DNA of 64,000 nt, taken from assembly GCA_012976225.1 (NCBI GenBank), contig JAAVVG010000012.1, positions 248,001-312,000 on the forward strand, written 5' to 3'. The position numbers and the translations under genes are program-made. The stretch comes from Golubevia sp. BC0850. Taxonomy: Eukaryota; Basidiomycota; Exobasidiomycetes; Golubeviales; Golubeviaceae. The notes beneath the pieces were generated by a model that made no database searches, was not told the DNA's origin, and worked only from the letters and a program-made list of their open reading frames with translations. Below are positions 1 to 64,000 of this stretch, in pieces (position 1 is the first letter of the stretch; the number at the start of each line of letters is the position of its first letter).

Positions 1-282
1 CTATATTCTTCCTGCCATGATTTGTTTTTTCGTTTCTTCAAATTCAAACTCCTCCATATTGATTGTTTGGGATTTCCTTTTGGGTTTTTGTTCAATTTTC
101 TTCTCGGTCTTTCCCTGTTGTACTGTCTGATACGCAAAATTAACGAACTTCATCGTAATGTCTCTACGTCCAACTCTAGCTTGCCTACAGATCTTGATTA
201 CAAGTCCTTCGTCTTTGTGTTTTGATGCCAAGTTTGATTGAGAGATTGTCCACCGCTGAGAGACGAGATTGGACAGAAGCAA
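1..282 (-). CDS. Possible partial open frame running off the left edge
   Basis: A minus-strand frame is open from about position 282 to the window edge (about 93 residues) and is rich in Lys and Glu (for example VGRRDITMKFVNFAY and EEFEFEETKKQIMAG). The composition is more protein-like than most shadow frames here, and it lies just upstream of F-box-like copy A on the other strand. I recognise no domain and see no clear ATG at the upstream end, so it could be an internal exon of a gene that continues to the left, or chance. Confidence 0.2.
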   Translation of the reverse strand: MLLSNLVSQRWTISQSNLASKHKDEGLVIKICRQARVGRRDITMKFVNFAYQTVQQGKTEKKIEQKPKRKSQTINMEEFEFEETKKQIMAGRI

Positions 283-561
283 GCAACCAGTTTTACTGAA
301 AGTTGTATAGGCACCATTGGTTCAAGCTGCTGCTTTCTATAGGCTGTAATAAGCGTCAGGTTGAAGCTTCAAAAGGTTGTAGGCATCTTCTATACCTTTC
401 CGTCTTCAGGAAAGATTTATCTCATCTGCAAGCGAACACTCTGAGTAGAGTAGGTCGCCTTTGTACTTAATGCAATAGAAGGACAAGAGAGTCGTGAGCT
501 ATATAGAGTTCCTGATTTCACTCCCTTCCCTTCTGTTTCTCCCCCACTCAGCCTTTGCATT
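283..561 (+). promoter_or_regulatory. 5' flank of F-box-like copy A, shared with copy D
   Basis: From about 370 to the ATG at 562 the sequence resembles the flank before copy D (about 45,100-45,273). Shared blocks include CTTTCCGTCTTCA, CACTCTGAGTAG, the AATAGA...GGACAA stretch and CTCAGCCTTTGCATTATGG. The duplications that spread this family therefore included the upstream region and probably the promoter. No TATA element can be assigned with confidence. Confidence 0.5.
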
Positions 562-2342
562 ATGGATCAGGAGCTCGCCATCAAAAGAGCGGAAAAGAAA
601 CGACTAACCCTCAAGTACTCTACCTGAGGATCTCTTTCCTCTAGTGGTCGGATTGATTAGGAGTTGGGCAGAGAAAGAGGAGGTCGGGAAGGATCTTCGA
701 GAGCGAAGAGACAAAGGAAGAAGGTGAGTGACCTTCTTCTCCTTTCATGTCTACTTTCATCCTTCTCCACTGATTTGAGATCTTCTTGAATATTTCAACA
801 ACAGATTCAGAGACTCTGCTCTTCTCTCTGTTGCCTCGACTTCAAGATCGGCCTACTCCACTTGGTATCCTTCCCTCCTCCAAAACGTTAGTTTCACTGC
901 GTTCAACATTAATTCAATCAACTCTCTACTCCAAAGAGACCCGGAACACGATCGCCAGATCAACCAGCTGGTGGTACGGCAGGTGAAAGATGTTCCCACT
1001 GAAGAAGAGAGCGCTTCCTTCATCAAGCTGTGGGAAGCTCTTAATTCTGCGGCTGGACTACGGCTTGCTCAAGCTGAAGCTGAATATCAAGCCTTGGGAA
1101 TCATTCTGATCAAGTGTCAAAACCTCCAGACCCTGGTCCTAGCAGGTGGAGTGCGCTCGTTCCCATTGGTGGCTGTTAGCCAAGGAAGGAGCCTCCCACT
1201 TCCATTCCTCACTCACTCTCTGAAGAAGCTGTTCCTTAAGGGATTCGCAAATCTCGGAAAGAACATGCCAGCACACAACACGATCTGGATTTTGGGTGAG
1301 TTGAAAAGGTCCCTTGTTTCTCCGCTTGACCTCAAACCGAACTCCAATCTTTCCCCTGGCTTCTCCAATCTTCCCACACGACGTGAATGGCTCCTAGTTT
1401 TCTGCCCTACCTCAAATCAGGCCTCGATAGTCTTCAATTTAGATTACGTGTCATTCGCTTATCTTTTGGAGTACTCGGAAACCTTCAAAGGTCTCTCAAA
1501 AGTCAAACAGCTAGCTCTCAGACCCAGAATCATCTGGGACGATGGTTCTCTGAACAACAGAGGATGGAAAAGATGGAGAGGTGAAGAGAGTACATTGGTA
1601 GGAGGGAATCTGGAAACAGCAGTAATTGATCACTTTCTTCTGGTTACTAAATCTCTTGATTCTTTGGAGGTCAAAGCTGGAGCTGGATTTACGACCTCTG
1701 GAGCAACTTCAACAGCTCAAGTCTCAGTGGACTTTCTCTCAAATCTCGCTGAATCTTATTCTTCAATCACGCATCCTCGTCTCAGATCGATCGATCGCTC
1801 AAACTCCCTGAGTTCGCATCTCTCGAAATTCAAGACACTGAAGATATTGGGTTTGGACGGGTGTTTACTGAGAATGATGAAGAGGAGTTGGTTGCCTGCT
1901 TTACAAGCGTCGAAGTTCTCCATCTACTATTCTACTGGGTTAAGGAATCCAATCCTCAGAACCAAGACTTCACAGAAAAGACCCTGCTGTCTACTATCTC
2001 CTCGAGCAAAGATCTTCTAGTTCTCAAAGAAATGGTGGTTCCATCTAAACCGATCAACATTGCAGGTTTAGAGATTTCTTCTCCGCGGTCGCTCAAACTT
2101 TAGGAAGAGGCAAGGGAGGCCCTGAAAGGGAATGAGATGATCAAAAGTGGCAAGGTGAAGCTAAGGACCTTGGAATTAGGAGAAACATGTGAGTAGACAC
2201 AAGAGCTTCACTTTTGACTGGACCCAACGTGAAGTTCCATCTGATATGTCAAAACGCCTATTCCTTTCTTCCAGTTGGGGAAGAATCAAAAGGAGAGAAG
2301 TGTCTGTCGACTCTTCAGGGGGTCTCTCCTTTTCCTCAATGA
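562..2342 (+). pseudogene. F-box/LRR-like family protein, copy A (longest copy, decayed)
   Basis: This is the fullest member of a four-copy family. Exon 1 starts MDQELAIKRAEKK at 562 and ends at 723 with a GTGAGT donor. Exon 2 starts at 805 after an AACAACAG acceptor and is open to 2020, reading FRDSALLSVASTSRSAYSTW and then leucine-rich segments such as LIKCQNLQTLVLAGG and SKFKTLKILGLDG. A third exon ends FPQ-stop at about 2342. The arrangement (a short helical N-terminus followed by leucine-rich text) resembles fungal F-box/LRR proteins, but the F-box assignment is inferred. Compared with copy D, exon 1 carries a one-base length difference that breaks its frame. The last part of exon 2 continues in another frame from about 1861 and has a further in-frame stop at 2101. 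I read it as a recently broken gene; a missed exon structure could rescue part of it. Confidence 0.6.
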
Positions 2343-2830
2343 CGACTCCCTAGCGGAATTCGATTCGTTTAGTGAAAGGAGTTTGGAGATGGGTGAGGTG
2401 TCTTGAATCCATGTTCTAAAACGGAGATCGATCAACGAGTGTACAGCTTATCGAGGGGAAGACATTGCTTCTTCTGGTTTGGAGCAGAGAAAAAGAAAAG
2501 ACGAAGCCAAAGTCCGCTTCTTTCTTTGAGTTCTGCAAATTTGCGTTTCTGCATTCATCAAGACCCGTTTCTTTCTGTTCTTTTTAAACTCCATTGACAC
2601 CATTCTTCGAGTCTTTCTACTTTTCCATGTCGAAGACTCTCCTAAAACGCCGACTAGGAGCAAGCTGTCGGATGGTCTAAGAGGCACTTTGAATTGACCT
2701 AGTCAGATCTATCCAGAACAGAAAATGCAGAACAGAGTCTTGCAACTGGACGTCGAAGTCGAGTGTCGACTCGGAGGCGGCTCGAAGGGGAGGGAGGCTT
2801 GTCTCTCACTCCACGCCCACCACTCATTGA
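2343..2830. other. Intergenic: 3' flank of copy A and APP promoter
   Basis: Up to about 2,660 this stretch is still alignable with the 3' flank of copy D (shared CCATGTCGAAGACTCT near 2,626 and 46,843). The last 170 bases form the short promoter/5'UTR of the aminopeptidase P gene. I see no separate gene. Confidence 0.5.
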
Positions 2831-5800
2831 ATGACCCAGATCTTCACCAAATCGATTCGATTGAAACAACTGCCAACTGACTCCAGTCGTTTGATTTCAT
2901 CCAAAAGATCCAACTTCTCCAGCCTCTTCTTCAAAGGAAGGCTTCCTTACCTCTGTTCGGTCGCAACGCCCGATCCCATTCAGAAGGTCACACAACCCAC
3001 CAGTCGCTTCTTCTTTACAACTTGCAACCCTTCTACTTCTGAAACTTCATCTAACGAAATGGGAGCTATCGCAACGGGAAAAGTGGACACAACTCAAAGA
3101 GTTGAACAACTCAGAAAATTGTTGAAGGAGAATAACTTGGACGCTTAGTGAGTTCAGAAAGAGCTGAGAGAGAGAGAGAGAGAGAGACAGAGCTGGAAGG
3201 ATTGGCTGAAGGAGGTGTATTGTACCACTTCCTGATGGTTCGAAAAAAGAAGCATTGAGTGGATAGTTATTCATTCAATCCTGCTGAGAGGAGAGGAGAG
3301 ATGGATTGGTTATCTATCAGCTGTCAGCTATCTCCTTCCTGCAGCCTGCAGCCTGTTGCTTATCTTTTTCACCTTCTCCTTCCCCTCTCACTCCTCTTTC
3401 CGCCTCAGTGTGGTCCCAAGTGAAGATGCTCATTCCAGTGAATACCCAGCTGAGTGAGTTACCACCGTCACTAAAGCGAATCACGACACGACATACATCT
3501 TGATGCTCACCTAGAAACTTCCTTCTCTACCTCATCACAGATGTGATCTCAGAAGAGTCTTCATCACAGGTTTCACAGGTTCAGCAGGTTGTGCAGTCAT
3601 TTCAACCTCAGAAGCAGCTTTATTCACAGATGGAAGGTATTTCTTACAAGCGGGTCAACAATTAGAACCAAGTGTTTGGACTTTGATGAAACAAGGAGAA
3701 CCACAGGTTCCAACTTGGCAAGGTGAGTTCTTGCCAAAATTCCCCTTCTGTATCAAATCTTCTTCTAACAAATGAAATCTTTATCATTTCTTCTTCATTC
3801 AGAATATCTCTCTCGAAACCTTCCACCAAATTCAAAAGTAGGAATGGATTCAACCTTAATAACAGCCGATGATGCTTTAACAATTTCTTCAGATCTTTCA
3901 AAAGTTGGTTCTTCTTTAATTCCACTTCAACAAAACCTAATAGATCAAGTTTGGGGAAATTCTAGACCTTCAATGCCTTCGAACAAAATTTTCGTTCAAC
4001 AAGAAAAACATTCAGGTCAAAGTTATCAATCTAAAATTTCAGATTTAAGAGATGAGTTGAAGAAAAAAACCAAAATTAATGGTGGAAACAAGATAGCAAA
4101 AGGGTATGTTTCAAGTATGTTAGATGAAACTGCTTGGTTATTTAATCTTAGAGGTTCAGATGTTCCTTATAATCCTGTCTTCTTTGCCTTTGCTTTGGTG
4201 ACTTTGGATAGGGTTTTACTTTATGTTGATGAGAAAAAGTTGGATGATCAGAGTAGAGCTGCTTTAGGGGGAGATGTTGAGATTAAGGGTTATCATGAAT
4301 TTTATGATGATTTAAAAAAGATTGGAGGAGAACTCAAGGATGATGAGAAGGTGAGTTTTGAACCCACCTCCCCCTCCCCCTCCCCCACTTCCTTCTATTC
4401 CACTTTCCCTTTCCCTTCTACATTCCCATCCATCCAACTCCACTAATCTAATCTCCCTTTCCTTTCTCCCTGCAGATATACATCGGAAAACGTGGTTCTC
4501 TAGCAGTTCAAGAAGCTCTAGGAGGATCTTCAAAGGTCGAAATTGACAGAGCTATCATTGTGGATCTGAAAGCCATCAAGAACCAAACCGAATTGAAAGG
4601 GTTCAGAGAAGGTCATATTAGAGATGGTGCTGCACTTGCTTCTTATTTCTCTTGGTTAGAAGAATCTTTGAAAAATGGAGAGAAAATCAATGAATTTCAA
4701 GGAGCTAGTAAATTGGAGGAATTTAGGACTCAACTTGAAATGTTTAAAGGTCAGTACCTATTTCATTTGAGAATGAGAAAGAGATCGGTACCCATTTTCT
4801 CCAGTCGATGATTTTAAAAGCTTGTAAGAAAGGGAGCAGTCAAGCTGATCTCTCTCCCCTCCCCTCCCCTTTTCTTCAGGTTTGAGTTTCACTACCATTT
4901 CTTCTACAGGACCAAATGGAGCTATCATTCATTATTCTCCAGATCCAGATTCTTGTCCAAATATTGATCCTTCAGAGATTTACCTATGTGATTCTGGTGC
5001 TCAATTCACAGATTCAACCACAGATGTGACTCGTACTTGGCATTTTGGAAAACCAACCACTGAACAGATTAGAGCTTTCACTAGAGTTTTACAAGGTCAT
5101 ATCGCCATTGATAAGTTGGTATTCCCAAACGGTACTACCGGTTACATTTTGGATTCTTTGGCTAGAAGAGCTCTTTGGGAAGATGGATTGGATTATAGAC
5201 ATGGAAGTGAGTTTTGATTGCTTGAGATTCAGCGTTTGAAGTTGCACTTGATATTGATCTTTCTCTCTCCCTCTCTCTCTCTCTTTTTAGCTGGACATGG
5301 AGTTGGCTCTTTCTTGAACGTTCATGAGGTTGGTAGAAGAGGATGACGGTGGCGGGAAATTCGAAAACTCTTCTTCTGACATTCTCTCTCTTGGTTCCCA
5401 TCCCTCTCTTTTTCACGAGAAAAGGGTCCTCATGGTATTGGTACCGTGAGTATTCGACAGCTTTCCGAGCTCGAATGAGAACTGGAGAGACTTGAAAGTG
5501 GGTTGAAGCTGACCAACTGACCACCTCCTCTCTTCTTTTCACCAGCGAATCGCTTTCAACGAGACCAGTCTCAAAGAAGGTATGATTGTCTCTAATGAGC
5601 CCGGTTACTACGAAGATGGAAAGTGGGGAATTAGAATTGAGAACTTGATTGCGTAAGTCATGTCCCGCTGGCTTTGAATCCATGCTTATCCTATCTGCAA
5701 ACAAATACCGATCTTCGTTGTCTCCCGGGGTACCTATGTATCTCCTTTTGATGATCGACAGTGTTCGTAAGGCCAATACTCCAAACAACTTCGGGGATAA

Positions 5801-6156
5801 GGTGAGCAAACATTCCCCCTCCTTTGATTCCCAGGCCCTTTTAGATTCCAGTGTTTTCATCCCTTGCCGACTTTCAAGCTTGCTGATCCGGTTGACCCTC
5901 CCTGGCTACTTTCTTCTTTCTCCCAAATTCCAACTCTTAACTCACCCGATCACAGGGCTATCTTTCTTTCGAGCGTCTGACCATGTGTCCAATTCAAGTT
6001 TCAATGATGGATGCTTCCCTTTTGTCTCCAGCTGAAAAAGCTTGGATCAATGACTATCACGATGAAGTCTTGGAGAAGGTTTCTCCTCTTCTGAAGAAGA
6101 GTGGGGATGAAAGAGCTTTGAAATGGTTAGAGAAGGAATGTAAGGCTAGGATTTGA
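2831..6156 (+). CDS. Xaa-Pro aminopeptidase P (M24B metallopeptidase)
   Basis: It removes N-terminal residues preceding proline. Eleven exons fit consensus splice sites and close in frame: 2831-3147, 3409-3453, 3541-3722, 3803-4350, 4476-4749, 4880-5206, 5291-5328, 5427-5447, 5546-5652, 5762-5801 and 5956-6156. This gives 699 aa. The N-terminal creatinase domain reads [13 protein letters not shown] and [13 protein letters not shown]. The pita-bread catalytic domain shows the metal ligands: Asp in LCDSGAQF, Asp in [11 protein letters not shown], His in TGHGVGSF, and Glu in SNEPGYYED and IRIENL. The first ATG (2831) adds 76 residues rich in Arg/Lys/Ser and nearly free of acidic residues, which looks like a mitochondrial presequence. 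The second in-frame ATG (3059, [18 protein letters not shown]) gives 623 aa, the length of the cytosolic animal enzyme. The intron after 5328 has an unusual GTTGGT donor. The nearest yeast relative is Fra1; family identity is firm, the dual start is inferred. Confidence 0.95.
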
Positions 6157-6726
6157 GGGAGGTCGAGGGAACCAAAAAAGAAGAACCAACTTTACCCATG
6201 TCTTTCTTCCTTGCGCTTGGTTTGCTTCCTTTGCTAAGTCTTCTCTTTTGATCATCTTTGTTCTGCCTCATTGTTTATGCGAATAGAAAACACCTTTTAT
6301 CTCCTCTTTCTTCAACTTGATCTGTGAATAACTGAGATCTCTGCGAGATTCGAGATCTTGTTGCTTTACAGCTTTTGAACAAGGAGAGATCCATTGGAAG
6401 GTGACCTCTTAACTTGCCCTCCTGAAAGATGCGTCTCCTCCTAAATGCGAGAGCAACAGCAGGATAGAAATGTCAATGTCCGGTCAAAGTAAATTTCGGT
6501 TTTGATGGAATAATCGGGAGGGTCCAGGTCTAGAACGTCAAAGGAGATATTGACATGGCGTAGGCGTCTGGGAAACCGTTGGCCCGATCTTTCTCCCAAA
6601 AGCAATAACGTTATTCATGCCCGAGGGTGCGCAAAAGTCAGTCGAAGTTAAGGCTGAAAGAAACTGACATCTGAGATCTGAGATTGTGAGCTGCAAAAGC
6701 CGTTACTTGAGGCAGAGAGAGAGAGT

Positions 6727-6808
<82 letters not shown>

Positions 6809-8253
6809 GCGTGAAACAAGAGAAGAGGTCAAAAAAAGGGGGAGAACCGCAATAGAGATAGACCGAGAGGAATTACAAGGTGAGCCCGTTGAGCCGTCGA
6901 GGCGGTCGAACCCACACACTCTGTTGGCGAACGTACATACTTCGATCCGATGTTTCCACCCCCGAAAAAAAGGCATTTTTAGACCAAGCATATCTGGGCC
7001 TTGGAGCAGCGAGTGGATCGGTTGGCGCACGGCAGTCTCGACGACTATCCACGCGCACAAACCTTCCTGCTTCGAATCTTTCCTTTGAAAGCAAGGCACT
7101 TTTTGTTGGAACGGAAAAAGTGAAGGCGACCACTTGTCCGAGTAAGAGCGAGAAAAGGAGTCAAGAGCAAGAGAAGGTTACGCCACCAGCAGATGAGCTT
7201 CAACGTCACGTCCTAAAGGAGACTCGGATAGAAAGAGAGATGTTAATGGTTGGCTATGGGAGGACTCATGGTGTGTAGAATCCTCCGTGGAGAGACCAAT
7301 CCTATGGCATATGACAGGGAAGAATTTTCAAATTTCAAAGTCCCAAACAAACAAAATGAAAACTCTATCTTTAAGGTTTGGGACCTGATGTAGAGTTCTA
7401 GGCCCAACCCTTCCACGGAAATACATTCTTCTTCCCTCTTTTCTCTTTCCTTTGTGCCAAAGCTTTCTACTCAAGCGCTGAAGACCTCAATAGATCATGT
7501 TTGTATACATATGGAAAGATCGTGCAATGGACAAGATGTCTCAAGAAGGAAAGTGAAGAAGAGCGAGAGGAGGTCAAAAGCGATTGACCTGTCAAACTCG
7601 GAACATCGGTCGTCGGAGCTGATCATGACAGCTGACGTAACCTCAGCTTCGGATAGAAATTAAGGCCCAAAGGTTCGGAATCTCGGAGCCCCTTCGAGGA
7701 TTTCGAAAGCCGGCCTTCTCACGGTGCGCGAATGGAAAAGCAAACTCTATGTGGTGAAAAGGACTTCGAAAAAGACGAAAACGGAGTGTCTGGGACGTCT
7801 GGGACGTCTGGAACTGAAAGAGCTTGGGAAGATGGGAAGGATTGTCAAGGAATTTGCCTTCGCAAAGAAGCAAAACAAAAACAAAGTTAGAAAGTTGTGA
7901 TCAAGGAGAAGGCTCGCAGCTTGTTTTGAACCCTTCTCTGGTGGTACGTGGTGCCCGCCCCTTTTGGTGGACCCATCTTAAATAACATCGTAGTGCGATC
8001 CTGTTTCCTTTCTATTCCCCCTTGCCATCACCTTCTACTCCTCTACGAAGCGCCTGCTTTTAGCTCCCTTTGGATCGTCACACCCCCTTGCATCTTAAAA
8101 TTCCTACCTCACACGCCACTTCTCGATTTCATTTTTGACATCTCTTCTGCCCATCTGTCTTGCCTTCAACTTCAACTTCAACATCTACTAATTCAACTAT
8201 TTTATAGTATCGAACATAGCTTTCACGTCTTTTCTTCATTCAATCCGGATTTG
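6157..8253. other. Intergenic region, no convincing gene
   Basis: About 2.1 kb between the aminopeptidase and the YDR124W-like gene. It holds a long GA microsatellite, a short tandem GTCTGGGAC repeat near 7,793-7,818 and C+T-rich sequence approaching the next transcript. An open frame at 6880-7278 begins with GTG and shows no domain or codon pattern I trust. The last 300 bases are probably promoter and 5'UTR of the next gene. Confidence 0.5.
6713..6805. repeat. GA/CT dinucleotide microsatellite
   Basis: About 90 bases of nearly pure (AG)n with a few AGAAG and GTAG interruptions. The interruptions suggest an older array. Smaller GA or CT tracts occur inside aminopeptidase P introns (near 3,168 and 5,265). 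Confidence 0.95.
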
Positions 8254-8433
8254 GTGAGTTGTTGTCTTAGAAGCCGCCTCCTTGCTTCTTGCTCGAGGCG
8301 CTACTTATCCCCTGCCAAAACCCATGTTTTCCCCAGTCTTCCTTCCTCTTTTTTCTTTTCTTTTCTTCTCTTTCTTCCACCTGACCATCTTCTTCTTTGT
8401 CTTCTCTTTCAAATCTCTTCTTTTCTCCTCCAG
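8254..8433 (+). other. Probable 5'UTR intron of the YDR124W-like gene
   Basis: A GTGAGT donor at 8254 is followed by a strongly pyrimidine-rich tract and a CTCCTCCAG acceptor ending at 8433, 31 bases before the ATG at 8465. Inferred only from motifs; transcript data would settle it. Confidence 0.45.
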
Positions 8434-8464
8434 AACGCGTCCAAGAGCAACACCACCACACGAG

Positions 8465-10903
8465 ATGACTAGCACGACCACCTCAACGCCTGCATCCAAC
8501 ACTTTGGGTTCAAGATCAGCTTCCTCCTCCATTTCTCCATCCAACCAACGTCCTGGCTCTAGTCCCCAATCTCACTACGAACTCAAACGAGATGCTATCC
8601 TCACAAGTCTCAACCAATCGAGCTTCATCAACGGAAGTCAATACGCCTTGATGCTGGTCTCTCCATCTGGACAAGTCGAATCCTACGCAAGCTCTCTCCT
8701 GGAACCAAACCTGGACGCCTGGTTCAACAACTTGGATGAATCACAGGTTTCAATCTCTCAGCAGGCCAGGAACCTCATCACAGCCAATCCTTTGGAATCT
8801 CACATGGATCAAGCCTCTCCAGCTCTACTAGATTCAAGATTCGCAAACATCATCTCCTGCTCTTCCTCTCCATCTTCCCCTTCTATCTCTCAACGAAGCT
8901 CCGGAATTATCAGACCAGCAACTGTCACTCCATTGGTGGTCATCTCTGGAGGAGAGGCGGACGAGAACATGGACATCAGTGGTGAGAGTCAGCCCAGCAG
9001 TATCAAAGGAAGGTCGGAACGCCAGCAGGAAGGAACAGTGACGGTACCGAGAGGGAAGAAGAGACAAAGAGAAAGACCTGCCATTGCTCCAATCGACATG
9101 GCTGCTGTCAATCAGAGACACCAGAATAGTCTCAGAAACGGGCTCCTGTCTGCAGGCGGTCAGGACCAACCTCTCCCATCTCCAACCTCCAACCTCAACC
9201 TCGACTACCCTCAACCTCCTCACTCTGCTCCTCTGCCAAATCACGGACAATCAGGAATGGTCCAAATGGGAATGCCATTGGAGACTCCAGACACGCCAAC
9301 TGTCGGTAGCATGCCACTTCATCATCCCTACGAGCCAATGTACGAGATCTACCTCCCAACCCATCGAGATCGTACCGCTTTCTTCGAGCTGAGACTTCAA
9401 CAGATGCAGTCAGTCGTCTGCAAGACTATCGCCAAAGCTTGGATCAAGGTCATCGAGCCAAAGAAGCAGAGCTACCACCCTTACAAGCTAGGTGAAGCTG
9501 CCAAACCTGCCTGGTGGCCAGCCGGATCTCGCCATCGCGAGCCAGACCATCTCTTCCTTCCAGAACGTAAGAATCTCATCATCGGTCTACTTCGATCTCC
9601 TCACACTCACATCAGCGCGCTGCAGACTGCCACAGCAGAGATCCCCTCAAGGATCATTCGTCCAGAGAAAGCCGCTCTTCTAATGGACGTCTACGCAGTC
9701 GCTCGTGAGGAAGAGAACATGAGATACGCTGGAGCCGACGTGGACACTCCCATGAGACTCACAGTCAGCACTCTGGAAGGTTGGATTCCATCTGCAAAGA
9801 ACGCCTCCTCAGGATCGAAGCCAGGCTCATCTACGATGGAGAAATCAAGGTCTATGGGTTTCAACGCTGCCATGAACAACGCCGCTATTGGTTCTCGCAA
9901 GAGACCTTCTCCTCCAGCAATGAACAGGTCAGTCTCGGATGGACGCAAACGTCAGGCTGTAGATTCAGCAACTGCTGCCTCTGAAGCCTCTCAAGCTCAA
10001 GCCGCTGCTGGTCTAGCTGTCGACGCCAACTCTCAATGGAACTGGCAGCAGGAGCATCAACGCCAATCTCAAGGAGCTCTAACTACTCCGCTTCGTCAAG
10101 GTTCTCATCTCAGTAGCTCTGGTCTTCACGCTTCCGAGCCACGTCCTCAAGCTGGCTACTACCTCGGAGGAGCTGAAAGAAGTGAAGCTCCAATGTCTGC
10201 TCAGATCCCCTACGCCAACCTCTACCCTCTTGGATCACCATTCGGACCTCAAAAAGCTCAAGCTCAAGCTCAACTCGGCCTACGCTCTCAGCCTCACTCG
10301 GTCAACCCCTCTCCTCCTCTTCTTCAGCAACACCGTGGGTCTCTTTCTACTCCATTCTCTTTCGCACCTCTTCCAGAATCTAACGAAGATCTTCAGCATC
10401 AACTCCACTCGAGTCCAGATGACATGCACTCCTCTTCTCAAGACGGTGAATCTTCTTCTGCACTAGGTCTTCATGGAATTGGAATCGACGTGTCTCCTCA
10501 AGAGAGCTACGGGAGCCAATCGCATTCCATGTCACAGCAACTGAACCGTCACGAACACCTTATGCATCGCAACATCTCCGAGATGTCTGCAGACAGTTCA
10601 GGAGATCTCTCGTTCGACTCAGCAGGATACGCAGACTCCTACCTCTCATCCAATGGACCAAGAACCCCTACTCCCGGCCGTACTCCTTCTCCAGGTCCAG
10701 TCAGACCTTTCAACAATCTAGGACTAAACGAGAGCGGAGTTAGTTCTTCTCAGGAGCCAAGAGAACACGGAAGCTTCACTGGATCTGTCTCATCCATTCC
10801 AACCAACTTGGGCTCGAAGGAAGAGTTGGATAGGATTCAACAACAACTAGATGCCTTCGAATGGAATCAACAAGGTCTAGTCCAACATGGAACCATGGCT
10901 TAA
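8465..10903 (+). CDS. YDR124W-like helical-bundle domain protein (former DUF2841 type)
   Basis: A single-exon frame of 812 aa starting at the first ATG (MTSTTTSTPASN). Upstream frame extension has only a TTG start in C/T-rich leader, so I chose 8465. Residues about 288-438 form the conserved part: YEIYLPTHRDRTAFFELRL, KAWIKVIEPKKQSYHPY, PAWWP and HREPDHLFLPERKNLIIGLL. This matches my recollection of the fungal family represented by yeast YDR124W and Aspergillus AFUB_079030. The rest is Ser/Gln/Pro-rich and probably disordered, with a basic KKRQRERP cluster that could be a nuclear signal. The biochemical role is not established; a nuclear regulatory function is a guess. Family call from memory of motifs, no search run. 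Confidence 0.7.
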   Translation: MTSTTTSTPASNTLGSRSASSSISPSNQRPGSSPQSHYELKRDAILTSLNQSSFINGSQYALMLVSPSGQVESYASSLLEPNLDAWFNNLDESQVSISQQARNLITANPLESHMDQASPALLDSRFANIISCSSSPSSPSISQRSSGIIRPATVTPLVVISGGEADENMDISGESQPSSIKGRSERQQEGTVTVPRGKKRQRERPAIAPIDMAAVNQRHQNSLRNGLLSAGGQDQPLPSPTSNLNLDYPQPPHSAPLPNHGQSGMVQMGMPLETPDTPTVGSMPLHHPYEPMYEIYLPTHRDRTAFFELRLQQMQSVVCKTIAKAWIKVIEPKKQSYHPYKLGEAAKPAWWPAGSRHREPDHLFLPERKNLIIGLLRSPHTHISALQTATAEIPSRIIRPEKAALLMDVYAVAREEENMRYAGADVDTPMRLTVSTLEGWIPSAKNASSGSKPGSSTMEKSRSMGFNAAMNNAAIGSRKRPSPPAMNRSVSDGRKRQAVDSATAASEASQAQAAAGLAVDANSQWNWQQEHQRQSQGALTTPLRQGSHLSSSGLHASEPRPQAGYYLGGAERSEAPMSAQIPYANLYPLGSPFGPQKAQAQAQLGLRSQPHSVNPSPPLLQQHRGSLSTPFSFAPLPESNEDLQHQLHSSPDDMHSSSQDGESSSALGLHGIGIDVSPQESYGSQSHSMSQQLNRHEHLMHRNISEMSADSSGDLSFDSAGYADSYLSSNGPRTPTPGRTPSPGPVRPFNNLGLNESGVSSSQEPREHGSFTGSVSSIPTNLGSKEELDRIQQQLDAFEWNQQGLVQHGTMA

Positions 10904-12324
10904 ATGTTCACTCTCATCAATTATAGATTCTTCATTTCAATCAAACCTATTTACCATCAAGCTCCTCAAGAATTGCCTTTCACTTCTTTATACCTCTCCT
11001 CAATCCATCATTTATTCTGTATCTCTTTTTCTTCAAAATTCGAAATTCGAAAGCTTTTGGCCTGCTCTCTTTCTTTTCGTTTCTTCTTCTTTCTTTCCCC
11101 TCTTTTTCCTTTTCTCTTCTTTTGTTTTCCTTTTCAGCTCTCCCTTTTTAGAACTTGTTTTGTCTTCTCTCTATATCTGTCTCTCTCGTCCAAGCAAGTC
11201 TCTCGGTCCTCGTTGATGTCTCGTCTCTCGTCTCTTATGCTATCAATGCTGCCCTCAAACCGTTTTATTTATCTATCAAAGTCAGAAGAAGTGAATCTCG
11301 TTAGCAAGAACCCTGTCCGTGCAACCCTGTATCCTTTACTATCTTCCCTCATCTTCCCTCATTTCTCTCTATCAATTCTCGTGTGTCTCTTGTGTCGAAA
11401 GCAATCTGATGGCGATGAGAAAGAAAAAGAGTCTCCCGATCTCGGTTTCGGTTTACCCAACGTAAACAAGAATCAAGACCACTCAGTCTCTGTCAATCCG
11501 TAGAGATGGACCTGATCGAGTAGGACTTGGAAGAGAGGACGTCGTGTGCTGCCCCCTTGGAATTTTATTTCTTCGAGGGAAAGATGGGAGGAGTCGGAGG
11601 GAAGGAGAGTTGGAGAAGAGTTGGACCTGGAGTTCTGGGAGAGGGAGACCGGAGAGAGAAGACTTCAGTTTCTCCATAATTAGGTTCATCTTCCGATTTT
11701 GATCGAAGTCCAAACAAAGAAACTGATCCTCAAAATGAAGGGAAGATGGACATCCGTAACTCAGCTCCCCTTGGCGGAGTCTAGATTCTGCCCTTGCCTC
11801 CTGGCTTTGAAAAAGGGGTTCCATCCGGCTTTGACTCTGTGACTTTCCTCTTCGAGCTCTCTTTCTTCACCTCCAAGCTCCAGGGTTTCAAAAGGGTTGC
11901 TTGTCCGGCTGTCCCTCCGTTGATACGTTGATTCCTCCCACGGTTCAACGAAAACTGATCGTAACAACCAAGCGCAAGAAGAATGCGTGCCCTTTCCACA
12001 AATAGGTCTCTTCCTTGGCTCCTTGCTACTATCATTGACGATTGACGATGTTGCTGGGAGATTTTTCAGAGAAAGAGCAACCGCAGGATGGAAGAGAACG
12101 AGATTGAAATCGGAATTGGAACGAAGGAGGCAGCAACAAATACAGTACAAGGGATGAAAAGGGTCGGCCACGGGCCAGCCAGTCGGAATCGACACAGCGA
12201 AGTTGTCCTGGAAGTGAGAGGCATTTGTCCAGTGGTATCGGGATCTACTCAAGTGAAGGTGGAAGAGATTCCAGATGGAAGAGAGAGAGGTGAAGGGGTG
12301 GCAACGCGTTGGAGGGGAGGGAGC
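10904..12324. other. Convergent intergenic region
   Basis: About 1.4 kb between the convergent 3' ends of the YDR124W-like gene and SIN1. The first 350 bases are T/C-rich and probably 3'UTR. Overlapping open frames on both strands (for example 11,761-12,252 minus) show no domains, and I do not support them as genes. Confidence 0.45.
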
Positions 12325-15300
12325 TCAAGCTCGCTTCCCTTCGGCAGCAGCAGCCTTTTGACTTCGGGAAAGAATGTCGGACACGATGTTGGCTGGGAAA
12401 AGGCAGGATGGAGAAGAGGGTCAGGCTAGAACCAAAATTCTGGAAAGGGGAGGTAGGTCGCTTTAGGATAAGATGTCTGGACTGCGTCGCTTTTTGAGAC
12501 TCACCAGCTAATCTTGGATTTTCGGCTTCGAAATCGTATCTCTTGGTGTCCCTGGGAGTCTCCCTCCAGACGACTAATTTGAAAGTAGATTCCGCCTTCT
12601 TGTTCTGCTTGCAGCTGACGATAGAAGAGATGTGGAACGAAGCTGCTCGAGTCTGGAAGGCACGAGTATCGGAAGGCCTGTGATGGTCGGCAGGAAGGAG
12701 GTGAGAGCGTCAGAAAAGCAAGACATAAGAAGAGACAATTCGAAACACTGAGAAAACCTACATGATGTGAACCCAGTCTCCATCCAGAGTCAAGAGTCTT
12801 TCATGTCGACCAACGAAGGGCATCTTGCGATTGACGGTGTAAGTCTACGGAAAGAAAGTCAGAGAGTTTGGGTGAGAGGCTGTTCGCAGAGAAGCCATGA
12901 CTTTCTCTACTTACCTGATAGGCAGAGGACACTTCCAGAGCTTTGTTATATCGAGGTGGCGGCGGTTCGGAATAGCGCTTGAAGATTGAGGCTGTGGACG
13001 TCGAGAGAAGAGTGGTGGCAGGGGGTAAGTAAAACAGAATCAAGGTGAATTTGCCTTCATTGACGTCGATCAACTTACCATTTGGATTCGTACTCTGTCC
13101 TTTGAGAGCTCCGGTTCCACCAAAGGCTCCCAGCGTACTCCTTCTCACCAACTGGAGATCGTGGTTCCCTTGAAGACTCTCCACAGTTCTGTCCAAGGGA
13201 ACGACAATGTCTCTATCCTTCGTCTTGTCAGGAGCTGTCAAAGCCCATTCATCTGCATTCTCGAGATGTCGCTTTCGACATATCATCTCGAGGACATCGG
13301 CCAGATACATTTCCGAAGGGACTTGAAGGGTTGTTCTGTACTTGACTTCAGAATTGGGAGTAATAAGGACTCTCAAGAAGATGCTAGCACTTGAAGAGCC
13401 CATGACGCTCCGGCCAAGAGCTGAAGAGGCGAAGATCGGAGTGCCTTGAACGGAAATGAGAGATCCAGCTGTTGCGTTAGCTCCTCCCGCGAGACGACTC
13501 ACAGGTCCAGGGGGTGGAGCGGTCAATTCGGTAGGTCGGAAGACAGGATTGGGAGCAGTTGTTCCAGCAGCGAGGGCAGCTCCGGCCTGTCGCTTCTTGT
13601 TGGCTGGCTGGCTGACGAGGTGCTGCTTGATCTGAGCAGAGGTGGCAGCACAGATGGCGAACTCGTCCCCACCGAACTTTCCGACTTTGAGAGATCTGTC
13701 GATGGCTGGGTAGTCGTCATCCACTTCTCCGTCCTCTACGATCCGCAGAGAGTAGCCAATGGTTGTCAGCTTGATGTCCAGAGCTTCCTCGCTTGCGTCC
13801 TTGTCCAGACTAGGAGTCCAACCTTCCTCTACGTAGCAGTAAAGACTATAGCCTATCAGCTCCTCCATCTGAGCATCTTTCCTAACGCACAGCTTCATGC
13901 TCTTGGTCTTGTTGTTCAAGCTGAGAGCACTGCTGGCTGGAGTTTGACCTGGTCCAGGCTGCTTGTTCTTAGCTTCTGCGAAAGGGAAGTAGATCTCTAC
14001 GATGGCACTAGGAGCATCTGAAGATCTTCCAGCGATACCGGCATAGATTTGAGCGAAAGGATTGGATGGACCAGAGCTCTGCTTTCGCAAGAGCGCACTA
14101 AGAGCCGAGACTTTAGGCTGAGCAGCGTGTCTCGAGGCGACCGTGGCAGCATCCGTCTTGGAAGGGGCGAAGACCTCATTCTGCGGTTGGGCAGGAGGAG
14201 CTCGAGACCTAGACCTGGCAGATCGAGAAGGTCTCCTTCGTTTGTCGTCTGAGCTCGAGTCTGCTCCTTTCCGACGTCTGGAACCCTCGTCTTGAGCCTC
14301 CGATCCTACTCCAATTTCGAGTCCAAGCGCAGAAGATCCATGCTTGGAGTCGGAGACTTCCTTGGAAGCGGTGGAAGTGACTAGAGGAGGCGTCGGAAGA
14401 GGCGACGAGCTGTCTAGTCCAGAAAGACTTGCGGCGGGTATGGAAGCAGAAGATTCGCCACCAGAACCGACAGTGGCAGACACTGAAGTTGGTTCCGTGT
14501 ACGAAGTCGGGAGAGGTGCCAGAGCAGGCGCTTGGGGCGAGAGCTCAGCGCGACTCGAGGCTGGCGACGATCTGGCTGTTCCTGTTCCGAACCCGAAATG
14601 AGACTCGTCGACTTCAGTCACGGGAGTGAAGAAGTGCTTGTTGTTCATAGGAGTTCCATCCGCTATCAGCTTGGGCGCTCGTCGTTCTCGAGGAACACTT
14701 CTAGCTGAAAAGGAGATCATTCCAGGTCGATCCGTCGCTGAAGGACCTGAGGCTCGGGTCGGCCAAGTAGATTGTGTACTAGATTGGATAGGTAGAGATA
14801 TTTTAAAAACCGTGAGCCAACAAAGCAAAAACGCCCTGGTGAAGCTTTGTGAACGAAAGAATACTCACTCGTCAAAGTCGCTCTCCGTTCCCGCAAATGA
14901 AGCGCCATCTTCCTCGCTGCTCTCAACACTACTATCGAAGCTTGTATCTTGACCCTGTACGTCCTCTAATGCCATTCCGACCCTTGAGCTGGAAGAAGTT
15001 TGAGGATTGCCTCCAGGATGTTCACGATGGGTGGCTAGACTTGCGCTCCTAGCTAGAGAAGAGGGAGCTGGTCGTGGAGAAGAAGAATGAAGAATTCCGC
15101 GGGATAGAGCGTCGTGAGATCCATCACTTGCACTTCTCGGTCTTGAAGTAGCTCCATTACTGATGTAGGCCAGAGCGTTTGCTCGGACTGCTGCAGCAGA
15201 GGGCTTCGAGAGAACGGATCCATCGGGAGGAGAGGAAGGAGTGACTGAGGAATCGAATGGACTACTGCTTCTCATCTGCTCGTCGCTTCCAGAGGCCCGT

Positions 15301-16132
15301 AGAGGTAGCTTTCCTCTCCTAGAAGCAGAAGCAGCCATCGGATTTCCAGAGGTGAAGGTCGATTGGGAGCTAGATAGAGCATCTCTTCCGAAAGATCTAG
15401 CGTAGTTGAGAGGAGTGTCTTTTGAATTCTCTGTAGCAGCATGGAATTCGAATTGAGGGATTCCAGCTTGATTGACTGTTGCACTTGGAACCAGTCCTTC
15501 CGAGGAAGAATGTGCCATTCTGTGACCACTTGCTCCTCCAGGAACGTTTCGCTCCATCTTGAATCCTGACTCGTCTCCAGATTGAGTTCTAAGTAAAGAT
15601 ATACTCCTTCCTAATCCCCTCTGAACAGATCCAGAACCCTCTCCAATGCTAGAGAGTTGATCCACCGAAGGAGCTCTCTTTCCGGAAACCCTCATTCCTA
15701 CAGCTCCAGTTCTTCCAGGACCATAGATCGTCTGAGTATATTTGAGACCAGTTCCTACTTTTGAAGACCTTCTCTGATGACCAGGAGGATCATTGGACCC
15801 TCCTGCTGTTGAAGTCAATTGGGATAGATCAGTCGAGGGATCGAAGGTGGAGTCGGTGGTTGGTGAGTGTATGCTGCTGATCTCTGGATGTAGAAGGGGG
15901 TTGTTGAGACCTGCTATCGCCACATGAGAATCTGCATTGAATTGTGAACCTAAGAGTTCTGCAGAGGTAGTGGCCGTCTGAGTTGAAGTGTCAGAAGAGG
16001 TTGTGACGGAAGGCAGAGTGATGACTCTTGGACCATGATGATCATCAATCCTCCTAAGGTAGGCCAGTCGGAGAGAGTAGATGACATGACTGAGATATAA
16101 GAGAAAGGAACGTTAATCAGAACTCACTTCAT
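12325..16132 (-). CDS. SIN1: TORC2 subunit SIN1/AVO1
   Basis: Scaffold of TOR complex 2 that recruits AGC kinases at the plasma membrane. Seven exons on the minus strand (16132-16128, 16089-14869, 14778-13079, 12991-12915, 12844-12762, 12677-12505, 12392-12325) close in frame as 1,108 aa. The N-terminus MNHVIYSLRLAYLRRIDD followed by HHGPRVITLP is the hallmark start of fungal SIN1 proteins. A CRIM domain lies at about 645-805 (PFAQIYAGIAG, VEIYFPFAEAKN, EEGWTPSLDKD). A Ras-binding-like domain lies at about 870-950 (SIFLRVLITPNSEVKYRTTL). A PH domain is at the C-terminus (YTVNRKMPFVGRHERLLTLD, ESTFKLVVWRETPRDTKRYD), and the protein ends QKAAAAEGKRA. Exon 1 would be only 5 nt (ATGAA); the reading frame upstream of it is closed by a stop. 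The 87-nt intron 12992-13078 is also translatable. Identity is very secure; the exact start is less so. Confidence 0.93.
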
Positions 16133-18380
16133 CTCATCGAAGAGGGAGAGGGAGAGATCGAGTGCTGCGAAGTCTATCTAACTTTAGAGCAACACTGCCT
16201 GATAGATCCCTTGGCAACCTCGCAACAAGAGAACCTCTGGTTTCATCCATTGTAGCTTTTATTCCATATTCATTTGATTTCTCTGCCCTCATCGAGCGAG
16301 GTCTCTGCACCAGGTGCAGCTCTGCTGCTGTTAGGATTGTCCTCTCTGAGTTGCTACTCACTCTGGATCGACCAAAAGAGACATTCCTTCCAACCTATTG
16401 ACTCATGTAACGAGCCTGACAATAATCTTGAAGCTCTTTCTTCTATCTACTCCAATTTCTTTCCTGTAAATTCCGCGAGGGAGTTGAGAGGCTAGACACG
16501 TTGATTGGGAGCAACGAGATTCAAAATTGGCCTTCACGGGCGGACGAGTCAAAATGTTTTTGGAAGTTTTGACCGGAAATTCCAGAATGTTTCGACTTAA
16601 TAGCTCTGAGAACCTTCTCAGAACTTTTTGGAGAGGTTTTCGAGGAATCAATTTGAAAATGATTTGAGAACCTTCGTAGGACAATTTGACGAAACAATTT
16701 CCAGAACCTTTTGAAAAACTTATGTGAGAGGTTCTGAGAAGGTAACGAAGAATCTCAAATGTTCTCTTTACACTCCGAAATCTTAAGTTCTTTCAACAAG
16801 AAATCAATTCGCAGCAATTTGAACCTGTTTCATATAGCAAGAAGGGTTCGATTCACCTTTTTTTTGCCTGCGTTCGTTTAGCGCTCTGAGAGAGCCTTGT
16901 CTTCGTATTTTTCGGGTTTTCAGGAAGACTATCAAAGCAGTCTCCTCTTCCCAACCCACACCACTCAATCCAAAACTTTCATCCCATAATTGCTTCTCTC
17001 TAACAGCCCTCTTCTGCCGACTTTCCTTTTTTTCAAAATCAAATTGTCAACCGGAAATTTAATTAGTGAGTAGAAGGTAGAAGGTAGTTGAGTCACAAGC
17101 CTTTTCCTCCACCATCGTCATGCTTCCGCCGACGAGTCCTTTACTTACCATCTCTTTCTCTATCCCTCAATACACTAATTCTCTGCTGCAAAATTTTTCA
17201 ATCTCTTTTCCCTCTTCTCTTGGAACTTCCATCGACTTTGAGAGCAGATGTGTTGAGTGAGTGGATGCATTGACCTTGTCTCTCCACCTACCTTCATGCT
17301 CTCCACATGACCGCCTCCTCTCGAAAACCATTCTAAATGACTAGAAATATCTTTCTCAGACCATTGGTTTCACTTTTCTTGGTTTCGGAGCGAATTGGAA
17401 TGGTCTCCAGATTCGCCACCAACGGTCAACCCAATCATTCTTTTTCCTCTCTCTCTCTCTCTTCATTCTTTTCCCTCTTACGACCTCTCAGAAGCTTGAC
17501 CGGGTTCCTGAAAATAATACATGCCTTCCAAAACTCTGAGTATTTAGGTGGACGTGATTTGGAAAAGCAGACAGCAAGGGAATGGAAGATGGGATGAAGT
17601 CAGAGATTCAAGTGCATGGCATCAAGACGCTAGTGAAGCAGATGAAGATGATTTCTGAAGAGGAGAGATCTTTTGAATACATATCAAAGGAGAGGAAACG
17701 AAGTTGGGAGGGAGAGAAGACCAGCGTGGCATTGTCGTCACTCTTTCATTCGACGCATGCAGTCAATTTCCCTCTTATCTGACATCCTCTTTGAAACCCT
17801 CTCTTTCCTTCCTTTCCCCTCCTTTGCTCTCTGTCCTTCCAAGTCTTTTTCCTCTTCCTCTTCCTGCCCTCTTTTCTTTTCCTTTTCCTCCCTTCTCGAC
17901 CTCTCACGGTGAGAAGTCTTGGTCTCCTCCTCGCTTTCGGACTGTAGCCCCCTTTCATGATGTAACTCAATGTATGCGTTTACTTCTCTCTTAACAAATC
18001 CAGTACCTTTCTTCTAGTATTGTAGCCTCGGAATAGAAGCTCTACCAAAGCCTCAAATGCCAGCTTGAATCCTCTCTGAAGCATTCCGAAAAGGTGGTAA
18101 AAGCATTCTGAGCAGGCTGCTGGGAAGTTCTCAAAACGGATTCTCAGAATGTTCTAGGAAGGATTTTGTTAGTCCGGGGAAACATTTTTTCAAAACTTTA
18201 AAACGTCTCGCCGTGTTCTCTTCTCTCTTCCCACTCACCCCTCAATTCAAGTCACTCGGTTGCTGCAAGAATTGTATTTGAGTTTGTTGTAAGTAAGGTA
18301 GACAGAGCAATTCCAGACTAGCAGCTCATCCCACTGACCATCCGGACCGCTCTCCTTCCGTGCAGTTCCGTCTTAAAGAC
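16133..18380. other. Intergenic region between SIN1 and an F-box relic
   Basis: About 2.2 kb without a gene I can support. It contains a cluster of GAA/TTC inverted motifs (16,560-16,760, separate entry), a smaller one near 18,140-18,165, and C/T-rich runs at 17,110-17,950 that open several low-complexity frames. The first few hundred bases probably hold the SIN1 promoter. Confidence 0.45.
16560..16760. promoter_or_regulatory. Cluster of heat-shock-element-like GAA/TTC motifs
   Basis: Within 200 bases there are several alternating GAA and TTC triplets with 2-nt spacing: ATTCCAGAAT, CTGAGAACCTTCTCAG (a perfect 7-bp hairpin stem), TTTCCAGAACC and GGTTCTGAGAAGG. This is the layout of HSF binding sites (nGAAnnTTCn). 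It lies about 430-630 bases upstream of SIN1. A decayed inverted repeat is an alternative explanation. Confidence 0.35.
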
Positions 18381-19490
18381 ATGACTTCTGAAATGAACCT
18401 TCCCTCCGACCTTCTGGCTCTAATCTTCTTCTACTTGAAATCTCTAGACATAGTTCGCTGTAGAAGAGTTTGCTCTCTGTGGTTGAACGTCATAGACTCG
18501 ACCACAAGCCATTTTAAGATCCTAGAGCTTCCAGAGAAGTCCATCAAAGAATGGAAGATTTCAATAAATTTCTTTAATCAGAAGTCTCAAAATCAACTTC
18601 AAAAGGTTTCTCTTCCATCCAAGCTAGTAATAAATGTACCAGAAATGACCACATTCATCCATATTCTAAGCAAATCCAAAGCTACTCTCTCATCCCTCAG
18701 CCTGTCCCTACCACATGCAGGAGCAGCCACTGAATTCTTCAAATCCGTTCAAAGCCCTTTATCTCAATTGTCAAGTTTGTCGATAAGATTTTCTTCAGAT
18801 TGGGCTGGACTAAATGCCAGAGTTTCACTAATGAGAATCACTGAAGGCTCTCTGTCTTGACCTTCATGTTCATCCGAAAAGCCGTTGGCTTTCCTCAGCT
18901 TGACGGGTTACAATAATGCGCGGAACGCAGGACGTGTGTGGATTGGCTTACCAAAACTCCTAAGTCAACAGCCGACTCATCTTCACTATAGCAATATATT
19001 TACACCACCTGCAACGCCTCATGTCAGTATGCCTTCTGTCAAAGCTTTGGAGTTTGCAATTCCCCAAAACATTGCTCTATTAAACTATCCTCATCTCAAT
19101 TGTTTGAATTTTCATAAAGCTTTCGGCTAGCCAATTACTTTACCTTCGTCAGTCGAGGAATTTTGGCTTTCATCCTATGAAGGAGCTTCTTATGACATGG
19201 TAGAGTGGGAGAGCTCTTCATTATATTTTAGAGGACCTCAACTGAAGACTATGAGATTAGATTCTACAATATTATTTTTCAAGCCTCACCTACTTATTTA
19301 AATCTTGGAAAAGAGACTTGAGAAGGTTGAGGAAGGATTCGAAGTTGACGGAATCAAAATGGTTCAGCTCGAGAAGCTCGTCATCTCAAAGAAGCATTTT
19401 GGGAAGAAGGTTATTTCTCAACTAGAGGAACTTGTCGAAGAGGTGGTGGATACTAAGGACGCTCCGGATTATTGGGAGTTCAAGATCTAG
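18381..19490 (+). pseudogene. F-box protein gene, disrupted
   Basis: The ATG at 18381 opens a clear F-box: NLPSDLLALIFFYLKSLDIV followed by RCRRVCSLWLNVID at residues 6-38, which in other proteins binds Skp1 in SCF ubiquitin ligases. Leucine-rich text follows (SKATLSSLSLSLPHAG, SPLSQLSSLSIRFSSD) to a stop at 18860. Homologous-looking text continues in a second frame from about 18,850 (KALCLDLHVHPKSRW) to 19,490, interrupted by a TAG near 19,130 and a TAA near 19,302, and ends PDYWEFKI. One frame change plus two stops suggest a decayed gene rather than introns, because no good splice sites bridge the breaks. It belongs to a different subfamily from copies A-D. Confidence 0.65.
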
Positions 19491-20343
19491 GTTCTAGGTA
19501 AGTCTTGGATCTTGACTAAAGACATGGTCACAGGTCGCCTCCCTTTTTTTTCGATCAGCATCGTTCTCAATGAAAGGAGCTATTTCATGTTCTCGAATCC
19601 ATCGAAATTAGAATTTGCTACCGCTCCACTACCATTGAACAACTCGAGAATCGATTTCATAAGACTTCTCTTGGGATCAAACAATCTTCCGATGTACTGT
19701 TCTTACATTCTGGATGGATGCAAATTGTTCTGATTCCGAAAAGGATGAGACAGTGATGATCGATGTGATGAGGCGATGAGTGATGGAGTACACATGGAGT
19801 GATCCCGTGCTGAGCTGAGGCTCAAATGGAATCTTTACACACACTTAGGCTAAATGAAGTCCTTCAGTAACTTACTTTCGAGAAGCACATGCTCTCTCAC
19901 AAAGATGTTTAAGAGAGGATGACTGAAGGAAAAGAGATGCAGCCGCTAGGTCAAAGCTATACTTACAGTTCTTTTCAAATGGATCCGTCCATCGATAGAG
20001 TCTCGTAATGAACATTGGTGGTTCAACCGGCAGATGGCATCCGGGAAGAAGTTCCGAGTCTTCTAATGCCGACCAGACCCTAACCTCACTCCTCACTAAT
20101 AGATCCAAAGTTTCTCAAATCACTCAAAGTTAGTTGAGGGCTTGAGCCCTTATGCGCATATACCTCAACTTTCAATCATTCTTCCACAAGTGGTATAAAT
20201 GAAGCCTACCTTGGGTGACAAGAGATTCCTCACCTTCGTCGCCTCTTACTTTTCTTTCTTCTACCTCTTCTCTCGTAGCCGGTCTACCTTAACTTTTTCA
20301 ACCCCTTTTCAACACTTCCTTTACTCAAGTCCTCTTAACAAAG
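19491..20343. other. Intergenic region before the small secreted protein gene
   Basis: About 850 bases. A 73-codon frame at 19512-19733 starts at TTG and shows no recognisable motif, though it may be a tail of the preceding F-box relic. The final 100 bases are C/T-rich and probably the 5'UTR of the next gene. Confidence 0.4.
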
Positions 20344-20856
20344 ATGTTCATTCAAGCCAAAGTAGCCACTGCCGTCCTGATGGCTTCAACTTTTGTTGCC
20401 TTTGCAGCAGCTCTCCCTGCTTCGGTGAGTGTTCTTCTGCCTGCTGGCCTCTTCCTTTACTGAGTCCTCTCTTCTTCCAACCCCAAAGGATCCTGCGGCC
20501 ATTGAAAACAGGGCTGCCGACTCACCTTCTGCGTCTGACAACTGGTTGGATGCCTATCAGCGTGATCTTCAAGGTGGCGCTGTCGACGACTTAGAGGCGA
20601 GAGGTAACACCAAAGGCAGAGCCCACATCGCTTGGTGGGCTATCAAAGAACTTCTTTGCCCCAAATGTGGTAGTAAAAGAGATGTCGAGGAAGTAAGTCT
20701 CGTTCTCTGCCGATTTGAACTTGCTTGCTTCCCTCACTGACTACTTCTTCTTCCCGGTTCCATCCTCTTCTCTCCTTCTCCACAAAGGAGGTTCTCATGA
20801 ATCTCTTTTCCCGTGCTATCGAACAAGACGCTGATCTTTTGGGACTCTTGTACTAA
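20344..20856 (+). CDS. Small secreted protein, unknown function
   Basis: Three exons (20344-20424, 20489-20692, 20788-20856) give 117 aa. The ATG opens a textbook signal peptide, MFIQAKVATAVLMASTFVAF followed by AAALPAS, with likely cleavage around residues 22-24. The mature part is acidic and then basic, with WLDAYQRDLQGG, a single CPKC pair and possible Kex2-type sites (ENR, EAR, SKR). The tail is amphipathic (VLMNLFSRAIEQDADLLGLL). Donors are GTGAGT and GTAAGT; both acceptors are AAAG. I do not recognise a family. Size and layout fit small secreted or kexin-processed fungal proteins. A role in host interaction or as a peptide precursor is speculation. Confidence 0.7.
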
Positions 20857-20935
20857 TGTTTTAAAACTCTTATAGAAGAATCTGCTCTTTCATTCCCCCA
20901 ACTAATATTTTGAAACTCTTGTAGGAGAAATAGTC
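20852..20935. repeat. Imperfect tandem duplication after the secreted protein stop
   Basis: ACTAATGTTTTAAAACTCTT at 20,852 recurs as ACTAATATTTTGAAACTCTT about 49 bases downstream, each followed by a purine-rich AGAAGAA/AGGAGAA stretch. It lies in the 3'UTR or just beyond. Confidence 0.55.
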
Positions 20936-21871
20936 TAAAGTTTTTGAGCTGTTGAACATTCGGAAGGATGATTGAACGATGATTTTCTGGGTTAGAAGGA
21001 GCTGTAGAAGTGGCAGGACCCGATAAGAGCACACCATTCTCTCTTCAGGATCACTCTGGAGGCTCGTCACTATCCCTAGATCCTGATGTTAGACTGGTCG
21101 TCTCACTCGGAGATCATCAAGACTGAAAGTGATCGTCGATTATTTGACAGCCAGCCATCTGCCTTTCGCAGTCCTTCTCTTGACCATGCGTTTGGTTTTG
21201 GGGGATCGACACGCAGCACTTTGTAAGCAACCACACCCACAAGACCCTAAGACAAAAGCCCAAACGAGATGCGAGGGGGATCCTGGTGAGAAAGTTGGGA
21301 AAAAAGTCTTTTGTGCGGTGAGGACAGATCCTAAGATAATTCCCCTCCTTTCGATTCGCCGTCGAGGAAAGACTCTACAACTTTTGGCTTGAGCTTGACT
21401 TACATAGAAAGATTTTACGTATGTGTGTGTAAACGCTAAGATTTTACGTATGTGTGTGTAAACGCTCGAGAATTTCTATTTTCAGGTGTCAAGTGATGAC
21501 GAGTTGGAATACGCGCTCGACTTGGAGACTCGATCAACACTCTTCGAGGTTTCTTTCTCGCCCATTCTCCTGCTCCTGATCCTCATCCTCCCCCCCCCTT
21601 TCCTCTTCTTTTTCATCCTTTTCTTCTTCTCCTCCTCCCTCTTTTCATTACCTCTTCTACGGCCAGGCGCCAACCTTTTTGCCCAAAATTTCAACCTTTA
21701 ACTTTTCAAACAACACCAACAAACGACACCTTGAAGGTCAATCAATCATAATCCCTTTTCTCTCCTAAATCAAAAAAAGACTCCTGTTAGATCTCTCTTC
21801 TTTCTTTGATTAGAATAGAAGAAGTAGGTCCAATTGGAAGGCAACCTTTTTATTATCTTCAACTTTGGATC
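20936..21871. other. Intergenic region before the large membrane protein gene
   Basis: About 0.9 kb with no gene I can support. It contains a 29-bp direct duplication (separate entry) and ends in a long C/T-rich tract (21,560-21,680), probably promoter and 5'UTR of the downstream gene. Confidence 0.45.
21410..21466. repeat. Perfect 29-bp tandem duplication
   Basis: The unit AGATTTTACGTATGTGTGTG plus TAAACGCTA (21410-21438) is repeated directly at 21439-21466. It carries an internal TG-rich core. Two copies only; no function evident. Confidence 0.9.
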
Positions 21872-24800
21872 ATGAGTAGTAGTAGTCGTAGTTCAACAAT
21901 CAACAACTCAAAACCACGTTCATTCAAATTAAGAAAATCAGCAAGTAAATCAAACAAAAGCAACGTTTACATGAAATCAGCCAATAAACATCTCAACATG
22001 AACAGTCAGATCAATCAAGGGAGAAATGTTGAACAAGAGATGGTGAATTCAGATTCAGCCATTCCTTCTTCTTCTAACGACTGGGAATTGAGAGGTGAGA
22101 GTTCAAAGAATGCTTTAATCAGACAGAAAGCAGAACAACAGCAGAAGGAACTCAAACAGCGAGAGGGAATGGATGTTGGTAGAAGGAGGCAAGCCAGGAT
22201 TGATCTATCTAATGCTTCTCAGGATCATATCAATCAACTTTGGAAAGGTTTACCAAAGAACATGATTAACAGAACTCCTCTGGTAGTCAACAAGAAGGAA
22301 AGGAAAGTCAAAGTTGCCTCAACTTCAACTTCAACCACCAAGAAGCACCAGCAACAGCACCACTCTAGTCATCACAAACCCAAATCTTCTTCTTCTTCTT
22401 CCTCCACTCCACCTTCTCATCACAAGATCTCTTCATCTCCTCTGAAGCAAGGAGGAAAGCATTCAAAGCATGCCCATCCAAAGAGAGCAGCGGAAGACGT
22501 TCAGACCACTCAAAGAGCTTCAGCAGCTGGCAAAGCAGCCGATTTCCAACTCTTACCTTCAAGTGTTTTGGTAGTTCATTCCTTTGATGCCGCCGCATCA
22601 AGACCGACTATTCAATCATCAATTGAAAGGGAATCTGCAAGTGGAGGACAAGGTCATGGTTCTCTCTGGTCCTCAATAGCCCCCGTCTCTTCTTGGAATT
22701 CTGCTCGAGGAACTGCATCAATTCTAGGAGGAAACAACTTTGAAGCTGCTGCTATCATTACTTCTCAAACCACTGCTTTCCCATCAAGTCTCAACTCTCG
22801 TCATCACACTGCTAGTCCAACTGTCAACGCAAGAGCCTCAAGTGTTGAAAGTCCATCTTCAACTTCTTCTCCATCGACTTCAAACTCTTCCGCTCATTTC
22901 TCACTTCCACACAACACTCCAATCTTGGTCTTCATCGTTATTGGATCTGTGATTGTGGCAGCAACTTTGCTAGCAGGTATGGCTTGGTTGTGTAGATGGT
23001 CTGGGAAATCCTCCTCTGAGAATCGTAGGAAGAGAATGAAATCTTCTTGGAGTCCAAGTGGAAATTCAAGTGTCTTTGAAGTTCGTGATAAGGACGTCTC
23101 TATGGATAACAGTCCGCTTCCAGATCTAATTCACAGGAACTCTAGGAAGGGAATTCAAGATGGTCAAGTAGGAGGAGTTGGAGGAGCTGAAGGTTACCTT
23201 GCACCAATTCCAAGTGGTCAAGGATGGACTCTATTCGACAGACCAGTTCCAAAATCAAGCTCAATGGGTGCTCTAAGTAGAGATGCTTCTCAACTTTCAA
23301 ACGAGAGGATGAACCTTTCAAAGGATTTCGAAGAAGTGATTGGAAGTGGGGTTGGAGGAAACTACTCTATCCCAGCTCCAGCTGCTGCTTTGATGGATCA
23401 AGATGTAGATGTCGAACAATCGATTTGGCCACCTCCAGCTAGAAGACCTTCTTTCATCGAAAGGCTAATGGCCTCAAGACCTAACTCGACGCTTCCAGGT
23501 CAAGTCTCTTCAGATCATGAATATCAACAAGGTGGTCGAAGAGCTGTCTCTCATGGTCTTCCAGGAAATGACGATGTAGCTCCACCAGCTGCGACTGGTT
23601 TCAACATCACAAGATCAAACACTATGACTCAATCTCAATTAAGTCGCTCTATCTCTTTGAGTCGTAGTCGTTCGAATGGAGCTGGTTTGGGATCTGGATC
23701 TGAAAGGATGTCAAATTTCTCTCAGAATGAGCCTAGAAAATCAATCATCCAAGCTTCAGCCAGTGTCGGAGATTTCAGGAAAGGACCTTACCCAACTATC
23801 AGACCTCTGCCAGGATACGGAATCGACACTCCACTCTTCACTCATCCTTTCTCTCCAGCCAATCAAATGAAAAACTCAATTCCAGCCAACAAGAAGTCCA
23901 ATCTTTCAAACGGTGGAGTCTTCTCTTCTCTTTCGATCTGGAGAAACGCGAAGAATGAGAGGAATGGAGAAGAATCCGATTTTGAAGGTACCATCGGAGG
24001 AAAGGACAGGGATCTTCCAAAGGCTAGAAGATTAGGAAAGGGTCAAAATCGTTTCCCAGTCTGTGAAGATACGACTACTGAAGAAGGTGGAAGCTATACT
24101 CATGGAACCCCTTCTCCAAACCGTAGACGTAGCAGCATCATTGAAATGGGAGATCCTTACCAACTTCAACAACCTTCAGCTCCATTCCTAGTCAACGGAA
24201 CTCCTAGAACTCCAGGTTTAGCAGGAGTCGGAGCAGCTAGATTATGGGAGGAGATGGAAGTTCAGAATTGTATGTTGGCTCAAGCTAATGCACCTTTCGG
24301 TTCGGGACCAGTTCATCAATCAAACCAAGGTCAAAGGTTCGATTTGGACAACAGAGAAATGCTTTCTCCTCTAGCTAGAGCTGTCATCCCAGGTCAAAAT
24401 GGTGGTTTCAATTCAGGTTCTCTTCCAATCTCTCAAGCTAGAATCGAGAATCAAGTCAGTCAGAACCATCTACCTTCAAATCTTCAAGTCTTCGAGACCT
24501 TAAGAGCTAGACAAGCTTTGATCGAAGCCAAGGTTGCCAAGAATGAGATGATTCCTGGAAAGTCAAACGATTATCCAAACCATCCTAGAACCAAGCTTAA
24601 TGAGAAGATTGCAAAGTGGTGGGCCGTTTCTAGCCTAGAAACACCTTCTCCTGTCTTGGAACAAGCTGAAGCTGGAAATTTCAATGATCATTTAAGTCCT
24701 CTACCGGAAGTAGCTGTCAAGAGAACTAGTAGACAAAGAAAGGAAGTCACTAGATCTGGGAGTCAAAAGGTTCAATCCATTCCAAAGTTAAGAAGAATTC

Positions 24801-26103
24801 AATCTGAAGGTTCAATCGTTAGTGAAGTCACTTCGATTTCTGCCGTCGAGGATTCTGATTTAAAGAACCCTTACCTAGGAAAGCAACTTTCAATTAGATT
24901 TCAACCCAAGCAACAAGGAAATGGGCAAGTTCTACTTTCTCAAGAATCTTCTGATGATTTGATCGCTTCTTATAATCAATTGACCATTCAAGAATCAGAT
25001 GCTGAATACTCTTCTCAAGATGAAAAAGATGCTACCATTTATTTTGGAGAATTACCTCAGTTGGATATGACCAAAGAAGTTGGTGAATTCCAAGTTCAAA
25101 CTTTAGAAAAGAAAAGAAAACCAAGAAATAGATCTAGACGTTCTTCTAGAGCAACTACCAGAACTGAAAGTTCTTTACCTCCTGCATATAGAACTGAAGG
25201 TTCTGAAGAAAGTGGTTCTGAAAATTTAGATCGTTCAAATACTATTGGATCAAACACTTCTTCTTCTCTTAACACTTCTACTACTGAAACCTCAATCTTT
25301 GATCAAGTCGAAAGAGCTTCTAGAGAGAGAAATACTGCTGAAAGAGCTGCTTTGGCTAATCAAGAATGGGGAGTTGGAATCGATGAGAAAGAGTCTAAGA
25401 AATCTTCAAAAAGAGAACAAAGAAGAAGAAGTAGAGAATTGAACATCAAAGCTGCTAGAGACATGGTGGATGGTGATGCTAGTATCGATGACCTCAATGT
25501 CGCTGAGTTGCAAAGGTGAGTTACTCTTTCAATGTTCATCATGTCATTTTAATTTCGTAATTTGCCCCCTGACATTCTTCCCTACTTTCCCTCTCTCGTC
25601 TTCTCCCATAATTCAGCCGTCGTCACACCGTTCTAAATATGCCAGAAGATCTACAAGCAGCCGAACGTTCAGTAGCTCCAATTCGTACTGGATCCAACGC
25701 TTCTTCAATCTATTCTTCAATCACAGCTCCATCTGAATATTGTGCTCCGTTGTTCTCTAGAAAAATCTCTTCAAAACCTCAATCCCAATCCAAACATCTT
25801 CAACTTCCAATCTTAACTTCCAAACCTGGTCGTCGTTCAGTTTCAACTTCAGCTTCAATCAAAATCCCAATCGAAATCTTGTCTTCGCCAGATTCTCCTT
25901 GGTCATCTTCTGATTCAGAAGTCTCCGTGAGAAGATGGTCTTCAAACGCTTCTTCGGAAAGAGGTCAAAGACAATTCTTGGTTGCAAAGAAAAGAGATGT
26001 ATCAAGAAATGTGGAATCTTTTGAAACTACTCAACCTCTTAGAATCGTCTCGGCTGGAAATGTTCAGAAGAAAAAGAACCTGATACGTTCCAACAAACAA
26101 TGA
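21872..26103 (+). CDS. Large single-pass membrane protein, unknown
   Basis: Two exons (21872-25515, 25617-26103; GTGAGT donor, AATTCAG acceptor) give 1,376 aa. I chose the first ATG in frame (MSSSSRSSTINNSKPRSFKL); the extension upstream has only a TTG. Residues about 1-345 are basic and Ser/Thr-rich with a His-rich stretch (KKHQQQHHSSHHKPK). A single hydrophobic segment at about 349-376 (TPILVFIVIGSVIVAATLLA, then GMAWLCRW) is followed by basic residues, suggesting a type I-like anchor with a cytoplasmic tail of about 1,000 aa. The tail is Ser/Pro/Arg-rich with RRRSS-type potential phosphosites and a basic SKREQRRRSRELNIKAARD helix near the end of exon 1. No signal peptide is seen. The topology resembles fungal cell-wall stress sensors, but that is only an analogy. 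Confidence 0.8.
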
Positions 26104-26410
26104 TCTGGTCCCCTTCTCAAGTTTCTTCCCCCCCCCCCTTTCTCCAACCCTTTCCCACTCTCCTCTCCTCTCCTCTCGGATAAGTCCAGTCTCATCAAAA
26201 AGCTTGTGAGCTCTGCAAACACCCACACTCATTTAGTACCATCTATTGTTTTCCCCCGTTCTAGTTTCATCTCATTTCCCATTTTGTTGCCTAATACCCC
26301 CCTCTCGCTGCTCCATCGATATGTTGATTTTCTTCTTTGGAATAGTTTTACTCTTAGAAATGTTTTGCTTTAATTTTCATTTATTTGTTTGTTCGTCAAC
26401 TCTTTCGCTC
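26104..26410. other. Intergenic: 3' end of membrane protein gene to the inverted repeat
   Basis: About 300 T/C-rich bases with a C-run near 26,130. Nothing recognisable. The left arm of the inverted repeat begins sharply at about 26,411. Confidence 0.5.
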
Positions 26411-27285
26411 AAACCTTCAAAGGTCTATCAATGGTCAAGCAGCTAGCTCTCAGACCCGTGATTGTCTGGGATGATGGTCCCGTCAACAATAGAGGATGGA
26501 AAAGATGGAGAGGTGAGAACAGTAGCTTGGTAGGAGGGAATCTGGAGACAGCAGCAATCTATCACTTTCTTCTGGTTATCAACTCTCTCGATTCTCTGGA
26601 GGTGCTAGGTGGAGATGCAACTACGACCTCTTGAGCAAATTCAGCGGCTCAACTCTCATTGGACTTTCTGTCAAGTCTCTCCAAGTCTCGCACTTCAATC
26701 AAGCACCTCCGACTCCTCCAGTTCACGCCCTCAAAGGCCAACAAGCTGTACAAGTATATCTCCACCTTCAACGCGCTCAAGATTTCAAGTCTGGGCCATC
26801 TTGGTCTGACGGAGATGAGGAGAGGTAAGCAAAAGGTACCTCATGGTTGAGTGTTGAGGTGTCGGTGTTACAGCATTCCTTGTTCGTTGTATCTGATCCA
26901 GCGGATGATGACTTCGAAGAAGAGATCATGCTATCGAATATTCTCTTTAGCAAGACACTTCCGAACTTAAAGGAAGTGGTGGTTCCCTCTAAGCCAACCA
27001 ATCAAAGTTCTCTAGAGGCGACTGATCTACGCTCACTCAAACTTTGGAAAGAGGCAAGGGAAGTCTTGGAAGGAATTGAGATGGTCAAAAGTGGGAAAGT
27101 CAAGCTGAGAACTTTTGAAGTAGGAGAAACAGGTGAGTGAACTGAAGAGCTTTTGATTTACCTGAAACCAGCTAAGAATTCCATCTGACCTCGATCTTCC
27201 GTTTCTGGCCCTCCCAGTCGGCGATGAATCGAAAGGAGAGAACTGTCTCTCAACTCTCCCATGGATGCCTCCTTTCCCTCAATGA
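26411..27285 (+). pseudogene. F-box/LRR-like family, copy B (5'-truncated)
   Basis: This holds only the 3' part of the family gene. It begins in exon 2 with the FKGLSMVKQLALRP region, followed by NNRGWKRWRGENSSLVGGNL, continues through several frames, and reads DLRSLKLWKEAREVLEGIEM up to a GTGAGT donor after GAAACAG at 27,133. The short last exon (VGDESKGENCLSTLPWM) ends FPQ-stop at 27285. The start of the gene is missing, because homology begins exactly at the repeat boundary at 26411. No intact product is possible; it is a fragment carried on the inverted-repeat arm. Confidence 0.7.
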
Positions 27286-27601
27286 TGAACCCTCAATCGA
27301 GAAGGTCAACTTCAGAAGTCGCGGATGCCACTTCTTTGGAAGAAAAGGAGATGGAACCAAGGGGTGGCAGACGAAACAATTTCAAAACTTGATGAGAAGG
27401 AAATGTCCCGATCCTTGATCTTGTAAGGGCACTCTCCAAATTGGATGCTTCTTCATTCAACATCTGAGGCTTTCAAAGCAACAGCGCAAGAGGAATGAAA
27501 GCGTATTTGCTTTTTTAGAAGAAGGCAGCATCTTTGCTTGAGCGGAATTCGGTTTGAGCTTGTCTCCAATCGACTCTATCAGATTTTTGATTTGGAGCCC
27601 G
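26411..27601 (+). repeat. Left arm of a 1,191-bp near-perfect inverted repeat
   Basis: Position x here matches the reverse complement of position 60442-x throughout, with no length change, so the partner arm is 32841-34031. By eye the arms differ at only two adjacent bases near the outer end (CAATGG here, CAAACG in the partner). Coding-like, intronic and 3' flanking parts are all identical. Both ends are abrupt: the outer end at AACCTTCAAAGG, the inner end at TTGGAGCCCG. The 5.2 kb between the arms carries the dolichol kinase gene. Confidence 0.95.
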
Positions 27602-27943
27602 TCTCTACCATCTGTCAGACATATGCAAAGGGACGGATGGAGAACGGATAGACAATCTGACTCGAACCCAACTCCTTAGATGCTTCAGATCTACGCGTGA
27701 GAAGTCAAAGAGTCTTTTACGTCTTTGCAATTGAAACAAGGAAGAAGTTGTTGGATTGGGATCATTGAAGTTTGAGCGAAAAATAATTTCAAGAGTGGGG
27801 TTCCAGATTGAACGAAAGGCAGAGTTAGAAAGAGAAGTAGTGTGCAAAAATAGAATGGTACAGTTTGGTTTGGGTAAATCTAGAAAATGGTGTCGACTGA
27901 GACCTTGTCATTTTTAGACGGAGCAGAGAAAGAGATGAGGCTA
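27602..27943. other. Spacer between the left repeat arm and SEC59
   Basis: About 340 unique bases containing the 3'UTR of the dolichol kinase gene (minus strand). A small open frame at 27,605-27,847 (minus) shows no domain. Confidence 0.5.
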
Positions 27944-30900
27944 TTAAATCTCCAGTAATGTTGCAAGGATTGAACCGAAAGCTGGTAAGACTAAGTTGTC
28001 ATTCTGAGCTGAAACACCTTCTAGAAGAGCTAGAATAGCGATGAGAACTGAATATCGCACAAGCTGTGGGATTAGAGAGAAGAGACGAGACGAAATTTGA
28101 AAATGAGCACGACTCCGGCATCTTTTTTAACAAATTCCTATTGTTACTCACACTGAATTGTTCGACGAAGCCGAAGATCCTTAGCAGCCAAGCACAGAAC
28201 ATGATGCTAGACCAGAAAGCCAGCGTGCCCTCGACGGTTTTGCTTCCAGTCCACCATTTCTTTCTTCCGTACCTTCGACCAACGATGCTAGCCAGCGCGT
28301 CTCCGACTCCTAGGACCAGAACCCCAGTGAGTTGAATGATGATTGATTCACCTTCCAGCCATAAGGGGCCAGCACAACCAGTCAATAGGTAGAAGTGAGA
28401 CAGAATCACCGGTCCAGAGTCTTTCGAGTCCAGGAATTCCGAGAGGAAGATGTGAAGAGTAGCGCCGAAGGGGTAGAGAGCGTAGTATCGAACGTATTCA
28501 CCAAAGATGAACAGTGAAAACCCAAGCGAGAAGGCCAGATGAGTGAAGGCGGGCTGTGAGAGACAAAAGGAAAGGGACGACTACAGATTAGCTCAGGTGA
28601 CGTAGAAACAAAAAAATTGGTCGGCTCTACTCACGTCGAATAGAATCCCTGGAACAAACATCAGAACTGCCAACGCATGGAAGAACTTTCGCCTCGCGTT
28701 CAAGCTCAGATGAGCAGCTTTCTTCAAGTGAGAAGAAGAGCCACTGTGGCTTTCGATCGGATTGGGAGTGGTAAAGCTCAAACCAACAGGAGTTGATTGA
28801 ATCGGAGGGGATAGAGGAGTTGAGACTGCTGGCTGATTCATCAAAGCCGCAGAAGGACTAGAAAGATTGGAAAGGTCACCAAGTCCAAGAGAGACGGAAG
28901 TGGTGGTGGAGCCAGCTTGAGAATGCCTTGAATCTACGATTTCCATTCCAGCTTGACCATTTCCATCTCCTTCGGGTGAAGGAATAGCAGAGATCGAATG
29001 AGGACTTGGAGGGACTTGAAGATGATTTAAATTTCGATTGATTGAAGTGACTGGATTGATCTTAGAATTAATTCCGTTTAGATTCATGTTCCTAGCACTT
29101 CCAGCTCTCAATTTGACTCTCTTGTTTCTGACTACGACTGTTTGCCAACCTATGACGCTGATTGAAACTAGACCCAACCAATAAGCCATCAGAAGAGGTC
29201 TAGACCATTGATATTTTCCCTCAACTACAAACATGGCTACCCAAATCCAAGCATCTCTGTTTCCTAGGAGCCATCTGACCCACATTCCGAGAACTCCAAC
29301 TACGAACGCAGCTGCAAAGAAATAGAAGAATCCAGCCAGTAGTCTTCGATGAAGATCTCGTTTGGCTGGCCATCTTAATCGATGAAGTGGCTTTTGAGCT
29401 AGGTTTCTTGATAGGTAAAGCAGCGGAGAGAGGAGGAATCCGATCATGAAAGTGCCGACTACTAAGGCGAGCTGAAAGATTACTAGAGGAGTTGGATGTC
29501 TGAAAGTCTTGACGTAGTCGGTGGTGAGTGGCCAAAGCTTCGCTATCGTCAGATAAATGCTCTCCATTAGAAGTGTAACCCCTAGAGTGGCTACGATGGC
29601 TAGTTCTCCTAAAGTAAAGCTTCGTCTAGCTAGTCTCGAGATCGTGTAGAGGTTTAGTTGATAGACTAGAGAGGCGGTGAAGAGTTCCCACCTCGATAGA
29701 CCTGATTTGGATGAGCAGCAGAAGAAGAGAAACACAAAACATCAATGCGTGCACCTTACATCAAACCCAGTTTCTCGTGATGTTGACTCACCAGTCCAGA
29801 ATCCGATTCCAAGAAAGCTCGATCCTTCTCTAATAGTCTCCATTCCCATCACCAAGATCAAGCTAAAACCAAAGAAACTTCTCATTCTCTTCCAATTAGA
29901 TTTGTCGAATTCACTTGGCTTCCTAATCCATTTAGTTGCTAATAGATGGGCCAACAAAGCCGTACTCGTAAGACTTTGAATAGTAATTAATGAAGCTCTA
30001 GCTAAAGGTAAAGGAGGGAAAGGTAAAGCTCTAGAATGTAAAAGTATAGGGTTTTGAGGTGGAAGTAAGAAAGCTTGAGGTAGATTACTTGAGAGAGGTT
30101 GAATCGAATTCTTAACTTGCTCAAAAAAAGAGCTTGAAGTTGGAAGAAGCATCGAGGGTGATAGTCCACCTACTGAAGGTAAGGCGGCGAAGAAAGAAGT
30201 GCAAGCTAGAAGAGGACCGAATAACAATCCATAGAGCACACCATCATCTTGACAATTTCTGTAGTTCCTTTCGTCTGTTGCCCAGATAGCGTTGACTTCC
30301 ATCTTGTCTCTTTCTTTCCCTTTTGAACTGCTGTGACTGGAAGGTCCGCTGGAATTGGCCCCTTTTCTATCTCGTTTCTTAATTAACCAATAAATTGTCG
30401 AACTGACTGCTACCCAACTCAACTCCAAAGCGGCGGAAGTCATCACTTTTCCCATCTCTGTATGCCTGCCTCCTACGTTCGCCATCTCTCTCGTAGAGAG
30501 CCTGTAGATGGCATAATAAGCAGGAAGAAGAAGAATCAGACCCTCCAAGAATGAAGATAAAGTGATTCTGAAGGCGGAAGTCTGGAGGTGAGAATGAAGA
30601 GATGCTCTCAGACGAGTCCTCTTCCTGGAGATCCTTGGCGGTGGACGTCGAGTTGAGAATGATTGTGAAGTAGGAGAAAGAGGCTGAGAAGGATTTGATG
30701 CTGATTGCCTTGAATTTGAGGTAGTTGGGGATGGTGGAAGTTGAGAGGTACCCTTTCTGGGCGAATGTCTGAGATCTGAAGTTGGTATCTGTAAGGTATT
30801 AAAGTGAGGTTTAGATTCGCTTTCACCTTCTCTCTTTGAGGAGTTCCTGAAGCCTGGTGATCGAGATCGTGGTGGAAGTTCTTCTCCTGTCACTTCGTCA

Positions 30901-32495
30901 TCTTGAATTCCTCCCTCATCCTCCTCGACTACCTCTTCATGGTTAGAAGCTCTTCCTTCCTTCTTGAACTCTCCTAGATCTACATGGGACAGTCTTGAAG
31001 ATCTTCTAGGTTTGCTTGAAGCCTCTCCACTACTGGATCCAGTCCCATCAGCCGGTCTCTTTCCTCTGCTCCTGTCCGAGACTTCTTCTGGGCCACTAGA
31101 GCCATTCCTGAGAGTAGGAGCAGGACTGTAGCTCCTGATCCTTCCACCTGAAGATTCGAATTCTTCGATCCTAACAGTTCCAGCGCTACTTCTTCTGGCT
31201 TCTCGAGAATCGTTAGGGTCGGGGCCGAGTAATTCTGAAGAGAGCATTCCGTTAGGTAGCACAGCCCTCAGCCTGGCTCTGGTAGCGTCACTGAGACCGA
31301 AATTGAAGGAAGATCTTTTGGCAGGACCACTTGAACTTCGAGAAGGTCGATCTGCGTCTCTTGAGGAAAATCTTCTTAAACCTTTGGAGATAGGTGATTG
31401 TTTCGAGTTCGAAAGAACTTCATCCTCTGAAGCTGAAGGTAGGATTCCAGTATCTAACCAACTAGGTCTCTCTTCATGATGAGAATCGAACCTATTTGAA
31501 TCTTGATCTAATTTAGAGGATGATCCAGAGATTCTAACCTTGCCATCAGAGATATCAGGAGCAGAACCTCTCCTCCTTCCTAGGGAGGCGAAATAACCTC
31601 CGGCTCCTAATTTTGATACATCAAATGTAGCTCTCTTTTGGTTGACTTGAGATTTTTGTCTGTGAGTTTCTCCACTTCCAGTTCCTGAACCATCCGGGTT
31701 CAAATTTCTAACACTATTCCTACCAGATCCACTACCACTACCACCACCTCTTCTATCCCAATCGAACCTTCTACTTGCACCACCACCACCTTCCTCACTT
31801 GTAGTTTGATTCAACCAATCATCTTCACCTTCTTCACTTGCAGTAGTTTCATCTTCTGAAAGAGTTGCATCATTTCCAGCTCTACCATTTGAAGTGGCTC
31901 CACCTCCAGAAGAGGAAGGAGGGTAGTAGAGCTTTCTACTATAATTACTACTTTTGTTCTTCTTCCTGTTCCTAATGACGTAATGATCTAATTCAGAAGA
32001 AGAAGATAAATCTAAATGAGAATCTCTATCAGCTTCAATTCCAGCAGAAGAAGCTGTATGAGATGAAGAGATGATAGAAGGAGTTGGAGATGGGTAGAAA
32101 TGAGGTGCAGTTTGAGTAAAGTAAGGTCCAGTTTGAGGATTCGGGTTTATACTTGAAATTGATGCAGTTGGTGAATTCGATGCTCTGGAATTGGTTCGAT
32201 TGGGTAATCTGTTGTAGGTATTTGCAGGTGCAGGTGCTGCGCTGTGAGTGGATTCAGCTCTGACTTCCCTTTCCTTCCTGGTCTCACTTCTTTGCCTTGT
32301 ATGATGCTTTCTAGGTAATAATGGATCGAACAACTTTGAAGAATAAGGGGTGGGAAGTAGTTCCCTATTGCGATTACTGGTTTGAAGAGTTGAAGACCCT
32401 GAAGCTGAAGCTGAAGCTGAAGCTATTGCCTCCTGACTAGTCGTCTCTGTCTTTCCTGGATTTGAAATTGAATCGTTTGACCAACTGGCTTGCAT
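27944..32495 (-). CDS. SEC59: Dolichol kinase with a very long N-terminal extension
   Basis: Phosphorylates dolichol with CTP in the ER membrane, supplying dolichyl phosphate for N-glycosylation, O-mannosylation and GPI anchors. Four minus-strand exons (32495-29792, 29701-28635, 28553-28152, 28063-27944) close in frame as 1,430 aa. Family signatures: SLNARRKFFHALAVLMFVPG at about 1240, GDALASIVGRRYGRKKWWTG plus SKTVEGTLAF at about 1340, and the C-terminal EGVSAQNDNLVLPAFGSI. More than ten hydrophobic segments occupy residues about 635-1430. Residues 1-630 are Ser/Arg/Pro-rich and lack hydrophobic segments. Yeast Sec59 is 519 aa, so the extension is striking, yet it is in one uninterrupted exon with the first membrane segments. 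The whole gene lies between the arms of a near-perfect inverted repeat. Confidence 0.93.
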
Positions 32496-32840
32496 TCTGC
32501 AGTAAAGAGGAATGGATATTCAACGCATTCGCTGAATCGATGTTGCAGTTCTTAGAGCTCCAACAATCTCATCTCAAATCCGTTGGCATCTTCGGCTCAC
32601 GCTTCCGCCCGAGAGACCCCTTGTTTTTTTTTTTTCAGAACTTGGAAAGTGGTGATCAAATCTCATAAGATGTCATTGAAATAATTGGGAACAAACTTTT
32701 AGAACAGATGAAAAAAGGGGTACAGTGTCGTTGGAACAAAGCTCAAGGAGGAGTTCCTTTAGAATTGACCTGATCCTCTTCTTGATTCCCGCCACCCCCC
32801 AAATCTTTGCATCTGTCAAGATCTGTCTACGGATATCTGT
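32496..32840. promoter_or_regulatory. SEC59 promoter region inside the inverted repeat
   Basis: About 345 bases between the SEC59 start codon (minus strand) and the right repeat arm. It contains a T10-class run near 32,624 and no other feature I can name. SEC59 therefore has at most about 345 bases of unique upstream DNA before the repeat. Confidence 0.5.
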
Positions 32841-34031
32841 CGGGCTCCAAATCAAAAATCTGATAGAGTCGATTGGAGACAAGCTCAAACCGAATTCCGC
32901 TCAAGCAAAGATGCTGCCTTCTTCTAAAAAAGCAAATACGCTTTCATTCCTCTTGCGCTGTTGCTTTGAAAGCCTCAGATGTTGAATGAAGAAGCATCCA
33001 ATTTGGAGAGTGCCCTTACAAGATCAAGGATCGGGACATTTCCTTCTCATCAAGTTTTGAAATTGTTTCGTCTGCCACCCCTTGGTTCCATCTCCTTTTC
33101 TTCCAAAGAAGTGGCATCCGCGACTTCTGAAGTTGACCTTCTCGATTGAGGGTTCATCATTGAGGGAAAGGAGGCATCCATGGGAGAGTTGAGAGACAGT
33201 TCTCTCCTTTCGATTCATCGCCGACTGGGAGGGCCAGAAACGGAAGATCGAGGTCAGATGGAATTCTTAGCTGGTTTCAGGTAAATCAAAAGCTCTTCAG
33301 TTCACTCACCTGTTTCTCCTACTTCAAAAGTTCTCAGCTTGACTTTCCCACTTTTGACCATCTCAATTCCTTCCAAGACTTCCCTTGCCTCTTTCCAAAG
33401 TTTGAGTGAGCGTAGATCAGTCGCCTCTAGAGAACTTTGATTGGTTGGCTTAGAGGGAACCACCACTTCCTTTAAGTTCGGAAGTGTCTTGCTAAAGAGA
33501 ATATTCGATAGCATGATCTCTTCTTCGAAGTCATCATCCGCTGGATCAGATACAACGAACAAGGAATGCTGTAACACCGACACCTCAACACTCAACCATG
33601 AGGTACCTTTTGCTTACCTCTCCTCATCTCCGTCAGACCAAGATGGCCCAGACTTGAAATCTTGAGCGCGTTGAAGGTGGAGATATACTTGTACAGCTTG
33701 TTGGCCTTTGAGGGCGTGAACTGGAGGAGTCGGAGGTGCTTGATTGAAGTGCGAGACTTGGAGAGACTTGACAGAAAGTCCAATGAGAGTTGAGCCGCTG
33801 AATTTGCTCAAGAGGTCGTAGTTGCATCTCCACCTAGCACCTCCAGAGAATCGAGAGAGTTGATAACCAGAAGAAAGTGATAGATTGCTGCTGTCTCCAG
33901 ATTCCCTCCTACCAAGCTACTGTTCTCACCTCTCCATCTTTTCCATCCTCTATTGTTGACGGGACCATCATCCCAGACAATCACGGGTCTGAGAGCTAGC
34001 TGCTTGACGTTTGATAGACCTTTGAAGGTTT
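32841..34031 (-). repeat. Right arm of the 1,191-bp inverted repeat
   Basis: Reverse complement of 26411-27601 (coordinate sum 60442 everywhere). Beyond 34031 this copy continues into the 5' half of the family gene, which the left arm lacks. This asymmetry suggests the left arm was copied from the right one, or from a relative, rather than the reverse. Confidence 0.95.
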
Positions 34032-34477
34032 CCGAGTACTCCGAAGTTACTCTTGTCGGCCTGCACCACCAGCTGCCGAATCTTACTACCAAACTCGAGC
34101 TCTCTTTGGAGTAGCGAGTGGATCGATTCCATGGTGAGACTAGTGAAAGTAACGCTCTGCAGTAGTGAAGGATACCAACTGGAGTAGGCGGATCTCGAAG
34201 TCGGGGCGACAGACAGAAGCGCAGTGTCCCTGAATCTGCTGTTGAAATATTTGAGAAGATCTTCAATCAGTGGAGAACGATGAAAGCAGACATGGAAGGA
34301 GAAGAAGGTCACTCACCTTCTTCCTTACTGTCTTCGCTCTTCGAAATCTTCGCCCACCTCCTCTTTCTCTGCCCAACCCCTAATGAATCCGACGATTAGA
34401 GGAACCAAGTCTTCAGGTAGAGTGCTGAAGTTTGCTGACTCCTTTCTGGAACTGATGATGGAGAGTTGTTGAACCAT
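33157..34477 (-). pseudogene. F-box/LRR-like family, copy C
   Basis: Minus-strand copy with all three exon regions. Exon 1 starts MVQQLSIISSRKES at 34477 and reads LPEDLVPLIVGFIRGWAEKE, with an in-frame TAA just before the shared GTGAGT donor. Exon 2 starts RFRDTALLSVAPTSRSAYSS and lacks about 460 bases present in copy A (between its LLQRE...QLVV part and the LEYSETFKGLSK part), which shifts the frame. The last exon ends FPQ-stop at 33157. The internal deletion is shared with copy D, so both descend from one already shortened ancestor. Decayed host gene. Confidence 0.65.
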
Positions 34478-35076
34478 GATGGAAAGGCTGAGGACGAGAG
34501 AAAGAGAACGAAAGGAAGGGAAGTGAAGTCAGATCCAACCGTGCTCTCTATGTTTGACTTTACCTGAAAAGCACTTACTATGCTCAAGAAGAATCTTGAC
34601 GAAGGAACGATGATTGACGGTCCAAAGTTGGAGAGTCAAAAAGATACAATGGTCCGGAAGGAAGAAAAAAGGAGGGTCTGAGTTTTCGCTTTGGTGCAGA
34701 ATTGAGATATTGAGAGATGTGGAACTTCACTCATCCTTCAAGTAGAATTGCCTCAGGACTCTCATCCATCCGCAAAATAAGTTATAGTCAGCGTATCGTG
34801 TTTCCTTCGATCACCAGAAGACAAAATCTTCTGATGAGGTCTCGTCTCGCAAGAGTGATTCAGAAAGAGGGAAACTTCAATTTGGATCTCACATCTCACG
34901 GATGGACAAATAGTGACTGCGTGATTGGTTTAATTGCGATCCGGGAGAATATGATACTGATACAGGATTGCTCGATTTGATTGGTGGTGATGAATTCGGT
35001 GTTCGCCTCAGCTCTCTCCATCTCTTGCTCCCTACTTCACCTCTCCCATTCCTGCTTCCTTTCCCTCCCCCAATTT
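34478..35076. other. Intergenic: upstream of copy C, downstream of ADA3
   Basis: About 600 bases. The part next to copy C is likely its old promoter; a short frame shared in layout with the copy D flank can still be seen. The rest is the 3' region of ADA3. No gene supported. Confidence 0.45.
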
Positions 35077-38000
35077 CTAATCCATCTCTAATCCCAAGTT
35101 CAGGTCAGCATAAACGTCTTCATCAGGTCGAGGAGTTCTCCAAGCATGTTGACACTTCTCGAACATAGGAGCGAAAGCGTACTTGAGTTTCCTTCTACTT
35201 TCCAAAGCTGACAACAGAGACTCTGGCAGATGAGGCTTGGAAGGTCCATGAGGAACGTTAGCTTGCGACTGTTGCTGAGAGTTCGAAGAAGATGCTCCAG
35301 CTTGATTTTGAGAAGAGGGATCTTGAGAAGCGGGAGCTGAGGTCGAAGGAGCTGGAGCTGGCGGAGGTAATTCCATTCCAGGAACTGATTTGGCACCTGG
35401 ATTGATTCCAAATTGAGGTTCAGTAGAAGAAGCTGGAGGAGCAGTAGAGCTAGTTCCAGATCCAGAGGCAGTGGGAGGTGCTCCAGTTTTCTTCTTCTTT
35501 CCCAAGCTATTCTTGATCTGTCTCTGACGTTTGTTCCAGCCAGCTTCGATTTCCTTTTCTACGGTGTTGAGACAGGCGACGTAATCTTGATAGGCCATTC
35601 GATCCATAGCTATGTCGAAGAGTCTTGCTTTACGAGCCTCGTTGATTCTCATCTGACGATGCAAAGCTCTTTGAACTGAACGGAGGGCTGCTGAGATATC
35701 ATCATCAGTTCTTGTATGCCAATCGAGCTGTGGGAGAAACGAAAAGAAGAGGTCAGTCGATCGCTCTTGTGAGGAGCGTTTTCGATACAAGAACTTACCT
35801 CCTCAGGACCAAGCACGTCTAGATGTTTCAACTCTCTTCGAATTCTTTCTTCAAATTCAACCATATCTTGACCATGTTCATCGGTTTTGATCCCCTGACT
35901 TTCTCTTTCTCTCTGTTCTCTAAACCTTTCTCTTTCCCTTTCTCTCTCCCTATCCATTCCACCGCCCCCACTCCCACTCCCATTCTGATCCATGTATTGA
36001 TTAGAGCCTTCTCTTGGGTAGTTGGACGACGCTTTGGCTGGTACCAGAGCAGCCAAGACTCTCTCGGTGAGAGGACCAGCTCTAGCTACGTCTGAGTTTC
36101 CAAGATGTTCGTCTCTCAATTGACGAGGATCGAATCTTGTAGCATCGTCTGGAGGATAAGCTGGAGCTGAGATGATCATTTGATTTGAAGATCCTCCGAC
36201 CATTCCATTTGATCCTATTTCACCAGGACTTCCTTGAGGTAGAGTTGGAGTCAGAGGGATGCCAGCATTCAGACCTAGAGGTCCTGCGCCTGAGGCAGAT
36301 GGTCGACCCCCGGGAACCAAGATTCCTGCATCTTCATCTTCCCAGATCTGTTTGTAGTGACGACCTAGAGGTGGCATCTGGAAAGGCTCCAAGTCATCGG
36401 ACTGAGATGGGACGAGGGGGAAGAAGGCAAACTCGTGTCAGTCTAGGATCTAGAGCTAGAAGAGAGTTCTCTCGACCTGGGTTGACTCTACTGCAGTTGA
36501 AGCCAAGTCTCTTCACTCACCTTGCTACTCAGCCAAGCTAGATCATCTTCGCTCAACGTCTTCAAGAATGCATCGGCGTAGTTGTAGAAGGTCGCTAGAG
36601 GAGTTTGATTCTGTTCTCGAGCTCTACCTCTTCCCACGGCAGTCAAAGGAGTATCAGCTGAACTATTTTCATTGTTTCCTTCGCTGTTCGCACCAGTGGA
36701 AACTCCAGTGATTCTAGCTCTCTCCAGCTCTCTCCAATCTCGATTTGCGAAGTCATCGTGAACTTGAGTCGGCTTGGTAGGTCCGGGAGGAGGAATCGAA
36801 GACACAGGCAGTTTCGGCGTGAAAGACTCCGGTGTTAGAGAAGGAAGAGTCCATTGAGGTGGAATGTGGATAGGAGCAGGTTTCGGAATCGGTCCTGAAG
36901 ATCTCGTGAAGGACGATGCCTGGTGGAGAGGATATTCGAAGTTGAGAAGGCCAAGGAGTCAGCAAGAGTGATGAATGATCGTGATTTAACTGTTTTGAGA
37001 TGCATACACTCACATTTGCCAAAGAGCCTGACGCTGAAGATCCTGGACTTGGAGCTGGAGGTACGACGGGTCTTGGAGCTAACTTGAGTCTCAGCTTTAT
37101 CGGACCTGAACCAGTACCACCAGAAGCAGGAGCAGGAGTAGGAGATGCACTTGAGGCCACGGCAGCTGAAGGGGCTGCTTGTTCGTTGGAGGTAGAGATC
37201 GGCTTGGAGTCTGAAGAAGTGGAAGTCGAGGGAGGAGCATTCGGGGTTGAAGTTGAAGGACCCGTAGAATAATCACGTAACTTGAAGTCTGGAAGTGGAT
37301 GAGATGCTTTTGGTTCCCTCATAGAAGAAGGAATTGGAGGTTGACCAGATTCAGTAGACGGAGGAGGAGGAACTGAATTTGAATTGGAAGGTAAACTCGG
37401 AGGTGGACTTGTAGGTAGTGGAGGAGGAGCTTGATGAGGCGGAGGTGGTGGTGGTGGAACAGATGATTGAACGAATTGCTGAGTTGAAGGATCTCCAGGA
37501 GGGAGTGGCGGTGGATTTGAAGGAGGAGGGGGAGGAGCAGGAGATCCAAGAGCTCTACTTGAGCTTCTTGAACTCCTTCCTCTAGCTACTCCAGATTTGG
37601 AATTTCCTCTTGATCTCTTGTTTCCTCTGGCTTTCCCTCCTCCACTCTGATCTGCAGTGGCATTCGTAGCAGCTGTGTCTGCGCTCTCTGCATCGGACAG
37701 AGCAGAATCTCCATCTGAGAAAGCACTCATTGCTCGACCTGATGCTCCTGCACCGATTGAAGCTGCCACTTGAGGACTTTCTGTTGAAGCTGCTGTTCCC
37801 TCTCTATCTCTCTTCCTCTTTAGATTGATCTTAGGGATTGGAGGTTGACCTTGGTTGGTCCTGCTGCTTCCTCCTGCTCCTTTTCCTCCCGCTCCTGGTT
37901 GATCTATCTCCATCGCGTCTGGATCTTCTTTGATACCCACTGAAGATGGTTCAGGAGTAGAGGCAGCACTTCTTCTAGAGGAAGATCTCTTTCCGCGACC

Positions 38001-38336
38001 TCTTGAGGGCTTGAGCGGAATGTCTGGTAGACCACTCCCATTCCCTCCTCTTCCGATCCCGCTTGCACTTGCGCTTGCAGATGAAGTTGATGACCTTGGA
38101 GGATACATCTCTCTGCTCCTTTTTTCATGGACGGCTAGAGAATCGGCGGCATCTACTGTCCGCGTTCGATGAGCTGTAAGGAGTTGAGATAGGGAGCTGA
38201 GATCTGAAAAGGTAGGGATGGGCTCACTTGGGGAGAGATTGGCGTTTGGATCTGGAGGTAAAAATCGTTGGTATGATGAAGAAGAAGAGGAAGTTGATGA
38301 TGAGGGAGTGGCGTGGGAATTGGATCTTGGTGGCAT
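35077..38336 (-). CDS. ADA3: SAGA/ADA histone acetyltransferase subunit ADA3 (NGG1)
   Basis: Bridges Gcn5-Ada2 in the HAT module of SAGA. Five minus-strand exons (38336-38228, 38173-37014, 36919-36521, 36401-35799, 35727-35077) close in frame as 973 aa. The conserved C-terminal half reads LSEDDLAWL, PPLGRHYKQIWEDEDAG, GPLTERVLAALVP and ERIRRELKHLDVLGPEE, then LDWHTRTDDDISAALRSVQR, LHRQMRINEARKARLFDIA and EKEIEAGWNKRQRQIKNSLG, the Ada3 core. It ends ADLNLGLEMD. Residues 40-420 are Pro/Ser-rich with long polyproline stretches (PPPPPPPHQAPPPLP). Intron 1 (38174-38227) is 54 nt, has no stop and keeps the frame, so retention would add 18 residues. The gene is divergent from the cyclin gene with a shared 1.4-kb spacer. 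Confidence 0.93.
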
Positions 38337-39708
38337 GGTGGTTTAACCTTAAATGAAATGAGAGTAGTATCTTGTGGAGGGTTGAGGTTTGATTTGGTTT
38401 GAGTGAGATGATCTTGTGCACCCTGCTCAATCTACCACGCGATTGAAAGGACAAGGAAGGGTGGTGGTGTGGGAGGAAGGAGCGAGGGAGAGGAAGAGCA
38501 ACGACTCAAACGAGCAGTCATTTAGACCATTCAATCCTCTCGAAATCGATTCTTCTAAGATGTCCGAAAGCTGAAAGGAAGTTTCTCCTATTTTTGACAT
38601 TCATTTGGAATAGAGCTGCTAGTCTGAATCGACCATTGAGCAGACCCCTCCAGCATACCATCCCTCTGTCGAGACAAGATGGCCTCTAATTGAAGTGGTC
38701 TCAAAGAGAGTAAAAACAATTGTTCTCTGGTTGCTCAAAATGAAGTCAACGATCGTTCTGTCTGCTGGAACGCACGAGAAGCCCTGGAACCAAGTGCGGA
38801 GGCTTTGTGCGACTAGTCGGGGTCAACGCGAGCGAGCTGGAACAGGCAAGAGGAAGTCAAGACTGCTCAATCTCTTCAATTGAACCTTAGTGCAATGATT
38901 TAAAATCAGGAGAAGGGGTAGGAATGTTTTGGAAAGATTCTGAAAGGTTTTAAAATCATGTGAAGTGAAGTCATGTGCTGAAGTCAACTTGATGAGTCCA
39001 ACGACGCGTCATCGCGAAAAGTTGTGTTTGTTCAAGACTGGAAAGAAAGCTTCTTTCATTCCCATTCCTTTCCTTCCCTTCCTCATTTCGTTTTCCAATT
39101 AAAGATAGACCTCAAGATCAACAGATAGAAAGATTTTTCTATCCGATTTCTCTCCTCGACTCAACTCAATAGACGTCTCTCTCATCTCATCGGAACTGCA
39201 ACATTAGGTCCTGCTCACTTTTCCTCCACTCGCTCATCCTTGATTCTTCCACCCCTCTTCCAATCTCCATTCGCCTTCTTCCTCTTCTCCTCTTCAAGAA
39301 ATTTCATACTTAACCTACGTCCAAATCTAAATCTCAACAAATCAGAAGCCAATTGAGCCTCCAATCTTCACCACCGCCACCACCCTCTTCCAAGCCTAAC
39401 TAATTAGGTGAGTAAACTTGAATATTCAAGTTAGAAGTGGAAGAGAATTACACCCACAGTTTCCAACCCCAATCCCGCCTCTCCTACTTCAAACTCGAGC
39501 TGGAGAGGCCGAGATGGAGGGCAGCAGAACGCGGCGGCTGCTCGCGATTCTCTCTGCAAAGAATTGCTCTTCCCTCCTACCACCACTCACCCAACTTCCA
39601 ATCCACGCTTCAAACATTCTCCCCTTTTCGTTTCTTTATTCCCATCATTTTACTCTCTTTTCATTCTCATCAATTCGTTCTATCAGATAGAACGTAACTC
39701 ACAACAAG
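38337..39708. promoter_or_regulatory. Divergent promoter region, ADA3 / B-type cyclin
   Basis: About 1.37 kb between two divergent start codons. Open frames inside (for example 38,695-38,883) are short and unconvincing. A GAAAGATTCTGAAAGG stretch near 38,933 resembles the GAA/TTC motifs upstream of SIN1. The right end carries the cyclin 5'UTR and a likely leader intron. Confidence 0.5.
39408..39686 (+). other. Probable 5'UTR intron of the cyclin gene
   Basis: A GTGAGT donor at 39408 directly after TAATTAG, a pyrimidine-rich run from about 39,590, and a TATCAG acceptor ending at 39686, 22 bases before the cyclin ATG. Motif-based inference. Confidence 0.4.
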
Positions 39709-42162
39709 ATGTCTTCCACCGTAAGTCAAACACCCAATCCCTCCCTCTCAGATCCCATCCACCATCCATCTCCTCTACAGCTGCTCTATCCCTCTTTACT
39801 TCCCTAACAACTAACCATTTTCTCATTCACCGTTCTAAACTTCATTCTGGCCACACAGGCAAGACGCGTTGTTCCACCTCGTACCAGGTCTGCTGCTGCA
39901 GCCTCGTCAGATGCAGGCTCCAACGCTCCAACCACAAAGACTACTCGTGCAGCTACTTCTTCAGCAGCCGATCCACCAGTCAAACCATCCTCTACCACCG
40001 CTTCTTCATCCGCTGTAGCCAACACCACCAAAGGTTCTGGTCTGCGTACTGGTGCAACTCGTAAGAGACCCGCTTTAGGTGATCTAACCAATGCAAAGAA
40101 GAGAGAGAAGGAAAGACTATTGGCATTGGAAAGGGAAGGAAAGGGAAAAGGTGTTAGCGGATCTGGAAAAGCTGGAACCTCTACAGTTGGAGGATCAAGT
40201 CGTGTTGGAGGAGTTGCAACTGGTACCAGACGTCCAGTAGCAGAAGTCAATGGACCAGCAAGACGCGGTACCGCTCCTATCACCTCTACCAATTCAAGAA
40301 CCACTACCAGTTCAATCTCAACTACTCGTCGTCCAGTTGGCGCTTCTGGTCCATCATCTCGTATCGCTGGACGCGTTGCAGGAGCTGCAGTTGGTCATGG
40401 ACGCGTTAGAAGCAAAAAGCAAATTGAAGAAATGGAAGATGAAGAGGAAGAGGAGGACAATCAATATGAAGTCGATACTAGACAATCTAAGAGAATCAAG
40501 ACAGACAACTATGTTGAGGAGGAGGTCGAGGAGGAGGTCGAATTCGAAGTTGAGGAGGGACCAGCAAAAGATGAGGGATGGTTGGATTTGGATGCTGAAG
40601 ATATCGATGACCCTTTAATGGTCGCTGAATATGTCAATGATATATTTGAATACATGAAAGCTTTAGAGGTGAGTACACGGTGGAGCTTTGGCGGACAAGG
40701 AAGGGAGGGAGGTTTTGACGGTGGACGGTCAGCCAACCAACTCACAAAAAGGGAACAGCGAGGGAGCACTCTTGGGAGTTGAGAAGGATACAAGCTATTC
40801 AATTCAGTCGAATCTATTGCTTAGAGTCAGAATTGCGTAGATCGAGAGGAAGAGAGGAGGATCTACAGAGGCTCGGCCTATCTCCAAACAGACCCCTTCC
40901 ACTTGTCCCAAGCCACCTCCTAACCCCTTCTCCCTAATCTGCTCAACAGATGACTACCATGCCAGCCGGAGACTACATCGACAAGCACCCAGATGTCACT
41001 TGGGACCTACGTGGAGTCTTGGTGGACTGGTTAATCGACACCCACTCCAAGTTCCGTCTACTACCAGAGACCTTGTTCTTGGCTCTCAACATCGTAGATC
41101 GTTTCTTAACTCAACGCACCATCTCTTTGGTTAAGCTTCAATTAGTTGGAATCACTGCCATGTTCATCGCAGCCAAGTACGAAGAGGTCATCTGCCCTTC
41201 CGTTCAGAACTTCCTGTACGTAGCTGATGGCGGATACAATGAAGAGGAAATTCTTAGAGCTGAGAGATACGTTCTTAAGGTCATCAACTTCAACCTTAGT
41301 TACCCAAACCCAATGAACTTCCTAAGAAGAATCTCCAAAGCTGATAACTATGACATTCAAACTAGAACTGTTGCCAAGTACTTGTGAGTAGATCGTGGTT
41401 GAGAAAGTAGGATGTATGCTGTTCTCTTTTCTTGCAATATCGTCTTTTAGACTGGATTAGCAGAGACTGATCAAATTCTCAAACCATTACTATCTCTCTC
41501 CGTCTCCATCTCTTCCTCTCCATCCCCTCTGCTCCGCCGTTACTCCCTCGCTCTCTTCCTCCTCTCCTTCACCAAACAGCATGGAAATCTCTCTAGTCGA
41601 CTACCGTCTATTGGAACACCCTCCTTCGCTGGTCGCTGCTGGAGCAGTCTGGATGGCTCGTGAAGTCCTCGAACGTGGAGAATGGACTCCAACTCTCACC
41701 CACTACTCTTCCTACTCCGAAACCGAACTTCTATCTACCGCTGAGATCATGCTGGACTATATTCTCAGACCTACTGCTCACGCCAACTTCCACAAGAAGT
41801 ACGCTGGAAAGAAGTTCATGAAGGCTAGTAATTACGTCGTCGAATGGGCTAGAGGTGCCTTCCCAGAAGCTGCCGAACAAGCCAGAGCCGAACCTGATCT
41901 AGATCTCAGCATTCTGTTGGTTGATCTCTTCGAACGTCAAGGCTTGGTCAGACCTGCAGTAGATGGACACGATGGAATCAGTAGAGCTTCTACCCTTGAG
42001 AGAGACGGTGCTCTAGTGGAGAGTGGAGACTTTGAAAGTGAAGGAGAAGCATCAGAGGGAGACGATGCTGATGATGATGAGCAGGAGGAAAAGGAAGAAG
42101 AACAATACGAAGAAGAGGAGGAAGAGGGGGTCAAACCTAAAAGAGGTGGTGGACGTCGTTAA
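39709..42162 (+). CDS. Mitotic B-type cyclin (G2/M)
   Basis: Activates Cdk1 for entry into mitosis. Four exons (39709-39720, 39859-40668, 40950-41383, 41580-42162) give 612 aa. The first exon encodes only MSST. A perfect destruction box (RPALGDLTN) near residue 75 predicts APC/C-dependent proteolysis. The N-terminal cyclin box reads DVTWDLRGVLVDWLIDTHSK, FRLLPETLFLALNIVDRFL and AAKYEEVICPSVQNFLYVAD; the C-terminal cyclin box reads FMEISLVDYRLLEHPPSLVA and the YSETELLSTAEIMLDYIL region. Unusual for a B cyclin is an acidic tail of about 80 residues, with DDADDDEQEEKEEEQ-type repeats, ending KPKRGGGRR. The best relatives are Clb1-4/Cdc13-type cyclins. Confidence 0.95.
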
Positions 42163-43508
42163 GAAAGATGGAAAGGAAAAGGCGAAGAACAATTGAGAAG
42201 CCTCAAGAGGTTTACCTGGTTAATCTAGAACGTTGTTCAATCAAATTGAGAAGATCTATTTGACATCGCAACATCTTCTATCTAACGAGTTGGTTCTAAT
42301 CTAAAGGCTTCCAAGTCACTATCGCCACATCCATCTCCACTTTTCCTCAACTTCTTTTCTCTCTAGTTGCTTCCTAGCAAGCTCAACTTCCAGTTGCTTC
42401 TACAAACTTCAACTCTTTTACTCGATCTAATTTAACCCACTCTTCTTCTTTTGGACACCAACTCAACTTCTTCATCGTTTCTCCCCAGCATCATTCAGCG
42501 ACAAGACATTAACTACAACAACACAACCCGCATTTATCTCAGTTTCTCTAACGGTTCAGTTTGCTCTCTTTCCTCTCTAGCACAAAACATCACAAAATAG
42601 CTCAATCTTTCCCCCTTCTTGACAACTCTCGCAGTCGTTACCCCCACTCACCTTCTCACTTCAATTATGCTTCTTCTTATGCTTTCAGCTAACCAGCAAA
42701 ACTTCATTCAGCCTCAAGATAAGAGATTTTCTCGACATCAAAGTACTTCGAGATTTAAGTCGACTGGTTACGCAAATTCCAAGTAGTTGGTCTCTCTCTC
42801 ATCTTCATGAATGAACTTCTCACCTATTCGAACTTCAATTCCTCTGTACACACAGTTCTAACTCAACGAAATTTCATCTTTTCAACATCCCTTTTCCACC
42901 CTTTTACCTTTTTTCAACGTCATTATCTTACTCTCCAGTCTAACCGTAGCATCATTTTCGACATCCCCCTCCCTCCTCTCTTTTTTCTTGTAGACCTAGT
43001 AGTTCTCTTTTAGCAATTTTCAAATTCGGTTCTCGTCAAAAAAATTCTGTCAGAGAGAAAGTCGTTGGAAAGACGAATCGAGTGCTGCTGCGAATGGGGC
43101 CGCTACCTCCAGAAGAGAGGACGCATTCCCTTACTCCTTTCCGACTTGTGAAATGCTTCAGGCAGAGCTTGAGGTGACCAAGAAACTCGCAGTATCTCGT
43201 TTAGGTGCGAAATCAAAAGTGCAGAAAAAGTTGGGAGTGAGGAGGCATCCCTTGTTTCACCGGGAGACTGGTATTCAGACCAGGAGGCATCACGAGTCCA
43301 CGAAACACGCAAAGAGACCACCAAGATAAAAAAATAGATTCTTCGAAAAGAATCAGATGAGTTATGAAGTCAGGAAGACTTGGAAACAAAAGATGGATTT
43401 CAATGAAGTGAGGAAGTAAAATAGGCTTCCCCAGTCGTCTCTCTTTCCTCCCCTCCGTCTGATCCCTTTCTCTTCTCAATGATCTAACGTTATCTCCCAC
43501 ACTCAAAG
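42163..43508. other. Intergenic region, convergent 3' ends
   Basis: About 1.35 kb between the cyclin and the minus-strand cysteine-rich gene. It is C/T-rich in the first two thirds, including probable cyclin 3'UTR. Short frames on both strands (for example 42,807-43,013 plus) are compositional. Nothing else recognised. Confidence 0.45.
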
Positions 43509-44050
43509 CTACATCTGCAACCACCGGAAGCAGTGGTGATGGGGGCCCGAGTAACCAATTCCATTCCCAGTTGAGCAGACGTCTAAATGTTCACTGGCAA
43601 TGAATATGAAGCCTGGTCCTTCTACCACGCAGTTCGTGGGCACTCCCGTAAGCTTGTTCTCAGTGGTTTGGTAGCAAAAATCTCTATCTTCTCCATTGAC
43701 GTTGTCAATTACGCAGTGGCGACAAGGATTGTTCGTAGATCCGTCACCCAAGCAAGTAGCACTTGGTACATCTCCTTCATGTTGTGAGTAATCCCATAGT
43801 TCTTCTCCAGTTGGGCTATAGTAGTTAAGAGTGCTAACCATTCCTGAACCTCCTAAGGTAAATGAGTACGCGTATTCAGCTTTCAGTTTGCAAAGCCCAG
43901 CTGAAGCCAACTGGACTTCGAGAACAGCTGCGAGGATCGTACATCTGGGGAACTTTATACTGTAAGGTCCAATTGAAGTGAAGGCAAGGACGAAGGCAGC
44001 AGAAAGAAGAAAGAAGATCAGAAGTTGAACATGAACAAGGGGGACTTGGT
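43509..44050 (-). CDS. Cysteine-rich, probably secreted protein; 5' end unresolved
   Basis: A minus-strand frame is open for about 170 codons and ends HHHCFRWLQM-stop at 43509. Its upstream part reads a hydrophobic leader (LLIFFLLSAAFVLAFTS) followed by about 130 residues with at least seven Cys (for example ATCLGDGSTNNPCRHC, RDFCYQTTENK, DVCSTGNGIGYSG) and aromatic beta-like text (YAYSFTLGGSGMVSTLNYY). I find no in-frame ATG ahead of the leader and no convincing upstream exon. The gene may start in an unseen exon or may be decaying. No family recognised; extracellular location is inferred from the leader and cysteines. Confidence 0.45.
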
Positions 44051-44122
44051 CTAACTGTCTTGTTGAAAATCACTCATCTAAGTAGCTGGCTACCTTTTGA
44101 GTTCTCAGAATAAGGACTTTAA

Positions 44123-44791
44123 ACTTTCATTCTGCACATCTTTGCATTTGAGGATCAATTCGACACTGAACCCTCGCTCGGGACCATTCTGCCTCGACAG
44201 GAAACTTATGTTCCAGCATTCTCTCAACTCAAATCTTTGAAATGCCTTTCCTTTCCACCTCAACATCTATCCGTTGCAGCTTCAAAATCAACTTCAGGAT
44301 CAATGTCACTTCAAACAAGCTATCCTCTCATTTCAATCGGATCTCGGTCTAGTTCTAATCCTTCCCTCCTGTCGACATTGAAACTCAAAGCGAAAATGAT
44401 CGCTGCCGTCTGCCCTTCCTTGGAGAGGGTTGACTTTGGATTCTCCGGATTTAGGAACGGCGGGGTTGCTGTCATTGAGAGATAAGGAGATAATTACAAG
44501 GAAGGAGGACTATGGCAAGGGAATAAGGAAGTCAGCGAGATTAGGTTTGAAGATGGCAGGAGTTGGGAGCGGGGAGTCGGAGGATACGAAGATGATTTGG
44601 AGCAGCTAAAAACAGAGGCACAGGAAAGGAGTGGGGATGAGATCGAAATAAGTAAAGAGGAAGTTTGCATGAGAAAGTCAGGGTTGGAGACGATGCGAGA
44701 GAAGATTGTCGAGGAGGGGAAAAGGGAAAGAGAGCTCAATCGGACTCGAAGCAAGGCTGCTGGTGTTTATGAGAAGGTTGAGGAATCATAA
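44123..44791 (+). pseudogene. C-terminal fragment of an F-box/LRR-like gene
   Basis: A plus-strand frame is open from 44,123 (FAFEDQFDTEPSLGTILP, then SQLKSLKCLSFPPQHLS) through SLERVDFGFSGFRNGGVAV to an in-frame TAA at 44,483. It then continues in the same frame with good protein texture (GYEDDLEQLKTEAQERSGDE, KSGLETMREKIVEEGKRERE) to a stop at 44,791. The leucine-rich text resembles the C-terminal halves of fungal F-box proteins. No F-box or start is visible upstream, where a minus-strand gene begins. A truncated relic with one internal stop is the simplest reading. Confidence 0.5.
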
Positions 44792-45273
44792 AACTGTTTT
44801 CCGTGGTGAGGTAGTGTGACTTTTTTCCGCATTTATCTGGCTGAATAGATGATCAGGCAGTAGGCAGATAGGCAGCAGGCAGGCCCAGGACCGAAGTGCG
44901 ACGCTTCTTTCGAAACAATTCGGATCTTGAATTGGACCCTGATACGCTGATACCAAAACTTATTTTTGAAGATTCGAAGTTGTCTCTTTATAGATTGAAT
45001 GAAGGCGGGAGGAGTAAATTGAAGAAGGGGTCTGAGATGAGCGCATTTTTCTTGATTAAGAGCAATTCTTCCCATTTTTCTTCTTTCTTCCTAATAATCG
45101 CATCTTCTGCCTTTCCGTCTTCAAGAGAAGATTCATCTCATTTGTAAGAAAGCACTCTGAGTAGGGTAAGTGCCCTTTGTACTAGATGCAATAGAGGGAC
45201 AAAAGATTCGCAAGCTAGAGTTCCTGATTTCACTTCCTTTCCTTCTGTTCCTCTCCCACTCAGCCTTTGCATT
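44792..45273. other. Intergenic: 5' flank of copy D
   Basis: About 480 bases. From about 45,100 it is homologous to the flank before copy A (370-561). GCAGGCAGTAGGCAGATAGG-type short repeats lie near 44,853-44,884. Confidence 0.5.
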
Positions 45274-46593
45274 ATGGATCAGGAGCTCGTCATCGAAAGA
45301 TCAGAAAAGAGACCACCAACCTTCAGCACTCTACGTGAAGATCTCGTTCCTCTAGTCGTCGGATTCATCAGGAGCTGGGCACGGAAAGAGGAGCTCGGCA
45401 AAGACTTCGAAGAGCGAAGAGAGAAAGGAAGAAGGTGAGTGACCTTCTTCTCCTTCCATGTCTGCTTTCATCGTTCTCCACTGATTGAAGATCTTCTCAA
45501 ATATTTCAACAGCAGATTCAGGGACACTGCGCTTCTGTCTGTCGCCCCGACTTCGAGATCCGCCTACTCCAGTTGGTATCCTTCACTACTGCAGAGCGTT
45601 ACTTTCACTAGTCTCACCATGGAATCGATCCACTCGCTACTCCAAAGAGAGCTCGAGTTTGGTAGTAAGATTCGGCAGCTGGTGGTGCAGGCCGACAAGA
45701 GTAACTTCGGAGTACTCGGAAACCTTCAAAGGTCTATCAAACGTCAAGCAGCTAGCTCTCAGACCCGTGATTGTCTGGGATGATGGTCCCGTCAACAATA
45801 GAGGATGGAAAAGATGGAGAGGTGAGAACAGTAGCTTGGTAGGAGGGAATCTGGAGACAGCAGCAATCTATCACTTTCTTCTGGTTATCAACTCTCTCGA
45901 TTCTCTGGAGGTGCTAGGTGGAGATGCAACTACGACCTCTTGAGCAAATTCAGCGGCTCAACTCTCATTGGACTTTCTGTCAAGTCTCTCCAAGTCTCGC
46001 ACTTCAATCAAGCACCTCCGACTCCTCCAGTTCACGCCCTCAAAGGCCAACAAGCTGCCTTTCCTAAACTTCAAGACACTGAAGAAATTGAGTTTGGACG
46101 GGTTTTACCTGAGAACGATGAGGAGGGAGGAGCTGGTTGCCTCTTAATCAAGCGTCGAGGTTCTCCATCTACTATTTTGCTGGGTTGAACAATCTAATCT
46201 TCACAATCACTTCGAAGAGGAGACCCTGCTATTTACTATTCTCTCGAGCGAAGGTCTTCCAAGACTCAAAGAACTGATGATCCCATCTAAAGCAATCAAT
46301 GTTCAAGGCTTCGTGGCAGGCTCTCCTCGCTCACTCAAACTTTAGAAAGAGGCAAGGGAAGTCTTGGAAGGAAACGTGATGGTCAAAAGTGGGAAGGAGA
46401 AGCTAAGGACTTTGGAAAGAGGAGAAACAAGTGAGTAGACACAAGAGCTTCACTTTTGACTGAACTAAAGGTGAAGTTCTACCTGACGATCTGACATATC
46501 AAACCGCCCTATCCTTTTCTTCCAGTTGGTGAAGAATCAAAAGCAGAGAAGTATCTGTCGACTTTTCCGTGGGTCTCTCCCTTTCCTCAATGA
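45274..46593 (+). pseudogene. F-box/LRR-like family, copy D (mosaic)
   Basis: Exon 1 (45274-45434) is intact: MDQELVIERSEKRPP, then LREDLVPLVVGFIRSWARKE, ending at a GTGAGT donor. After the CAACAGCAG acceptor exon 2 reads RFRDTALLSVAPTSRSAYSS and QSVTFTSLTMESIHSLLQRE. It then carries the same roughly 460-base internal deletion as copy C, so the rest is out of frame. From 46,058 the sequence is no longer like C but resembles copy A (FPKLQDTEEIEFGRVLPEND). The last exon ends FPQ-stop at 46593. Exon 1 plus the first part of exon 2 could still encode a protein of about 160 aa. The mosaic pattern points to gene conversion. Confidence 0.65.
45425..46057 (+). repeat. 633-bp block shared with copy C, no difference seen
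   Basis: Position x matches the reverse complement of position 79751-x, so the partner is 33694-34326. I see no mismatch in the parts compared, including intron sequence. Immediately outside the block D resembles copy A instead. About 340 bp of this block is also shared with the left arm at 26411. Confidence 0.9.
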
Positions 46594-48438
46594 CGACATC
46601 CCAGTGGAATTCAATTCGTTTGGTGAAAGAGACTTGGGGATGGAAGAGGAGTCTGTGATTTAGATTTTGGAAGATCGATCAACAAGTGTACAGCTTAGAG
46701 GAGAGAGAAAGAAAAGACGAAGTCTAAGTCCACTTATTCCTTTAAGTCCCACAAACTCGCGTCTCTAATTCATCAAAATCTCTTTCTTTTTTCTCTCTTC
46801 GTTTCAAATTGAATTGACATCATTCTTCAAGTCCCCCTGTTTTCCATGTCGAAGACTCTTCAGAAGCATCGTTGCCTCTGAAGTTCTTAACGATATTTCT
46901 TTTTTCAAAACAGAGTGGGATTCTGTTGATCAATTTACTGTATTCTCGTATGCGATCAAATCGAACTCCAGATCATTTGAAGTAGGGCAGGAAGGGCAAG
47001 GTGACTGTCGATTCTAGGCTTACATCTTGTTTCAACGAGAAAGCTCCATTTCTCAGAAGCCATTTCAGTCTGTCGCCAGACCTCGGTAAATAGACCTCGA
47101 TATGAAGCTTCTGGCTTTAGGATTTGATGTGTATATGCTGGAATTGAAACCTTCGCCCGTCTTTCAGAGCTGAGGCGATCAACTCGACGAAAGATGAAAA
47201 GCGAGACCAAGATCGCCCAAAGGGAGACAAGCGAAGATTTGGAAATCGAGTAGGTGAGGCGATCAGATGACTGATGAGAAATTAATGTCATTGAGAAACA
47301 AAACACATACATGAAAAGCTGGGAAAGGGTTGCGCGGCGATTCAGAAACAGGGGACAAAAACATCAAAAAGACGAAGTGGCCAAATCACCAACTTCATCA
47401 CAAAGCTAGCAAACGGAAGGCTTTGGGGAGTGAAAAAAGTACATATTTAATCTGAAACCCCCAAGGAAGCGAAAAGTGAATCTCCAATCCCAGGTTTAGA
47501 TCCCAGCTTCCCATCGACTGCTTTCCTTTTCCTTCCCTTCCATTCTCAACATCAATCTTCTTATCTTCAAAGTATTGCTTGAAAACTCAAAAAAGTATCG
47601 AGCACTTGACTTTAAACGAATGTGATTCTTTCACTTTCTTGTCCTTTAACCCATACCCTTCGATGAAAAAAGATATGAGATTCTCTTCAAAGTTGAGTAG
47701 CAAAGCTTGCTTCAAAAGATTCAACTTCCCCTTAAGAGGGAAAGAAGTCTTTGAAATCGATAGAGATGTAAGGACAAGGTCTGAAGAGACCACTCAAACC
47801 TGAAGGTCATCGTTGATTTTGTTTGCAAGATTGAAGACAGAAGGGTAGATGGAGGAAAGTTGTCCCAATGAAAACAGCATTTGCGGCTAAAAATTCACAA
47901 CTTACAATTATAAAGGTTGATTTTTTTATAGGAGGCGTTGAAACGCAGGTGATTCTTAGTTCACAGCGCCTCCCGTCAACTGATTCCCCTCTTTGCCACT
48001 TTCCAACATGATGTGAATCTTTTTGTTAGTATCACTGATCTTTTCTCTCGCCTAAAAAGCCATGCTCGATTTGTCAGGAGAGCGAGAATGTGCAGCCGAA
48101 TTTTTCCTCTTCGCCCGACTCCAAACTTCTTGAACAGATTTTTCCGCCGTAGAAGTTGCCTCCGAAAAAAGTTTCAGGCCTGAGAGGAGACCTTTTTTGA
48201 TGGAGGAAAACGAGACGGAAAATTGGCCTCCTCGCGATTTTTTGATTTATTTTTTCTTGAGCTTGGGATGATGGAATGCTCTTTACGCACGCGACACCTG
48301 ATCCGAAGAGCAAAGTGAAGCAAGTGTGGCACTCCGATGCAATTGATTGAACAAATCTGATCCAGCAGTCAAGCGAAATCTTTCTTTGTTCGAGCTAATA
48401 TATACGCACATTTCTAGTGTTTGGAACATCAAGCAAGC
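46594..48438. other. Intergenic region between copy D and tRNA-Thr
   Basis: About 1.8 kb. To about 46,870 it is 3' flank homologous to that of copy A. The remainder has no convincing gene: overlapping opposite frames at 47,579-47,803 (plus) and 47,587-47,793 (minus), and a minus frame at 46,956-47,312, lack domains and consistent starts. Confidence 0.45.
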
Positions 48439-48536
48439 TCCCTCTTAGCTCAGGGGCAGAGCGCGTCACTAGTAACAAACCTCTCCTGGTTCTCAGGCTC
48501 ATGACGAGGTCAGTCGTTCAAATCGGCTAGCGGGAA
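48439..48536 (+). tRNA. tRNA-Thr (anticodon AGT) with an intron
   Basis: The cloverleaf folds by hand. Acceptor TCCCTCT pairs with AGCGGGA with one mismatch. The D arm is GCTC/GAGC. The anticodon stem is CGTCA/TGACG, with loop CTAGTAA giving anticodon AGT. The T arm is AGTCG/CGGCT around TTCAAAT, which serves as the B box (GTTCAAATC). About 26 bases of intron sit at the canonical position one base 3' of the anticodon. A T-rich stretch (TTTCTTTTTG) directly downstream fits a Pol III terminator. The single acceptor mismatch leaves some doubt about function. The gene sits about 260 bases upstream of arginase on the same strand. Confidence 0.8.
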
Positions 48537-48798
48537 TTTCTTTTTGTGTTTTTGAACACCTGGCTCTTGTTTTTTTGTTACTCTGCTCATTTCTTTGCCA
48601 CCTTGCTGCCTATCATTTTTCATGGTTATATTCAATCTTTTTTTTTGGCGCTTTGTTGCAAATTCAGGTCAGGTGCTCTGTTGGGGAGGAGAGGACGGAT
48701 TGGACTTGTGACCAAGAATGCTTCTTCCCTCCGAACCACAACATCTTTTCTTCCTACCTCCCATTCTCTCTTCTCTCTACTGATATCTCTCATCAAAA

Positions 48799-50342
48799 AT
48801 GGCAAACAAATTCATCAAAGGACAAGAAATTTCAATCGTCGGTTGCCCTTTCTCTGGAGGTCAGGTAAGTCTCTCTTTCCTTCCTCCCTTATCTCTGCTC
48901 TGTTCCTCCCCCTCTCTGACTTGCAAATTCTTCCCCACTCCTTCTCTCTCACTCTTTCAGGGTCGTAGAGGAGTTGACACTGGACCAAACTCTTTAGTTC
49001 AAGCTGGATTAGTCTCTCAATTGACCGAGCTAGGTTGGAACGTTCATTTCCAAGATCACGAGAAGTTCGACTACGTCAACAAAATGTTAGAACAAGATCC
49101 AGACATCGGCGTAATGAAGAACCCGAGAACTGTCTCAAAAGTCACTCAACAAGTGGCTGAAACTGTAGAGAGGGAAGCTAAGTCTGGAAGGTTACCTTTG
49201 ACTCTTGGCGGAGATCACAGCTTGGTCAGTTGAGTTACTTGGGAGGTTGACTTGCTGCGAGTCTCAAGGGAAGGGAAGGTGATTGGAAAGATATGGCCTC
49301 AGGATGGAATAGATTCGGAGATGGTGTAGCTATCTGGTATCTTATCATCGACGATCTAGGAAGGAACAGTCTTCTCTCCATGTTCCCGAAGCTAACCCAT
49401 TCCTCTCTCACTCCTCCTCTCCAGGCCCTCGGAACCATTGCCGGAACTCTACGTGTTCATCCAAACATTGGAGTTCTATGGATCGATGCTCACGCAGATC
49501 TAAACACTCCAACCACCACTCCTTCAGGAAACCTTCACGGTTGTCCAGTTTCTTTCCTACTGGGTTTACAAGGTACCAACGTCCAACCTTTCTCTGATTG
49601 GTTACCTGAAGGTGGTGCTGGATTGAAACCTGATTCCATCGTCTACATCGGATTGAGAGACATCGATTCAGGTGAAAAGAAACTTTTGAAGGAGAATGGA
49701 ATCAAAAGTTTCAGTATGCATGAAGTTGATAGATATGGAATTGGGAAGGTTAGTTTTAAGATTTTTGGCTTTTACAAATCTCTCCCTTCTTTGGATCTGA
49801 ACCTGGCTTGGTTTCTGCTGCTTCTGCTTCTTTTGCCTCTTGTCCCTCTCTTTCTCTTTATTTACCTCCATTTGTCTTCCTTCCTTTCCCCTTTCTTTCT
49901 GCTCTAGGTTGTAGACATGGCTCTATCCCACCTAAACGGAGTAACTCCATCTCTGACTTCAGTTCCAGAACCTGGTAACCCACAGTACACTAGACCAATT
50001 CATCTTTCATTCGACGTTGATGCTTTAGATCCTTCAGTTGCTCCTTCTACTGGAACTCCTGTCAGAGGTGGTCTTACTTTCAGAGAAGGTCATTATATCT
50101 GTGAAGCCGTTTACGAAACTGGTTGTTTGGCTGCTATGGATCGTGAGTACCTTTCCCGATTGGAGGTGGAGAGGAAGAAGCTAGGAGGCGGAGATGGCAA
50201 ATGCTGATTTCTCTTTCCTTTTCGAATTCTGCAAACAGTCATGGAAGTCAATCCTTCTTTGATGCAAGAACGTGACGCTGAACAAACCATTGCAGTTGGA
50301 TGCTCTTTGATCAGAGCCGCTTTGGGAGAAACTCTACTTTAG
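48799..50342 (+). CDS. CAR1: Arginase
   Basis: Hydrolyses arginine to ornithine and urea with a binuclear manganese centre; first step of arginine catabolism in the cytosol. Five exons (48799-48864, 48961-49224, 49425-49748, 49908-50142, 50239-50342) give 330 aa, the usual size. All metal-binding motifs are present: GGDHSL (about 105), [11 protein letters not shown] (about 128-138) and [18 protein letters not shown] (about 252). Also visible are [19 protein letters not shown] at the N-terminus, the NLHGCPVSF substrate loop, and the C-terminal [20 protein letters not shown]. Introns are 96-200 nt and pyrimidine-rich. Start chosen at the first ATG ([18 protein letters not shown]), 31 codons before the conserved core. 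Confidence 0.97.
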
Positions 50343-51627
50343 ATCTCGGAAGATACCGAACCTTCACAATTTCCATTCGAAATCTTTCTCTCCACCTCAA
50401 ATCATCAAATCTCAAAACCCCTCCCACTTAAAAATCCAACCGAACTCTCGAATTGTCCTTCCCTCAAACTCTTTCAAATAATAACAAATCTCACCCACGG
50501 CCGATTAGCCGAGCGATCAAAGCATTTCTTTCTAATCAAGTCATTTTCAAACGTCATCTCTTCTCAAACGTCAATAGCAACAAATCCAAGATAGAATCCA
50601 CTTCAAGCCCCGCGGCCTTAAGCCGAGGTAAGAAGTATGAACTCCAAATCAAAGCAAGTATTCAAACCCAATTCAATGTATCAATTATTCTCTCTTCAAG
50701 AACGTTACTCTGTGGCCACGGACTCCTATCCGACCACTTTCTCTCATCAATGCAATTAGAATCATGGATTTTTGGCCGCGGACTCCATCCGACCAAGTTT
50801 TCCCTTCTCTTCCTTCTTTCTCTTTAACAATAGATGTTTCTTTTTGTATTTGTTTCCCCTTCTTCATTCACTTCCCCTTTTTTAGACACAATGATCTTTT
50901 TTAGAATTTTATGCTGACGCTTTCTCAGAAACTGGCTGCAAATAGCCTAAAAACAGTTGGGAGAAACGTCCCTAGAAGTGAAGAAAACAAGAAGATAAGA
51001 CAGGACCTGGGAACGAGACTAGTGAAAGAAGTGAATAACAGACAGGGTCTCAATCTGGTCAGAAGGTTCGAGGGAAAAGATAATCAGGGTAAGCGTGGGG
51101 TTGGAAGGAAGCCGACGAGAGAGCCAAGTGCTGAGAGTTCCTACACTGTTAGACCGAAACTTTCAGTAACATGATATCAAAGCACAGACTCAAATAAAGA
51201 AGATGGTAGGTCGATGGGCAACTGAACACCTGTAGTGAGAGTCGCCATTCTCTGCTCCAAAATTTTGATTCGACGACGACGCCTCATCACGCTCTCCATT
51301 TTCGACGGAATCGCCTGGTATGAAATGAGAAAAAGCTAGGCCTGGGCGTTTCGAAGAAGGTTTGATAGGACCCGTTCAAAAGAAGGATGAAGCCGAAAGT
51401 TCCGACAATGGTTCCGTTCCATGCTGTTTCGAAGGCGACGGGTGGACGAGCGAGTCAGCTAGAAATCAAGGGGCCATAGATATGAGGCCCTGGTATTTGT
51501 TGGTGAAATCAGGATACAAGAGGGTCAATCTCACCAGCAATGAGATGATAAGTCCTGGAGAAGGGTTGAAGAAAGTCGAGATTAGATCCAAGGAAGCACA
51601 TCCGCATAGCACCAGAGTGTACAAGAC
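50343..51627. other. Intergenic region after arginase
   Basis: About 1.3 kb without a supported gene. The first part is arginase 3'UTR and flank. Two imperfect copies of a roughly 30-bp unit (GGCCACGGACTCCTATCCGA near 50,714 and GGCCGCGGACTCCATCCGAC near 50,774) form a direct repeat. Splice-like motifs at 51,535-51,630 could allow an alternative 3' end of the membrane protein gene, with a stop at 51,376. Confidence 0.45.
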
Positions 51628-53234
51628 TTACCGATGAAGTTGGGTCAGAGACCGCGGTCCGTTGAGACTATCTTCATAACAGCGACTACAGACGTAGATG
51701 AGCCATGCAGCAAATATCAGAACTCCCAAGTTGATGCTGATAGAAAGAACTACTACAGTGCTCAAGGCTTCTTTGAGAGCCCTAGATCTAGATTGAGGGC
51801 TATCAGCGTCTGCAATCTGGAGAAGAGGGAGAAAGTAAGACAATTCTCTTCTGAATATGTTCTGCAGAGGGTTTTGGTGAAATATGAAACTCACCTGAGC
51901 AGTAGGATCTTTGATGGAAGGGTAAAAGGTGGACCGAACAGCTCTTTCGAAAGTGGCAAACCTTTGATTCAGTTTTCTGTCTCTCTTTTTGAAATTCTTT
52001 CACCTATAGGCTCACCTAGACTCTTCTTCTGCTGCCGCTCGTTCACTGGCTTTCATCTTGATACAATCCCAAGCTTGACTTCTTCCCTCCACCGCTTCAA
52101 AAGTCAGTGGAGCGGCGAACCTCCCAAACAGAAGCTCCGTTTGCTTTATTTGATCTCGAAGGGTTATAGACAAGGAGATTGCTGCCCCAGTGTAAGCAAG
52201 AGAAAGAATCAAAGCACTTATAGCTAGAAAGAGGAACCCGATTGAAAAGTAAAAGTAAGCTTCAGAGAATCTCCGCCACATTCGAAGGGCCATTTGAGAT
52301 CGTTCGAGAGAGATTGAAGAGGCAGGATCTTGTGAGAGTAGAACTGAGTTGAGCTGAGACCAAAGGTGGAAAGCTTGGCCTAGGTAGAGGACGGAATGAA
52401 AACCAGGGATGGGGCTTAGAGAACACATGGTTATATCGGGCTAGGATCTTTAATTGCTGACTAATGAGGTAACTTACGATATTTGATCCCGCCCAAGATG
52501 GAAAAGGAAAGAATTGTGAGGAAAAGGATGACTGGGAAACCTAAAGCCAAAAGATTCACCAGTGATGCAGCCGGGATCAACTTCTTCAAGACCTGGCTGA
52601 TCGGGCCTGAGTCTCGAAGGATTACACCCGGATTAACATACAGAGTACCGATTGCTCCAGACCACTGAAAACAGGAAGAGAGAGGTGTCCCATCAGCACA
52701 GCTCACACCCGCACAAGACTTCGATGAAGACTCACCGCTCCCAGCCAACAAGGGTACCACACCAGAAGAATGAAGAAACCTCTGAAAAGGAGCTGCGTCA
52801 ACAACTAGGACGAGGTAATTCAAACGATACTGCTTCAAAGGCACTCACCTCAAGCTTCCACTGATACATCCTCTGTCGATTCTCGCAGAATAAATCGAGT
52901 ATCCAATCCAAAGCCAATAGTACACGAAGACTATGAGCATGAAGCAGGAGCTAGCGTTCGGAATCCAGAACAATTTTTGGTTTGAGGCAGTTTCTTGATT
53001 TCTGACCAGCCAGAATTTCCGATTGATGATGAGCTTGACTATCTTCGGGAGGCCCCAAAGATTGAGTAGTACAAGGGTAACTGCGCAAACCAATAGTTGG
53101 ATGTAATAGCTGTCAGGTAGTTCCAAAAAGAAGAAAGATTGAAGGAAGATTCGGAGTTCTGGAGAAGATCGGAGAATAATGAGAAGCGACAAGGGCCCTA
53201 TGTCAGAATCAGGAGTACTTGCACTCACCATCAT
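51628..53234 (-). CDS. Multi-pass membrane protein, 6-7 TM, unknown
   Basis: Six minus-strand exons (53234-52849, 52781-52736, 52664-52478, 52379-52016, 51961-51895, 51816-51628) close in frame as 412 aa. Hydrophobic segments in order: LLIILRSS...FLQSFFFLEL (weak), IQLLVCAVTLVLLNLWGL, SCFMLIVFVYYWLWIGYSI, RGFFILLVWYPCWLGAWSGA, LVNLLALGFPVILFLTILSF, YFYFSIGFLFLAISALILSL and VVVLSISINLGVLIFAAWLI. The loop after TM6 is charged (KMKASERAAAEEESRFATFE). Six or seven helices suggest a GPCR-like or transporter-like fold, but there is no family motif I recognise. One exon is 46 nt. The GTAAGT at the stop could instead be spliced, adding about 35 residues. The start is the first of two adjacent ATGs. 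Confidence 0.7.
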
Positions 53235-53776
53235 TTGATGACTGCTCGGAAAGGGGTAGTCTCAATCTGTCCTCTCCCCAACGATGAGGCTTCATTTGAA
53301 TAGATTCGAAGTGAGTGTCTTAAGGGAAGAATCTTTCTGAAATTCTGGATTTTTATAGCAAATCAAGAAAAGAAGATCCCCCCGTTAGCGTTCGGGATAT
53401 ACTCATTTCAATTTTGTGATCGAGGTGGAAGAGGTGGGATCCCTGACATTTTCTGAACCCTGCTCCACAAGGCAAACGAGGTCAAATTATCCTACATAGA
53501 ATTACAGGTTAAGAAGAAAATGACCAAGGAGCGGTGCTACTTACTCACTCGCTCGCTCGCATCTTTGGTTCTCAATGCGGGCTAGTAGACCATCTCACAG
53601 AGGAAAGAAAGCTTCTTCGACATGATTAGAAGTTTCTCTAGAGATCCTTGAAAGCGGAACTTCACAATCGGTAGAATATGCAGTCACGCAGAGTCACTCG
53701 GATCGCTTTCCAAATTTGTTTCGGGCCTTCTTCTTCTTCACTCCCATACGGTACCACACCAAAACGAATCCCAAGT
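53235..53776. promoter_or_regulatory. Divergent promoter region with an upstream in-frame ATG of RTC3
   Basis: About 540 bases between the divergent membrane protein gene and RTC3. An ATG at 53678 is in frame with RTC3 and would add 33 residues (MQSRRVTRIAFQICFG...) that are basic, Ser-rich and lack acidic residues. A CTCACTCGCTCGCTCGC run lies near 53,545. Confidence 0.5.
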
Positions 53777-54721
53777 ATGGCCAAATCATTCCAAAAGGTC
53801 ATCTACAAGCCCAATGCTCATTCCTTGGACGACTTCATGGTCATCGTAAATGGTGAAGAGGTGAGTAAAGAACGACAATTCGATTGAGTGGCCATGAATG
53901 CCATATGCCATGGGCGATCGGAGTGACAACCAAACAACGAGACAGAAGTCAATACCAGCGATCTTGGAACTTTGATTGACCCGTTTTGGTTCTATCTTTT
54001 TTTCCTCAGTACAAAAAATGGATCGGAGGTGGTGAGTTGCAGACTTTTCTGGCACGGAGTTCTCAAACGCTGACTTACCTTTCTCTCTTCAATGCTTCGC
54101 TTCTTCTGCAGACAAGTGAGTATCAAGATCATCTTCTGGTAACAAGATCACATGCCCATTTTCTCGACTTCAGAACATGAGACAGTCGTCTGATGGCCAA
54201 CTCAAACCTTTGACTTTGTCTCTCTTTCACTTTTCTCGATCAGGACTATTCCCTTCTCTGAAGTAGTCGACGGTCAGCTATACCTCTTCAAAACTCTATC
54301 TTCGAGTTCTGACTGACCATCAACTTCATCGTGTTCACCAACCCCGCTCCTTCCAGCTCCTAAGCTCTACCTAGATGGCCAATCCACTCAAAATATCATG
54401 AGAACTCCTTCCAAACAACAACTTGTTAACACCTTTGGAGCTCACAATCATGATAATGTTATTATCCAGGTTTTGGAGAAAGGAGTTCTTCAGGGAGCTA
54501 GTGAGTTAAAGAAGAAGTGTGGGAAGGAGATCCAGTCGACGAGTTCGAATAGGATCAGCGCCTGATCTCTAGATGCTGACGTTTGCAATTTTGGACCTTT
54601 GGACCTTTGTCTTATAACAACCCGTCTTTCAACAGCTCAAAAAGAAGGTTACTCTACTACCAATGACTCCAAGAGCTCCGGAAATCAACTTGCAGGTGGA
54701 GCTCGTAACGGAGGTCGTTAG
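53777..54721 (+). CDS. RTC3: RTC3-type SBDS-domain protein
   Basis: A small single-domain relative of the SBDS/Sdo1 N-terminal domain. Yeast Rtc3 is linked to RNA metabolism and stress, with mechanism unclear. Six exons (53777-53860, 54010-54031, 54112-54115, 54244-54272, 54357-54500, 54636-54721) close in frame as 122 aa. The core reads KVIYKPNAHSLDDFMVIVNG and EEYKKWIGGDKTIPFSEVVD, then QNIMRTPSKQQLVNTFGAHN and NVIIQVLEKGVLQG. It ends in a basic glycine-rich tail (QLAGGARNGGR), as in yeast. Exon 3 is a 4-nt microexon (ACAA) flanked by CTGCAG and GTGAGT; without it the GGDKTIPFSEVVD match is lost. An upstream in-frame ATG at 53678 may give a longer form with a presequence-like extension. Confidence 0.88.
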
Positions 54722-55596
54722 TTGAGACTCCTTTAGAGATTGGATCCAGAAGTAGACCCCTTTCTTTTGGTTTCCAGAAAATTTCAAGTTCTCTTTCAGA
54801 AGACACCAGAGCCGATTGAATGGAGAGAAAATGAGATTGAAAAGATTGTAAAAATTTCGAGAAAACGTCAGCTTCTGAGAGGTTCGTTTCGCGATATCCG
54901 GTCGTTTTTAAACGAGCTTCAGCACGAACTGAAGTTTCGGATAGAAGATGCTTCTTTGGAACAGAACATCTGTCGATTTTGTGTCGTCTCCTATCTTCTC
55001 TCTCGACCTGGCGATCCCCTCTTTCTTCCCTCTTCTTTTTCGACTGGCCCGTCGAATACCGAGCCTAGAGAAAGACTTCAAACCAATCTTGGGACTAATA
55101 CCTGATATTCTTCTATAATTGTATACTTGTGTTTCAAGGGGCTCGGGGCTCGTTCTTTGACTAAACGAAGACTATCGAACGATCAAACAGCTTTGGCCTT
55201 CTGAAATTTTCCTTCGTCTGAAACATTACATCTTTTGATCCAAAACTAGGAGTAGCGAGTATGTGCTTAGAGAATCCAGCTATCAAAGGCAACTCAAAAG
55301 GTCAAAGTTCCAAATCGTTGGATGGACTAATAGATCAAGACCTCGCCTCAATCTTATGACAAAGAATTATGGGTTGGGTCCGAGCTGAGTCAAAGGAAAG
55401 TAGTAGCAATCACTTTGGAATCCGTGAACCTGAAGAAATCATGGCTGATGTCAAGTAAGTGTACAATAAGATGGCTTTTTGTGACCTCGAGAATCACGTC
55501 ACTGCAATCTTCTCTGGATGGTCGAACTGACTGAGGGTCGCTCTCTCTCTTCTCTTTCCCCTCTTCTCCTTCGAATTTGTCCTTGGAAATCAACCA
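54722..55596. other. Intergenic region with an unassigned open frame
   Basis: About 870 bases. A plus frame at 54,740-55,105 begins with TTG and reads protein-like text (RENEIEKIVKISRKRQLLRG, RDIRSFLNELQHELKFRIED) with no domain I recognise; it could be a gene remnant. The last 150 bases precede the F-box-like relic and may contain its lost first exon. Confidence 0.35.
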
Positions 55597-56957
55597 GGGT
55601 CAGGCATTCTACTCTCGTATCAATGGCTAGACTTTCCAAAAGTACCTACCCCATCTGGAGCAAGCTTTTAGTCCGGAACGTCACTCTACGTGGTTCAGAT
55701 CTTCCTTCCTTCTAACTCTTCTTGATGAATCATCCTGGAATCGGTAAAAGGGTTAGAAGTCTTCATTTTGACGAACCTCCAAATGATGATGAATCGATTT
55801 TCAAATTAGCCATGACAGCTTATGAACTGGATTCAATGGGACATCCAAGATCACCACACAACGATTATATCCGCAGCGATCTTTGGTGGGGTTACGTCCC
55901 TGGTCTAGAAGGTAGAAATCGTAGAGATCTACCCAGACAAATAGTTGGAATGGCAAGACCTTTGATCTTGGAGCAGTGCAGCAATTTACAGGATCTTTCA
56001 TTCAGTACAGCAATCTCGTTTCCTTTTTATGCATCTAAAGGAGTCAGATCAATCTTCTCTGAGAACCTGAAGACCATCAAATCAACTCAATTAGAAAGAT
56101 GGAACGGTGATCAACACACTCCGCACGCACCTCAATTCACAGGTAGACAAGTTCTTTTCTTGTTGATCTCGCTCCCGCAGATTCAAGAGGCTTCATTTGT
56201 CTTCTCAGTTCACCCAGAAGATGTTAAGGCTATCAATACTCATACTTCGGACTTACTGGAATCAGGCAGATGTGTTTGTAAAGTCAAGAAACTTTCAGTG
56301 AACGTCCATCTCTATTCTTCAAAAGAATTGTTTAAATTAGATTTAACCTTTACCAATTTACTCTCAATCTTCAACACTTTAGGGAACCTAAATTTAAAAA
56401 CTTTCGATTTTGAGGAGTCGATTAATCCTGTAGGAGAGATCAAATTCAATAAAAACAAGAATCAAACCCCAACTTTCGAGAATCTGAGAGGTTTAAAATC
56501 TTCTTTGAAGAGTTTAACTTCACTCTCAGTCGTAGGATTGAAAGATTTAGAGCTTCCCCCTTCAGAATGTCCCAGCATTAAAGGAGGTAACTTAACCTCT
56601 ATTTTGAAGACTTTCAAGAAGCTGGTCCAACTCTCGGGTCCATCTGAGAGTTGGACCTGAGATCATCACAATGGTTTCTACGGATCAATTGATGAAACAA
56701 AGAAGCTTAGACTCTTTCCTAAAGGTCTCAAAAGTCTAGAACTAGCTTATAACTACGAGACTGGAGCTCCTCACTGTGGATTTAAGCCTTCTGAATGCGA
56801 TCTGGCAAACCTGTTGAGATCGAACTGTATTAGATTCTCAGACAAAACGGAAGTGATTAAAACTCTCAAGGAGCTTAAAGGTCCAAAGGATAAGCTCGGA
56901 AGTTTACCTGAAGACTATGAAAACTTCGTATGCAAAGCAGAATTGGGAGGAGGATAG
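55597..56957 (+). pseudogene. F-box/LRR-like gene, disrupted
   Basis: The frame from about 55,597 reads the second half of an F-box-like region (STLVSMARLSKSTYPIWSKL, LVRNVTLRGSDLPSF), meets a TAA at 55,713, and continues in the same frame with NHPGIGKRVRSLHFDEPPND, the typical post-F-box strand. Leucine-rich text follows (LILEQCSNLQDLSFSTAISF, KSSLKSLTSLSVVGLKDLEL) to a stop at 56,658. Similar text then resumes in another frame (PKGLKSLELAYNYETGAPHC) to a TAG at 56,957. One stop and one frame change indicate a recently broken gene. The 5' end is uncertain: an acceptor-like CAACCAG lies near 55,597 and a possible upstream exon near 55,441. Confidence 0.6.
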
Positions 56958-57367
56958 AAGGGATTTGATGATACTTACGCAAATCAAGGGGTTGAAGTTG
57001 GAATTGTTCAAGGAGAAAGAGCCAGGCGCTTGGTGTTGAAAGGTCAAATTTGTTAGGGTCACTGAGAGAGAGCGAGAAGAACAAGATGAAGATGAAGTCA
57101 GAATACTCAGTTTCCAAAAGTTCGTCCAATGTCTAAGATCCTCTCCGTCTATTGAAAACTGGAAGCGGCCTGAAGTGACTTCGCTCTGCGTGTGACTGAG
57201 TCTGCCGGTAGATTTGTACTTTTTTCTTCCTGCAAACTCTGAATCTCTACTAACTAGTGTCATCAAAATTTGAAGGGAAAAGAAACGAACGATTTGAAGG
57301 TTGTCGACATTTGATCTCTTCTCTCTTTTCTCTTTCTCTCCTTCTCCCAGCCACTATCACTATCAGA
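56958..57367. other. Intergenic: F-box relic 3' flank and RTR1 promoter
   Basis: About 410 bases. Minus-strand frames here overlap the relic and have no domain. The last 60 bases before the RTR1 ATG are T/C-rich leader. Confidence 0.45.
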
Positions 57368-59724
57368 ATGCCAGGACTGCTCGCTCAGCCCATCGGATCT
57401 GAATCATCTTCTTCTGCCATTCCAACCAACGAAACTACTTCAACTCAACCCAACAACAGCCGAAGGAGAGCATGCAACTCTTCAGCAGGAGGTACTTCCA
57501 ATACCCAAGATGTCAGACGTCCCAGGCATATCAATCCAACGAGTAGATCTGCCAGATTGGGTGCTGCACCCTCAAATTTAAGAGTTCAAATGCCAGTCTC
57601 TGAAGTAATGAGAGAGCATCAACACAATTCGACGGGTAGCTCTAGCTCAGCAACTGGTCCAACAAGGAACAGGCTTCTAGCAGCTGTCGCTGTCAATCGT
57701 GACAGTTCACAGCCATCTCCTATCAGATCAACTTCAAATAATCAAGCTAGATCAAATCAGAGCGCAGTTGGTTCCAGTTCGATTCTCAATGAGGCTCTGA
57801 GAAGCGTCGATGATGGTCCAAGTGCAGCTGCAGCTGCAAGTAGCACTCACTCTGCTGAAGCTTCTACTTCAAGGCTCCCAATTCAAGTCACAGACGCTCA
57901 GATTTTGACTCAATCAGTGTTGCAACAGAGAGAAAGAGAAAGGATCACTTTGAGTTGGATTGAGAGATTGGCCGATTCTAGAGATCAGGGAAAGGAGATC
58001 TCGAGAGAGCATCTGAAAAGAGCTGTGAGTTTATGCTTCAGGCTTGATCATCGTATCCAGGTAGAGAATAGTGATACAGACATTCTCAGGAAGATAGAGT
58101 TGGAGTTGGAAAGAAGGAAGTCTGTTCAGAATATCAGCTGAAGGTAGAGATGCTCAACAGGGCAACACCTTACTCATCTTCTCTCCTTTCTTTAACCCAT
58201 CCATTTCAGCTAACTTATCTTTCTCGGTCCAGTTGGATTCAAGTCCTTCAAGAGAGGCATCTCTCCAACAAATGTGGATACCCTCTATGTTCCAACTCTC
58301 CTAGAGTCCCTCCTCGAGGTTTCAATTCCACTCCTTCCACTTCAATTCCTACTCACACTTCCAATTCTTCCCCATCAACATCTTCTGATCCTTCAAAGCC
58401 TCTAACACCTTATGCTCAAGCCAAACTAGCTGCTTCTAAAGCTCTCCCGGCATCTGCACCTCGCTATAGAGTTTCATTAAAGAACAGATCCATCACTTTA
58501 GACGACTCAGAATCCTCAACAGGTCCAAATTCTTTTTGTAGCGATATTTGTCATAGAGGAGCTGAATGGGTTAAAAGATGGGTTCTGAAAGGTTCTACTC
58601 AAGATTCAGGAGACGAGTCAGAAGAAGAGGAGGGAAGGAAAATTCATGTTGGTTCTGCAAAACGAAGAATCACTGGGAATGAACTTTTCAAAAAGAATAG
58701 GAAGAGGGAGATCAAAGAAGCTAGACAGAATGGTGGGAGATGGGAGAGAAGAATGGAAGAAGACAAATGGGCGGAAATTGAATTGTTGGAGGATTTGGAG
58801 GAGAAAGGTCAGGTGCCAGAGACTGGGAAAGAGGACCAAGAAGAAACACCTTCTGAGGAATTGGAGGAGCAAGAGAAAATCACTAGTTCGAATCAGATGG
58901 TCAAGGAAGATGAGGGAGGAAAGGATCCGATGTCCGAGGCGGAAGCAGCTGCAAGAGCTTATACGAAAGCGGTAGCTCTTCAAAACGGTTCAACATCTAA
59001 GCTCTCAAATCCAATCTCCAAATCTACCTCAAACCAGCTCGCTCAATCAGCGCCTTCATCTTCTACACGAAAACCACCTGTCTCTACTAGTTCTCCCCCT
59101 CCAGCCGAAGCAACCTCTACTCACGACAAGGTCAAGTCTTTGATCGAATCTTTAGTCATAACAGAGAGGTTCGATCCGTCAAGTTCCTCTGCCTCTGCTT
59201 CCACCTCTAAATTTCCAACAAATTCCAACAAGTCCAAATCCGTTTCTTTCTCCGAAGTCAAACCGACTTCTACCTCAAGCTCTCGAGAACAGATCCCTCT
59301 CACTCCAAAGACCAGAAAGACAAAGAGAAGTGCAGGTGGAGGGTTAGATTTAGATGAACTATTAGGTTTAGATGATGAAGATGATTACGGATCTGAATCA
59401 GATGATGGTTTGAGCACAGCAGCTAGAATTACAAGGAGCGTTCAATTAGCTTCAAGACAAGGATTAGGAGCTGATTTCAATTCAAACGTTTCCGTTAGAA
59501 GTAGAAATGATCTGATAGAAAAGACTAGAGGTGCTGAAGATCTTCGAAAAAAATCTTTGAAGGAGAATGGAACCGAGATGGATTTTGGATCAAATGATCC
59601 GGATCAAGATGAGGAGCTCACGGAGGAACAAGAACTGCAGTTGAAGAAGTTGGAAGAGGAGAATCGAGAGTTGGACGATCTTTTCGCTATCGCTGACAGA
59701 GAAAACTGGGGTAGAGAGACCTGA
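57368..59724 (+). CDS. RTR1: RNA polymerase II CTD phosphatase RTR1/RPAP2 family
   Basis: Dephosphorylates Ser5 of the Pol II C-terminal repeat and takes part in Pol II nuclear import. Two exons (57368-58060, 58210-59724; intron 58061-58209) give 735 aa. The intron is required to join the pre-zinc-finger helix (LQQRERERITLSWIERLAD, LKRAVSLCFRLDHRIQ) to LTYLSRSSWIQVLQERHLSN, matching RPAP2 architecture; without it the frame ends at 58,141. The atypical zinc-binding residues are visible: CGYPLC (about 253-258) and FCSDICHRGAEW (about 340). After the catalytic domain comes a long acidic and Ser-rich tail with DLDELLGLDDEDDYGSESDD and a final coiled-coil-like EELTEEQELQLKKLEEENRE. Yeast Rtr1 is 226 aa, so both ends are extended, as in animal RPAP2. 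Confidence 0.9.
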
Positions 59725-60049
59725 AATGCTAGTTCGCTCTCAACTTCACAATCTTTCATTTGTATAACACTTCAATCAATTCAATGACATTTCATAGTGG
59801 ACACTTTCTTCTGTGTCGAGAGAGGAAAGGGGAAAGAACAGAAACAAGACCGGTCTGGCGCGTTGTTGATGACAGATCGAAGAAGCTTGAACTATGATGA
59901 AAAAGTGACACTATGATGAAGATGAAGATTGGAAAATTTGGAAAGAGACTTAATCAATAGGGGAAGGGGAAGGAGACATTTTCTTTTGTTAGTTGTATTT
60001 ACAATTTATCTTTTGAGGTTATCGATCTCCATCGACCTAGCTTCCTTCT
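59725..60049. other. Short convergent intergenic region
   Basis: About 325 bases between the 3' ends of RTR1 and the AT-hook gene. Two near-repeats of ACTATGATGAA lie at about 59,892 and 59,911. Nothing else recognised. Confidence 0.5.
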
Positions 60050-63000
60050 TTAAACACCGAAAGGATTCTCAGGAACTCTTCTAGGTCTTGAAATTGTCTC
60101 CAGATCTCTGTTGCAAAGTTGCAGCAATCCGTCGAAAGGTTTTTGCATCTCGGCCAAGATTCTGTCGACACGATCGATTTTCTCTTTAAGGTCCTTTCCC
60201 AGCTCGATGAGAGATTCCAGAACTTGTTCACTGAGATAAGAGCGAAAAGGAACCACAGAGTGTCAGTGAAACGGCCGACTCAGCGAAAGAAGATCGAGTC
60301 AACTTGACATCTCGAATCTTGTCTCACCTTTCGTTGGCGAGTTCTCTGAGAGTTCTAACGACGATAATGAGCAACTTCTTCCCTCTCTTTTGAGATTCGG
60401 TTTCCCTTTTCAAGACATCTGCCTTAGCATTCTTCATGACGGTCTGTGAGAAGGAAGGAAGAAGAAGGAGACAACTCAGTGAATGGTCGATTGAAACTTC
60501 TTAGTTCAATCGAGATCGAGGCTTAGACTCACATCTACGATTCTCTTCAAAGCCGCTTCGACTTTGTCTACACTCTTCAACTCCTTTTGGGGTTGAGGAA
60601 CTGGACCTTTGTCTTTTCCAGCTGGTGGCTTGTCGGCCATACCCAACGATCTCACGAGATCTTTGATGGTAGATCTTCTAGCACGAGTTACTCCGGCGAT
60701 GGTAGCAGCAGCCTCTTTGGAGATGACGGAACTGATTTCTTTAGGAGCAGAAGAGGCACCGAGAAGAGAACCCGGAGATTTCTTGACCTTGGAAGAACGA
60801 GTCGAAGGAGAACTTGTGGTAGGTCCGAGACGTTTGAAAGCCTTTCCTAAGCCTTTGGAGTCGACGTATTCAGGTTCGGCGATGATGACTTGAAGCCCTG
60901 AGAAGCGAGAGAAAGTTATTGGAGAAGTAAAGAACAAGAGACTGAGATCTTGAGAGTTCTAGTCAAAAACTCACCTTTGCCTTTGCCTTTTCCTTGAGCC
61001 TTTCTACTTTGAGTAGGTCTGGGATCGAGGTCCATCTCTACCAAAGTTCTATCCTCCGCATTCTCATCTTCATCAAGGTCTTCGAATCCGTCTTGCATCT
61101 CGACGTCTCCATCAGTCTGAGGGCGTCTGAATGCAGGCGACTTGGCTAGATTACGCAACTTCAACAATTCTTGATACTCTTGTTGAGGAACGGATACGCG
61201 ACCTGAAGGAACGACAGCAGGAGCTTGGGTTCTGCTGATGGGTTTCTCCTTGTTGGCTACTCTGACATGAGCGGAGAGAGAATCGTGAGGTTGAGATTGA
61301 CTACTGATAGTTGGAGGTTGGGAAGCTGCTCTAGGAGGAGGGAAGGAGGGAATAGGAACGACTGATGCTGGTGCTGGAGCTTCTGAACGAGTTCCTTTTA
61401 CTTTAGTTGAATATTCTTCAGCTCCGCGACGATTGACGTTTGAGACCTTCTTCAGAGGAGTTGATTCCATAGGAGCTTCTTTCTCGACAGCGGCGACGGC
61501 TGCTCTAGTTTGACGACGATCTGGCTCTACTGCCTCAACGATGTCTTCTTGCATCAGTTTTGACTTTTCTTGTTCGGAAACTGATTGTACCTTCTTTGGA
61601 GAAGTTTTAGTTCCAGGTTGACGTGAAGGAGGAGGCTTGTCGACAGTAAGAATGGAAGCTCCGTCTTGGGTCTCCTCTTCAGTCTCCTCTTGAACCTTTG
61701 CTTGACTCTTTGACTTCGTCACGACCTTTGCTGTAGCTTTGACTGAATCTTTGGTTGGAGCTTTGGTCTGAACTTGAGCTTGAAGAGGAGGTGGAGATGG
61801 AGAATCCATCTGTCCTGGAAGGTTGTCAATCTGTAGATCTTCGACGCTTTCCTCGACGACTTGTCCCTTATTAGATCTAGCGATTTCTGACCTAGCGACT
61901 TCTGATCTAGCCAACTTTTCGGCCTTATCTTCTTCATCATTCTTCTTCAATCTCTTCTTGTGATTAGCATGCATCCAAGGAGCGATTTGAGGCTTTGAAA
62001 TTCCTGGAGAAGTAGTGTTGCCAGCACCTCCTTGAAGAACGTTGAGAGAACGATCTGCTCTGACTGATTCGGAACCTTCCTTCTCATTTCCTCTAGACTT
62101 CGAAGGACTTGCAGAACGAGCTGGAGAGACGGAATCACCTCTTGAGCTTTCTCCCTTTCTGGAAGAGCCATTTACGTCCTCGACGCCAAGAAACGAGCCT
62201 CCAGCAGTCTTCTTCTTCATCTTCGAAGCCTTTCCAGTCGAAGTTTGAACTGATTCTTCGTGTCCAGTTCTCTTTCCTTTGCTAGTAGACTTAGTATGAG
62301 GTGGAATCGAAGAAGTCTTGTTGGAAGGGGTAGTAGTCTTCTTGGCTGGAGCAGCAGCTTGACTCTTGCGATTGCTACGAGCCGCGGGTTTGGGAACGAC
62401 TTTCTTCTTAGAATCTGGAAGTTCTGAGTAGTCAGTGTGAGAAGTAGATCCAGACTTGTCCTTTGGCTGAGACTCGGCGGATTCAGCTCCTCCAGCTGGT
62501 GCTTTGTGTCTCTTCTCCTTTTCGAGACGCTTCTGTGCGAGAAGTTCAGTGAAAGAGAGCTAAGTAGATTGTAGATGTCATAGTGCGGAGAGAAGAAGAG
62601 AAAGAGGCCTGGTGAGCAGCTGCTTTAGCGGAAAGCTTTCCCGAGAAGGGGAGAGAAACGAAGCAGGGAAGACACTCACATTTAGACCTTCGGTGCCTTG
62701 AACACCTTCATCCTCAAATCCGCCATCCTCATCACTTTCGGCTTTAACCTTAGGACTGGTTTTTGACTTCTTAGTAGGTGGTTTGTCTCTTCCACCTACG
62801 CCTCTATTAGTCCCTCTTCCAACTCCACGACTTCCTTTAGGTCTTCCTCTTCCTTTAGGTCTTCCTCTTCCTTTAGGTCTTCCTCTTCCTTTAGGTCTTC
62901 CTCTTCCTTTAGTACCTCTTCCACTACCTCTTCCATCATAAGTTCCCTCCTTGAACTCGATCTCATCATCTTCAGAGTCGTCACCAGAATCGATCTCTTT

Positions 63001-63990
63001 TGCTGGACGTTTGTTCTTCTTTCCTTTGTCTTCGGAGAGAGCAGCTGTCTTAGCTTTAGCGATCTTCTTGTTGCCACCAAACTCTCTGTTGTTGGAATCA
63101 GAGTCCTCCAAAGGTGGAACTGAAGAGAGCTCGGACTCGTTATCGGTGACACGTCTAGAGGTAGTTGGTTGAGCAGGTTTAGTAGCTGTTAATCTTGAAG
63201 TTACCTTTTCTTTTCCCTTCTCCTTTCTCTTTCTCTTCTCCTTCTCTTTCTCTTTCTCTGACTCAGAACCGGAAATCTCCATAGGTTCAACGACAGCTTT
63301 AGTAGCAGCAGATTTGTAAGTAGCTCCTTTCTTTGGAGATGCAGCTTTGCTGAGAAGGATCTGATCAGATAGAGTTTCACTTAGTTCGCTTTCTGAAGAT
63401 TGACGACGTAAGAGCGGAAGGTTCATCATTTCCATGTCGTTGACCTTCTCTTTTTGTTGAGATCCAACAGTCCCGGTAGCAGGGATTAAGTTAACCTGAG
63501 GAACTCCTAATCCTTCTCTGTCTTCCATCTCTTGATCTTGTTCTTTATTTTGAGCATCAAAATCTAGTCCTGGATCGACAGATTGAAGTCTTGCGAGGTG
63601 CAAAAGATGAGATCTCTTTCTTTCATTGTCTCCATCGACTAGCTCCTCGTCGTCAGAGATTCCATCTGAATCCTCTCTGACGACTGATTCAACTGCCCCA
63701 CTTTGAGATTGTTTGCGTGAAGAAGTAAGTTGCTTCTCTACTGGAGGAATCTCTTTTGGGAAAGAGTCTTCTTCGATTTTCATTCCGACTCCTGCTTCTT
63801 CTTCTTCCTCTTGATTGGGTAGATGAAGGTACTCGGCGAACTCTCCAGAAGGAGCCTCGGCTCTACTTTCTCCTTTCTTCTTCTCCTTTTGAGCTCTCAG
63901 ATCTACAACTTGAGCTCCACGAGTGAGAAGAACGGTCTTGAGACTGGAGATGCTTTCAGGTTTGACGAAGACTGAGATTTCCTTGTCCAT
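60050..63990 (-). CDS. AT-hook nuclear protein, unknown (possibly 5'-incomplete)
   Basis: Five minus-strand exons (63990-62680, 62559-60975, 60897-60533, 60443-60328, 60230-60050) close in frame as 1,185 aa. Residues about 360-385 hold four consecutive GRGRPK AT-hook units, which bind the minor groove of AT-rich DNA. Around them are long Lys/Glu- and Ser-rich stretches (SEKEKEKEKRKRKEKGKEK). The C-terminal 250 residues are more ordered: LQVIIAEPEYVDSKGLGKAF, ARRSTIKDLVRSLGMAD, then coiled-coil-like KRGKKLLIIVVRTLRELANE and EQVLESLIELGKDLKEKIDR, ending VPENPFGV. The N-terminus (MDKEISVFVKPESISSLKTV) looks like a partial BRCT-type fold, as in Rap1, but this is weak. The ATG is 10 bases from the window edge, so an upstream exon may exist. 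A chromatin role is inferred from the AT-hooks only. Confidence 0.75.
62833..62912 (-). repeat. 18-bp tandem repeat encoding GRGRPK AT-hooks
   Basis: About 4.4 nearly perfect copies of an 18-bp unit (forward strand CCTTTAGGTCTTCCTCTT). Each encodes one GRGRPK hexapeptide of the AT-hook block. Identical codons in every copy imply recent expansion or homogenisation. Confidence 0.9.
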
Positions 63991-64000
63991 TTCGGTGTTG

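Follow-up and report, generated by a model that had tools for sequence, protein, structure and literature searches.

A recent copy-paste event as the probable origin of an inverted repeat around a presumed dolichol kinase gene in Golubevia

Introduction

Several described systems have features in common with the locus reported here. At chromosome breaks in yeast, nuclear fragments are reported to be copied, with the donor left in place, and to be joined into the break, also together with mitochondrial pieces (excerpts of PMC11724301 and PMC10802722). In Schizosaccharomyces pombe, the wtf genes form a dispersed multicopy family of patchwork genes, many of them broken, with exchange between loci, and they are known as meiotic drivers and their suppressors (PMC6526906, in part). 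Linked paralogs in Caenorhabditis undergo conversion in either orientation, with tracts extending into introns and with more conversion between neighbours of the same orientation (PMC3966223, in part). In humans, recurrent inversions are reported to be mediated by inverted repeats (excerpts of PMC3961182).

The locus studied here lies in a window of 64,000 nucleotides (bases 248001–312000 of contig C3) in the genome of Golubevia sp. BC0850 (25.8 Mb in 64 contigs). Like wtf as described in the part of PMC6526906 consulted, its genes belong to a dispersed multicopy fungal family with patchwork and broken members and inter-locus exchange; the genes themselves differ from wtf, and a clean-edged pasted copy is added. 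The retained donor, the possible combination of nuclear and mitochondrial pieces and the apparently end-joined junctions recall the yeast insertions. In contrast to these, the copied stretch is 1191 bp long, whereas the experimental mitochondrial inserts in the excerpts of PMC11724301 and PMC10802722 measure 22–492 bp, and the present site is natural, fixed-looking and interpreted from its sequence alone. As in the Caenorhabditis paralogs, conversion appears to link neighbouring copies in either orientation, but many tracts here are inverted, unlike the same-orientation preference given in the cited part of PMC3966223. Near-identical inverted repeats around genes are also found in the human case; there, the inversion was genotyped (excerpts of PMC3961182), whereas here the repeat is read from one assembly. 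Among the papers listed by our literature search (including PMC4469406), we recognised none on such exchange in a fungal F-box family.

Results

Geometry and identity of the inverted repeat

A sequence-only reading of the window had reported a near-perfect inverted repeat of 1.2 kb, and this was borne out. Arm 1 (26411–27601, plus strand) and arm 2 (32841–34031, minus strand) are each 1191 nt long and reverse-complementary, with no indels and two adjacent mismatches, and are separated by a spacer of 5239 nt. The mismatches (26432–26433, TG in arm 1 and AC in reverse-complemented arm 2) are located 22–23 bp inside an arm end, and the longest unbroken identity, in inverted orientation, is 1168 bp. 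With these two bases as the only differences, the noncoding parts are no less identical than the coding-like parts, as had also been noted. Outside both arm ends, identity falls abruptly to background: local alignments of 800 bp of flanking sequence revealed no homology, with scores of 24 and 22 compared to shuffled means of 21.7 and 21.4. The likeness of the arms is far beyond chance, since the best-scoring other genome match, among those listed, reached only 78% over 878 bp. This match contains a 338-bp piece at 99.4%, and shorter arm pieces matched elsewhere, in the same listing, at up to 91% over 32 bp. The dinucleotide ratios for repeat-induced point mutation were 0.45 and 1.50 in arm 1, versus 0.61 and 1.31 in the window.

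The spacer contains a single gene model, delimited by open reading frames, on the minus strand from about 32495 to 27944 (27944–32495). From its C-terminal motifs, we tentatively take it to be SEC59, the gene for dolichol kinase. Searches of Pfam and PDB returned no relevant dolichol kinase match for it. The earlier statement that these 5.2 kb hold only dolichol kinase was right about the single gene model, while the name SEC59 received no support from Pfam or PDB. Apart from a 38-bp match, positions 27602–32600 had no second copy in the genome (best candidates scored, very common words skipped).

The gene family of the arms

When an arm was used as query, at least 50 genome matches were obtained, both arms included (40 of 83 candidates scored). 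Among the matches listed, those at other places stop by arm position 886, and the last 305 bp were matched in the two arms only. When the arm-2 query was lengthened to cover 34560 to 33000 (minus strand), homology to the family continued beyond the arm to 34522, which identifies arm 2 as the 3' part of a family copy, followed by downstream DNA. This gene copy occupies 33154–34522 on the minus strand, as judged from the alignment to a third family copy in the window (copy C, 45229–46596, plus strand), family matches and reading frames. Since the family alignment continues 5' of arm 2 and not of arm 1, arm 1 is a piece cut off at its 5' side: it repeats, in inverted orientation, the 3' part of the arm-2 gene and 305 bp of downstream DNA. 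The arms had been treated as alike; they are indeed reverse-complementary, but they are not equivalent, and arm 1 is the truncated derivative.

The mismatch site gives the same polarity. In 34 family rows, AC was present 18 times, including arm 2 and copy C, and TG in arm 1 alone; the other states were GA (9), AA (3) and TC, AG and CC (1 each). Over the 338 bp that were compared across arm 1, arm 2 and copy C, this pair accounts for the sole differences. TG is private to arm 1, whereas arm 2 and copy C both have AC; TG is therefore the derived state, and the change took place in arm 1.

The arm-2 gene is itself broken by a stop after ...EERRQ in exon 1. Near 34045–34053 it lacks, as does copy C, about 470–530 bp that are found in most measurable members (those with both halves matched around this stretch); one member has about 125 bp between the same points. 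Among the family pieces found by tblastn, stops were present in 10 of 37 for exon 2 and in 16 of 53 for exon 3. The arms belong to a dispersed multicopy F-box-like family, many members of which are broken. The F-box label of the arm subfamily, assigned by eye, is putative: none of 11 subfamily N-termini matched the Pfam F-box model, the spliced N-terminus of 170 amino acids had no Pfam F-box match either, and a PDB profile search of the subfamily found no F-box. DUF7730 was touched by three of the 11 members, with an E value of 0.0067 at best. Of the former description of the arms as F-box-like pseudogene sequence, the disabled gene-family part was supported, while the F-box identity was not supported by Pfam (0/11 N-termini).

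Gene conversion within the family

Alignments and family matches show copy C to be a mosaic of recent patches. It lies about 11 kb from the arm-2 gene, and the two have 633 bp perfectly in common (33694–34326, minus strand, in the arm-2 gene; 45425–46057, plus strand, in copy C; 632 bp in one alignment). The gene sequence on either side of this tract is homologous but diverged, with roughly 52–90% identity per 50-column window. Because a perfect 633-bp tract is enclosed in longer homology of lower identity, we interpret it as a probable ectopic gene conversion tract. The second patch of copy C (44696–45430, plus strand) matches C3:132905–133639, in inverted orientation, without a single difference for at least 735 bp; the whole alignment reaches 44183 and comprises 1397 bp at 96.3%. 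The two patches overlap by six bases, and a third family member has 102 identical bp spanning the overlap, so that conserved sequence may have set the place of a switch. Most simply, both patches were transferred into copy C with a template switch, a direction that we infer from the sequence.

A pair search among 33 family segments (191 kb) revealed further high-identity pairs, some of which have a homologous flank on a single side only: C3 123k/153k (1228 bp at 98.7%, inverted), C7 39k/82k (752 bp at 95.3%, direct), C3 109k/152k (654 bp at 96.9%, direct) and C3 41k/44k (192 bp at 100%, direct). Ectopic gene conversion thus appears to operate within the arm family, and the arm-2 gene takes part in it.

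The occurrence of such tracts in the family would suit an older inverted duplication whose copies have been held alike by conversion, as would the position of the only two differences, since conversion should fail so close to an arm end (22–23 bp). However, diverged homologous sequence was found on neither side of the arms, where the scores were about those of shuffled sequence, unlike at the tract common to the arm-2 gene and copy C, and arm 1 would have had to begin as exactly this truncated piece. We therefore regard an older duplication as unlikely. The pair had been called either very young or kept alike by conversion; the first half of this alternative stands, whereas the second, conversion between the arms, is not supported by their ends, at which diverged homologous flanks are missing.

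A mitochondrial fragment beside arm 1

A 38-bp fragment of mitochondrial DNA (27659–27696, minus strand) is located to the right of arm 1, at a distance of 57 bp and thus not at the junction itself. It matches C42:16082–16119, within the tRNA-Phe gene, at 37 of 38 positions. Contig C42 (52,974 bp, 34.8% GC) carries COX1, in pieces, and is therefore taken as the mitochondrial genome. The fragment was the sole mitochondrial match with E <1e-5 in the 191 kb of family segments. A query with 20 kb of the 53-kb mitochondrial genome found four nuclear places in 25.8 Mb, including this one, and the nuclear genome is estimated to hold ten or so mitochondrial insertions. The chance of a fragment lying so near arm 1 is roughly 1e-4, a rough value calculated after the fact, or about 2e-3 if some 40 tract ends (a guessed number) are allowed for; both values rest on the 20-kb query, and the search behind them left the queried stretch itself out of its output. 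The proximity is unlikely by chance, though noticed after the fact, and would point to a paste-in where a chromosome break was repaired. None of the other three nuclear fragments had a family or F-box match in the 2.1 kb fetched around it, and 30.7 kb searched at other F-box loci contained no mitochondrial fragment.

The mitochondrial piece and arm 1 may also be separate events, because 57 bp of unexplained sequence separate them and one difference in 38 exceeds the expectation from the two in 1191 of the arms. According to the consulted part of PMC10802722, insertion in yeast is efficient at a size of 44–46 bp, and 38 bp is below this. Since the arms are identical, a later inversion would swap their inner flanks and the fragment would originally have been beside arm 2; its assignment to arm 1 assumes that no inversion has occurred since copying.

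No RNA genes were detected in the window by Rfam at gathering scores or by ARAGORN, and a permissive Rfam search of 27500–28000 gave two weak matches only. With introns allowed, ARAGORN reported one tRNA-Thr in the window (48439–48536) and one tRNA-Phe at a family locus on contig C22.

F-box genes elsewhere and control regions

The genome contains at least 150 F-box matches to PF12937 above the cut-off (150 of 390 candidates scored). Of 26 equal-scoring pairs, 12 had both members on one contig, compared to 0.87 expected from permuted contigs and a maximum of 6 in 5000 permutations. Four pairs were fetched (7 of the 18 regions first wanted), chosen for equal score and opposite strands, so that four out of four is not a rate. 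All four are inverted repeats: 1822 bp at 99.945% on C4, 856 bp at 100% on C44, 771 bp at 93.8% on C33 (including a perfect stretch of 540 bp), and 241 bp at 96.3% plus shorter pieces on C17. The C33 pair, whose F-box gene matches PF12937, brackets a gene for an RRM protein (RRM_1, E 4.6e-15). True F-box genes behave as the arm subfamily does. Opposite strands were seen in nine of the 12 equal-scoring same-contig pairs (p ~0.15, three of the 12 being one triple), and at this p value a bias towards inverted orientation is not claimed.

As controls, 38.4 kb of the window were searched (47000–60000, 6000–25500, 27602–32600 and 25520–26410) with the best candidates scored and very common words skipped. 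Positions 47000–60000 and 6000–25500 had no match elsewhere of at least 95% over 100 bp; the best by score were 84% and 87%, and one 82-bp piece reached 95%. The outer side of arm 1 (25520–26410) likewise had no such match, and neither did 27602–32600, where the 38-bp match was the one exception.

Discussion

In the probable explanation, one arm belongs to the source gene copy, and the other was copied and pasted from part of this gene very recently, during break repair. The starting state would be arm 2 within a broken member of the dispersed F-box-like family. A chromosome break would have occurred about 5 kb from this gene, in intergenic DNA past the 3' end of SEC59, and repair would have copied 1191 bp, namely the 3' half of the arm-2 gene and downstream DNA. 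Joined in opposite orientation, the copied stretch would have become arm 1, and the 38-bp mitochondrial piece would have been captured beside it. The donor is kept in place and the insertion ends lack homology, as expected of a templated insertion at a double-strand break. A copy-paste origin is favoured because the arms are near-identical without outer homology, arm 1 is truncated, its TG is private and its flanks are single copy. From the sequence, we infer the break, the end joining at the insertion and the joint arrival of the mitochondrial piece and arm 1. Arm 1 fits the yeast picture of templated insertion, and the bracketing of SEC59 would be a by-product of the copy event.

Compatible with this origin, the arms may in addition serve as recombination sites, so that SEC59 would occasionally be inverted, giving two isomers. 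The inverted arms are identical without interruption over 1168 bp and should in principle be long enough for recombination, and the recurrent inversions reported in humans (excerpts of PMC3961182) provide a parallel. However, the single assembly shows a single orientation, and we consider such inversion improbable.

Also improbable is a broader reading in which recurrent copy-paste spreads both F-box and F-box-like genes along a chromosome. Housekeeping genes (SEC59; the RRM gene on C33) would thereby come to lie between near-identical and often inverted pairs that still exchange sequence and could invert the genes between them, in a recombination-driven expansion resembling that of wtf.

That the arms are a transposable element, or were carried by one as a cassette, is very improbable: the family is dispersed, but by eye no more than 2 bp are directly duplicated where arm 1 joins its flanks, the 3' 305 bp were matched in the two arms only, and the arm ends are not common to other copies. 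Neither a target-site duplication nor ends common to many copies were found, with Pfam run on parts of the sequence, in agreement with the sequence-only reading that the arms are not a known transposon; no transposon signature was seen. An assembly artefact is equally hard to credit, given the two bases private to arm 1 and several independent pairs of graded identity on other contigs.

The processes involved in the copy-paste origin proposed here are already known; at this locus they are unusually fresh and dense. It offers a natural case, at base level, of a gene fragment newly pasted beside mitochondrial DNA, in a fungal gene group in which near-identical tracts on one chromosome are common. 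It is also a warning against dating the duplication of such genes by how identical they are. With this locus, natural sequence would serve to study how break repair chooses its donor, in which orientation the copy is joined and how templates are switched.

F-box and F-box-like loci elsewhere in the genome

On contig C33, an inverted pair of F-box genes, which share about 540 bp of perfect identity, encloses an RRM protein gene (C33:656810-660182). After SEC59, this is another case of a housekeeping-like gene bracketed by such a pair. Among the matches listed, the F-box-like family had 16 places on contigs of listed length other than C3 (the contig that carries the window) and C22, and as a raw count 15 of these lay at most 100 kb from a contig end.

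Other features of the window

Adjoining the inverted repeat, an Ada3 family match (PF10198, E 3.6e-12) was found at window 35077-35652. Elsewhere, an F-box-like domain (PF12937, 34.8 bits) was matched at 18396-18503. The window also holds dispersed repeats: the MITE- or SINE-like element of about 130 bp at 48237-48371 has 11 more copies or part copies on other contigs at 85-92%, and a repeat of about 80-100 bp at 6708-6815 recurs in six more places at 88-95%. A longer stretch, window 14199-16535, matched C48:5955-8211 at 87%, with weaker extra pieces beside it.

An inverted counterpart of copy C

Copy C, the third family copy in the window, and the DNA following it (window 44183-47883) matched C3:129918-134152 in inverted orientation at 96% and 81%. 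It looks as if the younger patches of copy C sit on an older inverted duplication.
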